A stretch of DNA of 64,000 nt. Origin: Thermodesulfovibrio aggregans. Its GTDB lineage: Bacteria > Nitrospirota > Thermodesulfovibrionia > Thermodesulfovibrionales > Thermodesulfovibrionaceae. The stretch's first letter is position 1. Each line of letters starts with the position of its first letter. Under the pieces are notes generated by a model, which worked only from the letters and a program-made list of their open reading frames with translations, searched no databases and was not told where the DNA came from. The stretch is taken from the NCBI RefSeq assembly GCF_001514535.1, contig NZ_BCNO01000001.1, positions 1-64,000 on the forward strand, written 5' to 3'. Shown here one piece after another: positions 1-64,000 of this stretch. The translations under genes and the position numbers were made by a program.

Positions 1-127
1 GAAGCTCTTCTATCTGTCTTTTTATTGCTTCTCTTTCAGACACTAAATTTTCAATCTCTTGATTTTTTGCTTTTAAAACTTCTTCAAGGGTATTAACTTT
101 TCTTTGTAATTCTTCCTCCTGACTTTG
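1..127 (-). pseudogene. 5'-truncated coiled-coil protein gene cut by the insertion sequence
   Basis: On the minus strand a reading frame is open from about base 127 to the window edge. It encodes a highly charged, Glu/Lys/Leu-rich heptad-like segment (begins EEELQRKVNTLEE), typical of a coiled coil. Its upstream end falls exactly at the inverted repeat of the insertion sequence, where the frame meets a TGA at 128-130. No ATG, GTG or TTG near the junction could start it, so the N-terminus seems to have been lost when the element inserted. I found no matching N-terminal half on the other side of the element (1915 onward), so a deletion may also have happened. The family cannot be named from about 40 residues. 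Confidence 0.35.
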
Positions 128-133
128 TCAGTT
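119..133 (+). repeat. Left terminal inverted repeat of the IS
   Basis: 15 bp, perfect inverted match to 1900-1914. It lies 47 bp beyond the transposase stop codon. Confidence 0.85.
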
Positions 134-179
134 AAATTTTGAAAATTATTGAAAATAAAAGATTTTTACAATGGTTTGC

Positions 180-1751
180 TTAAGCTTGTTCTTCTTCTGA
201 AACTATGTTGGAGGGTGCTTTCATCCCTACTGCTTTAAGGATTTTTCTCCCTTCTGAGGTAAGTTTGGTCTTTATATACACTTTTCTACCATCTACTTCA
301 ATCTCTACATAGTTCATCCTGTTTATAGCTTCTCTGATTTTTTCCTGAGAGATGCTCTCTCCAGCTTTCTTTATCTCTATCTCAAGGGCTCGCTCAAGTA
401 AAAAGGCTATGAAACACATCACAAAGTGCCCCCTTATTCTTCGCTCTGTCCAGTGAAATATTGGTCTAACTTCAAGATTGCTCTTCATACACCTGAAACT
501 TTCCTCTATTCTCCATAGCTCATGATAACTGTTAAGTACCTCTGTGGCTGTGAATCCTTCTTCAGAGGTCTGTATCCCAAAATATCCATCAAAGACTTCA
601 TCCTGCTTTATAGCTTCCTGGTCTATCTGATACTCCACGGTGTTCAGTGTCTTTATGTATTTCCTGCCACCTCTCTTGATGAAGGCTGTGATTAATGAGG
701 GCTTGCTTAAAAGTTCTTCCGCTTTCTGTATGAGCCTTTGCCTTTCTGCTCTGTCTTTTGCCTGCCTCTGTTTTGAATGAAAAACTATCAATCGACTGTC
801 TTCACTTTGCTTTATCTCTTTGTATCTTATGTCGTCATTGATTTCTATGTAGCCCTGTTCGTTTAGTATTTCCCTCTTTATTTTCTCAGGCAGACTCTTT
901 ATTCTTGATGCTATGATGTAACCGTAGCCTCTGTTTTTTATTGCCTCTATGTTTATTTTGCTCATCAATGCTTTGTCAGCTACTATAACTACTTTCCTTA
1001 TCCCAAATTTTTTGCTGAGTTTGTCAAGCATCACTTCAAGGGTCTTTCCTTCAAAGGTGTTGCCAGGAAATATTTCATATCCCACTGGTCTTCCTTCCAT
1101 GTCTATAAGTAATCCAAATACTACCTGAACATGATTTATTTTTCCTTCTTTGCTATATCCAAATTCCCTGAATCCATCCCTTCGTTCTGTCTCAAAGTAA
1201 AAGGTCGTGCAATCATAAAACACTACATCAACCTTTGAATTAAATAAATCCCTGCTACGATTGAATAACTCTATCTCTATGGTCTCTTTATTCTCACTTA
1301 ATACATCAAGACTCCGATAAAGATGATTGAGATGCACCTCGCAAAGTCCCATATATCTTGCCTGATGAAAATACATAGAATGCTTGCTCTTTGGTGAAAG
1401 CAGATGCTCAATGCTCATCAGAAAACAGCTTCCTACAAAATCATAGCTTGCTTTCTCTGGTTTTATCCTCCCAAGTATTTCACTCAGTCCATACCTATCC
1501 CACAACTTTTTGTATATCCTCCAGCCCCAGTTAAGAATTTCTGCATCTTTTAGTTTTTCAACCTCTACCATGTCAGCATTTAATATTTCATTGAGCCTTC
1601 TTACAAATCTTTTCATTCCAGCTGAGCCTCTTAATACATCAAGTCTTCCCATGTTGAATAATACTTCGTGTTTTACTTTGCCAGCTTCCCTGTATGAGCG
1701 GACTATCTGGACATACTGGCGATTTTTTGAACCTGTTATTTTGATGAACAT
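180..1751 (-). CDS. IS1634-family DDE transposase
   Basis: This 523-residue protein has the length and pattern of IS1634 (IS4-group) transposases, which cut and paste the element by DDE chemistry. The N-terminus (VQIVRSYREAGKVKHEV, then MGRLD) is the usual beta-rich start of the family. The first catalytic Asp is in VVFYDCTTFYFE (about residue 180), followed by the conserved block DGFREFGYSKEGK. The second Asp is in VIVADKALMSK (about 259), and the Glu is in ELWRIEESFRCMK (about 415). The frame is uninterrupted and it is the only gene in the element. Production of an active transposase is likely but not shown by sequence. Confidence 0.92.
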   Translation of the reverse strand: MFIKITGSKNRQYVQIVRSYREAGKVKHEVLFNMGRLDVLRGSAGMKRFVRRLNEILNADMVEVEKLKDAEILNWGWRIYKKLWDRYGLSEILGRIKPEKASYDFVGSCFLMSIEHLLSPKSKHSMYFHQARYMGLCEVHLNHLYRSLDVLSENKETIEIELFNRSRDLFNSKVDVVFYDCTTFYFETERRDGFREFGYSKEGKINHVQVVFGLLIDMEGRPVGYEIFPGNTFEGKTLEVMLDKLSKKFGIRKVVIVADKALMSKINIEAIKNRGYGYIIASRIKSLPEKIKREILNEQGYIEINDDIRYKEIKQSEDSRLIVFHSKQRQAKDRAERQRLIQKAEELLSKPSLITAFIKRGGRKYIKTLNTVEYQIDQEAIKQDEVFDGYFGIQTSEEGFTATEVLNSYHELWRIEESFRCMKSNLEVRPIFHWTERRIRGHFVMCFIAFLLERALEIEIKKAGESISQEKIREAINRMNYVEIEVDGRKVYIKTKLTSEGRKILKAVGMKAPSNIVSEEEQA

Positions 1752-1899
1752 GGAGATATAATACCACTGTTAAATGAATTTGTCAAGATAAAATTGAACA
1801 AATTTATAAAAAAGTTGCCACTACACTTTTTGAAAGTAAAAAATTAGAATGTAGATTTTTCAACGGTTTACAGCGATAAAATCGCAAAAATTAGCCTCC

Positions 1900-1914
1900 A
1901 ACTGACAAAGTCAG
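1900..1914 (-). repeat. Right terminal inverted repeat of the IS
   Basis: Perfect inverted copy of 119-133. It abuts a TATAAT box (1916-1921) that belongs to the flanking DNA. Confidence 0.85.
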
Positions 1915-1915
1915 G

Positions 1916-1921
1916 TATAAT
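1916..1921 (+). promoter_or_regulatory. Possible -10 box next to the IS end
   Basis: TATAAT lies 2 bp outside the right inverted repeat, about 40 bp upstream of the kinase start at 1963. A -35 element would have to lie inside the element near 1893-1898, where the sequence (AGCCTC) is poor. Either the insertion removed the original -35 or the box is fortuitous. Confidence 0.3.
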
Positions 1922-1962
1922 ATAATCACTAGGCTTAATGAAGCAATTAAAGGAGTTAAAGT

Positions 1963-3390
1963 GTGAGAGAAAACATTTTAAAAAGAATAGTAAGACTTAT
2001 GCCTGATGGAGTTTTTGCCATTGATTTATCTGGAAAGGTAGTTGTCTGGAACAGAGCTATTGAGGAGATGACAGGTATTGATGAAAAAGACATGCTCGGA
2101 AAGGGCAATTTTGAGTATGCAAACCCTTTTTATGGATTTCGGAGACCCATGCTAGTTGATTATATTTTAAATCCTCAGATGAGCTATCCAGAGCCTTTGA
2201 ACAAGAAAGAAGGCTTGATTGAAATAGAGACCTTTCTTCCAGAGCTTTACGGAGGCAGAGGTGCATGGGTAAGAATGTCCGCTTTCTGTGTAGTTGATGA
2301 AGCCTGTGACATAATTGGTGCTGTTCAGATTGTAAGAGACATTACTCCACGGAAAAAGGCTGAAATTGAGTTAAAAAAGCTTTTTAATGTTATTGAATAT
2401 TCTCCTGTAGGTGTTGCAATTTTAGAGTTTTCAGGAAAAATCACTTACTGCAATGAATCTTTTTTAAAATATACTGGATATCAAAGGGCAGTAGATAAAA
2501 ACATCTTTGAGATATTTCCACAGATATCCCTATACGAAATTCACAATAGCTATTTAAAAGAGATTAAATTTGGAGGAAAAATTTTTCGTTTAAGAGGAAT
2601 AAGACTTGAAGAAGAAAATGGATATGCCATATTCTTAACAGATATAACAGAACTGAGAAAATACGAGGAACAAATAATAATCTCTCACAAGATGGAGTCT
2701 GTAAGAAGGCTTACATCAAGCTATGCCCATGAAATAAAAAATATGCTAACAGGAATAAAAGGTTTTGCACAGCTTGCTCTTCAGACAGAAAACACTGAGC
2801 AGGCAAAATCCTATATGGAGAAACTTCTCTCAATAGTTGAATCTGTTTTAATGAACATAAAAGAGATACTTGGATTTGGTAGAGAAATCGGGAAAAATCC
2901 TGAGATTTTAGATTTAAAAGAAGTAATAAAAAACATAGTTATATTACTTAAGGCTTCCTTAAAAGAAAAAATTAATTTAGTTTTAGAATTTGAAGAAAGA
3001 CCTCTCACAGTATTTGCTGACAGGACAGACATAGAAAAAATAATTACAAATCTTGTTTTAAATGCACAGGATGCAATGCCTGAGGGTGGTGATATAAGGA
3101 TAGAGGCAAAATTAAAAAACATACCTGATAAATTTGTAAGCCTCACCGGGAAAAAAGAATTTGCAAAGAATTACATATGTTTATCCGTAGAAGACACAGG
3201 AACAGGAATTGACGAAGAAACAAAGGAGAAAATATTTGAACCATTTTTTACAACAAAGGGAGAGAAAGGCTCAGGTCTTGGGTTAACAACTGTTTATCAT
3301 ATCGTTCAGATGCTCAATGGATTTATTTTTGTTGAGAGTGAGCCAGGTAAGGGTACAAAATTTGAAATTTATATTCCTTTAAAGCAATGA
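1963..3390 (+). CDS. Soluble PAS-PAS sensor histidine kinase
   Basis: This 475-residue histidine kinase has no membrane segment, so it probably senses a cytoplasmic signal. The order is PAS domain (about 5-125), second PAS (about 140-230), HisKA with the phosphoacceptor His256 in SYAHEIKN, then a HATPase domain with an N box (NLVLNAQDAMPEGG), G1 box DTGTGID and G2 box GSGLGL. All catalytic motifs are present. The start is GTG at 1963, preceded by AAGGAG at a good distance. The stop overlaps the next gene by 4 bp (ATGA). No cognate response regulator is adjacent. The gene lies directly beside the insertion sequence, so its native upstream region may be altered. Confidence 0.9.
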   Translation: MRENILKRIVRLMPDGVFAIDLSGKVVVWNRAIEEMTGIDEKDMLGKGNFEYANPFYGFRRPMLVDYILNPQMSYPEPLNKKEGLIEIETFLPELYGGRGAWVRMSAFCVVDEACDIIGAVQIVRDITPRKKAEIELKKLFNVIEYSPVGVAILEFSGKITYCNESFLKYTGYQRAVDKNIFEIFPQISLYEIHNSYLKEIKFGGKIFRLRGIRLEEENGYAIFLTDITELRKYEEQIIISHKMESVRRLTSSYAHEIKNMLTGIKGFAQLALQTENTEQAKSYMEKLLSIVESVLMNIKEILGFGREIGKNPEILDLKEVIKNIVILLKASLKEKINLVLEFEERPLTVFADRTDIEKIITNLVLNAQDAMPEGGDIRIEAKLKNIPDKFVSLTGKKEFAKNYICLSVEDTGTGIDEETKEKIFEPFFTTKGEKGSGLGLTTVYHIVQMLNGFIFVESEPGKGTKFEIYIPLKQ

Positions 3391-3740
3391 CTGCAAAAAC
3401 TCTTCTTGAATTTATTGATTTAAGAGTAGAGAAAGAGTTCGAAAGAAAAAAGGACATTCTTGCTACTAAAGAAGACATTGCTGAGCTGAAAAGTGCCACG
3501 AGGCAGGATATAGAGGGACTTCGTTCTGATACGAAGCAGGAGATAACCAATCTTCGAGCGGAAATGAAGCAGGAGATAGCCGATCTACGAGCGGATACGA
3601 GTCAGGAAATAGCCAATCTACGAGCGGATTTAGAAGTAAAGATAGAAAAAGTTCGCGCAGATCTTATCAGATGGATGTTCATATTTTGGGCAGGTCAGAT
3701 TGGTGCTCTTATAGCAATTCTCTCACTTTTCTTTAAATAA
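3387..3740 (+). CDS. Hendecad-repeat coiled-coil protein with C-terminal membrane anchor
   Basis: A 117-residue protein of unknown function. Residues 30-95 are six consecutive 11-residue units of the form (D/E)IxxLRAxxxQ, an uninterrupted hendecad coiled coil. Residues 96-115 form one transmembrane helix (WMFIFWAGQIGALIAILSLF), so the protein is probably tail-anchored with a long cytoplasmic rod. This layout resembles the DUF1640/CCDC90-like group. It overlaps the upstream kinase stop by 4 bp and is probably cotranscribed with it. Whether the two proteins cooperate is unknown. Confidence 0.75.
   Translation: MTAKTLLEFIDLRVEKEFERKKDILATKEDIAELKSATRQDIEGLRSDTKQEITNLRAEMKQEIADLRADTSQEIANLRADLEVKIEKVRADLIRWMFIFWAGQIGALIAILSLFFK
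3474..3671 (+). repeat. Six tandem 33-bp coding repeats
   Basis: Six 33-bp units encode the hendecads of the protein above. The third to fifth units are very similar at the DNA level (CAGGAGATA then AATCTTCGAGCGGA and close variants), which suggests recent in-frame expansion. Confidence 0.7.
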
Positions 3741-3818
3741 CTTTAATTTTTCAGAGGATTTAACTCAATTTACTCAAAGACAGTAGTAAAAATTCCTTGA
3801 TTTGATTATTATAAATTC

Positions 3819-4514
3819 ATGTATTTTCCTTTGAGCATTGGAGTAGGAGGCAGTAAAAGCGGAGTTGGCAAAACTGCATTTATTGAAAAACTTATACAGA
3901 AGATTAAGAAAGAATTTGAAGATAAAGTAAATATTATCGCTGTAAAATATACAAAATCATCCCTTTATTCCTCTATTATTTCAGACCCATCAATAATTAA
4001 CAGATCCGGTAAAGATACAGAAAGACTGAAAAAAGCAGGGGCTGATTTAGTTTACTGGGTTAAGGCAACTGAGCCTGATTTATCCGATGTTGTGGCAAAA
4101 TTAAAAGAAGAAATTTTACGAGTCCTCTTGTCTTCAGTTCACATTAATACTCAGAAAACTATTTTGATTATTGAAGGTAATTCTATGGTAACAGTTATGC
4201 AACCTGATGTTATAATATTTCTTAAAGGTTGTGAAACAGAGTACATAAAATCTTCTGGAGAGGCTGTTTTAAAATTAGCAGATATAGTTATTGAAGGACA
4301 ATATTCTATGGAGGAAGTTATGACAGAGATTGAAAAGACTCAGCAGAGAAAACTTATTGAAAGACTTCTTAAAGAAAGAAGCAATGAAGGAAAGATTACA
4401 TGTGCAGAGGCAAGAAAGATTGCTGAAGAAATAGGAGTTCCTTACCTTGAAGTTGGAAGAGTAGCAAATGAGCTTAAGATAAAGATTCGTAAATGTGAGC
4501 TTGGCTGCTTCTAA
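3819..4514 (+). CDS. MobB-like P-loop GTP-binding protein
   Basis: A 231-residue protein with an N-terminal Walker A loop in GGSKSGVGKT, like MobB and related proteins of molybdopterin guanine dinucleotide synthesis that bind GTP. The middle holds an ILIIEGNS strand typical of this fold. About 50 C-terminal residues (from KLIERLLKE) look like a small added helical or winged-helix domain (ITCAEARKIAEEIGVP). No other molybdenum cofactor gene is nearby, so the substrate is uncertain and a general NTPase role is possible. No Shine-Dalgarno sequence precedes ATG 3819, and a TATTAT box at 3807-3812 would give an almost leaderless transcript. The stop overlaps the next start by 1 bp. Confidence 0.65.
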   Translation: MYFPLSIGVGGSKSGVGKTAFIEKLIQKIKKEFEDKVNIIAVKYTKSSLYSSIISDPSIINRSGKDTERLKKAGADLVYWVKATEPDLSDVVAKLKEEILRVLLSSVHINTQKTILIIEGNSMVTVMQPDVIIFLKGCETEYIKSSGEAVLKLADIVIEGQYSMEEVMTEIEKTQQRKLIERLLKERSNEGKITCAEARKIAEEIGVPYLEVGRVANELKIKIRKCELGCF

Positions 4515-5320
4515 TGGGAACTATTTTTTTTGAGCTTGCTCTAACACTTTATTTTGCAGGATTTCTTTTAAGTCTTGCTGGTATTGTAAGGAAAAAGGAT
4601 GACCTTGATAAAGCAGTTTTTTTATTAGCTCTGGCAGGTTTTATACTTCATACAATTTATCTCGTTATAAGATACATAAAATCAGGACAGGCACCTGTTT
4701 TTTCAATGCATGAAGCAACCTCTTTTTTTGCTTGGAGCATTCTTTTCATATCTCTGTGCATGAGTTTTTGTTACAGAGCAAAAGTTCTGAACTTTGGCGT
4801 AATACTCAGTTTTATCTTTATGTTTATCAGTGCTTTTTTCCCAAGAACTATTCCTTTTATAAAACCTGAGTTAAGAAGCCTGTGGATTGACATTCATGCT
4901 CTAATGGCTGTTTTTGGTATAGCCCTGTTTAGCATTGCTTTTGTTTTTAGCGTTCTTTATCTTATTCAGGAAAGGGCAATTAAATTTAAAAAATTCGGCG
5001 GTATTGAAAGAATCTTGCCAAATCTTGAAATTCTTGACAGAATAAACTACCGTCTCATATTCTGGGGTTTTCCCATTTATACCGTTGCTCTTGTTGTGGG
5101 ATTTGTTAAATACTTGAGTCTGCTTGGATTTTTACTTGATCCTAAGGAGATATGGAGTTTTCTTACATGGATTGTCTATTTAGCAATTTTTTATCTCAGG
5201 GTAAAAGGTGACTGGAGAAAGAAAAAAGCAGCCTATCTTACAATTATAGGGTTTCTTCTCATTATATTCGGATTTTTTGGTATAAATCTTTTAACAGAGA
5301 GTTTTCATAAACCGCTATGA
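4514..5320 (+). CDS. CcsA/HemX-like membrane protein
   Basis: A 268-residue integral membrane protein with about eight hydrophobic helices and the cytochrome c assembly fold (CcsA/ResC/HemX group). A conserved segment LWIDIHALMAVFGIALFSIAF carries a His that in the family contributes to haem binding. Genes of this group commonly sit just before hemA, where the product (HemX) is thought to affect glutamyl-tRNA reductase level or haem handling. Here it overlaps hemA by 4 bp. It lacks a clear WWD tryptophan-rich loop, so I favour the HemX-type role over a cytochrome c synthetase. Confidence 0.75.
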   Translation: MGTIFFELALTLYFAGFLLSLAGIVRKKDDLDKAVFLLALAGFILHTIYLVIRYIKSGQAPVFSMHEATSFFAWSILFISLCMSFCYRAKVLNFGVILSFIFMFISAFFPRTIPFIKPELRSLWIDIHALMAVFGIALFSIAFVFSVLYLIQERAIKFKKFGGIERILPNLEILDRINYRLIFWGFPIYTVALVVGFVKYLSLLGFLLDPKEIWSFLTWIVYLAIFYLRVKGDWRKKKAAYLTIIGFLLIIFGFFGINLLTESFHKPL

Positions 5321-6591
5321 ACCTTATAGTTTTAGGACTAAATCATAAAACAGCGCCAGTTGAGATTAGAGAGAAACTTGCATTTGATACCCAGGAAAGT
5401 ATCAGAGAAGGTTTGAAAAAATTAACCCAAACTGAAGGGATTAAGGAAGCTGTGATTGTGTCAACATGTAATAGAGTTGAAGTTTATGTTTGCACAAACG
5501 GAGAAAATGAAAAAATTATAAAAAGTTTAAAACAATTTCTTTCAGAATTCCACAATATACCAATAAAAGATTTTGAAAACCATCTTTATATTTTCAATAA
5601 TAAAGATGCGGTAATCCATCTTTTTAAGGTTGCATCAAGCCTTGACTCAATGATTATAGGAGAACCTCAGATTACAGGACAGGTTAAAGATTCCTTTGAA
5701 ATAGCCCTTTCTGAGAGAGCAACCTCACTTATACTTAATCATCTCATGAACAGAGCTCTCTTTACAGCTAAAAGAGTGAGAAATGAAACCCGCATTGGTG
5801 AAAACCCTGTATCTGTTAGTTATGCAGCAGTAGGACTTATTAAAAAGGTTTTTGACGATCTTTCAAAGAAATCAATTCTTCTTGTTGGTGCAGGTGAGAT
5901 GGCAGAGCTTGCAATGCGTCATCTCATAGGAAGTGGAATAAAGAATGTCTATGTTACAAACAGAACATATGAGCGTGCAAAAGAGCTTGCAAAAGAGTTT
6001 AATGGCATAGCAGTCTCCTTTGAAAATCTCAAAGAACAGATTGCAAAATCTGATATTGTCATATGTTCAACAGGTGCTCCCAACTATGTAATAACAGAGC
6101 AGATGGTTAAAGAGGTTATGCCTTTAAGGAAACATAAACCTTTATTCTTGATTGACATATCAGTGCCAAGAAATATTGATCCACTGTGTAATGAGCTTGA
6201 CAATGTCTATCTCTATAACATAGATGACCTTCAGGATGTGGTGGACTCTAACATTCTTGAAAGAAAAAAGGAGGCTGAGAAGGCTTTAAATATCATAGAG
6301 GAAGAAACGGAAAAATTCTTTCAGTGGCTTAATTCACTTCAAAGTGTGCCTGTTATTGTTTCAATTAGAAATAAGGCTGAACAGGTAAGGCAGGAAGAGC
6401 TTGAAAAATTCAAATCCCGTTTCAAAGAACTTCCACCAGAGGTTATAGCTTCTGTAGATTATCTCACTCAAAGCATCATAAATAAGATAATGCATTCTCC
6501 AACAATAGCTTTGAAGAATAACTGTGACAACAAAGAAATCCTTATTTTTGCAGCAAGGAGGTTGTTTGGAATTGACAGTGAAGAGGAATAA
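5317..6591 (+). CDS. hemA: Glutamyl-tRNA reductase
   Basis: This 424-residue enzyme makes glutamate-1-semialdehyde from glutamyl-tRNA with NADPH, the first step of C5-pathway tetrapyrrole synthesis. The N-terminal catalytic domain has the signature LNHKTAPVEIREKLAF and the active-site Cys in STCNRVEVY (about residue 50). The segment DSMIIGEPQITGQVK follows, then the NADPH-binding fold with LLVGAGEMAELAMRHL (about 189-204) and a C-terminal helical dimerisation domain. Length and motifs are normal. It overlaps the upstream hemX-like gene by 4 bp and the downstream hemC start by about 20 bp, as in a tightly coupled operon. Confidence 0.97.
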   Translation: MNLIVLGLNHKTAPVEIREKLAFDTQESIREGLKKLTQTEGIKEAVIVSTCNRVEVYVCTNGENEKIIKSLKQFLSEFHNIPIKDFENHLYIFNNKDAVIHLFKVASSLDSMIIGEPQITGQVKDSFEIALSERATSLILNHLMNRALFTAKRVRNETRIGENPVSVSYAAVGLIKKVFDDLSKKSILLVGAGEMAELAMRHLIGSGIKNVYVTNRTYERAKELAKEFNGIAVSFENLKEQIAKSDIVICSTGAPNYVITEQMVKEVMPLRKHKPLFLIDISVPRNIDPLCNELDNVYLYNIDDLQDVVDSNILERKKEAEKALNIIEEETEKFFQWLNSLQSVPVIVSIRNKAEQVRQEELEKFKSRFKELPPEVIASVDYLTQSIINKIMHSPTIALKNNCDNKEILIFAARRLFGIDSEEE

Positions 6592-7528
6592 GATAGTTAT
6601 CGGAACAAGAGGAAGCAAACTTGCACTATGGCAGGCAAACTGGGTCAAACAAAAGCTTGAAACTCTTTATCCAGAGTTAAAGATTGAGATAGAAAAAATT
6701 AAAACAACAGGAGACAAAATTATTGATGCACCACTGGCAAAGATTGGTGGTAAGGGTTTGTTTGTAAAGGAGATTGAAGAGGCATTGCTTTCAGAAAGAG
6801 TTGACCTTGCAGTTCACAGCATGAAAGATGTTCCCACTGAGATTCCTGCGGGATTACACATTTCAGCAATATGTGAAAGAGAAGACCCAAGAGATGCCTT
6901 TATAAGCATTGATGGAAAGTCTTTAAAAGAGCTTCCCCATGGAGCTTCTGTTGGAACAAGTAGCTTAAGAAGAATGATTCAGCTTAAAGCATTAAGAGAT
7001 GATCTGGAGATTAAACCTCTTAGAGGAAATGTTGATACCCGACTAAGAAAGCTTAAAGAAGGGCAGTTTCATGCAATTGTCCTTGCAATGGCTGGTTTAA
7101 AAAGGATGGGTTTTGAAAACATGGTTACAGAACTCATGCCCGAGGATTTAATGATTCCGGCAATAGGTCAGGGAGCAATCGGTATTGAAACAAGAGTTGA
7201 TGATGACTTTATAAACGAAATAATAAAACCATTGAACCATGAGGAAACAGCCATCTGTGTTTTATCAGAAAGGGCTTTTTTATCGGTAATGGGCGGAGGA
7301 TGTCAGGTTCCTCTTGCCTGTCATGCAAAGATTATAAAAAGTGACGGAGCAAGTTTTATAAAAATATTAGCCATGATAGGAGACCCTGAAGGTAAAATTC
7401 CTGCAATACGAGGTTTCCGTGAAGGAAGCATATCTCAGGCTCAAATGCTTGGTGCAGAACTTGCAGAAGAGCTACTTGAAAGAGGTGGGAATAAAATAGT
7501 TGAAAAGGTCTATTCAGAGACTAAATAA
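6572..7528 (+). CDS. hemC: Porphobilinogen deaminase (hydroxymethylbilane synthase)
   Basis: This enzyme polymerises four porphobilinogens into hydroxymethylbilane on a dipyrromethane cofactor. It has the N-terminal signature IVIGTRGSKLALWQA, the catalytic Asp region HSMKDVPTE, the Arg-rich SSLRR and PLRGNVDTR segments, and the cofactor Cys in MGGGCQVPLACHA. The frame opens further upstream (ATG 6524), but I choose TTG 6572. It lies 10 bp after a strong AAGGAGG (6555-6561) and gives a normal N-terminus; GTG 6578 is an alternative. It overlaps the end of hemA, so translational coupling is likely. Confidence 0.93.
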   Translation: MTVKRNKIVIGTRGSKLALWQANWVKQKLETLYPELKIEIEKIKTTGDKIIDAPLAKIGGKGLFVKEIEEALLSERVDLAVHSMKDVPTEIPAGLHISAICEREDPRDAFISIDGKSLKELPHGASVGTSSLRRMIQLKALRDDLEIKPLRGNVDTRLRKLKEGQFHAIVLAMAGLKRMGFENMVTELMPEDLMIPAIGQGAIGIETRVDDDFINEIIKPLNHEETAICVLSERAFLSVMGGGCQVPLACHAKIIKSDGASFIKILAMIGDPEGKIPAIRGFREGSISQAQMLGAELAEELLERGGNKIVEKVYSETK

Positions 7529-7597
7529 AAATTTATGTATTTTTCAGATACTCAAGACATAATTTGAAACTTAGAATTAACTTGAAATCGGTGTTAC

Positions 7598-7606
7598 TGT
7601 TATAAT
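7598..7606 (+). promoter_or_regulatory. Extended -10 promoter of the first toxin-antitoxin pair (leaderless)
   Basis: TGTTATAAT is an extended -10 element (TGn plus TATAAT at 7601-7606). It ends exactly 5 bp before the ATG at 7612, so transcription should start at or next to the start codon. No Shine-Dalgarno sequence exists. The same element with the same spacing precedes the second pair at 11296-11304. Confidence 0.6.
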
Positions 7607-7611
7607 GAATT

Positions 7612-7956
7612 ATGAAATTTAAATACTCTGTTGAACTCTGGGAAAAACTTTTACAGGAAAAGTATCTGGAAAGAGAAAAAACAAGACTTAGAGTTCTTGA
7701 GTCAACAATTAAAATACTTAAGGAATACTTTAAGGACAAAAAGCTTGGTTCTCTATATCTGACAGGTTCTATACTTAAAGAAGGTTTTTTTTACGAATTT
7801 TCTGACATAGATATTGCAGTGGAGGAGTTTAAAGAAGACTATTTCAGAACAGTTTGTGAACTCGATGAAATTCTTCCGTATAAAGTTGATTTAATTGAAG
7901 TTGAAAAGTGTCCTTTCAGAGAGAAACTGTTACAGGATAGTATAAAAATACTATGA
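7612..7956 (+). CDS. MNT-type nucleotidyltransferase antitoxin
   Basis: A 114-residue minimal nucleotidyltransferase. The motif GS at 52-53 followed by SDIDIAV (64-70) is the metal-binding signature of the MNT/MntA group. These proteins act as antitoxins by modifying the partner HEPN toxin (type VII systems). The stop overlaps the HEPN gene by 4 bp. The gene starts without a ribosome binding site, right after a -10 box. It lies between hemC and cobA-hemD, an unexpected place for a defence-type pair, so it is probably an acquired insertion into the haem cluster. Confidence 0.8.
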   Translation: MKFKYSVELWEKLLQEKYLEREKTRLRVLESTIKILKEYFKDKKLGSLYLTGSILKEGFFYEFSDIDIAVEEFKEDYFRTVCELDEILPYKVDLIEVEKCPFREKLLQDSIKIL

Positions 7957-8414
7957 AAAAAGAGAAAGTTGCGCTTCTTTTAGGCTATTTTGAAGAACAA
8001 AAAAGAATAATAGACAATCTTTATAAAGAGTTACAGGAAGCTCAGTTTGATAACAAAAAGGATACTGTATATGCAGGTTTTCTAATGCACAATCTCTATT
8101 CTGCGCTTGAAGAACTAATGGAGGAAGTTGCAAAAACATTTGAAAATACAGTAGAGGACATAGCTAAATATCACAGAGAACTTTTAAAAAGGATGTTAAT
8201 CAATGTTTACAGAATAAGACCAGCCCTTTGGAGTGAGGAAACTTTCAAATTGCTTGATGAAATGCGAGGGTTCAGACATATATTCAGGCATTCATATGGG
8301 TACGACCTGGATAAGGAAAAAGTAACTATATTGAGAAACAAGATTTTATCAAACTGGAATAAAGTTGAAGAAGATTTAGAGAGATTTCAAAACTTTTTGA
8401 AGAGTCTTTTGTAG
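7953..8414 (+). CDS. HEPN (HepT-like) toxin partner
   Basis: A 153-residue all-helical protein. The HEPN catalytic motif R-x4-H-x-Y is present as R108, H113 and Y115 (in RHIFRHSYGY), which in HepT toxins is the ribonuclease site and the target of antitoxin-mediated modification. It is coupled to the upstream MNT gene by a 4-bp overlap. The sequence is of the longer HepT-like variant, not the short DUF86 form seen at 11734. RNase activity is inferred from family. Confidence 0.75.
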   Translation: MKKEKVALLLGYFEEQKRIIDNLYKELQEAQFDNKKDTVYAGFLMHNLYSALEELMEEVAKTFENTVEDIAKYHRELLKRMLINVYRIRPALWSEETFKLLDEMRGFRHIFRHSYGYDLDKEKVTILRNKILSNWNKVEEDLERFQNFLKSLL

Positions 8415-8442
8415 TTTTACAAAAACTTTCAGGGAGAAAAAA

Positions 8443-9975
8443 ATGAATAAAGGTAAGGTATTTCTTGTAGGTGCAGGACCGGGAGATGCAGGATTGATTA
8501 CTCTGAAGGGAATAAGAGCAATAAAGGAGGCAGACTGCATTGTTTATGATTTTCATGTAAATCCAAGACTTTTAACCTATGCAAGGAAAGATGCTGAATT
8601 CATCTATGCCGGTAAAAGAGGCGGACATCATGAGATGACTCAGGATGAGATAAACAGGGTTCTTGTTGAAAAGGCAAAGGAAGGTAAAACTGTATGCAGA
8701 CTCAAAGGTGGTGATCCCTTTGTTTTCGGAAGAGGTGGTGAAGAGGTAGAGGTTCTCGTAGAAGAAGGGATTGATTTTGAGATAGTTCCAGGAATAAGCT
8801 CTGTTATAGCAGTGCCTGCCTATGCAGGAATCCCAGTTACCCATCGCAAAGTGGCATCAGCCTTTACAGTCATCACAGGTAATGAAGATCTCTCAAAGCA
8901 GGAAAGGATTTTCACGCACATAAGAGCATCAAATCAGGCTGAAACCATGATTTTTCTTATGTGTGTGAGAAATCTTGATATAATCACGAACAAACTCATT
9001 GATGAAGGATTGTCTCCACAGACACCATCAGCCATTATTCGCTGGGGAACAAGACCTGAGCAAAAAGTAATTACAGGAACAATCAAAGAGATTGCTTCAC
9101 TTGCAAGGGAGCATAAAATTTCACCACCTGCAATTCTTGTTATCGGTGATGTTGTAAAATTAAGGGAAAAGTTAAACTGGTATGAAAAAAAGCCTCTTCA
9201 CGGTCAGAGAATTCTCATCACAAGGCAGTTGACTGATGAGTATTTAAAGCTTGAAGACTTCGGAGCAGAACTTTTTGTTTTTCCAACAATTGATTTTTTA
9301 CCTCCCCAGGATTTTACAGAACTTGACAGGGCAATAAATGAAATAGAGCTTTATAACTTTATAGTTTTTCCATCTCCAAGGGCAGTTAAGTTTTTCTTTG
9401 AGAGATTTTTGACTCTTGGCAGGGATATGAGGGATTTAAAGGGAGTTTCAGTCTGCGCAATCGGCAGGGAAACTGCAAGGAGTTTAAGAGATTTCGGTAT
9501 AAATGCTGACATAGTTCCTGAGGAGTTTAACTCTGAAAGTCTTACAAAGATGTTCAAAGAGGAGATTCTTCGCTTTGCTCATGCTGACAAGATAAGAATT
9601 CTTTATCCCCGCTCTGATATTGCAATTAAAGGCTTTGTTGATGAAATGCAAGCATCTGGTATTGAAATTGACGCACCTGTTACGTACAGAACAGTAAAGC
9701 CCACAGAGCATGGCAAAAGACTTGCAAGATTTTTAAGAGAAGGCAAAATAACAATTGCAACCTTTACATCTCCTTCAAGCTTTCTGAACCTGATTGATAT
9801 TCTCAAAGATGAAGTTAAGGAGTTGCTTAAGGAGGTTACAATTGCTGCAATTGGGAAAACCACAGCAAAGGCAATTGAGGATGCCGGGTACAAAGTTAGC
9901 ATAATACCTGAAAAATCAACAATAAAAGATATGGTGGAGGCAATTATTAAATGGGTAAAGCAGAAGCAGTCATAG
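8443..9975 (+). CDS. cobA-hemD: Fused uroporphyrinogen-III C-methyltransferase / uroporphyrinogen-III synthase
   Basis: A 510-residue bifunctional protein. Residues 1-245 form the SAM-dependent methyltransferase (SUMT): VFLVGAGPGDAGLITLKG, CRLKGGDPFVFGRGGEE and PAYAGIPVTHR. This half methylates uroporphyrinogen III at C2 and C7 to precorrin-2, toward sirohaem or cobalamin. Residues about 255-505 form the HemD synthase that closes hydroxymethylbilane into uroporphyrinogen III (starts RILITRQ; IAAIGKTTAKA near the end). Such fusions are common in anaerobes and keep both branches together. It has its own GGGAG before ATG 8443. The end overlaps the next gene by 25 bp. Confidence 0.93.
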   Translation: MNKGKVFLVGAGPGDAGLITLKGIRAIKEADCIVYDFHVNPRLLTYARKDAEFIYAGKRGGHHEMTQDEINRVLVEKAKEGKTVCRLKGGDPFVFGRGGEEVEVLVEEGIDFEIVPGISSVIAVPAYAGIPVTHRKVASAFTVITGNEDLSKQERIFTHIRASNQAETMIFLMCVRNLDIITNKLIDEGLSPQTPSAIIRWGTRPEQKVITGTIKEIASLAREHKISPPAILVIGDVVKLREKLNWYEKKPLHGQRILITRQLTDEYLKLEDFGAELFVFPTIDFLPPQDFTELDRAINEIELYNFIVFPSPRAVKFFFERFLTLGRDMRDLKGVSVCAIGRETARSLRDFGINADIVPEEFNSESLTKMFKEEILRFAHADKIRILYPRSDIAIKGFVDEMQASGIEIDAPVTYRTVKPTEHGKRLARFLREGKITIATFTSPSSFLNLIDILKDEVKELLKEVTIAAIGKTTAKAIEDAGYKVSIIPEKSTIKDMVEAIIKWVKQKQS

Positions 9976-11303
9976 TTGGTGGAGGTATTTCAGGATTAAG
10001 CCTTGCATACTTTCTGCTTAAAAAAAAGCCTGAGTTTGACATAAAAATCATTGAAGCAGAAAAAAGAGCAGGTGGAAAAATAGTTACTGAAAATGTATCT
10101 GGTTTCTTATGCGAAGGTGGTGTAAATGGATTCCTGAGTAATAAGCCTTCAACAATTGCACTTGCAGGTGAGCTAAACATTGAACCAATAAAAGGAAGTG
10201 AGGATTCAAAAATCAGGTATATTTTGATAAATGGCAAACTTACAAAAGTTCCTGACAGTCCTGTTAAGTTTTTCCTGTCTTCACTTATTTCTCTTTCAGG
10301 AAAATTAAGAATGATAGGAGAGTATTTTATTCCAGCTATGAAAGAAGAGGTTGACGAAACAGTTGAAAGCTTTGTATCCCGAAGAGTTGGAAGGGAGTTT
10401 TATGAGAAACTCATTGATGCCATGTCAACGGGAATATATGCAGGGGACCCTTCAAAGATGAGTATGAAAAGCTGCTTTCCAAAGGTTTACTTTCTTGAAA
10501 AGAAATATGGTGGATTGATTAAAGGCTTGCTTGCATTAAAAAAGGAGAAAAAAGATGTAAAGGCACAGCCAGAGACTGTTTTAATGTCCTTCAAAGGCGG
10601 GATGTCAGAGTTGATAAAGGTGCTTGAAAATGCTCTTTCATCAAGAGTTGTAAAGGGTAAAAAGGTTGTAAGCATAGTTAAAAATAACGGCTTTTACACA
10701 GTTTATTTTGAAGACGGTGACAGTATTGAAGCTGAAAAGGTTATCCTCGCATGTCCTGCCCATGAAGCATCAGAGATATTAAAAGAACTTGATAGAGAAG
10801 TTTCAGACATACTTAAAACAATTCCGTATCCACCTTTAAGTGTTGTTGCCTTTGGTTTTAAAAAGGAACAGATAGGTTTTGGCACATCCCTTTACGGATT
10901 TTTAATTCCTCACAGAGAAAAAAGAAAGATTCTCGGTACACTTTTTGATTCAAGCATTTTCCCCAATAGAGCACCTGAAGGTTATGTTCTACTGAGAACC
11001 ATGATAGGAGGCAGAAGAGCTCCGGAACTTGCAATGCTTCCCGATGAAAAGCTTATTGATACAGCCATTTCAGAGTTAAGGGATATTTTACATATAAAGG
11101 GAGCACCCGAATTTATAAAGATATTCCGATGGGAAAAGGCAATCCCCCAGTATGAACTGGGACATGAAGAAAAACTCCGGAAGATTGAGCAGAGAATTTC
11201 AAAATTTTCCGGGCTTTATCTTACAGGCAATGCTTACAGAGGTGTGAGTGTAAATGACTGCATTGAAAACTCCATGAAGCTTGCCGAGAGAATATTGTTA
11301 TAA
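9951..11303 (+). CDS. hemG: Protoporphyrinogen/coproporphyrinogen oxidase, HemG (HemY) type
   Basis: A 450-residue FAD flavoprotein. The dinucleotide-binding motif AVIVGGGISGLSLAYFL (residues 6-22) is followed by an Glu-ending second strand (IIEAEKRAGGKI). The C-terminal FAD contact is near LYLTGNAYRGVSVNDCIENS. It removes electrons from protoporphyrinogen IX or coproporphyrinogen III in the late haem pathway. The classical enzyme of this family uses oxygen. In an anaerobe the acceptor must be different, or the protein may serve under traces of oxygen. It overlaps cobA-hemD by 25 bp, and no hemE/hemN/hemH is in the window. Confidence 0.88.
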   Translation: MGKAEAVIVGGGISGLSLAYFLLKKKPEFDIKIIEAEKRAGGKIVTENVSGFLCEGGVNGFLSNKPSTIALAGELNIEPIKGSEDSKIRYILINGKLTKVPDSPVKFFLSSLISLSGKLRMIGEYFIPAMKEEVDETVESFVSRRVGREFYEKLIDAMSTGIYAGDPSKMSMKSCFPKVYFLEKKYGGLIKGLLALKKEKKDVKAQPETVLMSFKGGMSELIKVLENALSSRVVKGKKVVSIVKNNGFYTVYFEDGDSIEAEKVILACPAHEASEILKELDREVSDILKTIPYPPLSVVAFGFKKEQIGFGTSLYGFLIPHREKRKILGTLFDSSIFPNRAPEGYVLLRTMIGGRRAPELAMLPDEKLIDTAISELRDILHIKGAPEFIKIFRWEKAIPQYELGHEEKLRKIEQRISKFSGLYLTGNAYRGVSVNDCIENSMKLAERILL

Positions 11304-11304
11304 T
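11296..11304 (+). promoter_or_regulatory. Extended -10 promoter of the second toxin-antitoxin pair (leaderless)
   Basis: TGTTATAAT, identical to that at 7598-7606, with TATAAT at 11299-11304 ending 5 bp before ATG 11310. It overlaps the end of hemG. No Shine-Dalgarno sequence is seen. Confidence 0.6.
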
Positions 11305-11309
11305 TAACT

Positions 11310-11741
11310 ATGCAAAACATTATAGAGGAGTTGAAAAAAGCTTTAAAAGACGAGAAAATTCCTAATTTAGCAGCAGCTTATCTTTTCGGTTCTGCTACTA
11401 CAGGCAAATTAAGACAAGACAGCGACATAGACATTGCTATACTTCCTGTTCCGGGTATAAGTAAGGATGAAGTTTTAATCTTAATTTCTCATGTAGAAGA
11501 TATAATAGCTAAGAAACTATCCAAATCGGGCATTAAAAAAGATATCAGTATTATCAACATGGTTGATAGATTTACTTCAATCTTGCTTCTTTTTTCAGTT
11601 GTATCCCAAGGTATTTTAATCTATGATTCAGAAAGATTCAGACCATACAGGATAGAATTTCAAAATATGATACTCAGAGAATATTATGATTTTGTTCCAT
11701 ACTACTTGAGTGAGATGAGGAAAAGATATAAGCATGCATAG
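11310..11741 (+). CDS. MntA-like nucleotidyltransferase antitoxin
   Basis: A 143-residue protein with the MNT signature: GS at 27-28 in AYLFGSATTG and the metal-binding DSDIDIAI (37-44). The length and C-terminal region match MntA antitoxins, which transfer AMP to the Tyr of the partner HEPN toxin. It overlaps the HEPN gene by 8 bp. Only the core motif is shared with the MNT protein at 7612, so the two pairs are not a recent duplication. Confidence 0.85.
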   Translation: MQNIIEELKKALKDEKIPNLAAAYLFGSATTGKLRQDSDIDIAILPVPGISKDEVLILISHVEDIIAKKLSKSGIKKDISIINMVDRFTSILLLFSVVSQGILIYDSERFRPYRIEFQNMILREYYDFVPYYLSEMRKRYKHA

Positions 11742-12153
11742 AAAAATTGAATACTTTTCAAAGATTGAAACAATAGAGAGTTCTCTCCGAAAACTATCAG
11801 AAATAATCAAAAAAGCTTCTACCTATGACGAGTATGTCAAATTATGGATCATTAATGACGCTGCAGAGAGAAATTTATATCGTGCCATTGAAGCTCTTAT
11901 AGACATAGGTAAAATTCTTGTATCAGATAAAAAACTCAAAATTCCTGAGAGTAATAGAGAAGTATTTTTGGTGCTTGCTGAGAATAACCTGTTTCCAACA
12001 GAGTATCTTGAATTGATTTATAAAATGATAGGTGTGAGAAATATAATTGTTCACAGTTATGATAAAGTGGATGACTCTTTAGTATATGTGATATTAAAGA
12101 AAAATTTGAAAGACATTAGAAAAATTCTGAAACTACTTCAGGAAAAAATTTGA
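11734..12153 (+). CDS. HepT-type HEPN ribonuclease toxin (DUF86)
   Basis: A 139-residue helical protein of the DUF86/HepT family. The catalytic motif is intact as R102, H107 and Y109 in VRNIIVHSYD. In studied pairs this toxin cleaves RNA and is silenced by AMP transfer to the Tyr. It follows the MNT gene with an 8-bp overlap in the usual toxin-antitoxin layout. This is the more canonical of the two pairs in the window. Confidence 0.87.
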   Translation: MHRKIEYFSKIETIESSLRKLSEIIKKASTYDEYVKLWIINDAAERNLYRAIEALIDIGKILVSDKKLKIPESNREVFLVLAENNLFPTEYLELIYKMIGVRNIIVHSYDKVDDSLVYVILKKNLKDIRKILKLLQEKI

Positions 12154-12174
12154 AATACCAAACAACTAAAAAAT

Positions 12175-13098
12175 ATGCTTTCTGATATTTTTCTGTTTAT
12201 TATTACAGGTTTAGCCCTGAGATTTTTGCTTACAATTTCGGGTATTTCTCCTGAAAAGATTGATTCAATCCGTGATAGAATTAACTACTTTGTTTTTTAC
12301 TACATCATTCCATTTGTTTGCTTTAAAACCACATACACAATGCCATTCAGTCTAAGTCATTTAAAGATTTCACTAGTTGCAAATCTTACCATATTAAGTT
12401 GTGTTGCTTTATCATTGCTGATTTATAGGAAAATCGCTTTGATAAAAAATATAAAACCTGAAGTCACAGGCTCGCTTATAATGTGTTCTGCCTTTGGCAA
12501 TGTTCTTTACATTGGATTACCACTTTTGACAAAGCTTTATGGAACAGAAGGTATGAGCTATGCCTTTACCTATGACTTTCTGGCAAGCACACCTCTTACA
12601 TGGACAGTAGCAGTAGCAGTGTGCATGAAATATGGGAAGGCAAAAAGTTTCAAACTGAAAGATTCAATTGTCACTATTATCAAAATTCCGCCAATCTGGG
12701 GATTAATAACAGGAATTATTTTAAGAGAATCTGGTTTTATTCTTCCTTTTGAAATTATAAATGTCCTTAATTTAGTTTCAGTTTATGTGACTTCTCTTAT
12801 GCTTGTAATTGTAGGTGTTTCTGTAAAAGCTGTAACTCCCGAAAGGCTTTCCATTGTCATGCCAGCAATAGTGGTAAAAATTCTGATATCTCCTTTTTTA
12901 GCTTTTGTGTTTGGTAGTTTGCTTGGGCTTTCAGGTATTCCTCTCAATGTATGCATAATTGAGGCAGCCATGCCTTCAATGTTGTTGAGCATGATTTTTG
13001 CTTCAGCCTTTGGAGTAGATATGAGAACAGCTATTGAGATGATTTTTCTTACAACCTTAGCTTCCTTGTCTATAGTTAGTTTTATGTTATTATTTTAA
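12175..13098 (+). CDS. AEC (auxin efflux carrier) family transporter
   Basis: A 307-residue membrane protein with about ten helices in two five-helix halves, matching the length of the AEC family. Bacterial members move organic acids such as malate or malonate, or other anions. The conserved mid-protein segment SAFGNVLYIGLPLLTKLYG and the C-terminal part with IIEAAMPSMLLSMIFASAFG fit. The substrate cannot be read from sequence. No ribosome binding site is evident before ATG 12175. A T-rich run follows the stop. Confidence 0.85.
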   Translation: MLSDIFLFIITGLALRFLLTISGISPEKIDSIRDRINYFVFYYIIPFVCFKTTYTMPFSLSHLKISLVANLTILSCVALSLLIYRKIALIKNIKPEVTGSLIMCSAFGNVLYIGLPLLTKLYGTEGMSYAFTYDFLASTPLTWTVAVAVCMKYGKAKSFKLKDSIVTIIKIPPIWGLITGIILRESGFILPFEIINVLNLVSVYVTSLMLVIVGVSVKAVTPERLSIVMPAIVVKILISPFLAFVFGSLLGLSGIPLNVCIIEAAMPSMLLSMIFASAFGVDMRTAIEMIFLTTLASLSIVSFMLLF

Positions 13099-13134
13099 TT
13101 TTTTTCTATTTATTCTATAATTAACAGAGAGAAA

Positions 13135-15354
13135 ATGTTTTTACAGAAAATTGTAAATAAATTGCTGGCTCTTATTGAAAAATATCATCCCTTTAACTTC
13201 AGGTACTTTAAATTGCTCATCACTGTAGTTATGATAATTCTTCTTGGAATGGTTTTATTTCTTGGAGTGCTATCTACAAAAAAAATCACAGAAATCGTCA
13301 CAGAAGATTTTAACCAGCAACAGCTCATGCTTGCAAAGCATGCAGCAAGTCAGATAGAAAACTCAATTGAGTTACTCAAAAGAGAAATAACTCTTCTTAG
13401 TCTTTCTCCAGCAATTCAGTATTCAGAAAAGCCTGCACTTATAAATAGAATGAACATTACCTTTTCAAGTGTAAAATATGAGGGAGTTAGAGAGATTAAA
13501 TTAATTGAGGCTAAAACTCAGAAGGCATATAGAATTATTGAAGGAAAAAAATGTTTGATAGAATCAATTAATCAGGATGAAAAAAGATTTTTAAAGTGGG
13601 CATCTGAAGAAAAAAACAAAGGTCAAATATTTTTTACTGAAATAACACCCTGTCCAGATGAAGAAAATTCAAAAACTCTTATAATGAAAATGATTATTCC
13701 CGTATGGCAGATATCAATAGATGAGTCACATCCCGTTCCTACAAATAAGTTTTCAGGTGCTCTGATTTTTACTGTTGACGTTACCTATCTGGTAAGTAAG
13801 GTTACAAAAAAAATCAGGTCAGGAAAGACAGGATATGCATGGGTTATAGATAAAAGGGGTATATTCCTTTATCACGAAGAACAAAGTTTTATAGGACAGA
13901 ATGCTTTTGAAGCAAGAAAAGGTAAAAAGCCCACCATATCATTCACAAGAATTAATGAAATTCAGAGAGAAAAGATGCTTAAAGGAGAAGAAGGAACAAG
14001 CTGGTATATTTCAGGATGGCATAGAGGTATGGAAGGTGAAATAAAGAAACTTATTGCCTTTGCCCCTATAAAATTAAAAGAACCCCCAAATTCAATAATG
14101 TGGTCTATTGCAGTTGTTGCTCCCATAAGTGAAGTTGAAGGTGCAATACAAACAGTTCACACCCAGCAGATGATTCTTCAGGGAATTATAGTAATTATAA
14201 TTTTACTTGGTGGACTTTTTATAAACTTTATACTTGTTACATGGTCAAATATACTTGAAAGAGAGGTTACGAAAAAAACTGATGAATTAAAGAAATCAGA
14301 AGAAAAATATAAATCCCTAATAGAGAATGCAGAAGACATTATATTTACCGTTGACAGTGATGGTAAAATAGTTTCAATGAATAAATTCGGTCTTGAGTTC
14401 TTTAAAAAACAGGACACCCAGATATTTGGACAGCCCATCTCTGAAGTTTTTTTACCTGATGGAGTAATCCTTGCGATAAAAATAAAGCAAATCTTTAAAA
14501 CAGGGCAAAGTAGTCAGATTACGCACAGAGTATTTTCAGATGGGAGGGATTATTGGTTCAATACCAATTTAAGAGCTTTAAAGGATGAAAAAGGAAACAT
14601 CTATTCCATACTTGGAATTGCCCGTGATATAACTGATAGAAAGAAAATGGAAGAACAGAGTTACTACACTGAGAAGTTGGCTTCTTTAGGAACTCTTGCA
14701 GCAGGAGTTGCTCATGAGATAAATAATCCTCTTGCAATAATTTTAGGTTTTACAGATCTATTAATTGAAAAGACACCTCCTCAGTCTGAGCAGTACGATA
14801 TTTTAAAAACTATTGAAAAACAAGCAACAAATGCTAAAAGAATAGTTGAAAATCTTCTTAGTTTTGTAAGACACAGGGAACAGAAGGAACAGCCTGTTGA
14901 TATTAATGAATGTATAGAAAGTGTTGTTGATGTAATGAACAATACAATAACCATTAACAACATTGAGATAAAAAAAGAGTTACAAAAGAATTTACCTCAT
15001 GTAAAAGGCAATGCAGGAGAACTTCAGCAGGTATTCTTCAATATAATTAATAATGCTATTCATGTTATGAAAGGCGGTGGTGTATTAACTATATCCACAG
15101 GATATGATGGACAATGGATTGAAGTTTGCATCTCTGATACAGGTTGCGGAATTCCGAAAGAACACAGGCATAGAATTTTTGATCCTTTCTTTACAACCAA
15201 AGAAGTTGGAAAAGGCACGGGTCTTGGATTATGGGTATCTTATAACATTATTAAAAAACACAATGGTATAATTACATTTGAAACCAAAACAAAGGAAGAA
15301 TCAGAGACAACAGGAACAAAATTTATAATAAAACTACCAGCATCAAAAGAATAG
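13135..15354 (+). CDS. Membrane sensor histidine kinase, dCache-PAS-HisKA-HATPase
   Basis: A 739-residue kinase. The first transmembrane helix is at about 22-45, and a large extracytoplasmic double Cache sensor (about 46-340) contains the TGYAWVIDKRGIFLYHEE stretch typical of Cache ligand domains. The second helix is at about 345-368, a PAS domain at about 385-500, then HisKA (LAAGVAHEINNPLA), N box (INNAIHVMKGGG), G1 DTGCGIP and G2 GTGLGL. It should sense a small external ligand and phosphorylate the regulator that starts 11 bp downstream. A TATAAT box (13116-13121) lies just upstream, without a clear -35. Confidence 0.92.
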   Translation: MFLQKIVNKLLALIEKYHPFNFRYFKLLITVVMIILLGMVLFLGVLSTKKITEIVTEDFNQQQLMLAKHAASQIENSIELLKREITLLSLSPAIQYSEKPALINRMNITFSSVKYEGVREIKLIEAKTQKAYRIIEGKKCLIESINQDEKRFLKWASEEKNKGQIFFTEITPCPDEENSKTLIMKMIIPVWQISIDESHPVPTNKFSGALIFTVDVTYLVSKVTKKIRSGKTGYAWVIDKRGIFLYHEEQSFIGQNAFEARKGKKPTISFTRINEIQREKMLKGEEGTSWYISGWHRGMEGEIKKLIAFAPIKLKEPPNSIMWSIAVVAPISEVEGAIQTVHTQQMILQGIIVIIILLGGLFINFILVTWSNILEREVTKKTDELKKSEEKYKSLIENAEDIIFTVDSDGKIVSMNKFGLEFFKKQDTQIFGQPISEVFLPDGVILAIKIKQIFKTGQSSQITHRVFSDGRDYWFNTNLRALKDEKGNIYSILGIARDITDRKKMEEQSYYTEKLASLGTLAAGVAHEINNPLAIILGFTDLLIEKTPPQSEQYDILKTIEKQATNAKRIVENLLSFVRHREQKEQPVDINECIESVVDVMNNTITINNIEIKKELQKNLPHVKGNAGELQQVFFNIINNAIHVMKGGGVLTISTGYDGQWIEVCISDTGCGIPKEHRHRIFDPFFTTKEVGKGTGLGLWVSYNIIKKHNGIITFETKTKEESETTGTKFIIKLPASKE

Positions 15355-15365
15355 AAGGAGGATTT

Positions 15366-15785
15366 ATGCCAGAGAAAATTTTAATTGTTGATGATGAACC
15401 AGATATGCTTAAATTGCTTTCAATGATTTTACGGGAAAAAACACCTTATGAAGTTACAACTACAAACAATCCTGTTGAAGCAGTTGAGTTAGCAAAAAAG
15501 GGTGATTATGACCTTGTCATAACAGACCTTAAGATGCCAGGACTTGACGGACTTCAACTTCTTGAAGAGGTTAAAAAGCGTGATGAAGATGTTCCAGTTA
15601 TAATAATCACTGCCTACGGAACCATTGATGCTGCTCAGGAGGCAATAGAAAAAGGAGGATTTGACTTTATCACCAAACCCTTTAAAAAAGAGCAGATTCT
15701 ATTTACAATAGAAAAAGCTTTGAAATGGTTGAGAGTTCAGAGGGAAAACAAAATGCTCAGGGAAAAACTTAAAGGCAATTCCTGA
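15366..15785 (+). CDS. Response regulator, receiver only
   Basis: A 139-residue receiver protein. The acidic pair is in IVDDEPD, the phosphoacceptor Asp in LVITDLKMPG, Thr in IIIITAYG and Lys in DFITKPFKKE. The last 20 residues are a charged helix with no DNA-binding domain, so the output is through protein contact or phosphorelay. It lies 11 bp after the kinase with a GGAGG site, so the two form a pair. Its stop lies 3 bp from the end of the convergent gene at 15789. Confidence 0.92.
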   Translation: MPEKILIVDDEPDMLKLLSMILREKTPYEVTTTNNPVEAVELAKKGDYDLVITDLKMPGLDGLQLLEEVKKRDEDVPVIIITAYGTIDAAQEAIEKGGFDFITKPFKKEQILFTIEKALKWLRVQRENKMLREKLKGNS

Positions 15786-15788
15786 AGG

Positions 15789-18338
15789 CTAAATATCTTT
15801 TATATGCTTTTTTATAAAGTCCTCTGTATACATCTGGGCAACCATGTCATTAAATAATACCATATCAAGCTGTTTTGTATAGGCTGTAAGTTTTCCAAGA
15901 ATTTCAAGTCTTTTTTCTATTTCCGGTATTGTATATTTTGTTAAAATCGCATCTATAACATCTTCTTTTACTGAGACTCTAAAGTTCATCTTTTTTAAAA
16001 TTTCAGTTATGAGTTTTACTCTTCTTAATCTTCTATCAAGTGCTGCACCACCACCTTTGAAGAAAAATTTAATGTAGTTGTCATTTATATTTTCTCCTGT
16101 GTATGCTTCAATCATTGAAAAATGATAACCAAGACGGATGCTAAAGTTCATATAGTTTTTTGTTATTATGCAGAAACTCTTTTTAGCTGTCTCTCTCAAC
16201 TGTTCTTCAGGTATTGAAACAGTATGGGCAACCATCTCAAGAAATCCTTTAGCATCAACAGGTGGAGGACCGGGCCACTGCATACTTCTCATCCCTCTTA
16301 AGATGGCTTGAAGAGGGATTGAAATAATATTTTCTGGAGTAGCCTTTCTTACATCCTCCTTAAGTCCACCTTCTATATCAAGAACAAGTACACCAATAGG
16401 AATTTCTGCAATCAAAGGAACAGCATGGTGTTCGCTGTCATATTTATCCCACATGGTAAACATTTCATACATGACCATCTCGTGACAGAATCTTGTAATA
16501 TCATGAAATGTTTTACAGTTTTCAGGTTTGAACTCCTCTGCTAAGGGATCAACAAGATAGAGAGGAACAATAAGTTTTAAAACTTTTTGAAGGGTTTTGA
16601 ACAAGGTTGTCTCTTTAAAAGGTTCCTTAATACTTTTATATGCTTCAATGAGTTCTTCAACTTTCCCTTCATAAATTACACAGTTTGTTGCATCTACAGT
16701 TATTTCCTGTCCATGTTTTATCATTTTTGTAGCATTTTCAGTATTAATCAAAGTAGGCACATTATATTCTCTTGACAGAGATGCCATATGTCCTGTTGGG
16801 CTTCCCACATCAGTAACAATTGCAGAAGCTTTATTCATTATGACCACATACTTTGGATTTGTATGCTTTGCAACAAGAACATCTCCTTCTGAAAAGTCTT
16901 TTAATTCCTCTTCAGATTTTAAAACAAAGGCTTTTCCATATCCCACACCTTTACATGCAGTAATGCCTTTTTCAACTAAAATATTGTAGTCTTTAATTCT
17001 TGTAGGTAAAAGTACTTTACTTTCTTTCTTTTCTATAATTCTCAGGGGTCTTGCCTGAAGGATAAAGATATTGTCGTTCTCATCAACTGCCCATTCAATA
17101 TCCTGTGGACATCCGTAATACTCTTCAATTTTCAAAGCCATTTTTGACAACTCAACAATCTGTTCATCACTTAAAGAAAGCGTAGCATGGCTGTCTGGTA
17201 GAGGAATTTCTTCTATGTCTCCTTCTTCTTTACATAAAAGCATTTTGTTTTGTTTACCTGGAATTTTTTCCAGTATTGATATGTCAGGTTTTCTGCTAAC
17301 TATATAGGTTTCAGCTGTGACAGCACCATCAACAACTAATTTGCCAAGCCCCTTAACTGCATTTATTATTATGTTTTCACTTTCAGGATTATTTGGATTT
17401 TTAGAATACATAACACCACCAGCCTTTGCATTTACCATTGAAAGAACACCCGCAGCCATTACCATCTCTGTTTCAGAAAATCCCTTTGTTTTGAAATAAA
17501 ATATCGCCCTTGTATTGAAAAGACTTGCTATAACTTTCTTGTAAGTTTCTACTATTAAATCCTCGGGAACATTAAGAAAAGATGAGTACTGACCGGCAAA
17601 ACTAAAGTCAGAGTCCTCATGAATAGCACTGCTTCTTACTGAAACAGCGCATTTTTTATTGATTTTTTTACAGAGTTCTTCGTAGGATTTTTTTATGGAA
17701 TTTGCAATCTCATCAGGAACTTTGGCATTTATGATTAATTGCTGAATTTTTTCACTTGCTCTGGTTAATTCATCAATTTTTGTTATTTCAACACTATTTA
17801 AAATTTCAGAAATTTTTTCTTTAATTCCTGTTAATTCAAGAAACTTCAAAAAAGCATAGGAAGTTACTGAAAATCCTTCAGGTGTTGGTAGCTTAAGGAT
17901 ATTTTTGAGTTCTGCAAGATGGGCTATTTTGCCACCAGCAATGGTTACAGAGTCCTTATCAAGTTTGTCAAGAGAAATTGTGAAATCTGTAACAGGTATT
18001 TCTATTTTTGATGCGAGAATTTTTTCAATTTTTTCTTTTATTTCACTATAAACTTTTTCTAATGCTTTATACTTTCCTTCAGAAAGAGCATTAAGGTTTT
18101 CAATTATATCTCTAACCCCATCAGATATAGCAGTAACACTTGTTTTTATGTAATGCATATCAAAGAGATACTCACCGGAGAGTTTTTCCTCAAGGTCAGC
18201 CATTATGCTTAGAACATGATTATTTTCATTAAGGACTTTCTGAAAATAGGAGTATTTTTCTTTTAAAAGTGCTTTCAGTTTTTCTTTCTCCTCTGTTTTT
18301 TTAGTTTTAGACTTAAAAAAACCCCAAAAATCTACCAT
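15789..18338 (-). CDS. PEP-synthase-like phosphotransferase without the C-terminal TIM barrel
   Basis: An 849-residue protein. Residues 1-110 are a charged helical leader. About 125-450 is the ATP-grasp domain of pyruvate phosphate dikinase/PEP synthase (AGGKIAHLAEL; AVSVRSSAIHEDSDFSFAGQ; QDIEWAVDENDNIFILQARP). About 480-570 is the swivelling phosphohistidine domain with the catalytic His in SPTGHMASLSRE. The usual C-terminal PEP/pyruvate-binding barrel (GTNDL motif and active-site Cys) is not visible. Instead, about 280 residues of unfamiliar helical sequence follow (conserved-looking MNFSIRLGYHFS and FKGGGAALDRR). It may move a phosphate from ATP to another acceptor, as rifampin phosphotransferase does. 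The true substrate is unknown. Confidence 0.75.
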   Translation of the reverse strand: MVDFWGFFKSKTKKTEEKEKLKALLKEKYSYFQKVLNENNHVLSIMADLEEKLSGEYLFDMHYIKTSVTAISDGVRDIIENLNALSEGKYKALEKVYSEIKEKIEKILASKIEIPVTDFTISLDKLDKDSVTIAGGKIAHLAELKNILKLPTPEGFSVTSYAFLKFLELTGIKEKISEILNSVEITKIDELTRASEKIQQLIINAKVPDEIANSIKKSYEELCKKINKKCAVSVRSSAIHEDSDFSFAGQYSSFLNVPEDLIVETYKKVIASLFNTRAIFYFKTKGFSETEMVMAAGVLSMVNAKAGGVMYSKNPNNPESENIIINAVKGLGKLVVDGAVTAETYIVSRKPDISILEKIPGKQNKMLLCKEEGDIEEIPLPDSHATLSLSDEQIVELSKMALKIEEYYGCPQDIEWAVDENDNIFILQARPLRIIEKKESKVLLPTRIKDYNILVEKGITACKGVGYGKAFVLKSEEELKDFSEGDVLVAKHTNPKYVVIMNKASAIVTDVGSPTGHMASLSREYNVPTLINTENATKMIKHGQEITVDATNCVIYEGKVEELIEAYKSIKEPFKETTLFKTLQKVLKLIVPLYLVDPLAEEFKPENCKTFHDITRFCHEMVMYEMFTMWDKYDSEHHAVPLIAEIPIGVLVLDIEGGLKEDVRKATPENIISIPLQAILRGMRSMQWPGPPPVDAKGFLEMVAHTVSIPEEQLRETAKKSFCIITKNYMNFSIRLGYHFSMIEAYTGENINDNYIKFFFKGGGAALDRRLRRVKLITEILKKMNFRVSVKEDVIDAILTKYTIPEIEKRLEILGKLTAYTKQLDMVLFNDMVAQMYTEDFIKKHIKDI

Positions 18339-18382
18339 GTTTCATTATAAACGATTTTAATCCCTTTATAACATAATTTTTT

Positions 18383-18411
18383 TTGACAAAATTTTCAACC
18401 TCAAGTATGAT
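18383..18411 (+). promoter_or_regulatory. Sigma-70 type promoter for the gntR operon
   Basis: TTGACA (18383-18388), 17-bp spacer, TATGAT (18406-18411). Predicted start near 18418, just ahead of the palindromic sites at 18427-18466 and about 60 bp before the gntR start. Confidence 0.7.
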
Positions 18412-18426
18412 ATATAAAATTACAAT

Positions 18427-18466
18427 GTTACATTATAACAATATAATAATGTTATTACAATATAAC
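18427..18466 (+). promoter_or_regulatory. Two operator-like palindromes before gntR
   Basis: GTTACATTATAAC (18427-18439) and GTTATTACAATATAAC (18451-18466) are both inverted repeats of GTTA..TAAC type, with centres about 25 bp apart. They lie between the predicted transcription start and the gntR start codon. GntR/HutC proteins commonly bind GT-N-TA-N-AC palindromes, so autorepression by the encoded regulator is likely. Confidence 0.55.
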
Positions 18467-18477
18467 AAGAGGTAAAA

Positions 18478-19218
18478 ATGGTAGAGTTAATAAGCAGGGA
18501 TGAGCATGAGAAGTTGTATTTGCAGTTATTTGATATTCTCAAGAAAAAAATTGAAAACAAAGAATGGACTGCGGGCATGCAGATTCCCACTGAGGAGCAA
18601 CTCTGTAAAATGTTTAATGTAAGCAGGGCTACTGTAAGAAATGCTGTTTTAGAACTTGTAAGGCAGGGTTATCTAACAAGGCAGCAGGGCAAGGGGACAT
18701 TTGTAAGCACCAACTATATCTCAGAAGGATTGATAATGACAACGGTATTCAAAAAACTATGGGTTGAGGATGATTCAGTTTTTAGAAAGAATGTTCTTGC
18801 AAAAACAGTAATGATGCCTGTAGGTGATTTAAGCAAAGAGCTGAATATTCCTGAAAACAGGCATGTAATATATGTAAAAATTCTATGGCTTGTTCAGGAT
18901 GAGCCCTCTATTTTACAGGAATCCTTCATTCCATTTAATATATGTCCTCATCTGCTTGAAGAAGACATTGAGACTCAGTCAATAATTGACCTTTTTGAGA
19001 AAAAATATAGCATAAAAACAACGAAGGTTAACAATTACTTTGAATTAATTTTTTTAAATAAAGAACTGGCACAGTCTTTCGGAATATCCGAAAACTCTCC
19101 TGCTATTTTGATGACTCAGAAGGTTTTCTCAGGAGATACGGTTATTCTTCTTAACAGATTTTACAAAAGAAATGACGGGAATAAATTATTTATTGCTTTT
19201 CAGAGAAAAGCATTATAA
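18478..19218 (+). CDS. GntR/HutC-family transcription regulator with UTRA domain
   Basis: A 246-residue regulator. The winged helix-turn-helix of the GntR family spans about 10-78 (IPTEEQLCKMFNVSRATVRNA, then GKGTFV). A UTRA small-molecule-binding domain spans about 95-240. It should repress or activate the operon it heads in response to a ligand that binds UTRA. It is the first gene of a tightly spaced set ending at 25536 and is preceded by a good promoter and two palindromes. The ligand is unknown; in this context an anion or carbon metabolite is plausible. Confidence 0.9.
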   Translation: MVELISRDEHEKLYLQLFDILKKKIENKEWTAGMQIPTEEQLCKMFNVSRATVRNAVLELVRQGYLTRQQGKGTFVSTNYISEGLIMTTVFKKLWVEDDSVFRKNVLAKTVMMPVGDLSKELNIPENRHVIYVKILWLVQDEPSILQESFIPFNICPHLLEEDIETQSIIDLFEKKYSIKTTKVNNYFELIFLNKELAQSFGISENSPAILMTQKVFSGDTVILLNRFYKRNDGNKLFIAFQRKAL

Positions 19219-19235
19219 ACCTTAGGAGGTGGGGT

Positions 19236-19757
19236 ATGTCAGATGGAAAATTAGTAAAGGATGTGATGCTGGGAATATTTGAGTATCCTCATATTCCCTA
19301 CTGGTTCAGTATTGAACAGGCAATCAAGGTTGTGAAGGCTTCTTTTATTCAGCCTGAAAAACACATGGATCCGCTTGCTGTGCTTGTTTTTGATGAAAAG
19401 TATAATCTTCTTGGAACTGTAACATTAAAGGATATTTTAAGAGGGCTTGAACCTACATTTCTTAAACAACCAGCAAAGGCACAGGTTTTAGAGGAAGAAA
19501 AAACAGGGCTTGCAGTTGTCTGGGATAGTCTTTTTAAAGAGGAGTCAAAAAAGCTTGCTCAGAAACCAGTTAGCGAGATAATGGTTCCTGCAAAGCATTT
19601 TGTTGACCCAGGTGACCCTGTTACAAAGGCTGCATATCTGATGATTCATTTTGACCTTCCAGTGTTGCCTGTTATTGAGGACAAGAAGAAGTTTGTTGGC
19701 ATTGTAAGAATGGTTGAAGTATTTGATGCAATTTCAGAAGAAATCATAAAAGAATAG
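19236..19757 (+). CDS. CBS-pair domain protein
   Basis: A 173-residue protein made of two CBS motifs (about 10-75 and 110-170) with no other domain. It includes GTVTLKDILRG and the second-motif segment VPAKHFVDPGDPVTKAAYLM. CBS pairs bind adenine nucleotides and often gate transporters or enzymes. It lies between gntR and a transporter gene, with AGGAGG before ATG 19236 and 9 bp to the transporter. A role as energy-sensing regulator of that transporter is inference from position. Confidence 0.85.
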   Translation: MSDGKLVKDVMLGIFEYPHIPYWFSIEQAIKVVKASFIQPEKHMDPLAVLVFDEKYNLLGTVTLKDILRGLEPTFLKQPAKAQVLEEEKTGLAVVWDSLFKEESKKLAQKPVSEIMVPAKHFVDPGDPVTKAAYLMIHFDLPVLPVIEDKKKFVGIVRMVEVFDAISEEIIKE

Positions 19758-19766
19758 GAGGAACAA

Positions 19767-21278
19767 ATGGCTGAGAAAAAAAGACCAGAAGGTTTACCTG
19801 AACCACCACCTGAAATCTATGTGGCAAAGGAAAAAAGAAAGATTAACTGGAAAAGAATATTTTTTATCTTTTTAGGACTTGCCTTTTTCTTTGGAATCTA
19901 TTTCTCACCTGCTTGGCCCGATGCTGTAGACCCGATGGGAAAACATTTTCCACTTTCAAAAGAAGCAAAAGGAGCAATTGCATTATTTATGATGGCTGGT
20001 ATATGGTGGGTTTTTGAGGTTGTTCCAATAGGTGTTACAAGTATTGCTATAGGAGTTTTTCAGGCAATATTCGCAATTCGTTCAGCAAAGGATGCTTTCC
20101 GTGATTTTATGGATCCATCTGTTATGTTTATATTCGGTTCTGTTGTTGTTGGACTTGCCTTTACAAAAACAGGACTTACAAAGAGACTTGCTTACAACAT
20201 GCTCAATGTTGTTGGCGAAAGGACAAGCATGATTGTTCTTGGTGCACTTGTTGTCACAGCAGGGCTGGCTCACCTGATGGCACATACTGCAGCAGCAGCT
20301 ACTGTATTTCCAATCCTTCTTGCCATAAATGCTCTTTATGGAGAAGGAGACAAACCAACAAATTTTGGTAAGTCTCTTTTCATAGGTATGGCTTATGCTG
20401 CAGGTGCAGGAAGTATTGTTACATTTCTCGGTGCAGCTCGTGGTCCAGCAGCAGCAGGCATGTTTAAAGAGTTCACAGGAAGAGACATAGGATTTTTTGA
20501 ACTTACAAAATACATGTTCTTAGTTGGATGGATAATGGTATTTCTTATATGGGTTTATCTCATGGTATTTCTCAAACCTGAAAAGAAAGCAATTCATGGT
20601 TTAAAGGACAAAGTAAAAACAATGATGAAAGAACTGGGACCAATGACAGGGCAGGAAAAGTTTGTAATAATCTGCGTTCTGGCAGTTATATGTGTGATGT
20701 CCCTTCAGTCCTTTGTTCCTGCTCTCAAGCCTCTTGACCGTTCTGCAATAATGCTCTGTTCAACGCTTCTTTTCTTCCTGACAGGAGTTCTTACAATAAA
20801 AGAGCTTGAAGAGATTCCATGGAATATAATCTTACTTTTCAGCGGTGCGATGAGCATAGGTTTCTGTCTGTGGAAAACAGGTGCTGCCCAGTGGCTTGCT
20901 GTAAACTGGCTTGTCATGTTCCAGCAGGCACCATGGATTGTATTTGTCCTTGCAATTGCAACCTTTGTTCTCATAATGACAAACTTCATAATGAATGTGG
21001 CTGCAATTGCTATTTCACTGCCTGTTTCCCTTGTTATTGCAAACTATCTTGGTGTAGCACCCGATGTTATACTTTATGCATCTCTTGTTACAGCAGGAAT
21101 GCCTTTTCTTCTCCTCATTGGTGCAGCACCCAATGCAATTGCCTATCAGTCAGGTCAGTTTACACCAGGTGAGTTTTTCAAGCACGGTATTCCAATGAGC
21201 ATTATTTTGATTTTAGTGCTTGCAGTATTTCTTGTTACAGTCTGGCCCCTTCTGGGGATGCCAATACTTTTAAAATAG
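19767..21278 (+). CDS. SLC13/DASS-family sodium-coupled anion transporter
   Basis: A 503-residue membrane protein of the divalent anion:sodium symporter family. A charged N-terminal tail (about 1-30) precedes about eleven to twelve helices. Family features are the early block ALFMMAGIWWVFEVVPIGVTS and the paired re-entrant loop regions, including TAAAATVFPILLAINA and FIMNVAAIAISLPVS. Members import sulfate, dicarboxylates or other anions with Na+. The next gene encodes a carbonic-anhydrase-like protein, so bicarbonate is a possible substrate. In a sulfate reducer sulfate is equally possible. Confidence 0.88.
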   Translation: MAEKKRPEGLPEPPPEIYVAKEKRKINWKRIFFIFLGLAFFFGIYFSPAWPDAVDPMGKHFPLSKEAKGAIALFMMAGIWWVFEVVPIGVTSIAIGVFQAIFAIRSAKDAFRDFMDPSVMFIFGSVVVGLAFTKTGLTKRLAYNMLNVVGERTSMIVLGALVVTAGLAHLMAHTAAAATVFPILLAINALYGEGDKPTNFGKSLFIGMAYAAGAGSIVTFLGAARGPAAAGMFKEFTGRDIGFFELTKYMFLVGWIMVFLIWVYLMVFLKPEKKAIHGLKDKVKTMMKELGPMTGQEKFVIICVLAVICVMSLQSFVPALKPLDRSAIMLCSTLLFFLTGVLTIKELEEIPWNIILLFSGAMSIGFCLWKTGAAQWLAVNWLVMFQQAPWIVFVLAIATFVLIMTNFIMNVAAIAISLPVSLVIANYLGVAPDVILYASLVTAGMPFLLLIGAAPNAIAYQSGQFTPGEFFKHGIPMSIILILVLAVFLVTVWPLLGMPILLK

Positions 21279-21287
21279 GAGTATTTT

Positions 21288-21998
21288 ATGGTTATTAAGC
21301 CAATTTTGGAAAAGATTTTTGGCAGATTTTATAAAGAGTATGACTTTATTAAAAGGTCCTATGATGTATTAAAGGGTTATGGATTTACCGATGACAATGC
21401 AATAGCATCAGTTTGTGTCTGTAGAGACGAGATTTCTCAGACCATAAGAAGTCATGTAAAAAGAATGTGGGGTGAGGCATTTAATTTTTCCAGTCTTGCC
21501 GGCTTGTTTACAGCCGGTAAGACTGGCATGAAAGCCTTTATAAGTCATGCCCCAAAGGTTGGTGGAAAAGAAAGATATGTATTTTATGCCTTTTCCCATA
21601 TTGCCATTGATGAAAATGAAAATATGGGTGTATGCAAAAGAAAGGGACTTGAAAAATCCCATGCCTGTGGTGCATTATGTCTCTTTTTAAATGAGCTTGC
21701 TAGTGGGAAAATCAATATAAGACTTGATGAAGAAGACATTGAGGAAAGTCTTCTTAAAAGAAGGTTATTAAGAGAACTCAAATACGGAGAGGTGCCAGAC
21801 CTTTTAACCCTTACAAAAATTACCCTCAAAGCAATTGTTGAAGACCTTGAAAATATAATACAAAAGGTTGTTGACCCAAAAAAAGCTGACTATGCTGTTA
21901 TCTCGGGAATTCAGATTCACGGACCAGAGGAAAACTACATTGTTCCAGATGAATCCTATGTGATTATTGATGGAGAGAGGAAAAAATTAGAGATCTAA
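21288..21998 (+). CDS. LCIB-type beta carbonic anhydrase-like protein
   Basis: A 236-residue protein that matches the pattern of the limiting-CO2-inducible protein B (LCIB) family, zinc carbonic anhydrases known from algal CO2 concentrating mechanisms and some bacteria. Recognisable blocks are DDNAIASVCVCRDEIS (35-50), SLAGLFTAGKTGMKAF (69-84), HAPKVGG (87-93), FSHIAID (102-108) and SHACGAL (124-130). Candidate zinc ligands in the family order Cys-His-Cys are Cys45 (or Cys43), His104 and Cys127, with Asp47 two residues after Cys45. It has no signal peptide, so it should act in the cytoplasm. It lies 9 bp after one transporter gene and 9 bp before another, which suggests conversion of imported inorganic carbon. 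The family call is from memory of motifs, not a search. Confidence 0.72.
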   Translation: MVIKPILEKIFGRFYKEYDFIKRSYDVLKGYGFTDDNAIASVCVCRDEISQTIRSHVKRMWGEAFNFSSLAGLFTAGKTGMKAFISHAPKVGGKERYVFYAFSHIAIDENENMGVCKRKGLEKSHACGALCLFLNELASGKINIRLDEEDIEESLLKRRLLRELKYGEVPDLLTLTKITLKAIVEDLENIIQKVVDPKKADYAVISGIQIHGPEENYIVPDESYVIIDGERKKLEI

Positions 21999-22007
21999 GG
22001 AGGACCC

Positions 22008-23744
22008 ATGAAAAGATTAATTTTTCTGTTTTTCTTCTGTCTTTTGCTTTTTAATGTTTCTGCCTTTGCCACTGAAGCAGAAAATTCAAAAGAAAATATG
22101 GATGTATTCTATATTTCAGGAACAATTCTTGATTCCCATAAAGAGCCTGTAAAAGAAGCAGAAATTACTCTTTTTGTTAATGGAAAACCACATAAGATAA
22201 TCACAGACCATAAGGAGACTGAAAAAACTGTCACATCCAGTCATGGAACATTTCAACTTAAATTTCAGCTTCCAAAAGGTGAAATTGATACAGCAAAAAT
22301 TCAGATTGAGATTGTAAAAAGTTCCTATAAGAGAACAACAGTTGATTTCAAAAAAGAGGATTTTGCAGTCAAAGGAAATGAGTTTTATATAAGCAGGGAT
22401 ATTATGATTCAGCGTCATCTGGGACCTGCTTTCTGGATTGCAACTGCTGTATTTTTGATTGCCTATGCTTTGATTTCCTTTGAGCTTCTTCACAGAACAG
22501 TTGCTGCAATGATTGGTGCAGCAACAATGCTGATACTCACATACACACTTGGAACTTTTAATCCAGAGTTTCACATTATCTCTTTTGAGAGAGCAATTGA
22601 AGCAATTGATATGAATGTTATCTTTCTTCTTATGGGAATGATGATAATTATAGGAGTTCTCAAACACACAGGCGTTTTCCAGTGGTGTGCCTATATGTCC
22701 TATAAAATTGCAAGAGGAAATGTAATGACTCTTGCTGTAATATCATGCTTTTTTATTGCATTCACCTCTGCTTTTCTTGATAATGTTACAACAATGCTTC
22801 TTTACACCCCTGTTTTGATAGAGATTGCAATTGCATTGAAAATTAATCCTCTTTCTCTTTTAATTCCAGGAATAATGGCATCAAATGTCGGTGGAACAGC
22901 AACTCTTATCGGTGATCCACCAAACATAATGATTGGCTCCTATACGGGACTTACATTTATGCAGTTTGTATATGCCCTCACACCTGTTGTAATTATAAGT
23001 ATGATTGCCCTTGTCATATACAATAAATTTTTCTACTCAAAGGAATACAAAAAGGGTAAAGTTGATGATGTTAACGCATTTATTAGCTATCTCAGAGAGG
23101 AATACAAAATCACTGATAAAACACTTCTTGGTTATGGATTGTTTATAATGGCACTTGTTGTATCCTTCTTTGCAACTCATGGAATATGGCACATGGAAGT
23201 CAGCATTCCAGCACTTTTTGGTGCAGGACTTCTTTTCACATATGCTGTTTTAACAAAGAAAGTGAAAATGCTTGAATTAATTGAAAAAGACATTGAATGG
23301 ACAACACTTTTATTCTTTATCTTCCTTTTCATTATAGTCGGTGCTGTTGAGGAAGCAGGACTTCTTGCTGTAATTGCAGACTGGGTTCATCAACTTTCAG
23401 CTGGAAATCTCACAATTGCAATATGCTTGATTTTGTGGGTTTCTGCAATAATGAGTGCCTTTGTTGACAACATTCCATTCACTGCAACAATGCTTCCAAT
23501 TGTTGCCTATCTAACAAAAGTAATTCCGGGAGCAGAGAGCAATGTTTTATGGTGGGCACTGGCACTTGGTGCCTGTCTTGGTGGAAATGGAACAATGATT
23601 GGTGCTTCTGCAAATGTTGTAACAGTGGGAATTGCAGAGGCAGCTGGATACAGGATAAGCTTTTTCGGTTTCTTTAAGTATGCCTTTTTGTATATGCTAA
23701 TAAGTGTAGCAATATGTAATGTATGGCTACTGCTTTTTTACTAA
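22008..23744 (+). CDS. ArsB/NhaD-like (IT superfamily) permease with exported N-terminal domain
   Basis: A 578-residue protein. Residues 1-22 are a signal peptide or first helix (FLFFFCLLLFNVSAFA). Residues about 32-140 are a soluble beta-rich domain (ISGTILDSHKEPVKEAEITLFVNG), like carboxypeptidase-regulatory/Ig-like folds, that should lie outside the membrane. From about 143 follow eleven or so helices of the ion transporter superfamily, with DNVTTMLLYTPV, NVGGTATLIGDPPNIMIG (the ArsB/P-protein signature), DNIPFTATMLPI and GNGTMIGASANVV. It likely exchanges a cation or carries an anion. The soluble domain fused in front is unusual. Confidence 0.83.
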   Translation: MKRLIFLFFFCLLLFNVSAFATEAENSKENMDVFYISGTILDSHKEPVKEAEITLFVNGKPHKIITDHKETEKTVTSSHGTFQLKFQLPKGEIDTAKIQIEIVKSSYKRTTVDFKKEDFAVKGNEFYISRDIMIQRHLGPAFWIATAVFLIAYALISFELLHRTVAAMIGAATMLILTYTLGTFNPEFHIISFERAIEAIDMNVIFLLMGMMIIIGVLKHTGVFQWCAYMSYKIARGNVMTLAVISCFFIAFTSAFLDNVTTMLLYTPVLIEIAIALKINPLSLLIPGIMASNVGGTATLIGDPPNIMIGSYTGLTFMQFVYALTPVVIISMIALVIYNKFFYSKEYKKGKVDDVNAFISYLREEYKITDKTLLGYGLFIMALVVSFFATHGIWHMEVSIPALFGAGLLFTYAVLTKKVKMLELIEKDIEWTTLLFFIFLFIIVGAVEEAGLLAVIADWVHQLSAGNLTIAICLILWVSAIMSAFVDNIPFTATMLPIVAYLTKVIPGAESNVLWWALALGACLGGNGTMIGASANVVTVGIAEAAGYRISFFGFFKYAFLYMLISVAICNVWLLLFY

Positions 23745-23761
23745 ATTGAGGAGGTTAAAAT

Positions 23762-24694
23762 ATGATAAAGTGTCCCTTTGAAAAGGTTTTACTGCCTGTT
23801 GATAGAAGTGAGAATTCAAAGAGAGCTATAAAATTTGCAGGAGCAGTTCTTTCAACAATTGAGGGTTCTGGTATTACAATTCTTTATGTAATGGCTGGTG
23901 GATATCTCAGTGAACACATGAAAAATATTGATTTCAGGGCAGAACTTCTAAAAGGCACAGAAGTTTTTAAAAAGATCAAGGCAAAACATATTGAAGAAAA
24001 TATTACTCCTTTTTTAAATGAATATGAGAGCATTCTTAAAAAAGCAGGCGTAAAGGGGGAGATAGCAAAGAGAATAGAAGAAGGTGACCCGGGAAATAAG
24101 ATAATTGAAATTGCAACTAAAGAGGGTTTTCAGACAGTAATGCTTTCAAGAAGAGGCATGTCAGAACTGAAGAGCTTTATTATTGGAAGTGTGTCAAATA
24201 AAGTTGTTCATGGTTTGCTTAATCAGAATATTTATCTTGTTGGGCAGAAGATTTCAGAAGAAAGCCCTATTCCCCGAATTTTAGTTCCTGTTGATGGCTC
24301 TGAATACTCAATGAAAGCTGTTGAACATGCAGTTTGCCTTGCAAAAACTGTTAAAGGAATAGAAAATATCACAGTTCTAAGGGTAATAAATGTTTCTCTT
24401 TATCTTGAAAGAGTAAGGCAGGGAATTGACCCTGAAAAAGAAGCAGAGGAAACTCTTAATAAAGCAAAAAGAAAATTTTCTGAAGAAGGCATTTCTGAAA
24501 ACTTAGTAATTACAAAAAGCAGGGTAGGATTTCCTGCTGATGAGATTTTAAAGGAAATTGAAGAAGGTGACTATAATCTTGTAATTATGGGAAGGAAGGG
24601 ACGCTCTGCCTTAAAAGACCTTGTTCTTGGTGGGGTAAGCTCTGCAGTAGTAAATAAATGTTTTGAATCAACAGTGGCAATAATTAATCAGTAG
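23762..24694 (+). CDS. Tandem universal stress protein (two Usp domains)
   Basis: A 310-residue protein made of two UspA folds (about 5-155 and 170-310). The second domain keeps the ATP-binding pattern G-x2-G-x9-G (MGRKGRSALKDLVLGG). The first has a looser version (SRRGMSELKSFIIGS). Usp domains bind ATP and often modulate membrane transporters, so the position right after two transporter genes is suggestive. GAGG precedes ATG 23762, and the following receiver gene starts 10 bp after the stop. Confidence 0.88.
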   Translation: MIKCPFEKVLLPVDRSENSKRAIKFAGAVLSTIEGSGITILYVMAGGYLSEHMKNIDFRAELLKGTEVFKKIKAKHIEENITPFLNEYESILKKAGVKGEIAKRIEEGDPGNKIIEIATKEGFQTVMLSRRGMSELKSFIIGSVSNKVVHGLLNQNIYLVGQKISEESPIPRILVPVDGSEYSMKAVEHAVCLAKTVKGIENITVLRVINVSLYLERVRQGIDPEKEAEETLNKAKRKFSEEGISENLVITKSRVGFPADEILKEIEEGDYNLVIMGRKGRSALKDLVLGGVSSAVVNKCFESTVAIINQ

Positions 24695-24704
24695 GGCAGG
24701 AAAA

Positions 24705-25103
24705 GTGGAGGATTTCAGAATTCTTCTTGTTGATGATGAAGTTGATTTTGTAGAGACACTTTCTGAGAGACTATCTCTTAGGAAATATAATGTAAGGACT
24801 GTAAATTCAGCTGCTCAGGCAATGCCTTTGCTTTATAGTTTTAAACCTCATCTTGTTATACTTGATATAAGGATGCCCGAGATGAACGGAATAGAGTTTC
24901 TTAAATTAGTAAAAAAGCTCAATCCTTCAACAGAGGTTATAATGCTCACAGCTTATGGGAACATGAATTTTGTTGAAGAGGCTATGAAAAGCGGAGCAGT
25001 TGAGTATATAATTAAACCAATTGATATAAGAGAGCTTATAATAAAGATTGAAAGAATAAGAGAAAAAATTCAACAAAAGGGGGGAATATCAGATGTCAAA
25101 TGA
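24705..25103 (+). CDS. Single-domain response regulator
   Basis: A 132-residue receiver with acidic residues in LVDDEVDFVETL, phosphoacceptor Asp in LVILDIRMPEM, Thr in IMLTAYG and Lys in YIIKPIDIRE. It has no output domain. The start is GTG 24705. It overlaps the next receiver gene by 11 bp, giving two receivers in tandem at the end of the transporter operon, with no kinase gene in that operon. It belongs to the same receiver subfamily as the proteins at 25093, 27104 and 28192 (shared RL..R pattern after DDE). Confidence 0.9.
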   Translation: MEDFRILLVDDEVDFVETLSERLSLRKYNVRTVNSAAQAMPLLYSFKPHLVILDIRMPEMNGIEFLKLVKKLNPSTEVIMLTAYGNMNFVEEAMKSGAVEYIIKPIDIRELIIKIERIREKIQQKGGISDVK

Positions 25104-25536
25104 GGAACTTAAAGCCAATGTTTTACTTGTTGATGATGAGGAACAGTTTCTGAAAGTTGTCTCACAAAGGCTTGGCATGAGAGGACTTAAAGTAGAATCT
25201 GCAACAAGTGGCGATGAAGCAATTAAAAAGGCTGATCAGAAAGATTTTGATGCCATTGTTGTTGACCTTGTAATGCCAGGTAAAAGTGGAATAGAAGTTT
25301 TAAAGGAGATTAAGCAAAAACATCCTGATTTACAGATTATTATTCTTACAGGACATGGAACAGTTGAAGCAGGAGTTGAAGCAATAAAAGAAGGAGCAAT
25401 TGACTTCTTACAGAAACCTGTTGATTTTGAAAAACTTCTTCAGAAGATTTCTGAGGCTAAAAATAAGAGATTTCTTCTGATTGAGAAAAAGCATGAAGAA
25501 CATTTAAAGGAGATTCTTCAAAGCAAGCCCTGGTAA
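25093..25536 (+). CDS. Single-domain response regulator
   Basis: A 147-residue receiver with LVDDEEQFLKVV, Asp in AIVVDLVMPGKSG, Thr in IIILTGHG and Lys in FLQKPVDFEK. A short C-terminal helix (KRFLLIEKKHEEHLKEIL) extends beyond the domain. It is very similar in style to the receiver at 27104. It is the last gene of the operon that begins at 18478, followed by a strong terminator. Signal source and target are unknown. The kinases at 27566-33121 are the nearest candidates. Confidence 0.9.
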   Translation: MSNEELKANVLLVDDEEQFLKVVSQRLGMRGLKVESATSGDEAIKKADQKDFDAIVVDLVMPGKSGIEVLKEIKQKHPDLQIIILTGHGTVEAGVEAIKEGAIDFLQKPVDFEKLLQKISEAKNKRFLLIEKKHEEHLKEILQSKPW

Positions 25537-25543
25537 ATTGAGA

Positions 25544-25571
25544 GAGGAGGCTTATTAAGCCTCCTCCTTTT
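25544..25571. terminator. Intrinsic terminator shared by convergent genes
   Basis: GAGGAGGCT (25544-25552) pairs with AGCCTCCTC (25558-25566) around a 5-base loop, followed by CTTTT. It lies between the receiver ending at 25536 and the minus-strand gene ending at 25570, and can serve both. Confidence 0.8.
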
Positions 25572-25980
25572 AATGTCCTCCTACATGTAAAAGTCCTGAT
25601 GCAGCAAGTAGTAAAATCATACACTCAACAAGGGCAAAAATAAAGTAAGCTATATCCTTATTTTTGAGAAAAATAGGGAGAATTCTTATATAACAGATAA
25701 TTGTTATAGCACCAAGAAATGCTACAGGAACAAAGTTTAAAAAATCTCCTTTTGTAACCATGTTTAACCATGCCCAGCCAGGACTGATTCCTGCAGAAGC
25801 CAGGTATTCATGGGCTTTTAGCTTCCAGTATTTTGGCAGTTCAGATATAGGTATCTGAGGAGGAAGTATACCTGTTAAATAAATTATGAATGTAACAATA
25901 AGTAAAAGCAGTCCTATTTTCATTCCCCAGTCAAGCAGTTTTGCATAGGCAATCTGTTCTTCTTTAACATGTTTTGTCAT
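25570..25980 (-). CDS. Small membrane protein beside a TauE/SafE permease
   Basis: A 136-residue protein with about three hydrophobic helices (about 20-40, 85-105, 112-132), a cytoplasmic charged N-terminus and a His-containing C-terminus (LLHVGGH). The loop between helices 1 and 2 (PPQIPISELPKYWKLKAHEYL) should be external. I do not recognise a family with certainty. It starts 12 bp after the TauE/SafE gene on the same strand, with an AGGAGG-like site, and so is likely an accessory subunit of that exporter. Confidence 0.7.
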   Translation of the reverse strand: MTKHVKEEQIAYAKLLDWGMKIGLLLLIVTFIIYLTGILPPQIPISELPKYWKLKAHEYLASAGISPGWAWLNMVTKGDFLNFVPVAFLGAITIICYIRILPIFLKNKDIAYFIFALVECMILLLAASGLLHVGGH

Positions 25981-25992
25981 CTGTTAACCTCC

Positions 25993-26937
25993 TTATTTCC
26001 ATACTCCAAGTCCTTTAAGCAGGGCTCTTACACCTGCAAAAAGAAGCATGGCGATAACAATGTATCTGACTACTTTTGGTTTTGCAACAGCGAGGATTCT
26101 CACGCCCACCACGGAACCAAGCATAATTCCCACAATACTTGGAGCAACCATCATCGGTAAGACTGCACCATTGTTAAGATAAATCCATGCTGCGGATGTG
26201 TCTGTTATAGAAAGAAGAAACTTACTTGTAGCAACTGAAACTTTAAGAGGAGCACCCATCAGGAGATTTAAAACAGGAACATTTGCCCAGCCTGCACCAA
26301 GACCAAACATGCCTGCCATTATTCCTATGGCTATGAAAAGTAAAAGAGCCTGTGGTGTTCTGTGAACCTTCCATTCAATTTCCTTACCTGTTGATATCTC
26401 ATGATAGATACCGTTTATTTTTAATGCCTGTGATAGAGCATCTGCTTTTTGCACTTCAGGGTATTCAGATTTTTTTGCAAGGAGCATAATTGCTACAATC
26501 ATAAGAATCGTTGCACCAAGTGCAATATTTACAATATGAGGAGGCAAAGCCAGTCCTATCATAGCACCTACAATTGCAGAAGCTGAAGCTATTAAAGCAA
26601 GAGGAATTGCAAGCCTTAAATCTGCAAACCCTCTTTTTAAAAGTCCAGGACCTGCTGCAAGAGCTCCTGCCAGAGCCACAAAAAGCCCGGCACCTCTTAC
26701 AAAGTCCATATTAAATGGGAAAAATCCTCCCACTATTGGAACAAATAAAACACCACCACCAACTCCTCCCAATACAGCTAAAACTCCAAGTATGAATGTT
26801 ACAATAAATAAAATCAAGGGCCATGCCCACCACGGCATTGAACTGTCTGTTGGAGTTGATGTTTCTGCATAGACCGGGTTGATAATTAAAATGGAAAATA
26901 GAAGAAGAACAACAATCCCGAGAGTTCTTATTTTCAT
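25993..26937 (-). CDS. TauE/SafE-family sulfite/organosulfonate exporter
   Basis: About 314 residues. A signal-like first helix (residues 6-24) is followed by the two repeated TauE halves: GVLAVLGGVGGGVLFVPIV (first) and AGMFGLGAGWANVPVLNLLMG (second). The domain is split by a cytoplasmic loop of about 45 residues (KKSEYPEVQKADALSQALK). The frame stays open upstream to 27285, but that part overlaps the divergent receiver gene. ATG 26937 has AGGAGG 6 bp before it and gives a normal N-terminus. Family members export sulfite, sulfoacetate or similar sulfur anions, fitting a sulfur-metabolising host. Confidence 0.87.
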   Translation of the reverse strand: MKIRTLGIVVLLLFSILIINPVYAETSTPTDSSMPWWAWPLILFIVTFILGVLAVLGGVGGGVLFVPIVGGFFPFNMDFVRGAGLFVALAGALAAGPGLLKRGFADLRLAIPLALIASASAIVGAMIGLALPPHIVNIALGATILMIVAIMLLAKKSEYPEVQKADALSQALKINGIYHEISTGKEIEWKVHRTPQALLLFIAIGIMAGMFGLGAGWANVPVLNLLMGAPLKVSVATSKFLLSITDTSAAWIYLNNGAVLPMMVAPSIVGIMLGSVVGVRILAVAKPKVVRYIVIAMLLFAGVRALLKGLGVWK

Positions 26938-27103
26938 TCTAACCTCCTGACTTTTTAAATATAAGATTATAAAATTATTACATAAATGATCTAAAAAAAT
27001 GTTATTATAATTTTTTATAATGGGATAATTTATAATTTCTTTACATTTTTCTGAATTTTTTTTAATATTTTTAAAAGACCCAAAAATTATCAGGAGGTAA
27101 AAA

Positions 27104-27562
27104 ATGGGAAGACAGATGAGAGTTTTGCTGGTAGATGACGAAGTTGAGTTTGTTAAAACTCTTGCAAAAAGACTTGAGATGAGAGAGCTTAAACCGGACA
27201 CTGTATACAGCGGTGAAGAAGCAATAAAATATGCAGAAGAACAGGAGCCAGATGTTATAGTTCTTGACCTCAGAATGCCCGGCATGGATGGAATAGAGGT
27301 TCTTAGACAGATAAGACAGGCATATCCTACAACTCAGGTTATAATTCTTACAGCTCATGGAACCGAAAAAGATCAGGAAGAAGCTCAAAAACTTGGTGCT
27401 TATGAATTTTTAAGAAAACCAGTTGATATTGAAACTCTGATGGATAAAATCAAAGGTGCCTATCAGAGAAAACTTGAACTTACCATGTCTGCTATTGCCT
27501 TTGCCGAAGAAGGAGAGTTTGACACAGCAAGAAAAATTATGGAAAACAAAGAGGAAAAATAA
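27104..27562 (+). CDS. Response regulator with C-terminal FAE motif
   Basis: A 152-residue protein. The receiver (about 5-122) has LVDDEVEFVKTL, Asp in VIVLDLRMPGMDG, Thr in IILTAHG and Lys in FLRKPVDIET. After it, residues about 127-148 read TMSAIAFAEEGEFDTARKIM. The same short motif occurs in the 55-residue protein at 33288 and at the N-terminus of the protein at 35648, so the tail is a discrete module and not just a linker. The gene is divergent from the TauE/SafE gene and convergent with the degenerate kinase (3 bp apart). AGGAGG precedes the ATG. Confidence 0.88.
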   Translation: MGRQMRVLLVDDEVEFVKTLAKRLEMRELKPDTVYSGEEAIKYAEEQEPDVIVLDLRMPGMDGIEVLRQIRQAYPTTQVIILTAHGTEKDQEEAQKLGAYEFLRKPVDIETLMDKIKGAYQRKLELTMSAIAFAEEGEFDTARKIMENKEEK

Positions 27563-27565
27563 AAG

Positions 27566-28195
27566 TTAAATCGGTATCTCAATTATAATTGTTTTCTCAT
27601 TGGCAGATATTTTTATACTGGTAACTGATGCAATCTCCTGAACTGTTGAGATTGACCAGATTTCGTTTGTAAAAGTTTCGTTGAATTCTCCAGTGTATTG
27701 TATTTTCAATTTTATTAAATTATTCTCTGATGAAGCTGTGACCGTAATATTTGTATCAGGTCTGGATTTTTTCAAAAAAGTGTCAATAGCATAGAATATT
27801 ACAAACTGCAACAAAAAGGGTGAATTATTTATATCAGGAAGATTTGAAGGTAAATCATATTTGAGAGCAACTTTTTTTCTGTTTGAGTATCTTCTTAGAA
27901 GTTCAAAAAGCTCTTCAATAATTGAGTTTAATTTAAAGCTGGTTTTTAAACTATCCATTCTGTGCGCAAATCTATTGAAATAATTAATGAAACTAACACT
28001 TCTATTTATCTGGTTTTCAATTGCCTCAATACTTTCCAGAACATAGGGCATTTCCTTTTTATCAATTGATTTTTTGCCTTTGCATATATCACTTATAAGT
28101 CCTGCAGACTCTTTTATTAATGCAAGATGGTTATTGATTTCATGAGTAAAATCAGCAATAATCTTACCTATAAAAGCAATAGGTTTTTCTATCAT
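27566..28195 (-). CDS. Degenerate histidine kinase (HisKA with non-canonical ATPase part)
   Basis: A 209-residue protein. The N-terminus is a HisKA-like helix pair with a plausible phosphoacceptor in FTHEINNHLALIKES (about His18), resembling the H box of the kinase at 28566. The following domain has the spacing of a HATPase, but the N box is lost (FVIFYAIDTF) and no DxGxG or GxGLG box is visible where they should be. It probably cannot bind ATP. It may act as a phosphotransfer or inhibitory partner. Its start overlaps the upstream receiver by 4 bp, placing it last in the kinase operon. Confidence 0.72.
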   Translation of the reverse strand: MIEKPIAFIGKIIADFTHEINNHLALIKESAGLISDICKGKKSIDKKEMPYVLESIEAIENQINRSVSFINYFNRFAHRMDSLKTSFKLNSIIEELFELLRRYSNRKKVALKYDLPSNLPDINNSPFLLQFVIFYAIDTFLKKSRPDTNITVTASSENNLIKLKIQYTGEFNETFTNEIWSISTVQEIASVTSIKISANEKTIIIEIPI

Positions 28196-28569
28196 TTTAT
28201 GTCCTCCTTTTTAATTTTTGCACTTTCAATTTTTGAGACCAAATCTTCAATATCTACAGGCTTTATCAGATAATCAAATGCTCCATGCATGAGGCTTTTA
28301 TTTATTTTTTCATTATCTCCATAGCCTGAAAGCATTATTACCTGAATAGATGAATTTATTTCTTTTATTTTTTTCAAAACTTCCAATCCATCCATATCAG
28401 GCAATCCAATATCCAAAATAACAACATCTGGTATTTCATTTAAAAATTTAACAGCATCTGAATATTTGGTTACTCCAGTTGCATCATATCCTCTCAAATT
28501 TAGTCTTTCTGTTAATGTTGATACCAGCTCAAATTCGTCATCAATAATCAATACCTTTGCTTTACTCAT
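28192..28569 (-). CDS. Single-domain response regulator
   Basis: A 125-residue receiver with LIIDDEFELVSTL, Asp in VVILDIGLPDMDG, Thr/Ser region VIMLSGYG and Lys in YLIKPVDIED. It has no output domain. The position of the usual Thr is Ser, a common conservative change. It lies between two kinase genes and overlaps both by 4 bp, a layout suited to a phosphorelay: kinase at 28566 to this receiver to the degenerate His protein at 27566. Confidence 0.9.
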   Translation of the reverse strand: MSKAKVLIIDDEFELVSTLTERLNLRGYDATGVTKYSDAVKFLNEIPDVVILDIGLPDMDGLEVLKKIKEINSSIQVIMLSGYGDNEKINKSLMHGAFDYLIKPVDIEDLVSKIESAKIKKEDIK

Positions 28570-30266
28570 TTTATTTCCTCCACTTCAGGATATACAGGTA
28601 TTTCTATTGTAAAAATAGTTCCTTTTCCCTCTTCGCTCTGTACAGTAATATCACCTCCGAGTTTTTTTATTATTCCATAGGAAATATACAGCCCCAATCC
28701 TGTACCTTTTTTCTTTGTAGTATAAAAAGGCTCAAATATATGTTTCAGTTTATCTTTTGGAATGCCATGTCCATTGTCTTTGATAGAGATTTTTATATGG
28801 TTTTTATCGCTTAATCTTGTCATAATTTCTATTGTTCCACCTATATCAACAGCATCAACAGCATTATTGATTATATTCAATAAAACTTGCTGTAGCTGTC
28901 CTTTGTCTGTTGTAATTTTGGGTAAGTCTTCCTGAAATTCATAAACTATATTAATCCCTTTGTTATGAATTTCTTTTTCTATGAATCCGACAACTTCCTG
29001 TATGGCTTCGTTAATATTAAATTCCTCTCTTGCTTTGTCAATTCTTTTTGAAAAACTTAAAAGTCTATGTGTTATGGTTTTACACCTTGTTACACTATCC
29101 TGTATAGAACTTACAAGCTGTAGGAACTTTTCTTTATTCTGCGAAGGGTCTCCATACTCAAGTAGATCTTTCATTAATCCTGCCTTTTCATTTATTATTG
29201 CAAGAGGATTGTTAATTTCATGAGCAACACCTGCTGCAAGTCTACCAATAGATGCGAGTTTATCAGCATGCTCTGCATTTGCGATTGCGATTTCCCTTTC
29301 ATGATCAGCTTTTCGAACCCTGTTTACTAAATTATTTATTGAAGTTGTTATAACAAAGAAAATTATAGCAATACTCAGAAGACTTATCATTGTTACTTCT
29401 TTTGTAAAGAAAGTAGGAATTTTAGCATAGGGTTTGGAACATATTGTTGTTAAAAGTATCCATGGAGTTTCTCTAATGGAAGTATAGGCAATGTAAGCCT
29501 GTTTTTTATTCAGTTCAACATCATAAATTTTTATCCTGTCTGATTCTCTTTCTATGATAATATTAAGTTTTAGTGGTTCAAGAGCATTTCCGAAATACTT
29601 GGAGTTAGTTTGAAGTATAAGTTGTTTATTTATAAGAAATACATCATCCTGTGAGCCGATTTCAAGATTTGAAATAAGTTTCTGTAGAATATCCATATTT
29701 ATGGAAACTCTCAAAAGCCAAAAATCACCACCGGAAGGCATTTCTTTTTTTATTATTATTGAAAAATGCGGAATTTTTCTGTAACCAAGAAAAACATCTG
29801 TAACATAATCACTTTTCAGCGTCATCTCTTTAAACCACTCTGTTTGTGAATAGTCTTTTCCTTTAAGTTGATAAGGTCCTACATAAAGAGTCTGTATACC
29901 ATTACTGTTTATGATTCCCATATCAATAATTCCCTCAAATTCTCTTTTAAAATTTGAAAATAATTGGAAAAATTTCTTCTCATCTGAGAAATACTCCTGA
30001 GGATATGAACTTACGATAAATTTAAGAGCAGATTTCCGTTCAGAAATAAAAAATTCAAGAGAATGCCTTGTTTCCTCCATCTGCCACCTGAGATTGTTTT
30101 TGAATTCGTCATGAACTATTTCGTAAATCCAAAAATAAGTAATGGTTACTACAATCATAAGAGGAATTATGGCAAAGAATGTGTTAAAAAGAATTAGTCT
30201 GAATTTAAGATAAAAGTATCTATCTTCGGTGAGCTTTGTAATAAATTGTTTGATAAAATTAAACAT
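28566..30266 (-). CDS. Membrane sensor histidine kinase with Cache-type sensor
   Basis: A 566-residue kinase with a first helix (about 26-50), a Cache-like extracytoplasmic domain (about 51-275, containing GKDYSQTEWFKEM and TSIRETPWILLTT) and a second helix (about 285-310). HisKA follows (RLAAGVAHEINNPLAI), then N box NIINNAVDAVDIGG, G1 DNGHGIP and G2 GTGLGLYISYG. All catalytic motifs are present. It is the third gene of the minus-strand operon 33121-27566. Its probable partners are the receiver just downstream and possibly the NtrC-type regulator upstream. Confidence 0.92.
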   Translation of the reverse strand: MFNFIKQFITKLTEDRYFYLKFRLILFNTFFAIIPLMIVVTITYFWIYEIVHDEFKNNLRWQMEETRHSLEFFISERKSALKFIVSSYPQEYFSDEKKFFQLFSNFKREFEGIIDMGIINSNGIQTLYVGPYQLKGKDYSQTEWFKEMTLKSDYVTDVFLGYRKIPHFSIIIKKEMPSGGDFWLLRVSINMDILQKLISNLEIGSQDDVFLINKQLILQTNSKYFGNALEPLKLNIIIERESDRIKIYDVELNKKQAYIAYTSIRETPWILLTTICSKPYAKIPTFFTKEVTMISLLSIAIIFFVITTSINNLVNRVRKADHEREIAIANAEHADKLASIGRLAAGVAHEINNPLAIINEKAGLMKDLLEYGDPSQNKEKFLQLVSSIQDSVTRCKTITHRLLSFSKRIDKAREEFNINEAIQEVVGFIEKEIHNKGINIVYEFQEDLPKITTDKGQLQQVLLNIINNAVDAVDIGGTIEIMTRLSDKNHIKISIKDNGHGIPKDKLKHIFEPFYTTKKKGTGLGLYISYGIIKKLGGDITVQSEEGKGTIFTIEIPVYPEVEEIK

Positions 30267-30309
30267 TTTTTAAATTATAGCAGATTTCAATGAGTAGAAC
30301 AAATTTCGA

Positions 30310-31656
30310 TTAATCTTCTATACCATAATTTTTCAATTTTCTCCAGAGAGAGACCCTGTCAATTCCAAGTATCTGTGCTGCAAGTGTTTTGTTGTTGCCA
30401 ACTTCCTTTAAAACCCACATTATATATTCCTTTTCCAGTTCATCAAGTGTCATAAATTTTCCTTCTTTTTTTGTAAGTATCTGGATTTTTAAGTCTTTTA
30501 AGTCATCTGGAAGATGTTCAATCTCAATTTGAGAGGAATTACAAAGAACAACAGCTCTTTCAATAATATTTTCAAGCTCTCTTACATTCCCCGGATATTC
30601 ATAGTTTATAAGAAGATTCATTGCTTCATCTGAAATCTTCATTACGTCCTTTTTCATAATAAGAGAGTATTTTTTCACAAAATACGAAACCAGCAGAGGA
30701 ATATCATCTTTTCTTTCTCTTAAAGATGGAATTTCAAAGTTGACCACATTTAATCTGTAATAAAGGTCTTCTCTAAAGTTCCCTTTTTTAACCTCTTCAC
30801 GAATATCCCTGTTTGTAGCTGCTATGAATCTCACATCTACTTTGATTGGTTCTATGCCTCCAAGTCTGAAAAACTCTTTTTCCTGAATAACCCTGAGAAG
30901 TTTTGCCTGCATTGTTGGAGACATCTCTGTTATTTCATCAAGGAATAGAGTGCCTGAGGATGCTATTTCAATCAATCCTTTTTTCAATGTTGTAGCTCCT
31001 GTAAATGCTCCTTTTTCATGTCCAAAAAGCTCATTGGAAAGAAGTTCCTCAGTAAAAGCTCCGCAGTTTATCGCAATAAAAGGGCTATTTTTTCTTAAAG
31101 AGTTTAAATGGATATATCTTGCAATAAGCTCTTTACCTGTGCCAGACTCACCTGTTATAAGAACATTACAATCTGAAGGAGCTATCTGTCGTGCTGTTTT
31201 TAAAAGATTTAACATTTTGCTGTTTTGAGTGATTATGGTGACTTTTTCGTGTAAATCAAGTTGTTCTTTTAGTTTTTTTACTTCCTTTTTAAGGTTTGTT
31301 TTTTCAGAAGCTTCTTTTATAATCTTTCTTATAATATCTAATTTGAAAGGCTTTGCAATATAATAAAAAGCTCCCTGCCTCATTGCTTCAACAGCATTTT
31401 CAACAGTGGCATAACCTGTTATCATTATTACTTCTACATCTGGATAGAGACTTTTACACTTTCTTAATATTTCAAATCCATCAACTTTTTCCATTTTTAT
31501 ATCTGTTAAAACTATATCAAACTGTTGTTTTTCAATGAGTTTTAAAGCTTCTACTCCATTATCGGTAGCAGTTACTTCATAACCTTCTTTTTTTAAGACA
31601 TGCTCAAGATTTTTTAAGGTTATTTTTTCATCATCCACTACAAGAATGTTTGTCAT
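30310..31656 (-). CDS. NtrC-family sigma-54-dependent response regulator
   Basis: A 448-residue activator. The receiver (about 3-118) has Asp52 as phosphoacceptor (IVLTDIKME), Thr80 and Lys102. The AAA+ domain has Walker A GESGTGKE (169-176), the sigma-54 contact loop GAFTGA (216-221), Walker B GTLFLDEI (about 235-242) and the Arg-rich sensor II region (NVRELENIIERAVV). A Fis-type helix-turn-helix closes the protein (LAAQILGIDRVSLWRKL). It should activate sigma-54 promoters. A good one lies at 33231, with palindromic sites upstream. Its receiver is strikingly like the one inserted into the Lon protein at 33491. Confidence 0.95.
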   Translation of the reverse strand: MTNILVVDDEKITLKNLEHVLKKEGYEVTATDNGVEALKLIEKQQFDIVLTDIKMEKVDGFEILRKCKSLYPDVEVIMITGYATVENAVEAMRQGAFYYIAKPFKLDIIRKIIKEASEKTNLKKEVKKLKEQLDLHEKVTIITQNSKMLNLLKTARQIAPSDCNVLITGESGTGKELIARYIHLNSLRKNSPFIAINCGAFTEELLSNELFGHEKGAFTGATTLKKGLIEIASSGTLFLDEITEMSPTMQAKLLRVIQEKEFFRLGGIEPIKVDVRFIAATNRDIREEVKKGNFREDLYYRLNVVNFEIPSLRERKDDIPLLVSYFVKKYSLIMKKDVMKISDEAMNLLINYEYPGNVRELENIIERAVVLCNSSQIEIEHLPDDLKDLKIQILTKKEGKFMTLDELEKEYIMWVLKEVGNNKTLAAQILGIDRVSLWRKLKNYGIED

Positions 31657-31660
31657 TTTT

Positions 31661-33121
31661 TTATTCCTTTGGCAGCATTACTATAAATGTTGTTCCTTTG
31701 CCGATTTCACTATCAACACATATACATCCATCATGTTCTTTAATCAGTTCCTGAGTTATAAAAAGTCCTAAGCCTGAACCTTTACCTTCCTTCGTAGTAA
31801 AAAAAGGTTCAAATATTTTTGGTAAAATTTCAGGAGGGATACCCTGTCCAGTATCTTTAACTTCAATAGAAATAAATTCTTTATTGCATGTGAGCCCTCC
31901 CACGCATTTACCTTCATTTTTTAGAGAGAGATATCTATCAAAAATTTCATCTCTGTATGAGTAAGCCTTTATTTTTACCTCTGCTTCGCTTCCAGATGCC
32001 TGAATAGCATTTTTAATAAGATTTAAAAGTGCCTGCTGTATTCTCTGCTTGTCTGCATAAATTAAAAGATTATTTTCTACCTCAATACTTAAGTTAATTT
32101 TTGTTGGAATTTCACCTTTGATTAAAATTATTGTTTCATCAATTAAATTCCGGACTGAAATAGTTTCTTTTTTCAGTTCCTTTCTTCTTGAGAAATCGAG
32201 TATTGTTCTGATAATATTTTTTGCCCTTTCTGTTTGTGATTCAATTGCCTGAAGAAGTTCTTTTTTATATTTAGTATCAGCCTCTTCAATTTCTTCAATC
32301 AGTATTTGGCAGGAAGTTGATATATTTGACAGAGGATTATTTAATTCGTGGGCAATTCCAGAAAGAAGTGTTCCGAGGGAGGAGAGTTTCTCTGCCTGAA
32401 TCAGTTGTTTTTGTTTGATCTGTAATTCATGAAACATTTTATTAAAGGTTTCAACCAGAGACTTAATTTCTTTATCAGAAGACTTAATCTGAATAGGATT
32501 CATCTTCCCTTCTGCAATTTCTTTTATTTGTGATTCAAGCTCTTTTAGAGGTTTTATAATTATTCTTGTGAGGGTTAAACCAAAAGAAATAAAAGGTATG
32601 ACAAAAAAGATGTATATCAGTAAAAAACTGTATTTGATAATATTGTCAAGATTTTTTTTAATTATTTTCTGTTCGGTATTTTTTATATTTTCTGCGATGT
32701 TTATAAGAAGTTTGCCTTTTTCTCTTATTCCCTGTTCAAGTGTGATAGCCTGAGACGAATGGATTTTTTCTTTTAATTTGAGCATCATATTTTCATACTC
32801 TTGTAAGGTATTGTAAAGATTTTCTACTTCTCTATGGATTTTCAAACCTTCAAACTTTTCTTTTGTTATACTTTCTTTTATGAACTTAATATAGGTTAAG
32901 TTTTCCTTATAGTCTTTTTCATTGCGATACAGAAAGAAGTTTTTTTCTGTTCTTCTTATTTCCAGAACAGCCTCATACAAATTTGAGATGCTTTCTTGAA
33001 GTTCTATTTTTTGAGCAATTAACCTGATTTCTGACAAAAAAACTCCTGATATAATAATAGTTACCAATATCCCGGCAATATAGAAAAACATTATTTTTTT
33101 AGCAATACTTTTTGGAAACAT
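31661..33121 (-). CDS. Membrane sensor histidine kinase with HAMP domain, NtrB partner
   Basis: A 486-residue kinase with two helices (about 9-29 and 165-190) enclosing an all-helical extracytoplasmic sensor, then HAMP (about 190-245). HisKA follows (LLSGIAHELNNPLSN), N box NLIKNAIQASG, G1 DTGQGIP and G2 GSGLGL. A short cysteine-bearing insert (EGKCVGGLTCNKEF) lies before G1. It is followed after 4 bp by the NtrC-type gene, its evident partner. First gene of the minus-strand operon, divergent from the 55-residue protein gene. Confidence 0.92.
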   Translation of the reverse strand: MFPKSIAKKIMFFYIAGILVTIIISGVFLSEIRLIAQKIELQESISNLYEAVLEIRRTEKNFFLYRNEKDYKENLTYIKFIKESITKEKFEGLKIHREVENLYNTLQEYENMMLKLKEKIHSSQAITLEQGIREKGKLLINIAENIKNTEQKIIKKNLDNIIKYSFLLIYIFFVIPFISFGLTLTRIIIKPLKELESQIKEIAEGKMNPIQIKSSDKEIKSLVETFNKMFHELQIKQKQLIQAEKLSSLGTLLSGIAHELNNPLSNISTSCQILIEEIEEADTKYKKELLQAIESQTERAKNIIRTILDFSRRKELKKETISVRNLIDETIILIKGEIPTKINLSIEVENNLLIYADKQRIQQALLNLIKNAIQASGSEAEVKIKAYSYRDEIFDRYLSLKNEGKCVGGLTCNKEFISIEVKDTGQGIPPEILPKIFEPFFTTKEGKGSGLGLFITQELIKEHDGCICVDSEIGKGTTFIVMLPKE

Positions 33122-33143
33122 AGTCTAATTTAAAATATATTAA

Positions 33144-33156
33144 TTGCAAAATGCAA
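33144..33156. promoter_or_regulatory. Candidate activator site TTGCA-N3-TGCAA
   Basis: Perfect 13-bp palindrome TTGCAAAATGCAA, centred about 83 bp upstream of the -24 element at 33231, a normal distance for a sigma-54 enhancer. Near copies occur at 35507-35519 and 35528-35540, upstream of the other operon whose first product has the same FAE motif. Confidence 0.55.
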
Positions 33157-33230
33157 CAGCAAGTTTATCTTTGAAACATTCAGTTAAAGATGATATAGTT
33201 ATAAATTCAAATTTAGATAGATTTTTATAT

Positions 33231-33247
33231 TGGCATAAAAAATGCTT
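33231..33247 (+). promoter_or_regulatory. Sigma-54 promoter
   Basis: TGGCATAAAAAATGCTT has GG (33232-33233) and GC (33244-33245) separated by exactly 10 bases, matching the -24/-12 pattern TGGCAC-N5-TTGC. Predicted start near 33257, about 30 bp before the small gene at 33288. An NtrC-type activator is encoded nearby. Confidence 0.7.
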
Positions 33248-33287
33248 ATAATTATATATAATGAAAAAAATTTGAGGAGGTTAAAAA

Positions 33288-33455
33288 ATGTTTAAAAATT
33301 TTACGAGATTTTTTGAAAAAGTTTTTGTAGCTATAGCTTTTGCCGAATCAGCCGAGTTTGATACAGCAAGAGAAATTTTACGGGGAAAAAGCGAAGACAG
33401 GCAGACAAAAAGAATAAAACCTAACAAAATAAAAAGAGCACAGTTGAGAGCATAA
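33288..33455 (+). CDS. 55-residue FAE-motif protein
   Basis: A small gene with a strong GAGGAGG 7-8 bp before ATG 33288 and a long hairpin over its stop codon, so it is a monocistronic unit. The product begins MFKNFTRFFEKVF and then has VAIAFAESAEFDTAREIL (14-31), the motif shared with the tail of the receiver at 27104 and the head of the protein at 35648. The rest is basic and ends in RAQLRA, close to the RTQLRA end of the membrane protein at 36081. No known family. The sigma-54 promoter suggests induction by the neighbouring kinase/NtrC pair. Confidence 0.8.
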   Translation: MFKNFTRFFEKVFVAIAFAESAEFDTAREILRGKSEDRQTKRIKPNKIKRAQLRA

Positions 33456-33484
33456 GAAGGGAGCTTTGTGCTTCCTTCTTATAA
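33452..33484. terminator. Hairpin terminator between convergent genes
   Basis: A 13-bp stem (33452-33464 with 33470-33482, one G-U pair) with a 5-base loop overlaps the stop codon of the 55-residue gene. It lies 7 bp from the end of the minus-strand Lon gene. T-rich arms on both strands allow bidirectional use. Confidence 0.7.
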
Positions 33485-33490
33485 TAAGCT

Positions 33491-35494
33491 TCAAATCAAG
33501 ATTTTATCAACAATATCTCCAATTTTTTCCATAAATATAATTTCTACCCCATTTTTAAAATTTTCTGGCAGGCTATCTATATCAACTCTGTTTCTGTGAG
33601 GGATTATAACTGTTTTTACTCCTGCTCTTTTCGCAGCAAGAATCTTTTCTTTAATGCCTCCTACAGGAAGTATTCTACCGCTAAGGGTAAGTTCTCCTGT
33701 GATAGCTACGTCTCTTCTTGCAAGTCTGTTTGTAAAAAGAGAAATCAAAGCCATCGCTATTGTTGCACCAGCTGATGGTCCGTCTTTTGGTATGGCTCCC
33801 TGGGGAACATGTATGTGTATATCATAATTTTCAAAAGTATCCTCAGAAATGCCGAACATGGAAGAATTGCTTTTTACATAGCTTAATGCTGCCTGTGCGG
33901 ACTCTTTCATTATGTTACCAAGTGAACCTGTGAGAATTAGTTCTCCTTTGCCTTTCATTTTAGCTGCTTCAACAAATATTATGTCACCGCCTGTTTCTGT
34001 CCATACAAGTCCAGTCACAACCCCGACTCTGTTTTTTGCATCAGCTACTTCAAAATAGAATCTTCTTGGTCCGAGATAGAATTCTACCACTTCAGGTGTT
34101 ATTTTTACTGAATTTCTGGCTTTATTTCCTTTAACAACCTCGGTAGCGATTTTTCTGCATATTGTTGCAATCATTCTTTCAAGATTTCTTATTCCTGCTT
34201 CTCTTGTGTACTCCTGAATAATTTTTAAAATAGCCTCGTCAGTAAACTCAGGAGGAAACTCTGTGAGTCCCTGTTCAGCTATTTGTTTAGGAATTAAATG
34301 TTTCAATGCTATATTTTTCTTCTCTTCTTCTGTGTATCCTGAAAATTCTATGATTTCCATTCTATCAAGTAAAGCATGTTGAATATTATCAGGTATATTT
34401 GCAGTTACTATAAACATAACTCCAGAAAGATCAAAGGGAACATCAAGATAATGATCAATAAATGCATAGTTCTGCTCGGGGTCAAGAGCTTCAAGAAGAG
34501 CTGAAGCAGGGTCTCCTTTAAAGTCCTGACAGATTTTGTCAATTTCATCAAGCATCAGCACAGGATTGGCAACTCCTGTTCTACGAATTTCTTCTATGAT
34601 TCTGCCAGGTTTTGCACCTGCATAGGTTCTTCTGTGTCCTCTTATTTCTGCCTCATCTTTTATTCCACCGAGTGAGATTCTCGCAAATTTTCTTCCCAGA
34701 GCATCTGCAATTGATTTGCCAATGGATGTTTTTCCTGTGCCAGGAGGACCTGCAAAACATAGTATGGAGCCCTTTGTTGAAATAGTTGAGAGTCTGTCTT
34801 CTACCGCTTGTTTTATTGATAGTTTTACCTCTTCTATTTTGAAAGGTTTGGCAATGTAATGAAATGCTCCTCTTTTTATCGCTTCAACAGCGCTATCAAC
34901 GGCTGCATAAGCTGTTATCATTATAACTTTTGTATTTGAATATTTTGCTTTTACTTTTTCAAGTATTGCAAAACCGTCTACTCCTTCCATTTTTATATCA
35001 GTGAGAACTATCTCAAATTTTTGTTCATCAAGAAGTCTTAGAGCCTCAACTCCATTTTTAGCTGTAACCACATCATAATTTTCTTTCTTTAAAACATGCT
35101 CAAGGTTTTTCCTTGTTATTTCTTCATCGTCAACTATCAGTATTCTTGGATTTTTATTTGATGAGAGGATTTTCACAGCAAGATGTTCAAGAATTCTATT
35201 TTTTACCTCATAAAGTCCATAATGTCTTTCATTTAAAATCCTTTCAGCTCTTTCAAGGTTAAGGTTATCAGAAGTTTTTTTATTCCATGGCAAACTCACA
35301 AGATATTCAATGTATGTCAGTGTAATGGTATACTCTGCAGAAGAAGGATTCATTTTTGAAAAGAGGTCAAGCTCTTTTAAGGCAATCTCCTGTACATGAG
35401 GAGGCATTCCAGATTGAGAAATTTTTTTTCTCAATTCCTCAATTATAGTTATTTGAGTTTCGTCAATCTGATTATTTCTTCTGAAAAATTTCAT
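33491..35494 (-). CDS. Lon-type protease with an inserted receiver domain
   Basis: A 667-residue ATP-dependent serine protease with unusual layout. Residues 1-110 match only the last helical part of the Lon N-region (YIEYLVSLPWNKKT, YGLYEVKNRILEHLAV). Residues about 116-235 are a full receiver domain with acidic pair D122-D123, phosphoacceptor D166, T194 and K216. Lon then resumes with Walker A GPPGTGKT (249-256), Walker B LMLDEIDK (313-320), GDPASALLEALDPEQN, and the protease domain with Ser574 (DGPSAG) and Lys617 (GGIKEK). The large N-terminal substrate-binding domain is missing. Phosphorylation probably controls ATPase or protease activity. It is divergent from the operon at 35648. Confidence 0.93.
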   Translation of the reverse strand: MKFFRRNNQIDETQITIIEELRKKISQSGMPPHVQEIALKELDLFSKMNPSSAEYTITLTYIEYLVSLPWNKKTSDNLNLERAERILNERHYGLYEVKNRILEHLAVKILSSNKNPRILIVDDEEITRKNLEHVLKKENYDVVTAKNGVEALRLLDEQKFEIVLTDIKMEGVDGFAILEKVKAKYSNTKVIMITAYAAVDSAVEAIKRGAFHYIAKPFKIEEVKLSIKQAVEDRLSTISTKGSILCFAGPPGTGKTSIGKSIADALGRKFARISLGGIKDEAEIRGHRRTYAGAKPGRIIEEIRRTGVANPVLMLDEIDKICQDFKGDPASALLEALDPEQNYAFIDHYLDVPFDLSGVMFIVTANIPDNIQHALLDRMEIIEFSGYTEEEKKNIALKHLIPKQIAEQGLTEFPPEFTDEAILKIIQEYTREAGIRNLERMIATICRKIATEVVKGNKARNSVKITPEVVEFYLGPRRFYFEVADAKNRVGVVTGLVWTETGGDIIFVEAAKMKGKGELILTGSLGNIMKESAQAALSYVKSNSSMFGISEDTFENYDIHIHVPQGAIPKDGPSAGATIAMALISLFTNRLARRDVAITGELTLSGRILPVGGIKEKILAAKRAGVKTVIIPHRNRVDIDSLPENFKNGVEIIFMEKIGDIVDKILI

Positions 35495-35506
35495 TTTTCT
35501 CCTTTA

Positions 35507-35540
35507 TTGCATTTTACAAATATGACGATGCAATTTGCAA
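35507..35540. promoter_or_regulatory. Paired TTGCA-N3-TGCAA-like sites
   Basis: TTGCATTTTACAA (35507-35519) and ATGCAATTTGCAA (35528-35540) each match the palindrome at 33144-33156 with one mismatch. Their centres are 21 bp apart, two helical turns, as expected for cooperative activator dimers. They lie between the divergent Lon gene and the operon at 35648, about 70-100 bp before a sigma-54-like element. Confidence 0.5.
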
Positions 35541-35605
35541 CATAAAATTTTTTAACTAATTAAAAAATTCCAATAAATTCAAAGGATTTTCCACTTTTAA
35601 TTTAA

Positions 35606-35622
35606 TGGCATATTAATTGATT
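35606..35622 (+). promoter_or_regulatory. Weak sigma-54-like promoter
   Basis: TGGCATATTAATTGATT has a good -24 half (TGGCA), and after 10 bases GA instead of the expected GC. The position, about 26 bp before the AGGAGG site of the gene at 35648, is right, and activator-like sites are upstream. The -12 mismatch lowers confidence. Confidence 0.4.
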
Positions 35623-35647
35623 TTAAAAATTAAGTAGGAGGAAATTT

Positions 35648-36079
35648 ATGAAAAGGATGAGAGATTTTATAACCAAATTTGATGACTACATGTCTGCAAT
35701 AACTTTTGCTGAAGCAGGCGATTTTGGAACTGCTAAGCAGATTATAAGAAAGAAAATAGTTGTTGTAGTAGTTCTTTCAGGTTCAGAAGAAGATATATAC
35801 GCAATAAAGTATTCTTTGAATTTAACAAAAAGAGTTAATGGTATATTACGAATTTTTTTAAAACATGATGGATTAAAAAAACAAATAAAAGAATTGGCTG
35901 AAGCAGATGTTGACTATGAAATTTCAGAGTTTAGAAATTTATCGGAAGTTAGTGTAAGAAAATACCTTGATAAAGCTGATTTGATAGTCATTGCTGATGA
36001 AAGATTATATAAAGAAATTAAATCCGGAAATATTCCTTTAGTATTTGTTCAACAAAATAAAAATTTAGTAGGAGGATGA
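35648..36079 (+). CDS. FAE-motif protein with divergent Usp-like domain
   Basis: A 143-residue protein. The N-terminal 33 residues carry the shared motif (MSAITFAEAGDFGTAKQII, 15-33) after a short amphipathic start. The remainder (about 36-138) has alternating strands and helices like a universal stress protein (VVVVVLSGSEEDIYAIKYSLNLTK; DLIVIADERLY). It lacks the G-x2-G-x9-G ATP loop. It is the first gene of an operon with a small membrane protein and a TauE/SafE exporter. The motif may be a docking element linking these proteins to the receiver at 27104 or to the Lon-receiver protein; that is inference. Confidence 0.75.
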   Translation: MKRMRDFITKFDDYMSAITFAEAGDFGTAKQIIRKKIVVVVVLSGSEEDIYAIKYSLNLTKRVNGILRIFLKHDGLKKQIKELAEADVDYEISEFRNLSEVSVRKYLDKADLIVIADERLYKEIKSGNIPLVFVQQNKNLVGG

Positions 36080-36080
36080 A

Positions 36081-36374
36081 ATGGCAAGAAAGAAAAAAAC
36101 ATTGGTTAAGCTTTTATTCTTTGGAGTGGTTACAGCAACATTGTATGCTGGACTTTTTATTAATGAACCAATTGTTAAGACTCTGTGCGCAAGAGGAGGA
36201 CTTTATGCTTTGTTCCCTGTACTGACTGCATTTGTTTTTTCATTTGCCCATGGTAACTTTACAAACTACTTCTGGCAGACTCTCGGTATTGAAGCAAAGA
36301 AAAAGACAACTGAATTGACAACATATGACAGACCTGTTGAGAGAAAAGAAGTAAGAACTCAGTTGCGTGCATAA
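36081..36374 (+). CDS. Small two-helix membrane protein beside TauE/SafE
   Basis: A 97-residue protein with a basic N-terminus (MARKKKTLVK), two hydrophobic helices (about 10-28 and 40-60) and a cytoplasmic tail that ends RTQLRA. That ending resembles the RAQLRA end of the 55-residue protein at 33288. It follows the Usp-like gene by 1 bp and precedes the exporter gene by 29 bp, so it is probably an accessory part of the exporter. I know of no assigned function. Confidence 0.72.
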   Translation: MARKKKTLVKLLFFGVVTATLYAGLFINEPIVKTLCARGGLYALFPVLTAFVFSFAHGNFTNYFWQTLGIEAKKKTTELTTYDRPVERKEVRTQLRA

Positions 36375-36403
36375 CATAAAAAAATATAATAAGGAGGACA
36401 AAA

Positions 36404-37489
36404 ATGATAGAACTTACATCAAATTTTGTTGATTTAAACTGGATGAATGTTATGTACTTGTTCTTTGTTGGACTTGTAGGAGGACTTGTAAGTGGATTCA
36501 TAGGTTCTGGTGGGGCATTTGTCCTTACACCAGGAATGATGAGTATGGGAGTTCCAGGGCTTGTGGCAGTTGCATCAAATATGTGCCATAAGTTTCCTAA
36601 GGCACTTGTAGGAGCTATTAAAAGAGCTAAATTCGGTCAGGTTGATGTTAAACTCGGACTTGTTATGGGAGTTTCAGCTGAGGCAGGAGTTTTATTGGGT
36701 GCTCATATTCAAGAGTATATTAAAAAGAGTTTTGGTGATGTAGGCTCAAATCTTTATGTAAGCGTGGCATTTGTTATAGTTCTTGGTATCGTGGGAACAT
36801 ATGTCTTGCTGGATGCTATGAAAACAAAAGATAATGAAAGAGAAAATAAAAATGAAGAAATTACAAAGATTGCAAAATGGGTTCAATCGGTTAATATTCC
36901 AGGAACAATGGTGTACTTCAAGAGTCTTGGAACAAAAGTTTCAGTTTTATTTACAATCCCGCTTGGTTTCGCAACAGGCATGCTTGCTGCTACAATAGCT
37001 GTTGGAGGATTTTTAGGTGTTCCTTCAATGATGTATATTCTCGGTGCTCCCGCAATAATGTCATCTGCAACTGAACTTGTCATTGCATTTGTAATGGGAA
37101 TGGGCGGTACATTTAAATATGCAATGAGCGAATTTGTTGATATAAGACTTGCGATGATAATTCTGGCAGGTTCTCTTTTTGGTGTTCAGCTTGGAGCAAT
37201 TGGAACAACTTATGTAAAGGATTATATGATAAAAATTGTAATGGGTGTTATAATGTTGATAGTGCTTGTCAGCAGAGGCTTAATGATTCCAGTTTATCTC
37301 GGTCAACTGGGCGTAATAACTCCTTTATCAGACGCTACAGTAACTATACTTAAAACTGTAAGCTTTGCTATAATGCTGATAGCTCTTTTAACTGGAGCAT
37401 TAATTATATGTGTAGCTCTATTTAAAGGTTTAAGTGCAGAAAGAAAACTACAGAAGATTATCGCAACCTCTTCAGTTACTGTTAAATAA
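36404..37489 (+). CDS. TauE/SafE-family sulfite/organosulfonate exporter
   Basis: A 361-residue permease. The two TauE halves are seen in VGGLVSGFIGSGGAFVLTPGMM (about 26-47) and GMLAATIAVGGFLGVPSMMYILG. They are separated by a charged cytoplasmic loop (TKDNERENKNEEI), with about eight helices in total. It shares little detail with the permease at 25993, so the two are distinct subfamily members. The gene is the third of the operon that starts at 35648 and is followed by an intrinsic terminator. Likely substrates are sulfite or related sulfur anions. Confidence 0.88.
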   Translation: MIELTSNFVDLNWMNVMYLFFVGLVGGLVSGFIGSGGAFVLTPGMMSMGVPGLVAVASNMCHKFPKALVGAIKRAKFGQVDVKLGLVMGVSAEAGVLLGAHIQEYIKKSFGDVGSNLYVSVAFVIVLGIVGTYVLLDAMKTKDNERENKNEEITKIAKWVQSVNIPGTMVYFKSLGTKVSVLFTIPLGFATGMLAATIAVGGFLGVPSMMYILGAPAIMSSATELVIAFVMGMGGTFKYAMSEFVDIRLAMIILAGSLFGVQLGAIGTTYVKDYMIKIVMGVIMLIVLVSRGLMIPVYLGQLGVITPLSDATVTILKTVSFAIMLIALLTGALIICVALFKGLSAERKLQKIIATSSVTVK

Positions 37490-37505
37490 AATTTAAACTT
37501 AATTC

Positions 37506-37538
37506 GCAGGGTGGATAAAATTTCTACCCTGCTTTTTT
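37506..37538 (+). terminator. Intrinsic terminator after the TauE/SafE operon
   Basis: GCAGGGTGGA (37506-37515) pairs with TCTACCCTGC (37523-37532; one G-U pair) around a 7-base loop, followed by six T. Confidence 0.88.
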
Positions 37539-37586
37539 GAGAAATTTTTTATTATAGTTTTTTAAAATTATTCGTAGGAGGCATAG

Positions 37587-38441
37587 ATGGCTATTTATAA
37601 AAGAATATTAGCATGTATTGACGGATCAGATGAGAGTTTTCATACTTTTGAAGAGGCTGTTAGATTTGCAAAAGAAAGAGATATTACAGTATTTGCTTTG
37701 ACTGTTGCTCCATCCTATCATGGAGATTTAAGTCTTGTAGGCATCGGAGTTTCTATTGAAGAAATAAGTAAACCATATAAGGAAACGCTTTCAAAAGCTA
37801 AAGATATAGCTGAGAAACATCAAGTTCTCGTGAAAACTCTTTATGAAGAAGGAGAACCCTTTGAAAAAATTATTGATGTAAGCGAGGAAATCTCATCAGA
37901 CTTAATAGTTATGGGTAAAAAAGGGATAAGCGCTCTTCAGCAGGTTTTGATGGGAAGTGTGACAGAGAGAGTAATTGGTTATAGTAATACAGATGTTTTA
38001 GTTGTTCCAAAGAATTCAACGATCAAATGGAATAAATGCCTTGTAGCTGTTGATGTGTCAAAGTATGGTGAAAAAGTTTGCAGTAAAGCAATAGATATTG
38101 CAAGAGATTTTCAATCAGAGATAAACCTGATTTCTGCAGTAGAAGTCCCTCTGGCAGTTTTTGCAGTTAAGCCTGAACTTTATGATGAACAGGTGAATAA
38201 AACAAAAAAATACTTAAAAGAGCTTGAGCTTAAATTTCATGGTGAAAATATATCTCCCAGAATTTTTATAGAAGAAGGAGAGCCTTACAAAAAGATTCTT
38301 GAGAAAGCAGATCAGATTCAGGCTGATATTATTGTTGTTGGTTCTCACGGAAGAACTGGGCTTAAAAGGCTTCTTATGGGAAGCACCTGCCAGAGAGTAA
38401 TTGGCCTTTCAAAGGTGCCTGTCCTGGTCGTTAAATCATAA
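37587..38441 (+). CDS. Tandem universal stress protein (two Usp domains)
   Basis: A 284-residue protein with two UspA domains (about 2-142 and 146-284). Both keep the ATP-binding loop G-x2-G-x9-GS (MGKKGISALQQVLMGSV and GSHGRTGLKRLLMGST), each followed by the terminal strand VLVV. So it should bind two ATP molecules, unlike the looser protein at 23762. It has its own AGGAGG, follows the terminator at 37538, and is therefore probably transcribed from its own unidentified promoter. The next gene starts immediately at its stop. Confidence 0.9.
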   Translation: MAIYKRILACIDGSDESFHTFEEAVRFAKERDITVFALTVAPSYHGDLSLVGIGVSIEEISKPYKETLSKAKDIAEKHQVLVKTLYEEGEPFEKIIDVSEEISSDLIVMGKKGISALQQVLMGSVTERVIGYSNTDVLVVPKNSTIKWNKCLVAVDVSKYGEKVCSKAIDIARDFQSEINLISAVEVPLAVFAVKPELYDEQVNKTKKYLKELELKFHGENISPRIFIEEGEPYKKILEKADQIQADIIVVGSHGRTGLKRLLMGSTCQRVIGLSKVPVLVVKS

Positions 38442-39032
38442 ATGAAATATTTCATATCAGGTTGGGCAGGTTTTAGAGAAGCACTGGATGTGCCAGAGGA
38501 GTGGCATTTTATAGTTCCATTCATTGATTTAGATGAAGCAGGGATTTTAGATTTTTTTAAGAACAAATCAGGGAAAACGCTTATTGGCTGGTCAACAGGC
38601 GGGCATATTATACTTAAGAATTTTAATTTTTTTACATCACGATTTGATGAGATAATCGTTGTGGCAGGATTTAGGAAATTTACCGACTATGTAAATCCAA
38701 GAATAATTAAAAAAATGATTAATAAAATGGAGCTTGAACCAGAGGAAGTTATAAAACAATTCCATATCAATGCAGGCTTAAATCCCTATATTCCTGAAAG
38801 TATTGATAAGCAGGCACTCATTGAGGGTTTAAGATTTTTACTTAATTCTGACTTTAATTCTATCAGTTCTTTAAAGAATAAGCCGATTTTTATACATGGA
38901 AGTATGGATAAGATTTTACCCTTCAGAGCGTTAAGTGATTTAAAAAAATTATATCCCTCTGCTGAAACGCATCTTATATCAGGCTTTCACTGGATTCCTT
39001 TTAAAATCTTAAATACTTACATACCCAGATAA
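38442..39032 (+). CDS. Alpha/beta-hydrolase, BioH/BioG-like esterase
   Basis: A 196-residue alpha/beta-hydrolase. The nucleophile elbow is GWSTGG with Ser51. The acid is the Asp in HGSMDKILPF, and the catalytic His is in SGFHWIPF near the C-terminus. The very short N-terminal part (FISGWAGF) and overall size resemble the pimeloyl-ACP methyl ester esterases of biotin synthesis (BioH/BioG/BioV). bioF lies 11 kb away (49420), so this role is possible but unproven. The gene begins right after the Usp stop. Its end overlaps the convergent livF by 16 bp. Confidence 0.7.
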   Translation: MKYFISGWAGFREALDVPEEWHFIVPFIDLDEAGILDFFKNKSGKTLIGWSTGGHIILKNFNFFTSRFDEIIVVAGFRKFTDYVNPRIIKKMINKMELEPEEVIKQFHINAGLNPYIPESIDKQALIEGLRFLLNSDFNSISSLKNKPIFIHGSMDKILPFRALSDLKKLYPSAETHLISGFHWIPFKILNTYIPR

Positions 39033-39721
39033 GATTCCTTTATTTGTGGATTTTCAAGAAGTTCTTTTGAATTCCCCGATATTGTTATTTCTCCAACTTC
39101 CATAACATATGCTCTGTTACTTATCTCTAATGCCATATGAACATCCTGTTCTACTAATAAAATACTAACTCCAGATTCGTTAATCTTTTTTACTACATCA
39201 ACGAGTATTTCTACTATTGTCGGAGCAAGTCCTAATGTAAATTCATCTATTAAAAGAAGTTCAGGCTCATTCATAAGAGCTCTTCCTATTGCAAGCATTT
39301 GCTGTTCTCCACCTGAAAGGTCTCCTCCAAGATGATTTTTTCTTTCATAAAGTCTTGGTAAAATAGAGAAAACTTTTTCCATTCTTTCTTTTAATCCATT
39401 TCTTCTTTGATATGCTCCTATTTCCAGATTTTCTTTCACGGTCATGCCTGAAAATATTCTTCTTCTTTCTGGACAAAGACTTATTCCCAATTTTACAATC
39501 TTATCTGGTGAAAGGTTGGTAATGTTTTGCTCATTAAAAATGATTTCTCCACTCCATATTCTTAGTCGTCCTACAATTGCTCTCATTAAGGTGCTTTTCC
39601 CTGCACCATTAGAGCCAAGAAGAGCAACTATTTCTCCTTTATTGATTTCAAGGGAAACATTTCTCAATATCTGCAAATCACCGTAGCCAGTGTTGAGATT
39701 TCTTACTTCAAAAAATTTCAT
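39017..39721 (-). CDS. livF: Branched-chain amino acid ABC transporter ATPase
   Basis: A 234-residue ABC ATPase with Walker A ALLGSNGAGKSTLMRA, signature LSGGEQQMLAIGRALM, Walker B LLLIDEFTLGLAP and switch His region LLVEQDVHMAL. The FTLGLAP form in place of the common PSLGLAP is a small variant. It is the second ATPase of the LivFGMH importer for leucine-type amino acids or similar small amides and acids. It is the last gene of the operon and starts within the stop of livG (TAATG). Confidence 0.93.
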   Translation of the reverse strand: MKFFEVRNLNTGYGDLQILRNVSLEINKGEIVALLGSNGAGKSTLMRAIVGRLRIWSGEIIFNEQNITNLSPDKIVKLGISLCPERRRIFSGMTVKENLEIGAYQRRNGLKERMEKVFSILPRLYERKNHLGGDLSGGEQQMLAIGRALMNEPELLLIDEFTLGLAPTIVEILVDVVKKINESGVSILLVEQDVHMALEISNRAYVMEVGEITISGNSKELLENPQIKESYLGM

Positions 39722-40464
39722 TATGCCACCCCTCTTTGTGCGAATTTACTTCCTAAATAAGCCTCAATTACTTGAGGATGATTACAAACTTCATGAGGTT
39801 TCCCTTCACATATAAGCTCCCCCAAGTGGAGAACAACAACTCTATCTGATATCCCCATTATTACTTTCATAACATGTTCAATGGCTATTATTGTTATTCC
39901 CCTTTCTTTTAAAAGCAAAATCTCTTTCATTATGTCATCAAGCTCTTTCGGATTGAGTCCTGCCATAACTTCATCAAGAATTAAAAGTTCAGGATCCATT
40001 GCTAATGCTCTTGCAAGTTCAAGTTTTTTACGCTGAGCAATTGGTAAGATGCTCGGTTCTCTGTCCTTTTCATTTAAAAGCCCAACTATTTTTAATGCAT
40101 CCATTGCTATATCTTTTGCTTCTGCCCTGTTTTTAGCATTTTTTCTGCCATAAAATGCTCCAACCATAACATTTTCCAAAACTGTAAGACCTTTAAAGGG
40201 CTTGACAACTTGAAATGTTCTTGCTATTCCCATTTTTGAGATTTCATATGGTTTTTTGTTATTTATTAACTCTCCTTTGTAATAAATTTCACCCCGTGTT
40301 ATGTCAGTTAGGCGGCATATAAGATTCATTAAAGTTGTTTTCCCTGCACCATTGGGACCTATTAAGCCAAGAATTTCTCCTTTGTATACTTTGAGATTTA
40401 CATTATTTAAAACCTCAAGTCCTCCATATTTTTTTGCGAGATTTTTTGTTTCAAGCATTATCAT
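39721..40464 (-). CDS. livG: Branched-chain amino acid ABC transporter ATPase
   Basis: A 247-residue ATPase with Walker A GLIGPNGAGKTTLMNL, Q-loop and ARTFQVVKPF, and Walker B LLILDEVMAGLNP. The C-terminal extension HPQVIEAYLGSKF is typical of LivG. The usual LSGG signature is replaced by LPIAQRKKLELARAL, a pattern sometimes seen in LivG proteins. The start is ATG 40464 behind GAGGTG; the next in-frame ATG is 6 bp on. It partners LivF on the cytoplasmic face of the LivHM channel. Confidence 0.92.
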   Translation of the reverse strand: MIMLETKNLAKKYGGLEVLNNVNLKVYKGEILGLIGPNGAGKTTLMNLICRLTDITRGEIYYKGELINNKKPYEISKMGIARTFQVVKPFKGLTVLENVMVGAFYGRKNAKNRAEAKDIAMDALKIVGLLNEKDREPSILPIAQRKKLELARALAMDPELLILDEVMAGLNPKELDDIMKEILLLKERGITIIAIEHVMKVIMGISDRVVVLHLGELICEGKPHEVCNHPQVIEAYLGSKFAQRGVA

Positions 40465-40475
40465 ATCTCAGCACC

Positions 40476-41432
40476 TCAAAGTTTATTTTCTCTCAGATTA
40501 ATAATAATTTTTCTAAAAGAAAATCCGCCTTTAAATGTTTCAAATAGCCCCTTAGGAATAAAGATTACGATTAATATAATCAACATTCCAAGTATCATTC
40601 CATGAATTTCTATAAATTTGCTCCATACGAATTCTGATACAAGCTCAAGAATAAATGCACCTATCATGGGACCCAATACAGTTGTTCCACCTCCAAGCAA
40701 AATCATAGCAAACATTTTTACTGAATAGGAAGTTTCAAAAACTGTAGAAGGGTCAATATATGTTAACCAGTAAGCGTAGGCTCCACCAGCTATTCCAACC
40801 AGAGCTCCACTTATAGCCCAGGATATTGTTTTAAACAATGATGTATTTATTCCCATTACACTTGCTGCGTCTTCATCAATTCTTATTGCTCTCAAAGCAT
40901 ATCCAAATTTTGAACGAAAGATTAAAAAAGCTACTGCAATGGTAAGCAGCATTATCAAAAGAATAGCATAATAAAAAAACTTGTAAATATAGGCAGGTTC
41001 ACCTTCCATAATAGGCAAAGTAAGACCCATACCTCCGCCAGTTATTTCAGTCATGTTGTCAACAATTTCTTTTATAGCTTCCATTACTCCTATTGTAGCA
41101 ATTGCGAAATAATGCCCTTTTAGTCTTAAAAGAGGTAGTCCTAAAAGTGTAGCAATCAGAAATCCTGACAATGCACACAAAGGAAGCGTCAATAAAAAGG
41201 AGAAATTATATTTTGTCATTAATACTCCAGTTACATATGCTCCTATCCCAAAAAAGGCTATATTTCCAAAGGCTGGATATCCTGTAAATCCTATGATTAT
41301 GTTACTTCCGGTCGCAATTGCTGCAAACATAAATGTTTGAGTAAGAACTCTGAGCCAGTATCCTGACACTAAAAATGGGAGTATTACTAATATAGCAATA
41401 AATATAAAAAATAAAATTACACTTTTTTTCAT
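40476..41432 (-). CDS. livM: Branched-chain amino acid ABC transporter permease
   Basis: About 318 residues with eight to nine helices. The LivM signature is clear in NIIIGFTGYPAFGNIAFFGIGAYVTG and in the coupling segment RSKFGYALRAIRIDEDAASVMGIN. The frame extends upstream to a TTG at 41453, which would overlap livH by 20 bp. I prefer ATG 41432, which starts 1 base after the livH stop, with GGAGG upstream. It forms the membrane channel with LivH. Confidence 0.9.
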   Translation of the reverse strand: MKKSVILFFIFIAILVILPFLVSGYWLRVLTQTFMFAAIATGSNIIIGFTGYPAFGNIAFFGIGAYVTGVLMTKYNFSFLLTLPLCALSGFLIATLLGLPLLRLKGHYFAIATIGVMEAIKEIVDNMTEITGGGMGLTLPIMEGEPAYIYKFFYYAILLIMLLTIAVAFLIFRSKFGYALRAIRIDEDAASVMGINTSLFKTISWAISGALVGIAGGAYAYWLTYIDPSTVFETSYSVKMFAMILLGGGTTVLGPMIGAFILELVSEFVWSKFIEIHGMILGMLIILIVIFIPKGLFETFKGGFSFRKIIINLRENKL

Positions 41433-41433
41433 A

Positions 41434-42312
41434 TCAATGCTTGACCTCCGCAAAGTATTTTTTCCCGAGGATTCCTGTTGGCTTTATTACTAAAACTAAA
41501 ACCATTATTGCAAGAGTAATGGCATTTTTATAACTTTCTCCGATTATGTAAGAACTCAATGTTTCAACAATACCGAGAATAATTCCACCCAGAAGAGCTC
41601 CTTCAACTCTTCCAAGTCCACCAAGAATGCTTACAATAAACGCTCTTAAGGTTAAAGAGCCTGCCATAGATGGAGAAAATGCCTGTGTTAACGAGAAAAG
41701 ACTTCCAGCAACTCCTGCCAATCCTGAAGCAATTGCGAAGGTTATTGCAAAAATTTTTGCCGGATTTATTCCTACCATCATTGCAGCATCAATATCAAGA
41801 GATGTTGCTTTAATCGCTTTTCCTGTCCATGTTTTATTAAGGAAAAGACTTAGAAGAAGTGTAATTAAGATACATATAGCAAATACAGCAAGTCTTATAT
41901 AAGGTATAACAATATCTCCGATTATTAAGCTTTCTCCAGCATAATCAGGAGTAACAGACCTGAAGTCAGCTGAGAAAAAGGTTGTCATAAAATTTACGAG
42001 AAATATCTCTATACCAAAAGTTAGGATAAGAAGCATAAAAATCTGTGCCTTAACAACTAAATTAAGTAAATATCTTTGCAAAATATATCCGAAAATAAAA
42101 AGGGGTATAAAACTAAATGGAAGGCTTAAAAAAGGGTCAACTCCGTAATACTGAAACAAAAATAAAGTAATATACGCTCCTAAAAGAGCTATTGCTCCAT
42201 GAGCAAGATTAATTATGTTTGTTACTCCCCAAACAAGCGAAAAACCAACTCCAATAAGAGCATAAAATCCTCCAAGAAGAATACCATTTAGAAGAACTTG
42301 TAATATTATCAT
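41434..42312 (-). CDS. livH: Branched-chain amino acid ABC transporter permease
   Basis: A 292-residue permease with about eight helices and the LivH patterns GVGFSLVWGVTNIINLAHGAIALLGAY and GKAIKATSLDIDAAMMVGINPAK, the site that contacts the ATPases. It is followed by livM after 1 base. An intrinsic terminator separates it from the upstream livK, so livH to livF are likely made at lower levels by read-through from the livK promoter. Confidence 0.93.
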   Translation of the reverse strand: MIILQVLLNGILLGGFYALIGVGFSLVWGVTNIINLAHGAIALLGAYITLFLFQYYGVDPFLSLPFSFIPLFIFGYILQRYLLNLVVKAQIFMLLILTFGIEIFLVNFMTTFFSADFRSVTPDYAGESLIIGDIVIPYIRLAVFAICILITLLLSLFLNKTWTGKAIKATSLDIDAAMMVGINPAKIFAITFAIASGLAGVAGSLFSLTQAFSPSMAGSLTLRAFIVSILGGLGRVEGALLGGIILGIVETLSSYIIGESYKNAITLAIMVLVLVIKPTGILGKKYFAEVKH

Positions 42313-42337
42313 ATCCTCCCTCGTATTAATTTAATAA

Positions 42338-42363
42338 AAAGCCCGGAATAAACTCCGGGCTTT
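42338..42363 (-). terminator. Intrinsic terminator between livK and livH
   Basis: A 10-bp stem (AAAGCCCGGA at 42338-42347 with TCCGGGCTTT at 42354-42363), loop of 6, followed on the minus strand by TTATT. It comes directly after livK and about 25 bp before the livH start, so it should reduce read-through and keep binding protein in excess. Confidence 0.88.
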
Positions 42364-42368
42364 CAAAA

Positions 42369-43571
42369 TTATCTCCATGCAGGTTTTGGATATACAGGTT
42401 TTGCTTCAGCAGCATTTTCAGGATATACTGTTTTCTGTTGTCCTCTCTGTATCTGTATAACAGGCATTCCTTTATCAACAACTTTTCCTGTTGCGTCAAA
42501 TCTGATTTTTCCAAAAAGCGTTTCTTCATTAAAGCTTGCAAGTGCCTGTCTTATTTTGTTTATATCCGTAAAAGTGCCTGCTTTTTCAATAGCTCTCTGG
42601 AATATAACCGCTGCTGCAGCTCCTCCCGCAGCGTGATAGTTAGGTTCTACGCCAAATTTTGCCTTAAATGCTTTTACGAAGTTTTCATTTGAGCCAAAAA
42701 CAGGATCTTTATATTTTAAAGTTGGTGTCCACTGTGCTGAACCAAAAATATACTCAGCGTCTCCTTTCAAGGCTGTGACAAAATCCGGTAAAGTTGGACC
42801 AACTGAAAAGGCAATGGCTTTAGGATTTAATTTATAGTCTTTGCTCTGTTTAACTATTACAACAGTATCTTGAAAATGTCCACATCCAATGAGAATATCA
42901 GGATTTTTTGCTTTAATTTCTACAATAACTGTGGAGAGGTCCTGTGTGCCTTTTGGATAATCCTTGTAATAAACTACTTTATATCCGTATTTTTGTGCAG
43001 ATGCCCGTGCCCCTTGAGCAACCTGAGTTGAAAAAAGATCGTTTGAGTAAACGATAGCAACGGTGTTTGGCTTTGGAGTTTTATTTCTTAACATTTTTAA
43101 AGTATCATCCATATACTCAGTTGCTACAGTATAAATTCCAAAAAGATTTTTGAAACCTCTCGTATAGAGTTTATCTGCACCAGCACCACCCTGAACCATT
43201 AAGGCTCCGTATTTCTCAGTAATTGCAGAGGTTGAAAATACGGATTCACTTCCATAAGGACCCAGAATAAGTTTGATGCCGTCTTCAGTGATAAGTTTTT
43301 CTACAAGCTTTGCTGCCCTGTTTGGATCGCTTTCATCATCGTAATATTTAATTTCAACTTTGTAGTATCTGTTGCCGATTTTGATTCCACCTTTTTTGTT
43401 TACAGTTTCTTTCCATAGTTCATAACCGTTTTTTACAAGGTTTCCTTCCTTGGCAAGTTTACCAGTAAGTGAAATCGCAGCTCCAAATTTTATTACATCT
43501 GCTGCAAAAGAGACTGATATGAGAAAAAAACTCAATAGAAAAACTCCCATCATAAAACTTAATCGTTTCAT
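42369..43571 (-). CDS. livK: Branched-chain amino acid ABC transporter substrate-binding protein
   Basis: A 400-residue periplasmic protein of the Leu/Ile/Val-binding (Peripla_BP_6) family. Residues 1-23 are a cleavable signal peptide (ends SVSFA-AD). Ligand-fold landmarks are IKFGAAISLTGKLAKEGN, ILGPYGSESVFSTSAITEKY and VAIVYSNDLFSTQVAQGA. There is no lipobox Cys, so the mature protein should be soluble in the periplasm. The actual ligand (amino acid, amide or short acid) cannot be told. It is preceded by a good promoter and GGAGG. Confidence 0.92.
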   Translation of the reverse strand: MKRLSFMMGVFLLSFFLISVSFAADVIKFGAAISLTGKLAKEGNLVKNGYELWKETVNKKGGIKIGNRYYKVEIKYYDDESDPNRAAKLVEKLITEDGIKLILGPYGSESVFSTSAITEKYGALMVQGGAGADKLYTRGFKNLFGIYTVATEYMDDTLKMLRNKTPKPNTVAIVYSNDLFSTQVAQGARASAQKYGYKVVYYKDYPKGTQDLSTVIVEIKAKNPDILIGCGHFQDTVVIVKQSKDYKLNPKAIAFSVGPTLPDFVTALKGDAEYIFGSAQWTPTLKYKDPVFGSNENFVKAFKAKFGVEPNYHAAGGAAAAVIFQRAIEKAGTFTDINKIRQALASFNEETLFGKIRFDATGKVVDKGMPVIQIQRGQQKTVYPENAAEAKPVYPKPAWR

Positions 43572-43598
43572 CTTGCCCCTCCTTAAAAGTTTTTAATG

Positions 43599-43627
43599 AT
43601 AATATTAAAAATGTTTAAAAAAGTCAA
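43599..43627 (-). promoter_or_regulatory. Sigma-70 type promoter of livK
   Basis: On the minus strand TTGACT (43622-43627), 17-bp spacer, TATTAT (43599-43604), about 28 bp ahead of the livK start codon. Confidence 0.65.
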
Positions 43628-43630
43628 CAC

Positions 43631-45034
43631 CTATCTTGCCAGTTGCCGTTTTTTAGCTTTTTCTGCAACTGCATGGGATACTGCCTGAGCAACTTTTTTG
43701 TTAAATATGCTTGGAATTATGTAGTCTTCGTTTAATTCATCGTCTTTTATTATGTTTGCTATTGCATTGGCTGCTGCAAAGAAGATTTCTTTGTCAACTC
43801 CCCTTGCACGCACCTCAAGTAATCCTTTAAATAATCCAGGAAATGCAAGTACATTGTTTATCTGGTTAGGATAATCAGACCTTCCTGTTGCCATTATTCT
43901 TACAAGAGGCATGGCAAGTTCTGGTGCAATTTCAGGGTCTGGATTGGCAAGGGCAAATACTACTCTGTCTTTTGCCATTTTTTCTATGTCTTCAGGTTTT
44001 AAAATATTCGGTGCAGAAAGCCCTATAAATACATCCGCTCCTTGCAATGCATCTGAGAGATTTCCTTTGATTTTTTCTGGATTTGTTCTTTTAGCAAGCT
44101 CCTCTTTATGTGGATCCATGTCCTCTGTTCTTCCCTCATATAGAGTGCCTGCTCTGTCACATACAATTATGTTTTTTATTCCATAGTCAAGAAGCATATA
44201 GGCTGTGGCAGTTCCTGCAGCACCTGCTCCAGCTATAACAACTTTAAAATCTCTAATATCCCTTTTAAAGATTCTTCCCACATTTATCAATGCAGCTAAA
44301 ACAACAATTGCAGTTCCATGCTGGTCATCATGAATAACAGGAATATCAAGCTCCTGCCTGAGTCTTCTTTCAACTTCAAAACAGCGGGGTGCTGCAATGT
44401 CTTCAAGATTTATTCCACCAAAAGGCGTTGATATTTTTTTTATTATATCTACAAGCTCATCCACCTCGGTTGTCCTTATGGCTATTGGAAAAGCATCTAC
44501 ACCTCCAAATTCCTTAAAAAGCATACATTTACCTTCCATCACAGGCATTGCAGCATCTGGTCCAATGTTGCCAAGTCCAAGCACTGCTGTCCCATCAGTG
44601 ATAACTGCAACAGTATTCCCTTTAATTGTGTAGCGATACACATGGTCTGGATTTTTATGAATATCCTTGCAAACTCTTGCAACTCCGGGAGTATAAACGC
44701 GGGATAGGTCTTCTCTGCCTTTGACAATAATTTTATTATATATTCCGATTTTGCCGCCTTCGTGCACAAGAAATGTTTTATCCATTACCCTGAGGATTTT
44801 GACGCCTTCAATGTGTTTAAGTGCTTTTATGATTTTCTTTTCATGCTCTTCATCTCTTGCATTTACTGTTATGTCTCTAATGATTTTCCCTTTTTCAACT
44901 TTTACAATATCAATTGAACCGAGGTCCCCTCCTGCACCACTTATGGCTGAGGCAATTTTTGCAAACATTCCGATACGATTTTCAATCTCAACACGGACCG
45001 TTATACTATAACTTGGACTTGGTACATATCCCAT
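43631..45034 (-). CDS. NAD(P)-dependent malic enzyme with N-terminal ACT domain
   Basis: A 467-residue enzyme that decarboxylates malate to pyruvate. Residues about 8-82 form an ACT domain (ITVRVEIENRIGMFAKIASAI), a likely allosteric amino-acid or metabolite site. The malic domain follows with DLSRVYTPGVARVCKDI, TDGTAVLGLGNIG, the metal-binding EDIAAPRCFEVE and HDDQHGTAIVV. The NAD-binding fold has VIAGAGAAGTATAYMLLDYG. It connects the C4 acids handled by the divergent sdh operon with pyruvate. Confidence 0.93.
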   Translation of the reverse strand: MGYVPSPSYSITVRVEIENRIGMFAKIASAISGAGGDLGSIDIVKVEKGKIIRDITVNARDEEHEKKIIKALKHIEGVKILRVMDKTFLVHEGGKIGIYNKIIVKGREDLSRVYTPGVARVCKDIHKNPDHVYRYTIKGNTVAVITDGTAVLGLGNIGPDAAMPVMEGKCMLFKEFGGVDAFPIAIRTTEVDELVDIIKKISTPFGGINLEDIAAPRCFEVERRLRQELDIPVIHDDQHGTAIVVLAALINVGRIFKRDIRDFKVVIAGAGAAGTATAYMLLDYGIKNIIVCDRAGTLYEGRTEDMDPHKEELAKRTNPEKIKGNLSDALQGADVFIGLSAPNILKPEDIEKMAKDRVVFALANPDPEIAPELAMPLVRIMATGRSDYPNQINNVLAFPGLFKGLLEVRARGVDKEIFFAAANAIANIIKDDELNEDYIIPSIFNKKVAQAVSHAVAEKAKKRQLAR

Positions 45035-45067
45035 TTTTATCCTCCTATGCTTGACATTGTGCTATAA

Positions 45068-45096
45068 ATTATACAAAATAAAATAATTTTTGAAAA
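45068..45096 (-). promoter_or_regulatory. Possible promoter of the malic enzyme gene
   Basis: On the minus strand TTTTCA (45091-45096), 17 bp, TATAAT (45068-45073), about 34 bp before the start codon. The -35 lies next to the ribosome binding site of the divergent sdhA. For sdhA itself I find no convincing -10/-35 pair in the 77-bp gap. Confidence 0.4.
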
Positions 45097-45111
45097 CAGG
45101 GAGGAGTATAA

Positions 45112-46845
45112 GTGGAGATTAACAAACACTATTTTGACACAGTTATTATTGGTTCAGGATTGGCAGGTTGTCGTGCTGCAATTGAATGTATTAACCATGG
45201 AACAGTGGGAGTGCTTAGTAAGCTTTATCCAACCCGTTCCCATTCAACAGCAGCACAGGGAGGCATTGGTGCTGCTTTAGGAAACGAAGAGGAAGACAGT
45301 CCTGAATGGCATACTTATGACACTGTAAAGGGAAGTGATTTTCTTGGAGATCAGGATGCAATTGAAATTATGTGCTATGACGCTATACCAACAATCATTG
45401 AGCTTGAGCATATGGGTGTGCCTTTTTCTCGTACCAAAGAAGGAAAAATTGCCCAGAGAAGATTTGGTGGACATACAAGGGAGTTTGGTAAAGCACCTGT
45501 TCGCAGAGCCTGTTATTCTGCTGACAGGACAGGACATGCGGTGCTCTTTGCACTTTATGAGCAGAGTCAGCTTAAAGGTGTGAAATTTTTTCAGGAATTT
45601 CAGGTTCTTGATATTGTTGTTGAGAATAACGCTGTTCAGGGGATTATTGCAGTAAATATAAAGGATGGTTCGATTCATGTATTTGAATCAAAGGCAGTTA
45701 TAATAGCAAGTGGTGGTTATGGAAAAATTTTTAAAGTCACATCAAATGCCTATGCAAGCACCGGTGAATGTCTAAGCATGCTTTTCAGACAGGGACTACC
45801 CCTTGAAGATATGGAGTTCTTTCAGTTCCATCCAACAGGACTTTATGGACTTGGAATACTGATTACTGAAGGTGCAAGGGGAGAAGGCGGAATACTGATT
45901 AATGGAAAAGGTGAGAGATTTATGGAAAGATATGCCCCAACCATAAAAGACCTTGCTCCCAGGGATATGGTATCCAGAGCAATTCTCACTGAGATAAGAG
46001 AAGGAAGAGGAATTGATGGAAAAGACTATGTTTATCTTGACCTTAGACATATAGACAGAAAAATTCTTGAAGAAAGACTTCCAGAGATAACCACCTTCTG
46101 CAAAATCTACATGGGCATAGATCCATCGGAAGCTCCAATTCCTGTTGTTCCAACTGCTCATTATGCAATGGGTGGAATTCCAACAGACATAGATGGAAGA
46201 GTACTTAGAGATATTGATGGCTCAGTTGTTTACGGACTTTATGCAGCTGGTGAGTGTGCCTGTGTTTCTGTTCATGGTGCAAACAGGCTTGGATGCAATT
46301 CTCTGCTTGATACAGTAGTATTTGGTAGAAGGGCTGGTAAAGCTGCTTCAAGCACTCTTAAAACTGCGCAAAAGGGTAAGGTTAAAAAGGAAAGAATATC
46401 TCTCATAGCAGATTGTATAAAGATGATAAGAAATAGCAAAGGTAGAGAAACAGTGGCTTCAGTGAGAAAAGATTTACAGGCAGCTATGATGGATAAATGT
46501 TCAGTATTCAGAACTGAGGAAGGTTTAAAGGAAGTTCTTGAAGAAATAAAGAACTTAAAAGAGCGCTATAAAGAGATATCCATAACTGATAAATCAACAA
46601 CATTTAATACAGAACTTCTTGAAGCTATAGAACTTGGGCATATGCTTACTCTTTCAGAAGTAATAGTTTCCAGTGCATTACAGAGAACAGAAAGCAGGGG
46701 TGCTCACTACAGGGAAGACTATCCAAAAAGAGATGATGAAAACTGGCTCAAGCATACTTTTGCCTTTCAAACAGACAAAGGTATCACTTTCAAATTTAAA
46801 CCTGTTAAAATAACAAGATTTAAACCGGAGGAGAGGAAATACTGA
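45112..46845 (+). CDS. sdhA: Succinate dehydrogenase/fumarate reductase flavoprotein subunit
   Basis: The 577-residue catalytic subunit with covalently bound FAD. FAD-binding [16 protein letters not shown] (14-29) and the FAD-linking His in [15 protein letters not shown] are followed by the substrate-binding QFHPTGLYG. The active-site region [15 protein letters not shown] and the catalytic Arg in [22 protein letters not shown] complete the set. It interconverts succinate and fumarate. Sequence alone does not fix the direction; in an anaerobe fumarate reduction is possible. The start is GTG 45112 after GGGAGGAG. It is adjacent to sdhB, whose start overlaps the stop. Confidence 0.94.
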
Positions 46846-47564
46846 TGGAGAAATATTACACTTTTAGAATCAAAAGATATTTACCCGATGAAAATCCACC
46901 TACAAGATGGGACGAGTTTAGAATTAAGCTTAATAGCATGGAAAGGGTTTTAGACGGACTTATTAAAATTAAAGAGACAAGAGATGGAACTCTCACATTC
47001 AGAAAATCATGTGCTCATGGAGTATGTGGTTCCTGTGCAATGAAAATTAACGGCAAAAACAGGCTCGCCTGTCAAACTCTTGTAAAAGATTTACCTGAAA
47101 TTATAGAGATTGAGCCTTTGCCTTCTTTGCCTGTTATAAAAGACCTTGTTGTTGATATGTCCCTATTCTTTGAGAAAAATGATAAGGTTCTACCATATTT
47201 AATAAATGATGAGCCTCCACCTGAAAGAGAAAGAATTCAGTCTCCTGAAGACCAGCATAAAATTCTTGAATCAATTACATGTATAATGTGTGGAAGTTGT
47301 ACAACATCATGCCCTGTTTTCTGGGCTGACAAAGAATATCTTGGACCATCTGCTTTGCTTAAAGCATACAGATTTCTTTTTGATACCCGTGATAGAGCTA
47401 CAGAGCAAAGGCTTGAAGCAATTACAGGTGAACATGGAGTATGGAGATGTCACTCAATTTTTAACTGTGTAGAGGTCTGTCCAAAGGAGATAGATATTAC
47501 AAAGCATATTTTAAAATTAAAGCGACTGGCTGTTAAGAAAGGCTTTACTGGAGGTGAAAGATGA
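46845..47564 (+). CDS. sdhB: Succinate dehydrogenase/fumarate reductase iron-sulfur subunit
   Basis: A 239-residue electron-transfer subunit. An N-terminal ferredoxin domain with 2Fe-2S ligands in CAHGVCGSCAM is followed by a C-terminal domain with a 4Fe-4S cluster (CIMCGSCTTSCP). A 3Fe-4S-type set follows (CHSIFNCVEVCPKEID). It passes electrons between SdhA flavin and the membrane quinone site. It overlaps sdhA by 1 bp and sdhC by 4 bp. Confidence 0.94.
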   Translation: MEKYYTFRIKRYLPDENPPTRWDEFRIKLNSMERVLDGLIKIKETRDGTLTFRKSCAHGVCGSCAMKINGKNRLACQTLVKDLPEIIEIEPLPSLPVIKDLVVDMSLFFEKNDKVLPYLINDEPPPERERIQSPEDQHKILESITCIMCGSCTTSCPVFWADKEYLGPSALLKAYRFLFDTRDRATEQRLEAITGEHGVWRCHSIFNCVEVCPKEIDITKHILKLKRLAVKKGFTGGER

Positions 47565-47905
47565 GATATCGCTGGAACACTGGCTCAATTGCCTGGCTCG
47601 TTCATAGAGTTACAGGAATCATTCTTGCACTTTACTTAATTGCCCATATTTATGTTTTAAGCCATTTAAAAGACCCTGTGTCATATGATAAATTGATGGC
47701 ATTGATGAAAAATCCCATCATTAAGATCGGCGAATTAATACTTTTCGCTATAGTTTTAAAACATGTTTTTGCAGGAATAAGAATCACACTTCTTGAGATG
47801 GGAGTATCTACGAAGTATCAAAAGCAGATGGCTTATGCTGGAGCAGCAGTTGTAGCAGTGTTATGGTTTATTGGTGCAATTTACTTTTTAAAGGAGGTGT
47901 TTTAA
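47561..47905 (+). CDS. sdhC: Succinate dehydrogenase cytochrome b subunit
   Basis: A 114-residue membrane anchor with three helices (about 12-32, 55-75, 88-108). The motif SIAWLVHRVTGIILALYLIAHIYVLSH is typical of SdhC. The His in HRVTG lies at the quinone pocket, and further His residues (HIYVLSH, KHVFAGI) are candidate haem b ligands. It overlaps sdhB by 4 bp. Confidence 0.88.
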   Translation: MRYRWNTGSIAWLVHRVTGIILALYLIAHIYVLSHLKDPVSYDKLMALMKNPIIKIGELILFAIVLKHVFAGIRITLLEMGVSTKYQKQMAYAGAAVVAVLWFIGAIYFLKEVF

Positions 47906-48222
47906 TGTGGAGCTGGCTTTTACATAGAATAACCGGTGTGATTCTTGTTGTTGGACTACTTTATCACTTTGTTCTAATGCATTTTATGGGTCATGACAAC
48001 TACTCTTATGAAGCAGTCATGCAAAGACTGAGTGATCCGTCATGGAAGATTTTTAATATTGTATTTCTAATTTCAGCTCTATATCATGGCTTTTATGGAT
48101 TGAATGGTCTTGTTTTAGAGTATATAAAGAGTGATTCATTAAAGAAGTTTTTGAAGATTATGATATTTGTTATTCCGGTAGCACTTGCTTTTTGGGGGGT
48201 TAAGATTGTATTTTTATTATAA
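47905..48222 (+). CDS. sdhD: Succinate dehydrogenase membrane anchor subunit
   Basis: A 105-residue anchor with three helices, beginning MWSWLLHRITGVILVVGLLYHFVLMH. A longer frame starts at 47863 inside sdhC, but ATG 47905 has AAGGAGG at the right distance and matches the family N-terminus. Its A overlaps the last base of the sdhC stop (TAATG). His residues in LLHRITG, LLYHFVLMH and ALYHGFYG are possible haem ligands. Confidence 0.87.
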   Translation: MWSWLLHRITGVILVVGLLYHFVLMHFMGHDNYSYEAVMQRLSDPSWKIFNIVFLISALYHGFYGLNGLVLEYIKSDSLKKFLKIMIFVIPVALAFWGVKIVFLL

Positions 48223-48242
48223 ATAATTTTGAGAGGGCTAAA

Positions 48243-49454
48243 ATGCCTACAACCTTTATATGGAAAGGCAGAACAGAAGAAGGAGTTATAATAACAGGCG
48301 AAACTGAAGCTGAGAATGAAGGAGAACTTCTTTTAGCATTAAGAAAAAAAGGTATAATTCCAAGATACGTAAGACAGAAAGAAGAAAAAAGATTTCTTAG
48401 TTTAGGAAAAGTTTCAAATAAAGATATTCTCTTTTTTACCCGTCAATTTGCAACTCTATTTGCTTCAGGTGTACCAGTTGTTCAAGCTTTTGATGCATTG
48501 ATAGGACAGATAAAGAATAAAACTTTTAAAAAAGTTCTCATTCAAATGAGAAATGATATAGAAAAAGGTTCATCTTTGGCTGATGCTATGAAAAGGCACC
48601 CACGCGTATTCAGTTCACTTTTTGTAAATATGGTAAGAGCTGGTGAAGAAGGTGGAATGCTTGATAAGGTACTTCAAAGAATGGCTGATTATTTTGAGAA
48701 AATGTTAAAACTGAGAAGAAAAATCATTGGCGCTATGATTTATCCTAGTTTAGTAATAGGTATTGCTGTTTTGGTTGTAGCAGTTATAATGATATTTGTC
48801 ATCCCAACATTTGCCAAACTGTTTTCTGAAATGGGAGTTGATCTGCCTCTTCCTACAAGAATAACAATTGGTTTGAGCAATTTTATGGCAAGTTCAGGAA
48901 TTTTTATATTTTTAGGAATTATTGGATTTTTTATATTTGTAAAATTCCTGAGAGCTTCGGCTAAAGGTAGAAAAATCACAGATAACATTCTATTAAGAAT
49001 TCCTCTTTTAGGGGTTATATTGCTTAAATCTTCTCTTTCAAGATTTTCAAGAACACTTGGAACTCTTCTTGGCAGTGGTGTCCCAATTCTTAACAGTATG
49101 GAAATTTCAGCAAGAGCTTCAGGTAATAAAGTGATAGAGGATATTGTTTTAGATATGAAAGAGGAGATAACCGGTGGTAAATCTCTTACAGAAGTTTTAA
49201 AAACAAAGCCTGAAATTTTTCCACCAATTTTTGTTCAGATGGTAGGTGTTGGAGAGTCAACAGGTAAAACTGATGAGATGCTCAATAAAGTAGCGGATTT
49301 TTATGATGAAGAAGTTGACAATGCTGTGGCAAATCTAATGAGTATGCTTGAGCCAGCATTGATAATATTTCTTGGAGTAACAATTGGATTTATAGTAGTA
49401 TCTCTTTATCTGCCTATATTTAAGCTCGGCGAGGTTGTTGGCAGAGGAGGTTAA
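48243..49454 (+). CDS. Type II secretion / type IV pilus inner-membrane platform protein
   Basis: A 403-residue GspF/PilC protein. After an N-terminal soluble part (TFIWKGRTEEGVIITGE) come two repeated T2SF domains (about 65-190 and 268-392). The first has FFTRQFATLFASGVPVVQAFDAL and the second FSRTLGTLLGSGVPILNSMEI. Three helices complete it. The protein anchors the assembly ATPase. No pilin or ATPase gene is adjacent, so it is an orphan here. The last 35 bp overlap the convergent end of bioF. Confidence 0.92.
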   Translation: MPTTFIWKGRTEEGVIITGETEAENEGELLLALRKKGIIPRYVRQKEEKRFLSLGKVSNKDILFFTRQFATLFASGVPVVQAFDALIGQIKNKTFKKVLIQMRNDIEKGSSLADAMKRHPRVFSSLFVNMVRAGEEGGMLDKVLQRMADYFEKMLKLRRKIIGAMIYPSLVIGIAVLVVAVIMIFVIPTFAKLFSEMGVDLPLPTRITIGLSNFMASSGIFIFLGIIGFFIFVKFLRASAKGRKITDNILLRIPLLGVILLKSSLSRFSRTLGTLLGSGVPILNSMEISARASGNKVIEDIVLDMKEEITGGKSLTEVLKTKPEIFPPIFVQMVGVGESTGKTDEMLNKVADFYDEEVDNAVANLMSMLEPALIIFLGVTIGFIVVSLYLPIFKLGEVVGRGG

Positions 49455-50595
49455 AAGCCTCTATAAGTCTTTCAATGTTTTCATGAGTATGTGCTGCACT
49501 TATAGTAATTCTTATTCTTGGAATTTTTACTGTTGGTGGTCTGATAACAGGTGCATAAATACCCAAACTATTAAATATTTTTGAAGCATTCATCGCATCT
49601 TCAATACTTTCAAAAAGAAGTGGAATAATAGGAGTTTGCGTATTTGTTGTCTTAAGACCTAAAATTTTTATAGCTTCAATAACTTTTTCAGTATTATGCC
49701 AAAGTGTGTCAATAAGAGTTTTATCTTCTATAATAATTTTTATTGAAGCAATGGCAGAGGCAATAACACTTGGTGGCAGAGCAGTTGAAAAGATGAATCC
49801 TCTTGCTGAATTTATAAACCAATCTATTAAACTATTTGTTCCGCATACAAATGCACCAAAGCAACCTACTGATTTTGAAAGAGTTCCCATTTGAACTACG
49901 AAATTTTCTTGAGGAAGATTAAAATGTTTCCATGCACCCTGTCCTTGTCCAAGAACACCAGTTCCGTGGGCATCATCAATATAAAGAATTGCATCCTCAA
50001 ACTTGCAGATTTCATAGAGTTCTTTAAGTGGAGCGATGTCTCCATCCATGCTAAATACTGTGTCAGTGATTACTATTTTTTTTCCCTTGCATGAAGTTTC
50101 TTTTATTTTTTGGGATAGGTCATCTATATCGGCATGTTTATAAATAATTTTTTTTGCTTTACTGAGTCTTATTCCATCAATAATGCTTGCGTGATTAAGT
50201 TCATCACTGAAAATTATATCTTCTTCCTCAGCTAATACTGGTATTAATGATGTATTAGCTGTGTAACCAGAATTGAGAACAATTGAACTCTCTGTTCCTT
50301 TTAGTTGAGCTAAAAGTTTTTCCAGCTCTTTATTAAGAACAGTACCTCCAGCAAGAAGTCTTGATGCTCCTCCGCCACAGCCAAAAATTTTAATTGCTTG
50401 CATTGCTGCTTCTTTTACCAATGGATGCTGGCTTAATCCAAGATAGTCATTGGATGAGAAATTTATATATTTTTTTCCATTTATTGTAATTTCCATCCCA
50501 TCTCTTGAGTTCACATCTTTTAAAGAACGATAGAGATTTTGTTCTTTAAGTCTTCTGAGTTTTTCTTCCAAAAATTCAAAAAATTTTTCACTCAT
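49420..50595 (-). CDS. bioF: 8-amino-7-oxononanoate synthase
   Basis: A 391-residue PLP enzyme that condenses pimeloyl-ACP or -CoA with alanine in biotin synthesis. Recognised features are NFSSNDYLGLSQHP, SRLLAGG, the substrate contact DELNHASIIDG, YIDDAHGTGVLG and the PLP Lys in GTLSKSVG. Glycine C-acetyltransferase (Kbl) is a close relative, but the motifs favour BioF. It is monocistronic and divergent from mraZ. Its 3' end overlaps the pilus gene by 35 bp. Confidence 0.88.
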   Translation of the reverse strand: MSEKFFEFLEEKLRRLKEQNLYRSLKDVNSRDGMEITINGKKYINFSSNDYLGLSQHPLVKEAAMQAIKIFGCGGGASRLLAGGTVLNKELEKLLAQLKGTESSIVLNSGYTANTSLIPVLAEEEDIIFSDELNHASIIDGIRLSKAKKIIYKHADIDDLSQKIKETSCKGKKIVITDTVFSMDGDIAPLKELYEICKFEDAILYIDDAHGTGVLGQGQGAWKHFNLPQENFVVQMGTLSKSVGCFGAFVCGTNSLIDWFINSARGFIFSTALPPSVIASAIASIKIIIEDKTLIDTLWHNTEKVIEAIKILGLKTTNTQTPIIPLLFESIEDAMNASKIFNSLGIYAPVIRPPTVKIPRIRITISAAHTHENIERLIEAFNLLCQQPRRA

Positions 50596-50607
50596 ATAAA
50601 TTACCTC

Positions 50608-50634
50608 TTGACAAAAATTTCATCTTAGTATAAT
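50608..50634 (+). promoter_or_regulatory. Promoter of the dcw operon
   Basis: TTGACA (50608-50613) and TATAAT (50629-50634), both perfect, with a 15-bp spacer; the overlapping TAATAT at 50631 would give 17. The start would fall near 50641, within the MraZ boxes. Confidence 0.7.
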
Positions 50635-50638
50635 ATTG

Positions 50639-50662
50639 GTGGTAAAAAGTGGTAAAAAGTGG
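50639..50662 (+). promoter_or_regulatory. MraZ operator: three GTGG boxes at 10-bp spacing
   Basis: GTGGTAAAAA is repeated twice exactly and followed by GTGG (boxes at 50639, 50649 and 50659), right after the -10 box and ending 3 bp before the mraZ start codon. MraZ proteins bind direct repeats of this type upstream of their own gene, one box per subunit face of the ring. The boxes also seem to take the place of a Shine-Dalgarno sequence. Confidence 0.8.
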
Positions 50663-50665
50663 AAC

Positions 50666-51121
50666 ATGATATCTTTCATAGGAAAATATTACCATAATCT
50701 TGATCAAAAAGGAAGAGTGATCTTGCCATCCTCTATTAGAGAGGTTCTGGCAAACAAGTACTCATCTGGAAAGCTTTATCTTACCACTGCTCCTTTTGAT
50801 AAGGCATTGCATCTTTATCCTCTTGAGGAGTGGATAAAGCTTGAAGACAAAATAAGACAACTTCCAAAGTCGGATGAATCGGTAATCTATTTTTTAAGAA
50901 GAGTTATTGCCTCTGCAACGCCCTGTGAAATGGATAAACAGGGAAGAATACTAATCCCCTATGAATACAGAAAGGATGCAGGAATTAATTCAGAGGTGGT
51001 CATTGTTGGGCAAATTGATAGAGTTGAAATATGGGATAAGGATACATGGGATAGCGTTACAGATCCATCAAAAGTAGATATAAAGAGGATACAAGATGGT
51101 CTTGCTAAGTACGGATTATAA
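50666..51121 (+). CDS. mraZ: Transcriptional regulator MraZ
   Basis: About 151 residues with two SpoVT-AbrB-like halves. The first has [21 protein letters not shown] and the second [22 protein letters not shown]; the D-x-x-GR motif of each is intact. It binds GTGG repeats and controls the dcw operon. The frame extends 10 codons further up through the GTGG boxes, but ATG 50666 gives the family N-terminus ([10 protein letters not shown]). It overlaps rsmH by 26 bp. Confidence 0.94.
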
Positions 51122-51989
51122 ACTACACATTCCTGTGATGGTGAAAGAAGTAATTGAACTTCTTGATCCATCACCTGATGGAGTTTATGTTGATGCTACT
51201 TTAGGTTGCGCAGGTCATTCAATGGAAATACTTAAAAAGCTTGGTTTAAATGGAAGATTAATTGGTATTGATAGAGATGAGACCGCAATTGAGATATCAA
51301 AGGATTTGCTCAATGATTCAAGAGTAATTTTGAAAAAGGCAAAATTCTCTCAATTGTTGGAGGTTTTAAAAGAATTAAATATTGACAGAATTGATGGAAT
51401 TATTTTTGATCTCGGAGTTTCAATGTTACAGCTAAAGGATTTTTCAAGGGGTTTCAGTTTTTATTCTGAGAATAATCTTGATATGAGAATGGACCAGACT
51501 GATTCCTTAACTGCCTGGTATGTTGTCAACAAATACCCTGAAAAGGAGCTTGAGAGAATTCTAAGAGAGTACGGTGATGAACCATTTGCAAGAAGAATAA
51601 CAAAAGAAATTGTAAGACAGAGAAGCAAAAAAACAATTGATACCTGCAAGGAACTGGCAGAACTTGTAAAGAGGGTTGTACCAAGACATGGTAAACTTCA
51701 TCCTGCAACTCAGGTTTTTCAGGCATTAAGAATTGAAGTAAATAAGGAAATTGAAGAACTAAAAGCAGGACTTTCTCAGGCAGTTGAGTTATTGAAAAAA
51801 GGTGGAAGAATATGTGTTATCTCTTATCATTCAGGTGAAGACAGGATTGTAAAGAACTTTTTTAAAGAAAAGGAAAAAGAAGGGATAATTAGAGTTTTTA
51901 CTAAAAAACCCATTTTACCATCTCTTGAAGAAGTTTTTAGAAATCCATCCTCAAGAAGTGCGAGGCTAAGAGGAGGTGAAAAACTATGA
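51096..51989 (+). CDS. rsmH: 16S rRNA (cytosine-1402-N4)-methyltransferase
   Basis: A 297-residue SAM-dependent methyltransferase (MraW) acting on C1402 of 16S rRNA. Motifs are [13 protein letters not shown], the SAM loop [25 protein letters not shown], and the C-terminal [16 protein letters not shown] with [11 protein letters not shown]. The start is ATG 51096, inside the end of mraZ, with AGAGG before it. It overlaps ftsL by 4 bp. Confidence 0.95.
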
Positions 51990-52279
51990 AATATGTTGTA
52001 TCAATAATTTTAGTGTTATTTTCAGTTTTTGCAATTTTGTGGATGAGGTCAAATATAATTGCCTTAGAGTATAGATTAAGTAATCTTGAAGAGAAAAAAA
52101 AGATATTGCTCAGAGAAAATAGAAATTTACTTGCTCAAAAGGCAAGTTTGACTTCTTTTGCAAAAATTAGCAGGACCGATGATTGTTTTTTGGTACTCCC
52201 TGACAGGAAAAAAGTAGTATATATCGATGGAAAACCTGAAATTCTGATAAAGACAGCAAGCTTTAAAAAGAACCAATGA
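51986..52279 (+). CDS. ftsL: Cell division protein FtsL
   Basis: A 97-residue bitopic protein with one N-terminal helix (about 3-21), a leucine-rich coiled coil ([22 protein letters not shown]) and a short periplasmic tail. Size, position between rsmH and ftsI, and topology identify it as FtsL, although sequence conservation in this family is low. It recruits FtsB and FtsI/FtsW to the septum. Its stop overlaps the ftsI start (ATGATGA). Confidence 0.82.
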
Positions 52280-54009
52280 TGAATAAAAGACTTCTTTTCA
52301 TAAAGATAATTCTTTCAATGTGCTTTGTTATTGTCATTTTCCGTCTTGGTTTAATAATGTTTGTAGAACATGAGGCTTATTTTGCAAAAGCAAAAATTCA
52401 GCAAATAAAAAAAGAAGAAATTATGCCAAAAAGAGGAAACATATATGATAGGATGGGCAGGGAATTGGCAATTTCTCTTGAAAAGGACTCATTATTTGTT
52501 GATCCTGTATCTTTAAAATCCTTTCAGACAGTTAATCTTTTAAAACACTATGTGAACGTTGATGAAGAGCAGATAGAAAAGCTGGCAGAAAAGAGAATAA
52601 GATTTTTATGGCTTAAAAGAAAGATAGATTCTGACCTGTCGGAAAAGATAAAATCTTTGAAAGTTGAAGGGGTCGGTGTCATCACAGAGGGAGCAAGATT
52701 TTATCCAAAAGGTTTTTTAGCTTCTCATGTGCTTGGTTTTGTGAATGTTGATGAACAGGGTATGGAGGGATTGGAAAGGCAGTATGATAAATATCTAAGA
52801 GCAGAAAGGACTTTGAAAACAGTTTCAGTAGATGCAAAGGGAAAGAAACTCTCTGATGGAAGTGTTGGAGATGTAAAAGGAAATGATCTCTTTTTAACAA
52901 TTGATGAAGGACTGCAATACATAGTTGAAAAACATATCGATGAGGCTGTCAAAAAATGGCAGGCTTCCTCTGCTACTGTAATAATGATGGATCCCTTTAC
53001 AGGAGAGATTCTTGCTCTAGCAAACAGACCGACTTATGATCCAAATAATTTAAAATCCATAAAAAATATTGGTATAATAAGAAATCGTGCCATAACAGAC
53101 CTGTACGAACCAGGTTCAACATTTAAGATAGTTACAGCAACTGCAGCACTTGAAGAAGGTATTGTAAAGCCCTATACAAAGTTTGATTGTTCTCAGGGAT
53201 ACATAGAAGTAGGGGGTAAAAAAATAAAAGATGTTCATAGAAACGGAGTTCTTACTTTTGAAGAAGTTATTCAGAAGTCTTCGAATGTTGGAACAATAAA
53301 GATAGCAATGATGCTTGGAAGGGAAAAACTTTATCAGTTTATAAAAAAATTTGGATTCGGAGAAAAAACAGGTATAGATCTTCCTGGAGAAATCTCTGGT
53401 TATGTAAGACCCATTCAAAAATGGTCTGGTACATCAATAGGAGCTATTCCAATTGGACAGGAGGTAGGGGTTACAGCATTGCAAATTCTTAGAGCCTATT
53501 CGGCAATTGCAAATGGAGGTTATCTTGTCAAACCATTTGTGGTTTCTGAAGTACACTCACCTGACGGAAATATTTTATATAAAAGTGTCATTCATAGAGA
53601 AAAAATTATCTCTGATAAAACAGCTAAAATAATGAGAGAAATTCTCAAAAAAGTTACTCAAGAGGGCGGAACTGCTACCCAGGCAAAGCTTGATGGTAAC
53701 GATGTAGCAGGAAAGACTGGAACAGCTCAAAAATATGATCCTAAAACTCGCAGATACTCAAGAGACAGATTTGTAAGCTCCTTTGTAGGTTTTATTCCTG
53801 CAGACAATCCACGAATTGCCATGATAGTTGTAATTCATGATCCAAAAGGTGCACATTATGGAGGTGTTGTAGCAGCTCCTGTATTTAAAGCAATAGCTGA
53901 TGAGGCATTATCTTATCTTAATGTTCCAAGAGATGATGCAAAACAAAAAGGGCTTGTAGTTACCTTTGATACGCAGACAACTACAAGGTTAACGGTAGCA
54001 AGACAATGA
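52276..54009 (+). CDS. ftsI: Peptidoglycan D,D-transpeptidase FtsI (PBP3)
   Basis: A 577-residue class B penicillin-binding protein for septal cross-linking. One N-terminal helix (about 8-28) is followed by a dimerisation domain starting KRGNIYDRMGRELAIS. The transpeptidase domain has the catalytic Ser in PGSTFKIVTA, the SSN motif and KTGTAQ. There is no PASTA domain. The start is ATG 52276, with ATG 52279 equally possible. It overlaps murE by 4 bp. Confidence 0.94.
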   Translation: MMNKRLLFIKIILSMCFVIVIFRLGLIMFVEHEAYFAKAKIQQIKKEEIMPKRGNIYDRMGRELAISLEKDSLFVDPVSLKSFQTVNLLKHYVNVDEEQIEKLAEKRIRFLWLKRKIDSDLSEKIKSLKVEGVGVITEGARFYPKGFLASHVLGFVNVDEQGMEGLERQYDKYLRAERTLKTVSVDAKGKKLSDGSVGDVKGNDLFLTIDEGLQYIVEKHIDEAVKKWQASSATVIMMDPFTGEILALANRPTYDPNNLKSIKNIGIIRNRAITDLYEPGSTFKIVTATAALEEGIVKPYTKFDCSQGYIEVGGKKIKDVHRNGVLTFEEVIQKSSNVGTIKIAMMLGREKLYQFIKKFGFGEKTGIDLPGEISGYVRPIQKWSGTSIGAIPIGQEVGVTALQILRAYSAIANGGYLVKPFVVSEVHSPDGNILYKSVIHREKIISDKTAKIMREILKKVTQEGGTATQAKLDGNDVAGKTGTAQKYDPKTRRYSRDRFVSSFVGFIPADNPRIAMIVVIHDPKGAHYGGVVAAPVFKAIADEALSYLNVPRDDAKQKGLVVTFDTQTTTRLTVARQ

Positions 54010-55475
54010 TATTGAGAGAACTTTTAAGAGAAGATTTTCATGTCACTGGAAATATAGACAAGGAAATTACCCACATAAGCTATAATTCAAAGGATATAAA
54101 AGAAGCAAGTCTTTTTGTAGCCATATCAGGTGAAAAAACTGACGGTCATTTATTTATTGAAGAAGCAATAAAAAAAGGTAGCATTGCGGTTGTGTATGAA
54201 AAAGAGGACTTCAAATCTGATGATGAATCTGTTACATGGATAAGAGTAAATGACAGCAGAGATGCTCTTGCCTGGATCAGTTCAAGATTTTATGGAGTAT
54301 GTGGAAAACTTAAAATTATTGGAATAACAGGAACAAATGGAAAAACTACAACTTCCTATTTAATCAGGCAGATATTAAGAAAATATGGTAAAAAAACAGG
54401 AGTTATAGGAACAATCAAATATTTGATTGAAGATGAAGAAAAAGCAGCACCTCATACAACTCCAGAAGCTCCTGAGTTTCATGGACTTCTCTATGAGATG
54501 TTTCAAAAAGGTGTAGAATATGTGATTTCAGAAGTTTCTTCCCATGCCCTTTCCTTAAAAAGAGTTGACTATACTGAATTTGATGTGGCTGTATTTACAA
54601 ATCTTTCAAGAGATCATCTTGACTTTCATAAAAACATGGAAGATTATTTTCAAGCCAAAAAAAGGCTTTTTACAGATTTACTTAAAAAAGAAGGGATAGC
54701 TGTTATAAACATAGATGATGAATACGGAAGAAGAATTGCTCAGGAAGTAAACAATAAAAAAATTTCATATTCTCTGAAAAATCCTCAGGCAGATGTTTAT
54801 GTAAAAGGGTACCGGTTGAACTTTAAGGGAACTGAGATAACTCTCTCTATTCAAGGGAATGAAATCTGCATAAAAACTTCTCTTTTAGGCATTCCAAATA
54901 TTTATAACATCGCATCTGCTATTTCTGTTGCATATGCTTTAAATGTACCCATTGATACTATTGTTTCTGCTATTCAAGAGGCAAAATCTCCAGAGGGAAG
55001 ATTTGAATGTATTGATGAAGGACAGGACTTTCTTGTTTTTGTCGATTATGCTCATACTCCAGATGCTCTTGAAAGATTGCTTTTGAGTGTTAGAAAACTA
55101 AAAGAGGAACTTTCAAAGGCAGGTAGAATAATAACAGTTTTTGGCTGTGGTGGTAATAGAGATAGAGGTAAAAGACCTCAGATGGGAAGAATCGCCACTG
55201 AGCTTAGTGATCTGGTTATTCTTACTTCAGATAATCCAAGATGGGAAGAACCAAGAGAGATTATTAAAGATATTGAGGAAGGTATTGTTAAAGATAACTA
55301 TATTGTTGTACCTGACAGAGAGATGAGCCTGTGGATTGCAACTAAAATATGCAAAAGAGGAGATATTTTAGTTGTAGCGGGTAAAGGTCATGAAGACTAT
55401 CAGGAAATAAAAGGACAGAGACATCATTTCAGTGATAAAGAAGTTTTAATAAAAGCTTTAAAAGGATTGAAATAA
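54006..55475 (+). CDS. murE: UDP-MurNAc-tripeptide ligase (meso-DAP adding)
   Basis: A 489-residue Mur ligase that adds the third residue to UDP-MurNAc-L-Ala-D-Glu. The ATP loop is GITGTNGKTTTSYL, and EVSSHALSLKRV, FTNLSRDHLDFH and the carboxylated-Lys region follow. The DNPR motif in LTSDNPRWEEP indicates meso-diaminopimelate rather than lysine, so the wall is of the Gram-negative type. 3 bp separate it from murF. Confidence 0.95.
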   Translation: MILRELLREDFHVTGNIDKEITHISYNSKDIKEASLFVAISGEKTDGHLFIEEAIKKGSIAVVYEKEDFKSDDESVTWIRVNDSRDALAWISSRFYGVCGKLKIIGITGTNGKTTTSYLIRQILRKYGKKTGVIGTIKYLIEDEEKAAPHTTPEAPEFHGLLYEMFQKGVEYVISEVSSHALSLKRVDYTEFDVAVFTNLSRDHLDFHKNMEDYFQAKKRLFTDLLKKEGIAVINIDDEYGRRIAQEVNNKKISYSLKNPQADVYVKGYRLNFKGTEITLSIQGNEICIKTSLLGIPNIYNIASAISVAYALNVPIDTIVSAIQEAKSPEGRFECIDEGQDFLVFVDYAHTPDALERLLLSVRKLKEELSKAGRIITVFGCGGNRDRGKRPQMGRIATELSDLVILTSDNPRWEEPREIIKDIEEGIVKDNYIVVPDREMSLWIATKICKRGDILVVAGKGHEDYQEIKGQRHHFSDKEVLIKALKGLK

Positions 55476-55478
55476 GCC

Positions 55479-56828
55479 ATGTTTACGATTGAAGATTTAA
55501 TAAAAGCTACAGGAGGTAAGTTAATTTCCCGAGGGAAAGAAGAGATATTTCAGGCAGCATCAATTGATACAAGAACGATAAGTGAGAATGATTTATTTTT
55601 TGCTTTGAAAGGCTCTAAAAGAGATGGTCATGATTTTCTCAATGAAGCATTACAAAAAGCTCGTGGTGCGGTCATTTCTAAAAAAATAGATTTGAATTTT
55701 CAGGATAAAACAGTTGTTATGGTTGATGATACACTTAAAGCATTACAGGATTTGGCAAGATACTTAAGGAAAAAATTTAGAGGAAAAGTTATTGCAGTTA
55801 TTGGAAGCAATGGAAAAACAACAACAAAGGAATTAATTGCCAGTTTTCTGGCGACAAAATATAAGATTCTCAAGACAGAGGGAAATTTCAATAATAACAT
55901 AGGAGTACCGCTTTGTTTAAGTAAAATTGAAAGTGACACTGAAATAATGGTTCTTGAGCTGGGTACAAACAGGTATGGAGACATAAAAGAACTTTGTGAA
56001 ATTGTGTATCCCGATTATGCATTAATAACCAATATTGGATATGAGCACATTGAAGGATTTGGCTCTCTTGAAGGAGTAAGAAAAGGAGAACTTGAGATAC
56101 TTCCCTTTGTTAAAAAAGTTTTTGCAAATGGTGATGACAGTTTTCTTATTGAAGGACTTAGAGATTTTAAAGGAGAGATTCTCACATTCGGATTGAACAG
56201 TGATTGTGACTATAGAGCTGAAAATATTAACTTTTATGATGATTACTTAGAGTTTGATTTTTGTACTGACATTGCAAGTTTTACTGTGAAAACTTCTTTA
56301 ACAGGTTTTTACAATGTTTATAACTTAACAGGAGCAATAGCTGTTGCTACTTTCTTAGGTATTTCTAAGTGTATGATCAAGAATGTTGCAGAACTTTTCA
56401 GTCCTGTAAAGATGCGTGGAGAAATAATAAAAATCAACGGAATTGAAGTATTTTTTGATGCTTACAATGCCAATCCATCTTCTATGAAAGCAGCTTTACA
56501 GGAACTGGCAAGGAGAAAAAAGGAACGAAAAGCTATTGCTGTACTTGGTGATATGCTTGAACTTGGTGAGTTCACTCAATTAGCTCATGAAGAAGTCGGT
56601 AAATGGATTAAAGAGATGGGAATTGATGTTTTCATTGGAGTTGGCAGTTTTATCAGGAATGCTTTAAGATATGTTGATGGAGAGGTTTTTGATAATCCCC
56701 AGAGAGCAGGTGAGTTTTTGAGTAGTCAACTTAAGGGTAATGAGATTATTTTGATAAAAGGCTCAAGAGCAATGAAGATGGAAATTATTCTCGATATTTT
56801 ACTGAAGGAGAAACGCAATGCTTTATGA
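55479..56828 (+). CDS. murF: UDP-MurNAc-tripeptide:D-Ala-D-Ala ligase
   Basis: A 449-residue Mur ligase that adds D-Ala-D-Ala. Landmarks are [20 protein letters not shown] loop [41 protein letters not shown] and the C-terminal domain with [14 protein letters not shown] and LGDMLELG. It overlaps mraY by 11 bp. Confidence 0.95.
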
Positions 56829-57903
56829 AATTTTATACAGTTTGAGTGACCAGATTTCAGTATTTAATGTATTTAAATATATTACTTTCCGTACAATGCT
56901 TGCTATACTTACATCTTTCTTTTTCACATTTATTATTGCTCCTTCATGCATAAGATGGCTTAAAAGTTTGAGTTTTACTCAGCACATTAGAGATGATGGT
57001 CCAAAAACACATCTTAAAAAAGCAGGAACTCCTACAATGGGTGGAATAATAATAATTGCATCAATTCTTGTCTCAGTACTTTTATGGGGGAATTTAAGGA
57101 ATCACTACATGTGGATAATGATTATATGTTTCCTGGGTTTTGGATTGATAGGATTCTTAGATGATTATTTAAAAATTACGAGGAAAAACTACAAAGGTTT
57201 ACCAGGTAGATATAAATTGCTTGCTCAGTTTTTAATTGCTTCATCTGTAACTGTTTTTCTGTATCTAAATCCAAAAGACCCATATACAACTGTTTTGAGT
57301 ATTCCATTTTTTAAGCAGTGGCTCATAGATCTTGGATTATTTTATCTACCCTTTGCAATATTTGTAATTGTCGGTACTTCCAATGCCGTTAATCTTACTG
57401 ATGGAATGGATGGACTTGCTGCAGGTCTTGTCGGGATAGCCGCTATAGTAAATGCTGTTCTTCTTTATGTATCAGGTCATGCTGTATTTGCCAAGTATCT
57501 TTATGTACTTTACATACCAGGTACAGGAGAACTATCTGTTTTCTGCGGTGCAATGCTTGGAGCCTGTCTTGGATTTTTATGGTATAATTCATATCCTGCT
57601 GAAGTTTTCATGGGTGATGTAGGTTCTTTAAGTCTTGGAGGAGCTCTTGGAACGCTGGCGGTAATAACAAAACATGAGATAGTTCTTGCTCTGGTTGGTG
57701 GTATATTTGTCGTTGAAGCTCTATCTGTTATTCTTCAGGTTGGCTATTTTAAACTGACCAATGGAAAGAGAATCTTTCGTATGGCACCACTACACCATCA
57801 TTTTGAATTGAAAAAATGGCCAGAACCTAAGGTTATTGTAAGATTCTGGATAATAGGAATTATACTTGCTCTTTTAAGTCTTTTAACTTTAAAACTGAGG
57901 TGA
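56818..57903 (+). CDS. mraY: Phospho-MurNAc-pentapeptide translocase
   Basis: A 361-residue membrane enzyme with about ten helices that makes lipid I on undecaprenyl phosphate. Motifs are [27 protein letters not shown] (metal-binding Asp), [13 protein letters not shown], and [11 protein letters not shown] with APLHHHFE. Normal length. It is followed after 4 bp by the carboxypeptidase gene, where murD is expected in standard dcw clusters. Confidence 0.96.
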
Positions 57904-57907
57904 GCCA

Positions 57908-58882
57908 ATGAAAATTAAGTCTAAAAAGTTAGGATTTATAATTTTTATATTTATCTTTTGTTTATTTGTTTCTAATTCCTATTCTCAGACTAATGAGATT
58001 AATGCTCCCAGTGCGGTTGCAGTAGATGCACAAACAGGAAGAATTCTTTATGGTAAAAACCCTCACTTAAAACTTCCTCCAGCAAGTACAACAAAACTTG
58101 TAACAGCTATGGTTGCTCTTGAGCATCTTGATCCTGAAAAAAAAGTAACCATATCAAAAAAAGCAGCTAAAACCCAAAGTGTATCACCAAGACTAATGGA
58201 AGGAGAAGTTTATACCGTTAGAGATCTTATCTATCTTGCTTTAATGCGTTCCGTAAACTCTGCGGCAGTTGCATTGGCAGAAGCTTCAGCAGGAAGTGAA
58301 CAAGATTTTGTTAAATTAATGAATATAAAAGTTCAGAAAATTGGAGCAAAAGATACGAAATTTATTAATGCCAGTGGATTACCAGGTAAAGGGCAGTACA
58401 CAACAGTTTATGATCTGACAAAAATAATATCTCATGCACTTGCTTATCCATTGATAAAGGAAGCTGTAAATACCAGGGTTTATTTAGTAAGATCCCAGGA
58501 TGGGAAAGAACATTTCATTCAGAATACAAATCATTTGTTGTGGTCAGAGGATAATATGATAGGTGGTAAAACAGGATACACAAGAAGTGCAAAACATTGT
58601 TTTGTCAGTGCCAATAGAGTAAATGGAAGAGTTATCTATACAGCAATTCTCGGAGACAGCAATAGGGAAAACCTATGGAGGGATACTCAACAGCTGATAG
58701 CTCAGGCAGAGGATGTTCTTACAGGGAAGCAGGAGCCTGTTGTAAAGCTTTCTTCAGAGTCAGTAGTTCCTGTTTCTTATAAGAGTAAGCAAAAATTAAC
58801 AAAAAAAGCAAAAACAACTAAGTTGAAAAAAACTTCTAAAAAGGTGACAAAAAATGCAAAGGCTAATAAAAGAACTATCTGA
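57908..58882 (+). CDS. D-alanyl-D-alanine carboxypeptidase (DacA/PBP5-like)
   Basis: A 324-residue low-molecular-weight PBP. After a signal peptide (about 1-27, ends NSYSQ), the S11 peptidase core has SxxK in PPASTTKLVTA, SxN in MRSVNSAAVALAE and KTG in IGGKTGYTRSA. After residue about 270 there is no PBP5 beta-rich domain or amphipathic anchor. Instead there is a very basic Lys/Thr tail (KKAKTTKLKKTSKK), possibly binding the wall or membrane by charge. It trims pentapeptides to tetrapeptides. The last 29 bp overlap murD. Confidence 0.9.
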   Translation: MKIKSKKLGFIIFIFIFCLFVSNSYSQTNEINAPSAVAVDAQTGRILYGKNPHLKLPPASTTKLVTAMVALEHLDPEKKVTISKKAAKTQSVSPRLMEGEVYTVRDLIYLALMRSVNSAAVALAEASAGSEQDFVKLMNIKVQKIGAKDTKFINASGLPGKGQYTTVYDLTKIISHALAYPLIKEAVNTRVYLVRSQDGKEHFIQNTNHLLWSEDNMIGGKTGYTRSAKHCFVSANRVNGRVIYTAILGDSNRENLWRDTQQLIAQAEDVLTGKQEPVVKLSSESVVPVSYKSKQKLTKKAKTTKLKKTSKKVTKNAKANKRTI

Positions 58883-60302
58883 GGTAAAAAATAAAAATAT
58901 AGCAATTGTAGGTCTTGGAAAAAGTGGATTAGCAGTAGCTCATCTACTATCCTATCTGGGAGCAGAATTGGTGATAAACGATAAAAAAAGGGAAGAAGAG
59001 ATTTTAGATGATTTAGCCTCAATAAGGGGTTCTATAAAAAGAGTAGCAGGAGGTGGACATCCACCAGATGTTCTTGAGGGCGTTGACTTTGTCGTAGTAA
59101 GTCCGGGAGTTCCTTTAAACACTCCATCAATTGTTTCAGCGATATATAAAGGAATTCCAGTTATAGGTGATATAGAGATTAGCTGGCAGATACTAAATTT
59201 AATAAAGCCAGATGTGAAGATAATAGGAATTACAGGGTCTAATGGAAAATCTACAACCTCTACGCTGGTGTATGAATTTTTAAAAAAAGACGGTAAAAAA
59301 GTTTGTTTATCAGGAAATATTGGATATCCAATGGCAGATGCTGTTTTTAGAGTTTTAAACAAAGAGGTTGATTTTGACTACTTTGTTCTGGAACTGTCAA
59401 GTTTTCAGCTTGAAGGTATAAAAAGCTTTAAACCAGACTTTGCAGCGATCCTTAACATCACTCCAGATCATATGGATAGGTATTCAGGAATGAGGGAATA
59501 CATTGAAGCTAAAGCAAAAATCTTTCAGAATCATGATAAAGATAGCTATCTCATCCTTAATATGGATGATAAAAATACAGTTTCTGTAATTGAGTATTTA
59601 AGAGGTGTTTATTTAAGAAAAGGTAGACTTCCCCATATTCTCTATTTCAGCAGATATCAAAAGGTTTACGGAGCTTATTTAATAGATAATCAGGTTAGAT
59701 TCAATCCAAGAGAGGAGTTTCCAGAGAGTGTATTTTCAGAGATGGAAAAGACAGTACTCTCTGTAGATACTTTCAGAATAAAGGGCGTTCACAACATTGA
59801 AAACATAATGGCAGCATCTCTTTTAGCTCTCTGTGCTGGCTGCAAGGGAGAAAGCATTAAAGAGGTGGTTAAAGAATTCCCAGGACTTCCACACAGGATG
59901 GAGTATGTTAGAGAAATAGATGGAGTGCTTTATGTGAATGATTCAAAAGGAACCAATGTTGATGCAGTAGTAAAATCTCTTGAGAGTTTTCCTGGAAATG
60001 TCATTTTAATTGCCGGTGGTAGAGATAAAGATGGAGATTTTACAAGATTAAGAGAGATTGTAAAGGAAAAAGTAAAGTCTTTGGTGCTTATTGGTGAGGC
60101 AAAGGAAAAGATAGCTAATGCTTTAGGTGATCTTGTTCCTTATTATTTTGAAAAGGATATGAGATCTGCTGTGCTTAAAGCAAAGGAGATTGCTGAACCT
60201 AATGATATTGTACTTCTTTCTCCTGGATGTGCAAGCTTTGATATGTTTAAAAACTTTGAACATAGAGGTGAAGTATTTAAAGAGATTGTGAAGTCTTTAT
60301 GA
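58854..60302 (+). CDS. murD: UDP-MurNAc-L-alanine:D-glutamate ligase
   Basis: A 482-residue Mur ligase. The N-terminal Rossmann-like part has NIAIVGLGKSGLAVAHLL, then ATP loop GITGSNGKSTTSTL, LELSSFQLEG, LNITPDHMDRY and the C-terminal FVNDSKGTN-type motif (YVNDSKGTNVDA). It starts inside the carboxypeptidase gene (29-bp overlap), so the two are translationally linked. It overlaps ftsW by 4 bp. Confidence 0.95.
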   Translation: MQRLIKELSEVKNKNIAIVGLGKSGLAVAHLLSYLGAELVINDKKREEEILDDLASIRGSIKRVAGGGHPPDVLEGVDFVVVSPGVPLNTPSIVSAIYKGIPVIGDIEISWQILNLIKPDVKIIGITGSNGKSTTSTLVYEFLKKDGKKVCLSGNIGYPMADAVFRVLNKEVDFDYFVLELSSFQLEGIKSFKPDFAAILNITPDHMDRYSGMREYIEAKAKIFQNHDKDSYLILNMDDKNTVSVIEYLRGVYLRKGRLPHILYFSRYQKVYGAYLIDNQVRFNPREEFPESVFSEMEKTVLSVDTFRIKGVHNIENIMAASLLALCAGCKGESIKEVVKEFPGLPHRMEYVREIDGVLYVNDSKGTNVDAVVKSLESFPGNVILIAGGRDKDGDFTRLREIVKEKVKSLVLIGEAKEKIANALGDLVPYYFEKDMRSAVLKAKEIAEPNDIVLLSPGCASFDMFKNFEHRGEVFKEIVKSL

Positions 60303-61486
60303 AGGTAGTCATGAAAAAAAACTCTATTGATAAAACACTTATAGTTATAGTCATTTTACTTATCGTAATTGGACTTATTGCAGTTTACAGCTCAACTTCT
60401 GTTTTATCCTCTATTAAAGCAAAATATGCAGATAAAGGGGGAATGATTTATTTACAGAGACAGCTTTTCACATTAATCGTAGGTTTTTTCTTTATGATCC
60501 TGTTTATTTTTTTATCACCGGAAAAACTAAGAAAACTTGTTTTTCCATTGCTTATTATTTCTTTTTTAATGCTTTTAGCAGTTTTTACCTCCTTGGGAGT
60601 TACCGCAGGAGGAGCTCGGCGGTGGATCAGGCTCTGGCCCAGTTCTTTTCAACCTTCAGAACTTGTAAAGCTTGCAATGGTTTTTTTTCTTGCCTGGTAC
60701 ATGAGTAGAGAGAGCTATAACAAAGACAGTATTAAGCATTTTATTATTCCCATAGCTTTGATGGGTATTTTTCAACTGATTTTTTTAAAGCAACCTGATT
60801 TTGGGGCAGCTATGACACTTGGAATAATTACTTTTGTAATGCTTTTTATTGGAGGTGTGAGATTACATTATCTTCTGGCTACATCTTTATTAGCGATTCC
60901 GGTTGTAATTTATCTTGCTAGGGAACCTTATAGATGGAAAAGAATTACTTCCTTTCTTGACCCTTGGGCTGACCCTCAGGGTAGCGGATTTCAGCTTGTT
61001 CAGTCATTAATTGCTCTTGGAAGTGGAGGACTTACAGGACAGGGACTTGGAGAAGGTAAGCAAAAGCTTGCTTTTTTACCTGAGATACACACAGATTTTA
61101 TATTTGCTCACATTGGAGAAGAAATGGGATTTATTGGCGCTGTTTCTGTGGTTATTTTGTTTTTTTTGATATGTGTGAGAGGATTTAGTATTGCTACAAG
61201 ACAGTCAGAGCCTTTTAATTATTTTCTTGCATTAGGAATTACAATAATGATTTCAATTCAGGCATTGATAAACTTTGCAGTTGTTACTGGTATGGCACCA
61301 ACAAAAGGGCTTCCACTTCCTTTTATCAGTTATGGAGGTTCTTCTCTGGTTGTCAATCTTATGGGTGTGGGAATTTTACTTAATCTCTCAAGATACAGTT
61401 CAACTGTAAGTGTGCCAGAAGTTGTTCCTCAGAGAAAAACAAAACCAAGAACATACAGATACTGGAGAGGTAGAAGATATTCATGA
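60299..61486 (+). CDS. ftsW: Septal peptidoglycan polymerase FtsW
   Basis: A 395-residue SEDS protein with ten helices that polymerises lipid II with FtsI. Signature segments are GGARRWIRLWPSSFQPSELVKLAMVFFLAW, KQPDFGAAM, FLPEIHTDFIFAHIGEEMGF and PTKGLPLPFISYGGSSL. A basic C-terminal tail (RKTKPRTYRYWRGRR) is cytoplasmic. Its start may also be ATG 60311, since the first codons give MKVVMKK. It overlaps murG by 4 bp. Confidence 0.94.
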   Translation: MKVVMKKNSIDKTLIVIVILLIVIGLIAVYSSTSVLSSIKAKYADKGGMIYLQRQLFTLIVGFFFMILFIFLSPEKLRKLVFPLLIISFLMLLAVFTSLGVTAGGARRWIRLWPSSFQPSELVKLAMVFFLAWYMSRESYNKDSIKHFIIPIALMGIFQLIFLKQPDFGAAMTLGIITFVMLFIGGVRLHYLLATSLLAIPVVIYLAREPYRWKRITSFLDPWADPQGSGFQLVQSLIALGSGGLTGQGLGEGKQKLAFLPEIHTDFIFAHIGEEMGFIGAVSVVILFFLICVRGFSIATRQSEPFNYFLALGITIMISIQALINFAVVTGMAPTKGLPLPFISYGGSSLVVNLMGVGILLNLSRYSSTVSVPEVVPQRKTKPRTYRYWRGRRYS

Positions 61487-62592
61487 AAGTTATAATAGCT
61501 GGTGGTGGCACAGGTGGACATCTTTTTCCTGGATTAGCTCTTGCAGACTGTATTAGTCAGAGATATCCTGAAGCAAAGATTCTTTTTGTAGGAACACAAA
61601 AAGGACTGGAAGCAAAGATTATTCCTAAAACAAAATATGAGTTGAAATTTATATCAATTCAAGGATTTATTGGAAAGTCTGCAGGACAGAAAATTAAGAC
61701 TTTAATTAGTCTACTCAGATCAATGAATGAGTCAAAAAGTATAATAAACTCTTTTTCTCCTGATGTTATTTTTGGTGTAGGTGGATATGCTTCATTTCCT
61801 GTTGTTTTAACAGCCTCTTTCAGAAGAATTCCTACGATTATTCTTGAACAGAATACTGTTCCAGGACTTGCAAATAAAATACTTGGAAGATTCGTTTCAG
61901 CAATTGCCATAACCTATCCTGAAACAATGGATTACTTTCCAAAACAAAAGGTTTATCTTACAGGGACACCAATCAGAAAAGAAATCTTACAGGCAGATAC
62001 AGAAAAAGCAAAAAGGCTTTTCAGCTTAGAAGATGGAAAAATTACTATACTTGTTTTTGGAGGAAGTCTTGGGGCAAGAAAAATAAATAAAGCCATGACA
62101 GAAGCTCTTCCATACTTGCTCTCTATTAAAGATAGGATTCAGATTATTCATCAGACAGGTGAGCATGATTATAACTGGGTTTCTACTGAGTATAGAAATT
62201 TTCAATTTAAAGCAACAATTTTGCCATTTATATATGAAATGGCAGAAGCTTACAGTGTGGCAGATTTAGTGATTTCAAGGGCAGGAGCTTCTACTTTAGC
62301 AGAGATTACAGCTATTGGTAAAGCATCAATCTTAATTCCCTATCCCTATGCTGCATATAATCATCAGGAAATAAACGCTCGCAGACTTCTCAGTCGCGGA
62401 GCCTGTGAACTTATTCTTGACAGAGACCTCAGTGGACAGAGTCTTGCAAAAAAGATTATTGAGGTTTTAAATAATCCAGACATTATAAAGGATATGCAAA
62501 GAGCAAGCATTGCCTTTGGGAAACCAAAAGCAGGAGAAAAAATCGTAGAAATTGCTGAAAGTTTGATGAGGAGGAAAGATGTATCAGTATAA
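61483..62592 (+). CDS. murG: UDP-GlcNAc:lipid I N-acetylglucosaminyltransferase
   Basis: A 369-residue GT28 glycosyltransferase that makes lipid II at the inner membrane face. Motifs are IIAGGGTGGHLFPGLALAD, VIFGVGGYASFPVVLTA, ILEQNTVPGLANK, VFGGSLGARKIN and SRAGASTLAEITAIGKASILIPYPYA. It overlaps murC by 14 bp. Confidence 0.96.
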   Translation: MKVIIAGGGTGGHLFPGLALADCISQRYPEAKILFVGTQKGLEAKIIPKTKYELKFISIQGFIGKSAGQKIKTLISLLRSMNESKSIINSFSPDVIFGVGGYASFPVVLTASFRRIPTIILEQNTVPGLANKILGRFVSAIAITYPETMDYFPKQKVYLTGTPIRKEILQADTEKAKRLFSLEDGKITILVFGGSLGARKINKAMTEALPYLLSIKDRIQIIHQTGEHDYNWVSTEYRNFQFKATILPFIYEMAEAYSVADLVISRAGASTLAEITAIGKASILIPYPYAAYNHQEINARRLLSRGACELILDRDLSGQSLAKKIIEVLNNPDIIKDMQRASIAFGKPKAGEKIVEIAESLMRRKDVSV

Positions 62593-63949
62593 AAAAATTC
62601 ACTTTGTTGGTATTGGCGGGATTGGAATGAGTGGTATTGCAGAAGTTCTTCACAATATGGGGTATACTGTAACAGGCTCTGATATAAGAGAGTCTGATAC
62701 GGTGAGAAGATTAAGAAGTATGGGATTAAAAATATTTATTGGACATAATAAAGATAATATTGATGAAAGTGATGTGGTTGTATTTTCTTCTGCAGTAAAG
62801 CCTGATAATCCAGAAATTATAAAGGCAAAGCAACTTGGTATTCCTGTTATTCCAAGAGCTGAGATGCTTGCTGAGCTTTGCAGGCTAAAATACTCTATTC
62901 TGGTTGCAGGGGCTCATGGAAAAACAACCACTACATCCCTGATTGCAACTGTTTTAAATGATGCAGGATTTGATCCTACAGTTGTGGTAGGAGGAAAGCT
63001 AAAGTCAATTGGAAGTAATGCAAAGCTTGGCAGTGGTGAGTTTTTAGTTGCTGAGGCCGATGAAAGTGATGGAAGTTTTTTAAAGCTCAATCCTGCTATT
63101 TCTGTTATAACAAACATTGATAGAGAACATCTTGATTATTTCAAAAATCTTAGAAGAATTAAAAAAGCCTTTCTTGAATTTGCAAATAAAGTTCCCTTTT
63201 ATGGTCTTTCAATTCTCTGTGGAGAATGCAGGCACATAAGAGATTTGATTCCTCATTTGACAAGAAGATATGTAACATACGGATTTGATAGCAATTTTGA
63301 TTTTTATGCAAAAAATATTGAGTATTTACTTCCAAAGGTTTCCTTTGAAGCATTTTATAAAGATAAATCTCTTGGAAGATTTACTATTACTGTTTTAGGA
63401 AAGCATAATGTTTTGAATGCTCTGGCAACTATAGTGGTGGCAAAAGAACTGTCTATACCCTTAGAAAAAGTTAGGGAGTCCTTAGAAAACTTTAAAGGAA
63501 TTGGCAGAAGATTTGAATTTAAGGGAGAAAAAAGAGGTATAAAGTTTTACGATGACTATGGACATCATCCTACAGAGATAAAAGCAGTGCTTAAAACAGC
63601 TTTATGGTTGAAACCAGAGAGACTTTGTGTAGTTTTTCAACCTCACAGATATACAAGAACAAGAGATCTGATGGAACATTTCATAAAAGTATTTAAGAGC
63701 ACTTTAAGAAGCACTGATGTTTTATTTCTTATGGATATATATCCTGCCAGTGAGCTACCGATTGAAGGTGTAACTGGAGAGATTTTGTATGAAAAACTTA
63801 AGACAGCTGGTGTTAATGTTAGGTTTAATCCCGACAAAGAAGAAATTAAAAATGATATTTTGAGAGAGTTAAAAGAAGGGGATATTGTTTTCACAATTGG
63901 AGCAGGAGATGTTTATAAAATTGGCGAAACTCTTTTAGAGAGACTATGA
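62579..63949 (+). CDS. murC: UDP-MurNAc:L-alanine ligase
   Basis: A 456-residue Mur ligase that adds the first residue (L-Ala). Motifs are HFVGIGGIGMSGIAEVLHNMG, ATP loop VAGAHGKTTTTSL, EADESDGSFL, NIDREHLDY, DDYGHHPTEIKA and QPHRYTRTRDL. It overlaps the next gene by 4 bp (ATGA). Confidence 0.96.
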   Translation: MYQYKKIHFVGIGGIGMSGIAEVLHNMGYTVTGSDIRESDTVRRLRSMGLKIFIGHNKDNIDESDVVVFSSAVKPDNPEIIKAKQLGIPVIPRAEMLAELCRLKYSILVAGAHGKTTTTSLIATVLNDAGFDPTVVVGGKLKSIGSNAKLGSGEFLVAEADESDGSFLKLNPAISVITNIDREHLDYFKNLRRIKKAFLEFANKVPFYGLSILCGECRHIRDLIPHLTRRYVTYGFDSNFDFYAKNIEYLLPKVSFEAFYKDKSLGRFTITVLGKHNVLNALATIVVAKELSIPLEKVRESLENFKGIGRRFEFKGEKRGIKFYDDYGHHPTEIKAVLKTALWLKPERLCVVFQPHRYTRTRDLMEHFIKVFKSTLRSTDVLFLMDIYPASELPIEGVTGEILYEKLKTAGVNVRFNPDKEEIKNDILRELKEGDIVFTIGAGDVYKIGETLLERL

Positions 63950-64000
63950 AAAATATAGAGATTTTCTGTAAAGAAAAAGGGATTATTTATAGAAAAAATG
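63946..64000 (+). CDS. murB: Start of a further dcw gene, probably murB
   Basis: ATG 63946 overlaps the murC stop by 4 bp, and a frame runs to the window edge (18 residues, ending YRKN). The order murG-murC-murB is usual, and a short helical start like this is typical of UDP-MurNAc reductase. The visible part is too short for a motif, so the call rests on position. Confidence 0.5.
   Translation, partial: MKNIEIFCKEKGIIYRKN

Follow-up and report, generated by a model that had tools for sequence, protein, structure and literature searches.

In Chlamydomonas, bestrophins are required in the CO2-concentrating mechanism and implicated in HCO3- uptake, and the same algal mechanism also employs LCIB (PMC6708349). 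The SLC13 transporter VcINDY has a pair of SNT motifs for binding Na+ and carboxylate; in LaINDY, a proposed exchanger that keeps its SNT motifs, the cation sites are occupied by Arg and His (PMC7553777).

The locus described here brings the LCIB and SLC13 families together in a Nitrospirota sulfate reducer, Thermodesulfovibrio aggregans, which carries dsrA and the CODH/ACS subunit CdhC and has a genome of 2.0 Mb in 3 contigs. The window, i.e., the whole stretch of 64,000 nucleotides that we analyzed, forms the beginning of a contig of 1.28 Mb. To our knowledge, no SLC13 protein is known to carry bicarbonate. The initial annotation of the locus as a candidate for inorganic-carbon uptake noted no described bacterial system with such a gene set; similarly, our searches of open-licence papers turned up no account of SLC13 paired with LCIB.

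Layout and control region of the operon

Based on the ORF list and Pfam, eight plus-strand ORFs span 18478-25536, with intergenic gaps of 17, 9, 9, 9, 17, and 10 bp followed by an 11-bp overlap; the eight same-strand genes with gaps of ≤17 bp that had been annotated were all found at the same place and strand. In order, they encode a GntR/HutC-type regulator with a UTRA domain (18478-19218), a CBS-domain protein (19236-19757), an SLC13/DASS-fold anion transporter with altered SNT motifs (19767-21278; Pfam Na_sulph_symp), a 236-aa LCIB-type (beta-CA-like) carbonic anhydrase (21288-21998; Pfam LCIB_C_CA), a CitMHS/IT-superfamily carrier with an N-terminal extension (22008-23744), a tandem universal stress protein (Usp) with two Usp stretches (23762-24694), and two single-domain response-regulator receivers (24705-25103 and 25093-25536). 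Pfam agreed with the annotated GntR, SLC13, LCIB, Usp, and receiver assignments; however, only one CBS domain of the annotated pair scored. The GntR and CBS genes are syntenic in relatives. GntR-CBS-SLC13-LCIB forms the conserved core, and the Usp and receiver genes lie at its edge.

The predicted promoter, TTGACA-17-TATGAT (18383-18411, +), matches the consensus at 11 of 12 positions. Our promoter scan was near chance overall (35 promoter-like sites vs. 27 ± 4.5 by chance), so this call rests on conservation: of the 26 regions upstream of GntR orthologues, 15 contain CTTGACAA. Between the promoter and the GntR start lie two palindromes (18426-18467, unstranded), TGTTA-N5-TAACA at 18426 and TGTTAT-N6-ATAACA at 18450; their core, CATTATAA, is present in 19 of the same 26 regions. 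In the control for upstream 8-mers, which used 100 shuffles, the commonest 8-mer reached at most 11. The palindromes are probably the operator for GntR. Downstream, the terminator scan placed a hairpin with a 10-bp stem and a short T tract at 25544-25566 (+), in a scan that returned 5 terminators vs. 6.5 by chance. Both flanking signals of the initial annotation were recovered.

The operon itself stood, but the conserved system extends past the limits first drawn around it. A PEP-synthase/PPDK-like gene (15789-18338, −; Pfam) is, in most relatives, oriented divergently from the operon, and a dCache-PAS histidine kinase with a receiver (13135-15785, +) is a further conserved upstream neighbor based on domain search and synteny. 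A second dCache histidine kinase and receiver, identified in the same way, lie at 28192-30266 (−); in relatives (L041, L049, and L050), their homologues lie inside the operon. The PEP-synthase/PPDK-like protein has PPDK_N and PEP-utilizers domains, and beyond residue ~570 it had no Pfam match. Elsewhere in the window, 33491-35494 (−) encodes a 667-aa receiver-Lon fusion, in which an AAA+Lon_C protease follows a response-regulator receiver, and TauE/SafE-type carriers are encoded near the operon at 25993-27285 (−) and 36404-37489 (+). The first of these ORFs probably starts later, as its 5' part overlaps a receiver gene at 27104.

The LCIB protein and its genomic partners

The 236-aa product scored 184.7 bits against PF18599 (LCIB_C_CA; cut-off 25), as expected from its initial naming as LCIB, and Chlamydomonas LCIC and LCIB, which have the nearest experimental structures, match it at E ~1e-44. 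In its AlphaFold model (pLDDT 94), the best PDB fold match was LCIB 5k5w (TM 0.82), and classical beta-CAs ranked after the LCIB family. Sequence and model together make its predicted membership in the LCIB family secure. Relatives of the protein were absent from the plasmid and phage collections. In an alignment, C45, D47, H104, and C127 were conserved in 43 of 43 relatives and R46 in 41 of 43. The proposed Cys45-His104-Cys127 site is accordingly invariant, and we infer that these residues are zinc ligands and that D47 and R46 form the Asp/Arg dyad. Retention of the ligands and the catalytic Asp, and nearly always of the Arg, argues against a catalytically silent LCIB that acts as a CO2/HCO3- sensor or regulator. 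We consider such a role very improbable, although the locus is rich in GntR, CBS, Usp, receiver, and kinase genes and, as far as we know, Chlamydomonas LCIB/LCIC are inactive in vitro.

Among 296 sampled Nitrospirota genomes, 44 had an LCIB-family match; within the host class, the good LCIB loci numbered 27, from 26 genomes. An SLC13 gene of the same clade as that in the window (clade I; hereafter SLC13-I) lies directly upstream on the same strand in 22 of these 27 loci, a count that takes in some fragments, broken copies, and contig ends, and the distance between the two genes is usually less than ~100 bp. Counted from the transporter (26 SLC13-I copies, ≥64% identity), LCIB follows in 21 cases; the other five copies form SLC13-CitMHS units with a similar layout and no adjacent LCIB. 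In the phylum of Thermodesulfobacterium, LCIB was present in 8 of 297 sampled genomes, five of which have the SLC13-LCIB pair. The arrangement goes beyond chance, as many genera share it and it also occurs in a second phylum, and the linkage to SLC13 anticipated in the initial annotation was borne out.

The window LCIB aligned to those of the Thermodesulfobacterium loci with 86% identity, and with lower identity to some members of its own genus (67% for L067); because it is closer to the former, this points to movement of the SLC13-LCIB unit by horizontal transfer. Across loci with LCIB below 65% identity, mean identity was 78% for SLC13, 55% for LCIB, 60% for CBS, and 51% for GntR. That SLC13 stays similar as LCIB diverges is consistent with one fixed substrate.

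LCIB also occurs without SLC13, either in an Mrp context or alone. It lies directly after a bestrophin gene (Bestrophin_2) in one Nitrospirota locus (L040, gap −4) and one Planctomycetota locus (L102, gap 13), and in two Nitrospira-like genomes the gene directly before it encodes CaCA. This upstream neighbor, a 355-aa protein with 10 TM segments, was considered as SbtA, which was ruled out, since it is a CaCA exchanger; likewise, a 603-aa LCIB neighbor considered as SulP is an Mrp/NuoL-type subunit. Three genus members had no LCIB match, so the gene is not essential in the genus. No beta-class CA was found in the host genome or in any of 11 genus genomes. Beta-CA was present in all three SLC13-I genomes without LCIB vs. 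6 of 21 with LCIB (hypergeometric p ~0.04, uncorrected for phylogeny), which at most suggests a trade-off between the two enzymes.

Several loci show rearranged or degraded copies. L083 (G282) has tandem GntR-CBS-SLC13-CitMHS units, with a short SLC13 remnant beside LCIB elsewhere on the contig. Broken copies occur at L034, L031, and L068, comprising a split CitMHS in Thermodesulfobacterium, an SLC13 with in-frame stops in G067, and the split LCIB of L068, which lies near SulP, CitMHS, and CBS genes. A second, distant SLC13 clade (L088-L091; 26-30% identity, mostly with FHDAT and SNSAA-type motifs) occurs in GntR-CBS-SLC13-Mrp units with no adjacent LCIB.

Substrate and coupling of the two carriers

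SLC13-I scored 207.9 bits against the DASS family profile TIGR00785 (cut-off 198.6), and its fold matched NaS1 (TM 0.82) and NaCT (TM 0.80). In place of the two SNT motifs, it has AHT (172-174) and MNV (409-411), nearly invariant across clade I, and Arg225 occupies a position in the first-half loop at which VcINDY and NaDC3 have proline. Based on profile and model, it is a predicted DASS-fold protein in which neither SNT motif is retained. Because these motifs are replaced, canonical Na+-dicarboxylate symport appears unlikely; AHT, MNV, and Arg225 together leave Na+ coupling unsupported by sequence. Uptake of C4-dicarboxylates or other organic anions, with LCIB serving a downstream carboxylation, would be in keeping with the dicarboxylate and citrate carriers among solved SLC13 structures. 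However, both carboxylate-binding motifs are lost throughout clade I and the operon has no conserved catabolic gene, and we regard this reading as the least credible of those considered here.

Because the host reduces sulfate, the main rival substrate is sulfate, which SLC13-I would import, possibly swapping it for bicarbonate made by LCIB from respiratory CO2. SulP was not found in the host genome, and the operon SLC13 is its one DASS protein (remaining DASS matches are pieces of the CitMHS ORF). The SLC13 family includes sulfate carriers, NaS1 is among the best fold matches, and an exchanger might be compatible with the changes at the cation sites. Nearly all members of the host class have dsrA, which favors a sulfate carrier; for the same reason, we dropped dsrA distribution as a discriminator. 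Against sulfate, dsrA matches occur without either DASS or SulP in three members of the genus (G047, G072, and G075), and published data for T. yellowstonii list 0 SulP, 0 DASS, 2 CysP, and 8 CysZ (PMC5840216). The host, like every genome tested, carries a PiT/CysP-family gene. Moreover, dsrA is present in most genomes sampled from the class, and SLC13-I in only about one-fifth of them all; a version limited to sulfate leaves LCIB unexplained. Sulfate is therefore disfavored as the substrate; a sulfate/bicarbonate exchanger is possible, but we judge the sulfate reading as a whole improbable.

The initial annotation placed LCIB between two membrane carriers and took this to suggest bicarbonate import or CO2 trapping. 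The pairing of the anhydrase with membrane ion carriers was supported, whereas the second one proved not to be a conserved carrier of carbon. The 22008-23744 product matched CitMHS at 272 bits and fell below the curated cut-offs for MamN (161.3 vs. 500) and NhaD (29.8 vs. 80), so that it is not assigned to either family. In relatives, LCIB is followed by a 456-aa or 426-aa CitMHS, by an Mrp cluster (MNHE, Proton_antipo_M), or by KefB/CaCA. Since unrelated Na+/H+ antiporters replace it, the window CitMHS carrier looks like a Na+/H+ antiporter instead of a second carbon carrier. An Mrp/NuoL-type subunit lies directly before LCIB in three genus members. At L072 (7361-9908), L069, and L071, where LCIB comes straight after such a membrane subunit, the arrangement is reminiscent of DabB and its CA-like partner and, by analogy, could form an energized CO2-hydrating complex.

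These replacements also bear on cytoplasmic pH/Na+ homeostasis, in which LCIB would hydrate metabolic CO2, yielding HCO3- and H+, SLC13 would release or exchange the anion, and the antiporter would move H+ against Na+, with carbon secondary. Animal arrangements of bicarbonate transporters, NHE, and CA provide a parallel. The partner carriers are interchangeable and of the Na+/H+ antiporter type, one genome (G072) has GntR-CBS-Mrp-LCIB-Usp with SLC13 absent, and the presence of Usp and CBS points to sensing of stress or energy state. Yet it is to SLC13, and not to the antiporter, that LCIB is linked most tightly and with the greatest conservation, and in G337 and G373 the pair occurs without any antiporter alongside. 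We consider homeostasis unlikely as the main role, while giving it more weight than sulfate uptake.

Proposed function and comparison with known systems

We give an even chance to the proposal that the operon supplies dissolved inorganic carbon. SLC13-I would import bicarbonate, possibly carbonate, and cytoplasmic LCIB would turn bicarbonate and a proton into CO2 for CO2-using enzymes, e.g., those of the Wood-Ljungdahl pathway (CODH/ACS is present in every class genome tested). The CitMHS-type carrier, or the Mrp complex in relatives, would exchange Na+ for H+, thereby removing any co-imported Na+ and replacing the proton spent by LCIB, and the GntR regulator would act on the promoter through the palindromes. 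Bicarbonate/carbonate as the transported ion is suggested by linkage to LCIB; we also infer the direction of flow, coupling to Na+, binding by GntR, and what the CBS, Usp, and receiver proteins do, through which adenylates or phosphorylation might gate the system.

Because many related genomes share the pairing of transporter and anhydrase, this is probably a bicarbonate supply system as yet undescribed in bacteria. The more specific claim, to which we give somewhat less than even credence, is that an SLC13 clade with a rebuilt ion site (AHT, MNV, and Arg) transports bicarbonate/carbonate and, together with LCIB, forms a supply for Wood-Ljungdahl organisms that is not RuBisCO-based. Several observations weigh against inorganic-carbon supply: a bestrophin or Mrp partner would fit pH regulation too, the replaced SNT motifs leave Na+ coupling without sequence support, 5 of 26 SLC13-I copies and some LCIB genes occur apart from each other, and LCIB is missing from three genus members. 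If correct, the proposal would extend inorganic-carbon uptake in bacteria to a further transporter family, provide LCIB with a defined partner in bacteria, which would help to explain how the algal protein works, and suggest active management of CO2/HCO3- by anaerobic bacteria with the acetyl-CoA pathway. With its two genes, the SLC13-LCIB unit is small enough for direct testing.

Among known systems, SbtA, BicA, and DAB/MpsAB resemble the operon in its proposed role of bacterial inorganic-carbon import, and DAB also has a CA-like protein; however, the operon uses the SLC13 and LCIB families, and the host lacks SulP, the family of BicA. MamN/NhaD/ArsB-type carriers resemble the 22008-23744 product in its CitMHS and MamN matches, but the product has an N-terminal extension as well as subthreshold scores. 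SLC13-I shares its predicted fold and an above-cut-off family score with VcINDY, NaCT, NaDC3, NaS1, and LaINDY, and differs from them in the first SNT motif (AHT), the second (MNV), and the loop proline (Arg); in our comparison of positions, the surrogate cations of LaINDY (PMC7553777) lie at sites other than those changed in SLC13-I. Chlamydomonas LCIB/LCIC with the BST bestrophins has a homologous enzyme with the same zinc ligands that works with an anion carrier, whereas here the enzyme is encoded within an operon, its host is an anaerobic sulfate reducer that has CODH/ACS, SLC13 takes the place of a bestrophin as the carrier, and no pyrenoid is implied.
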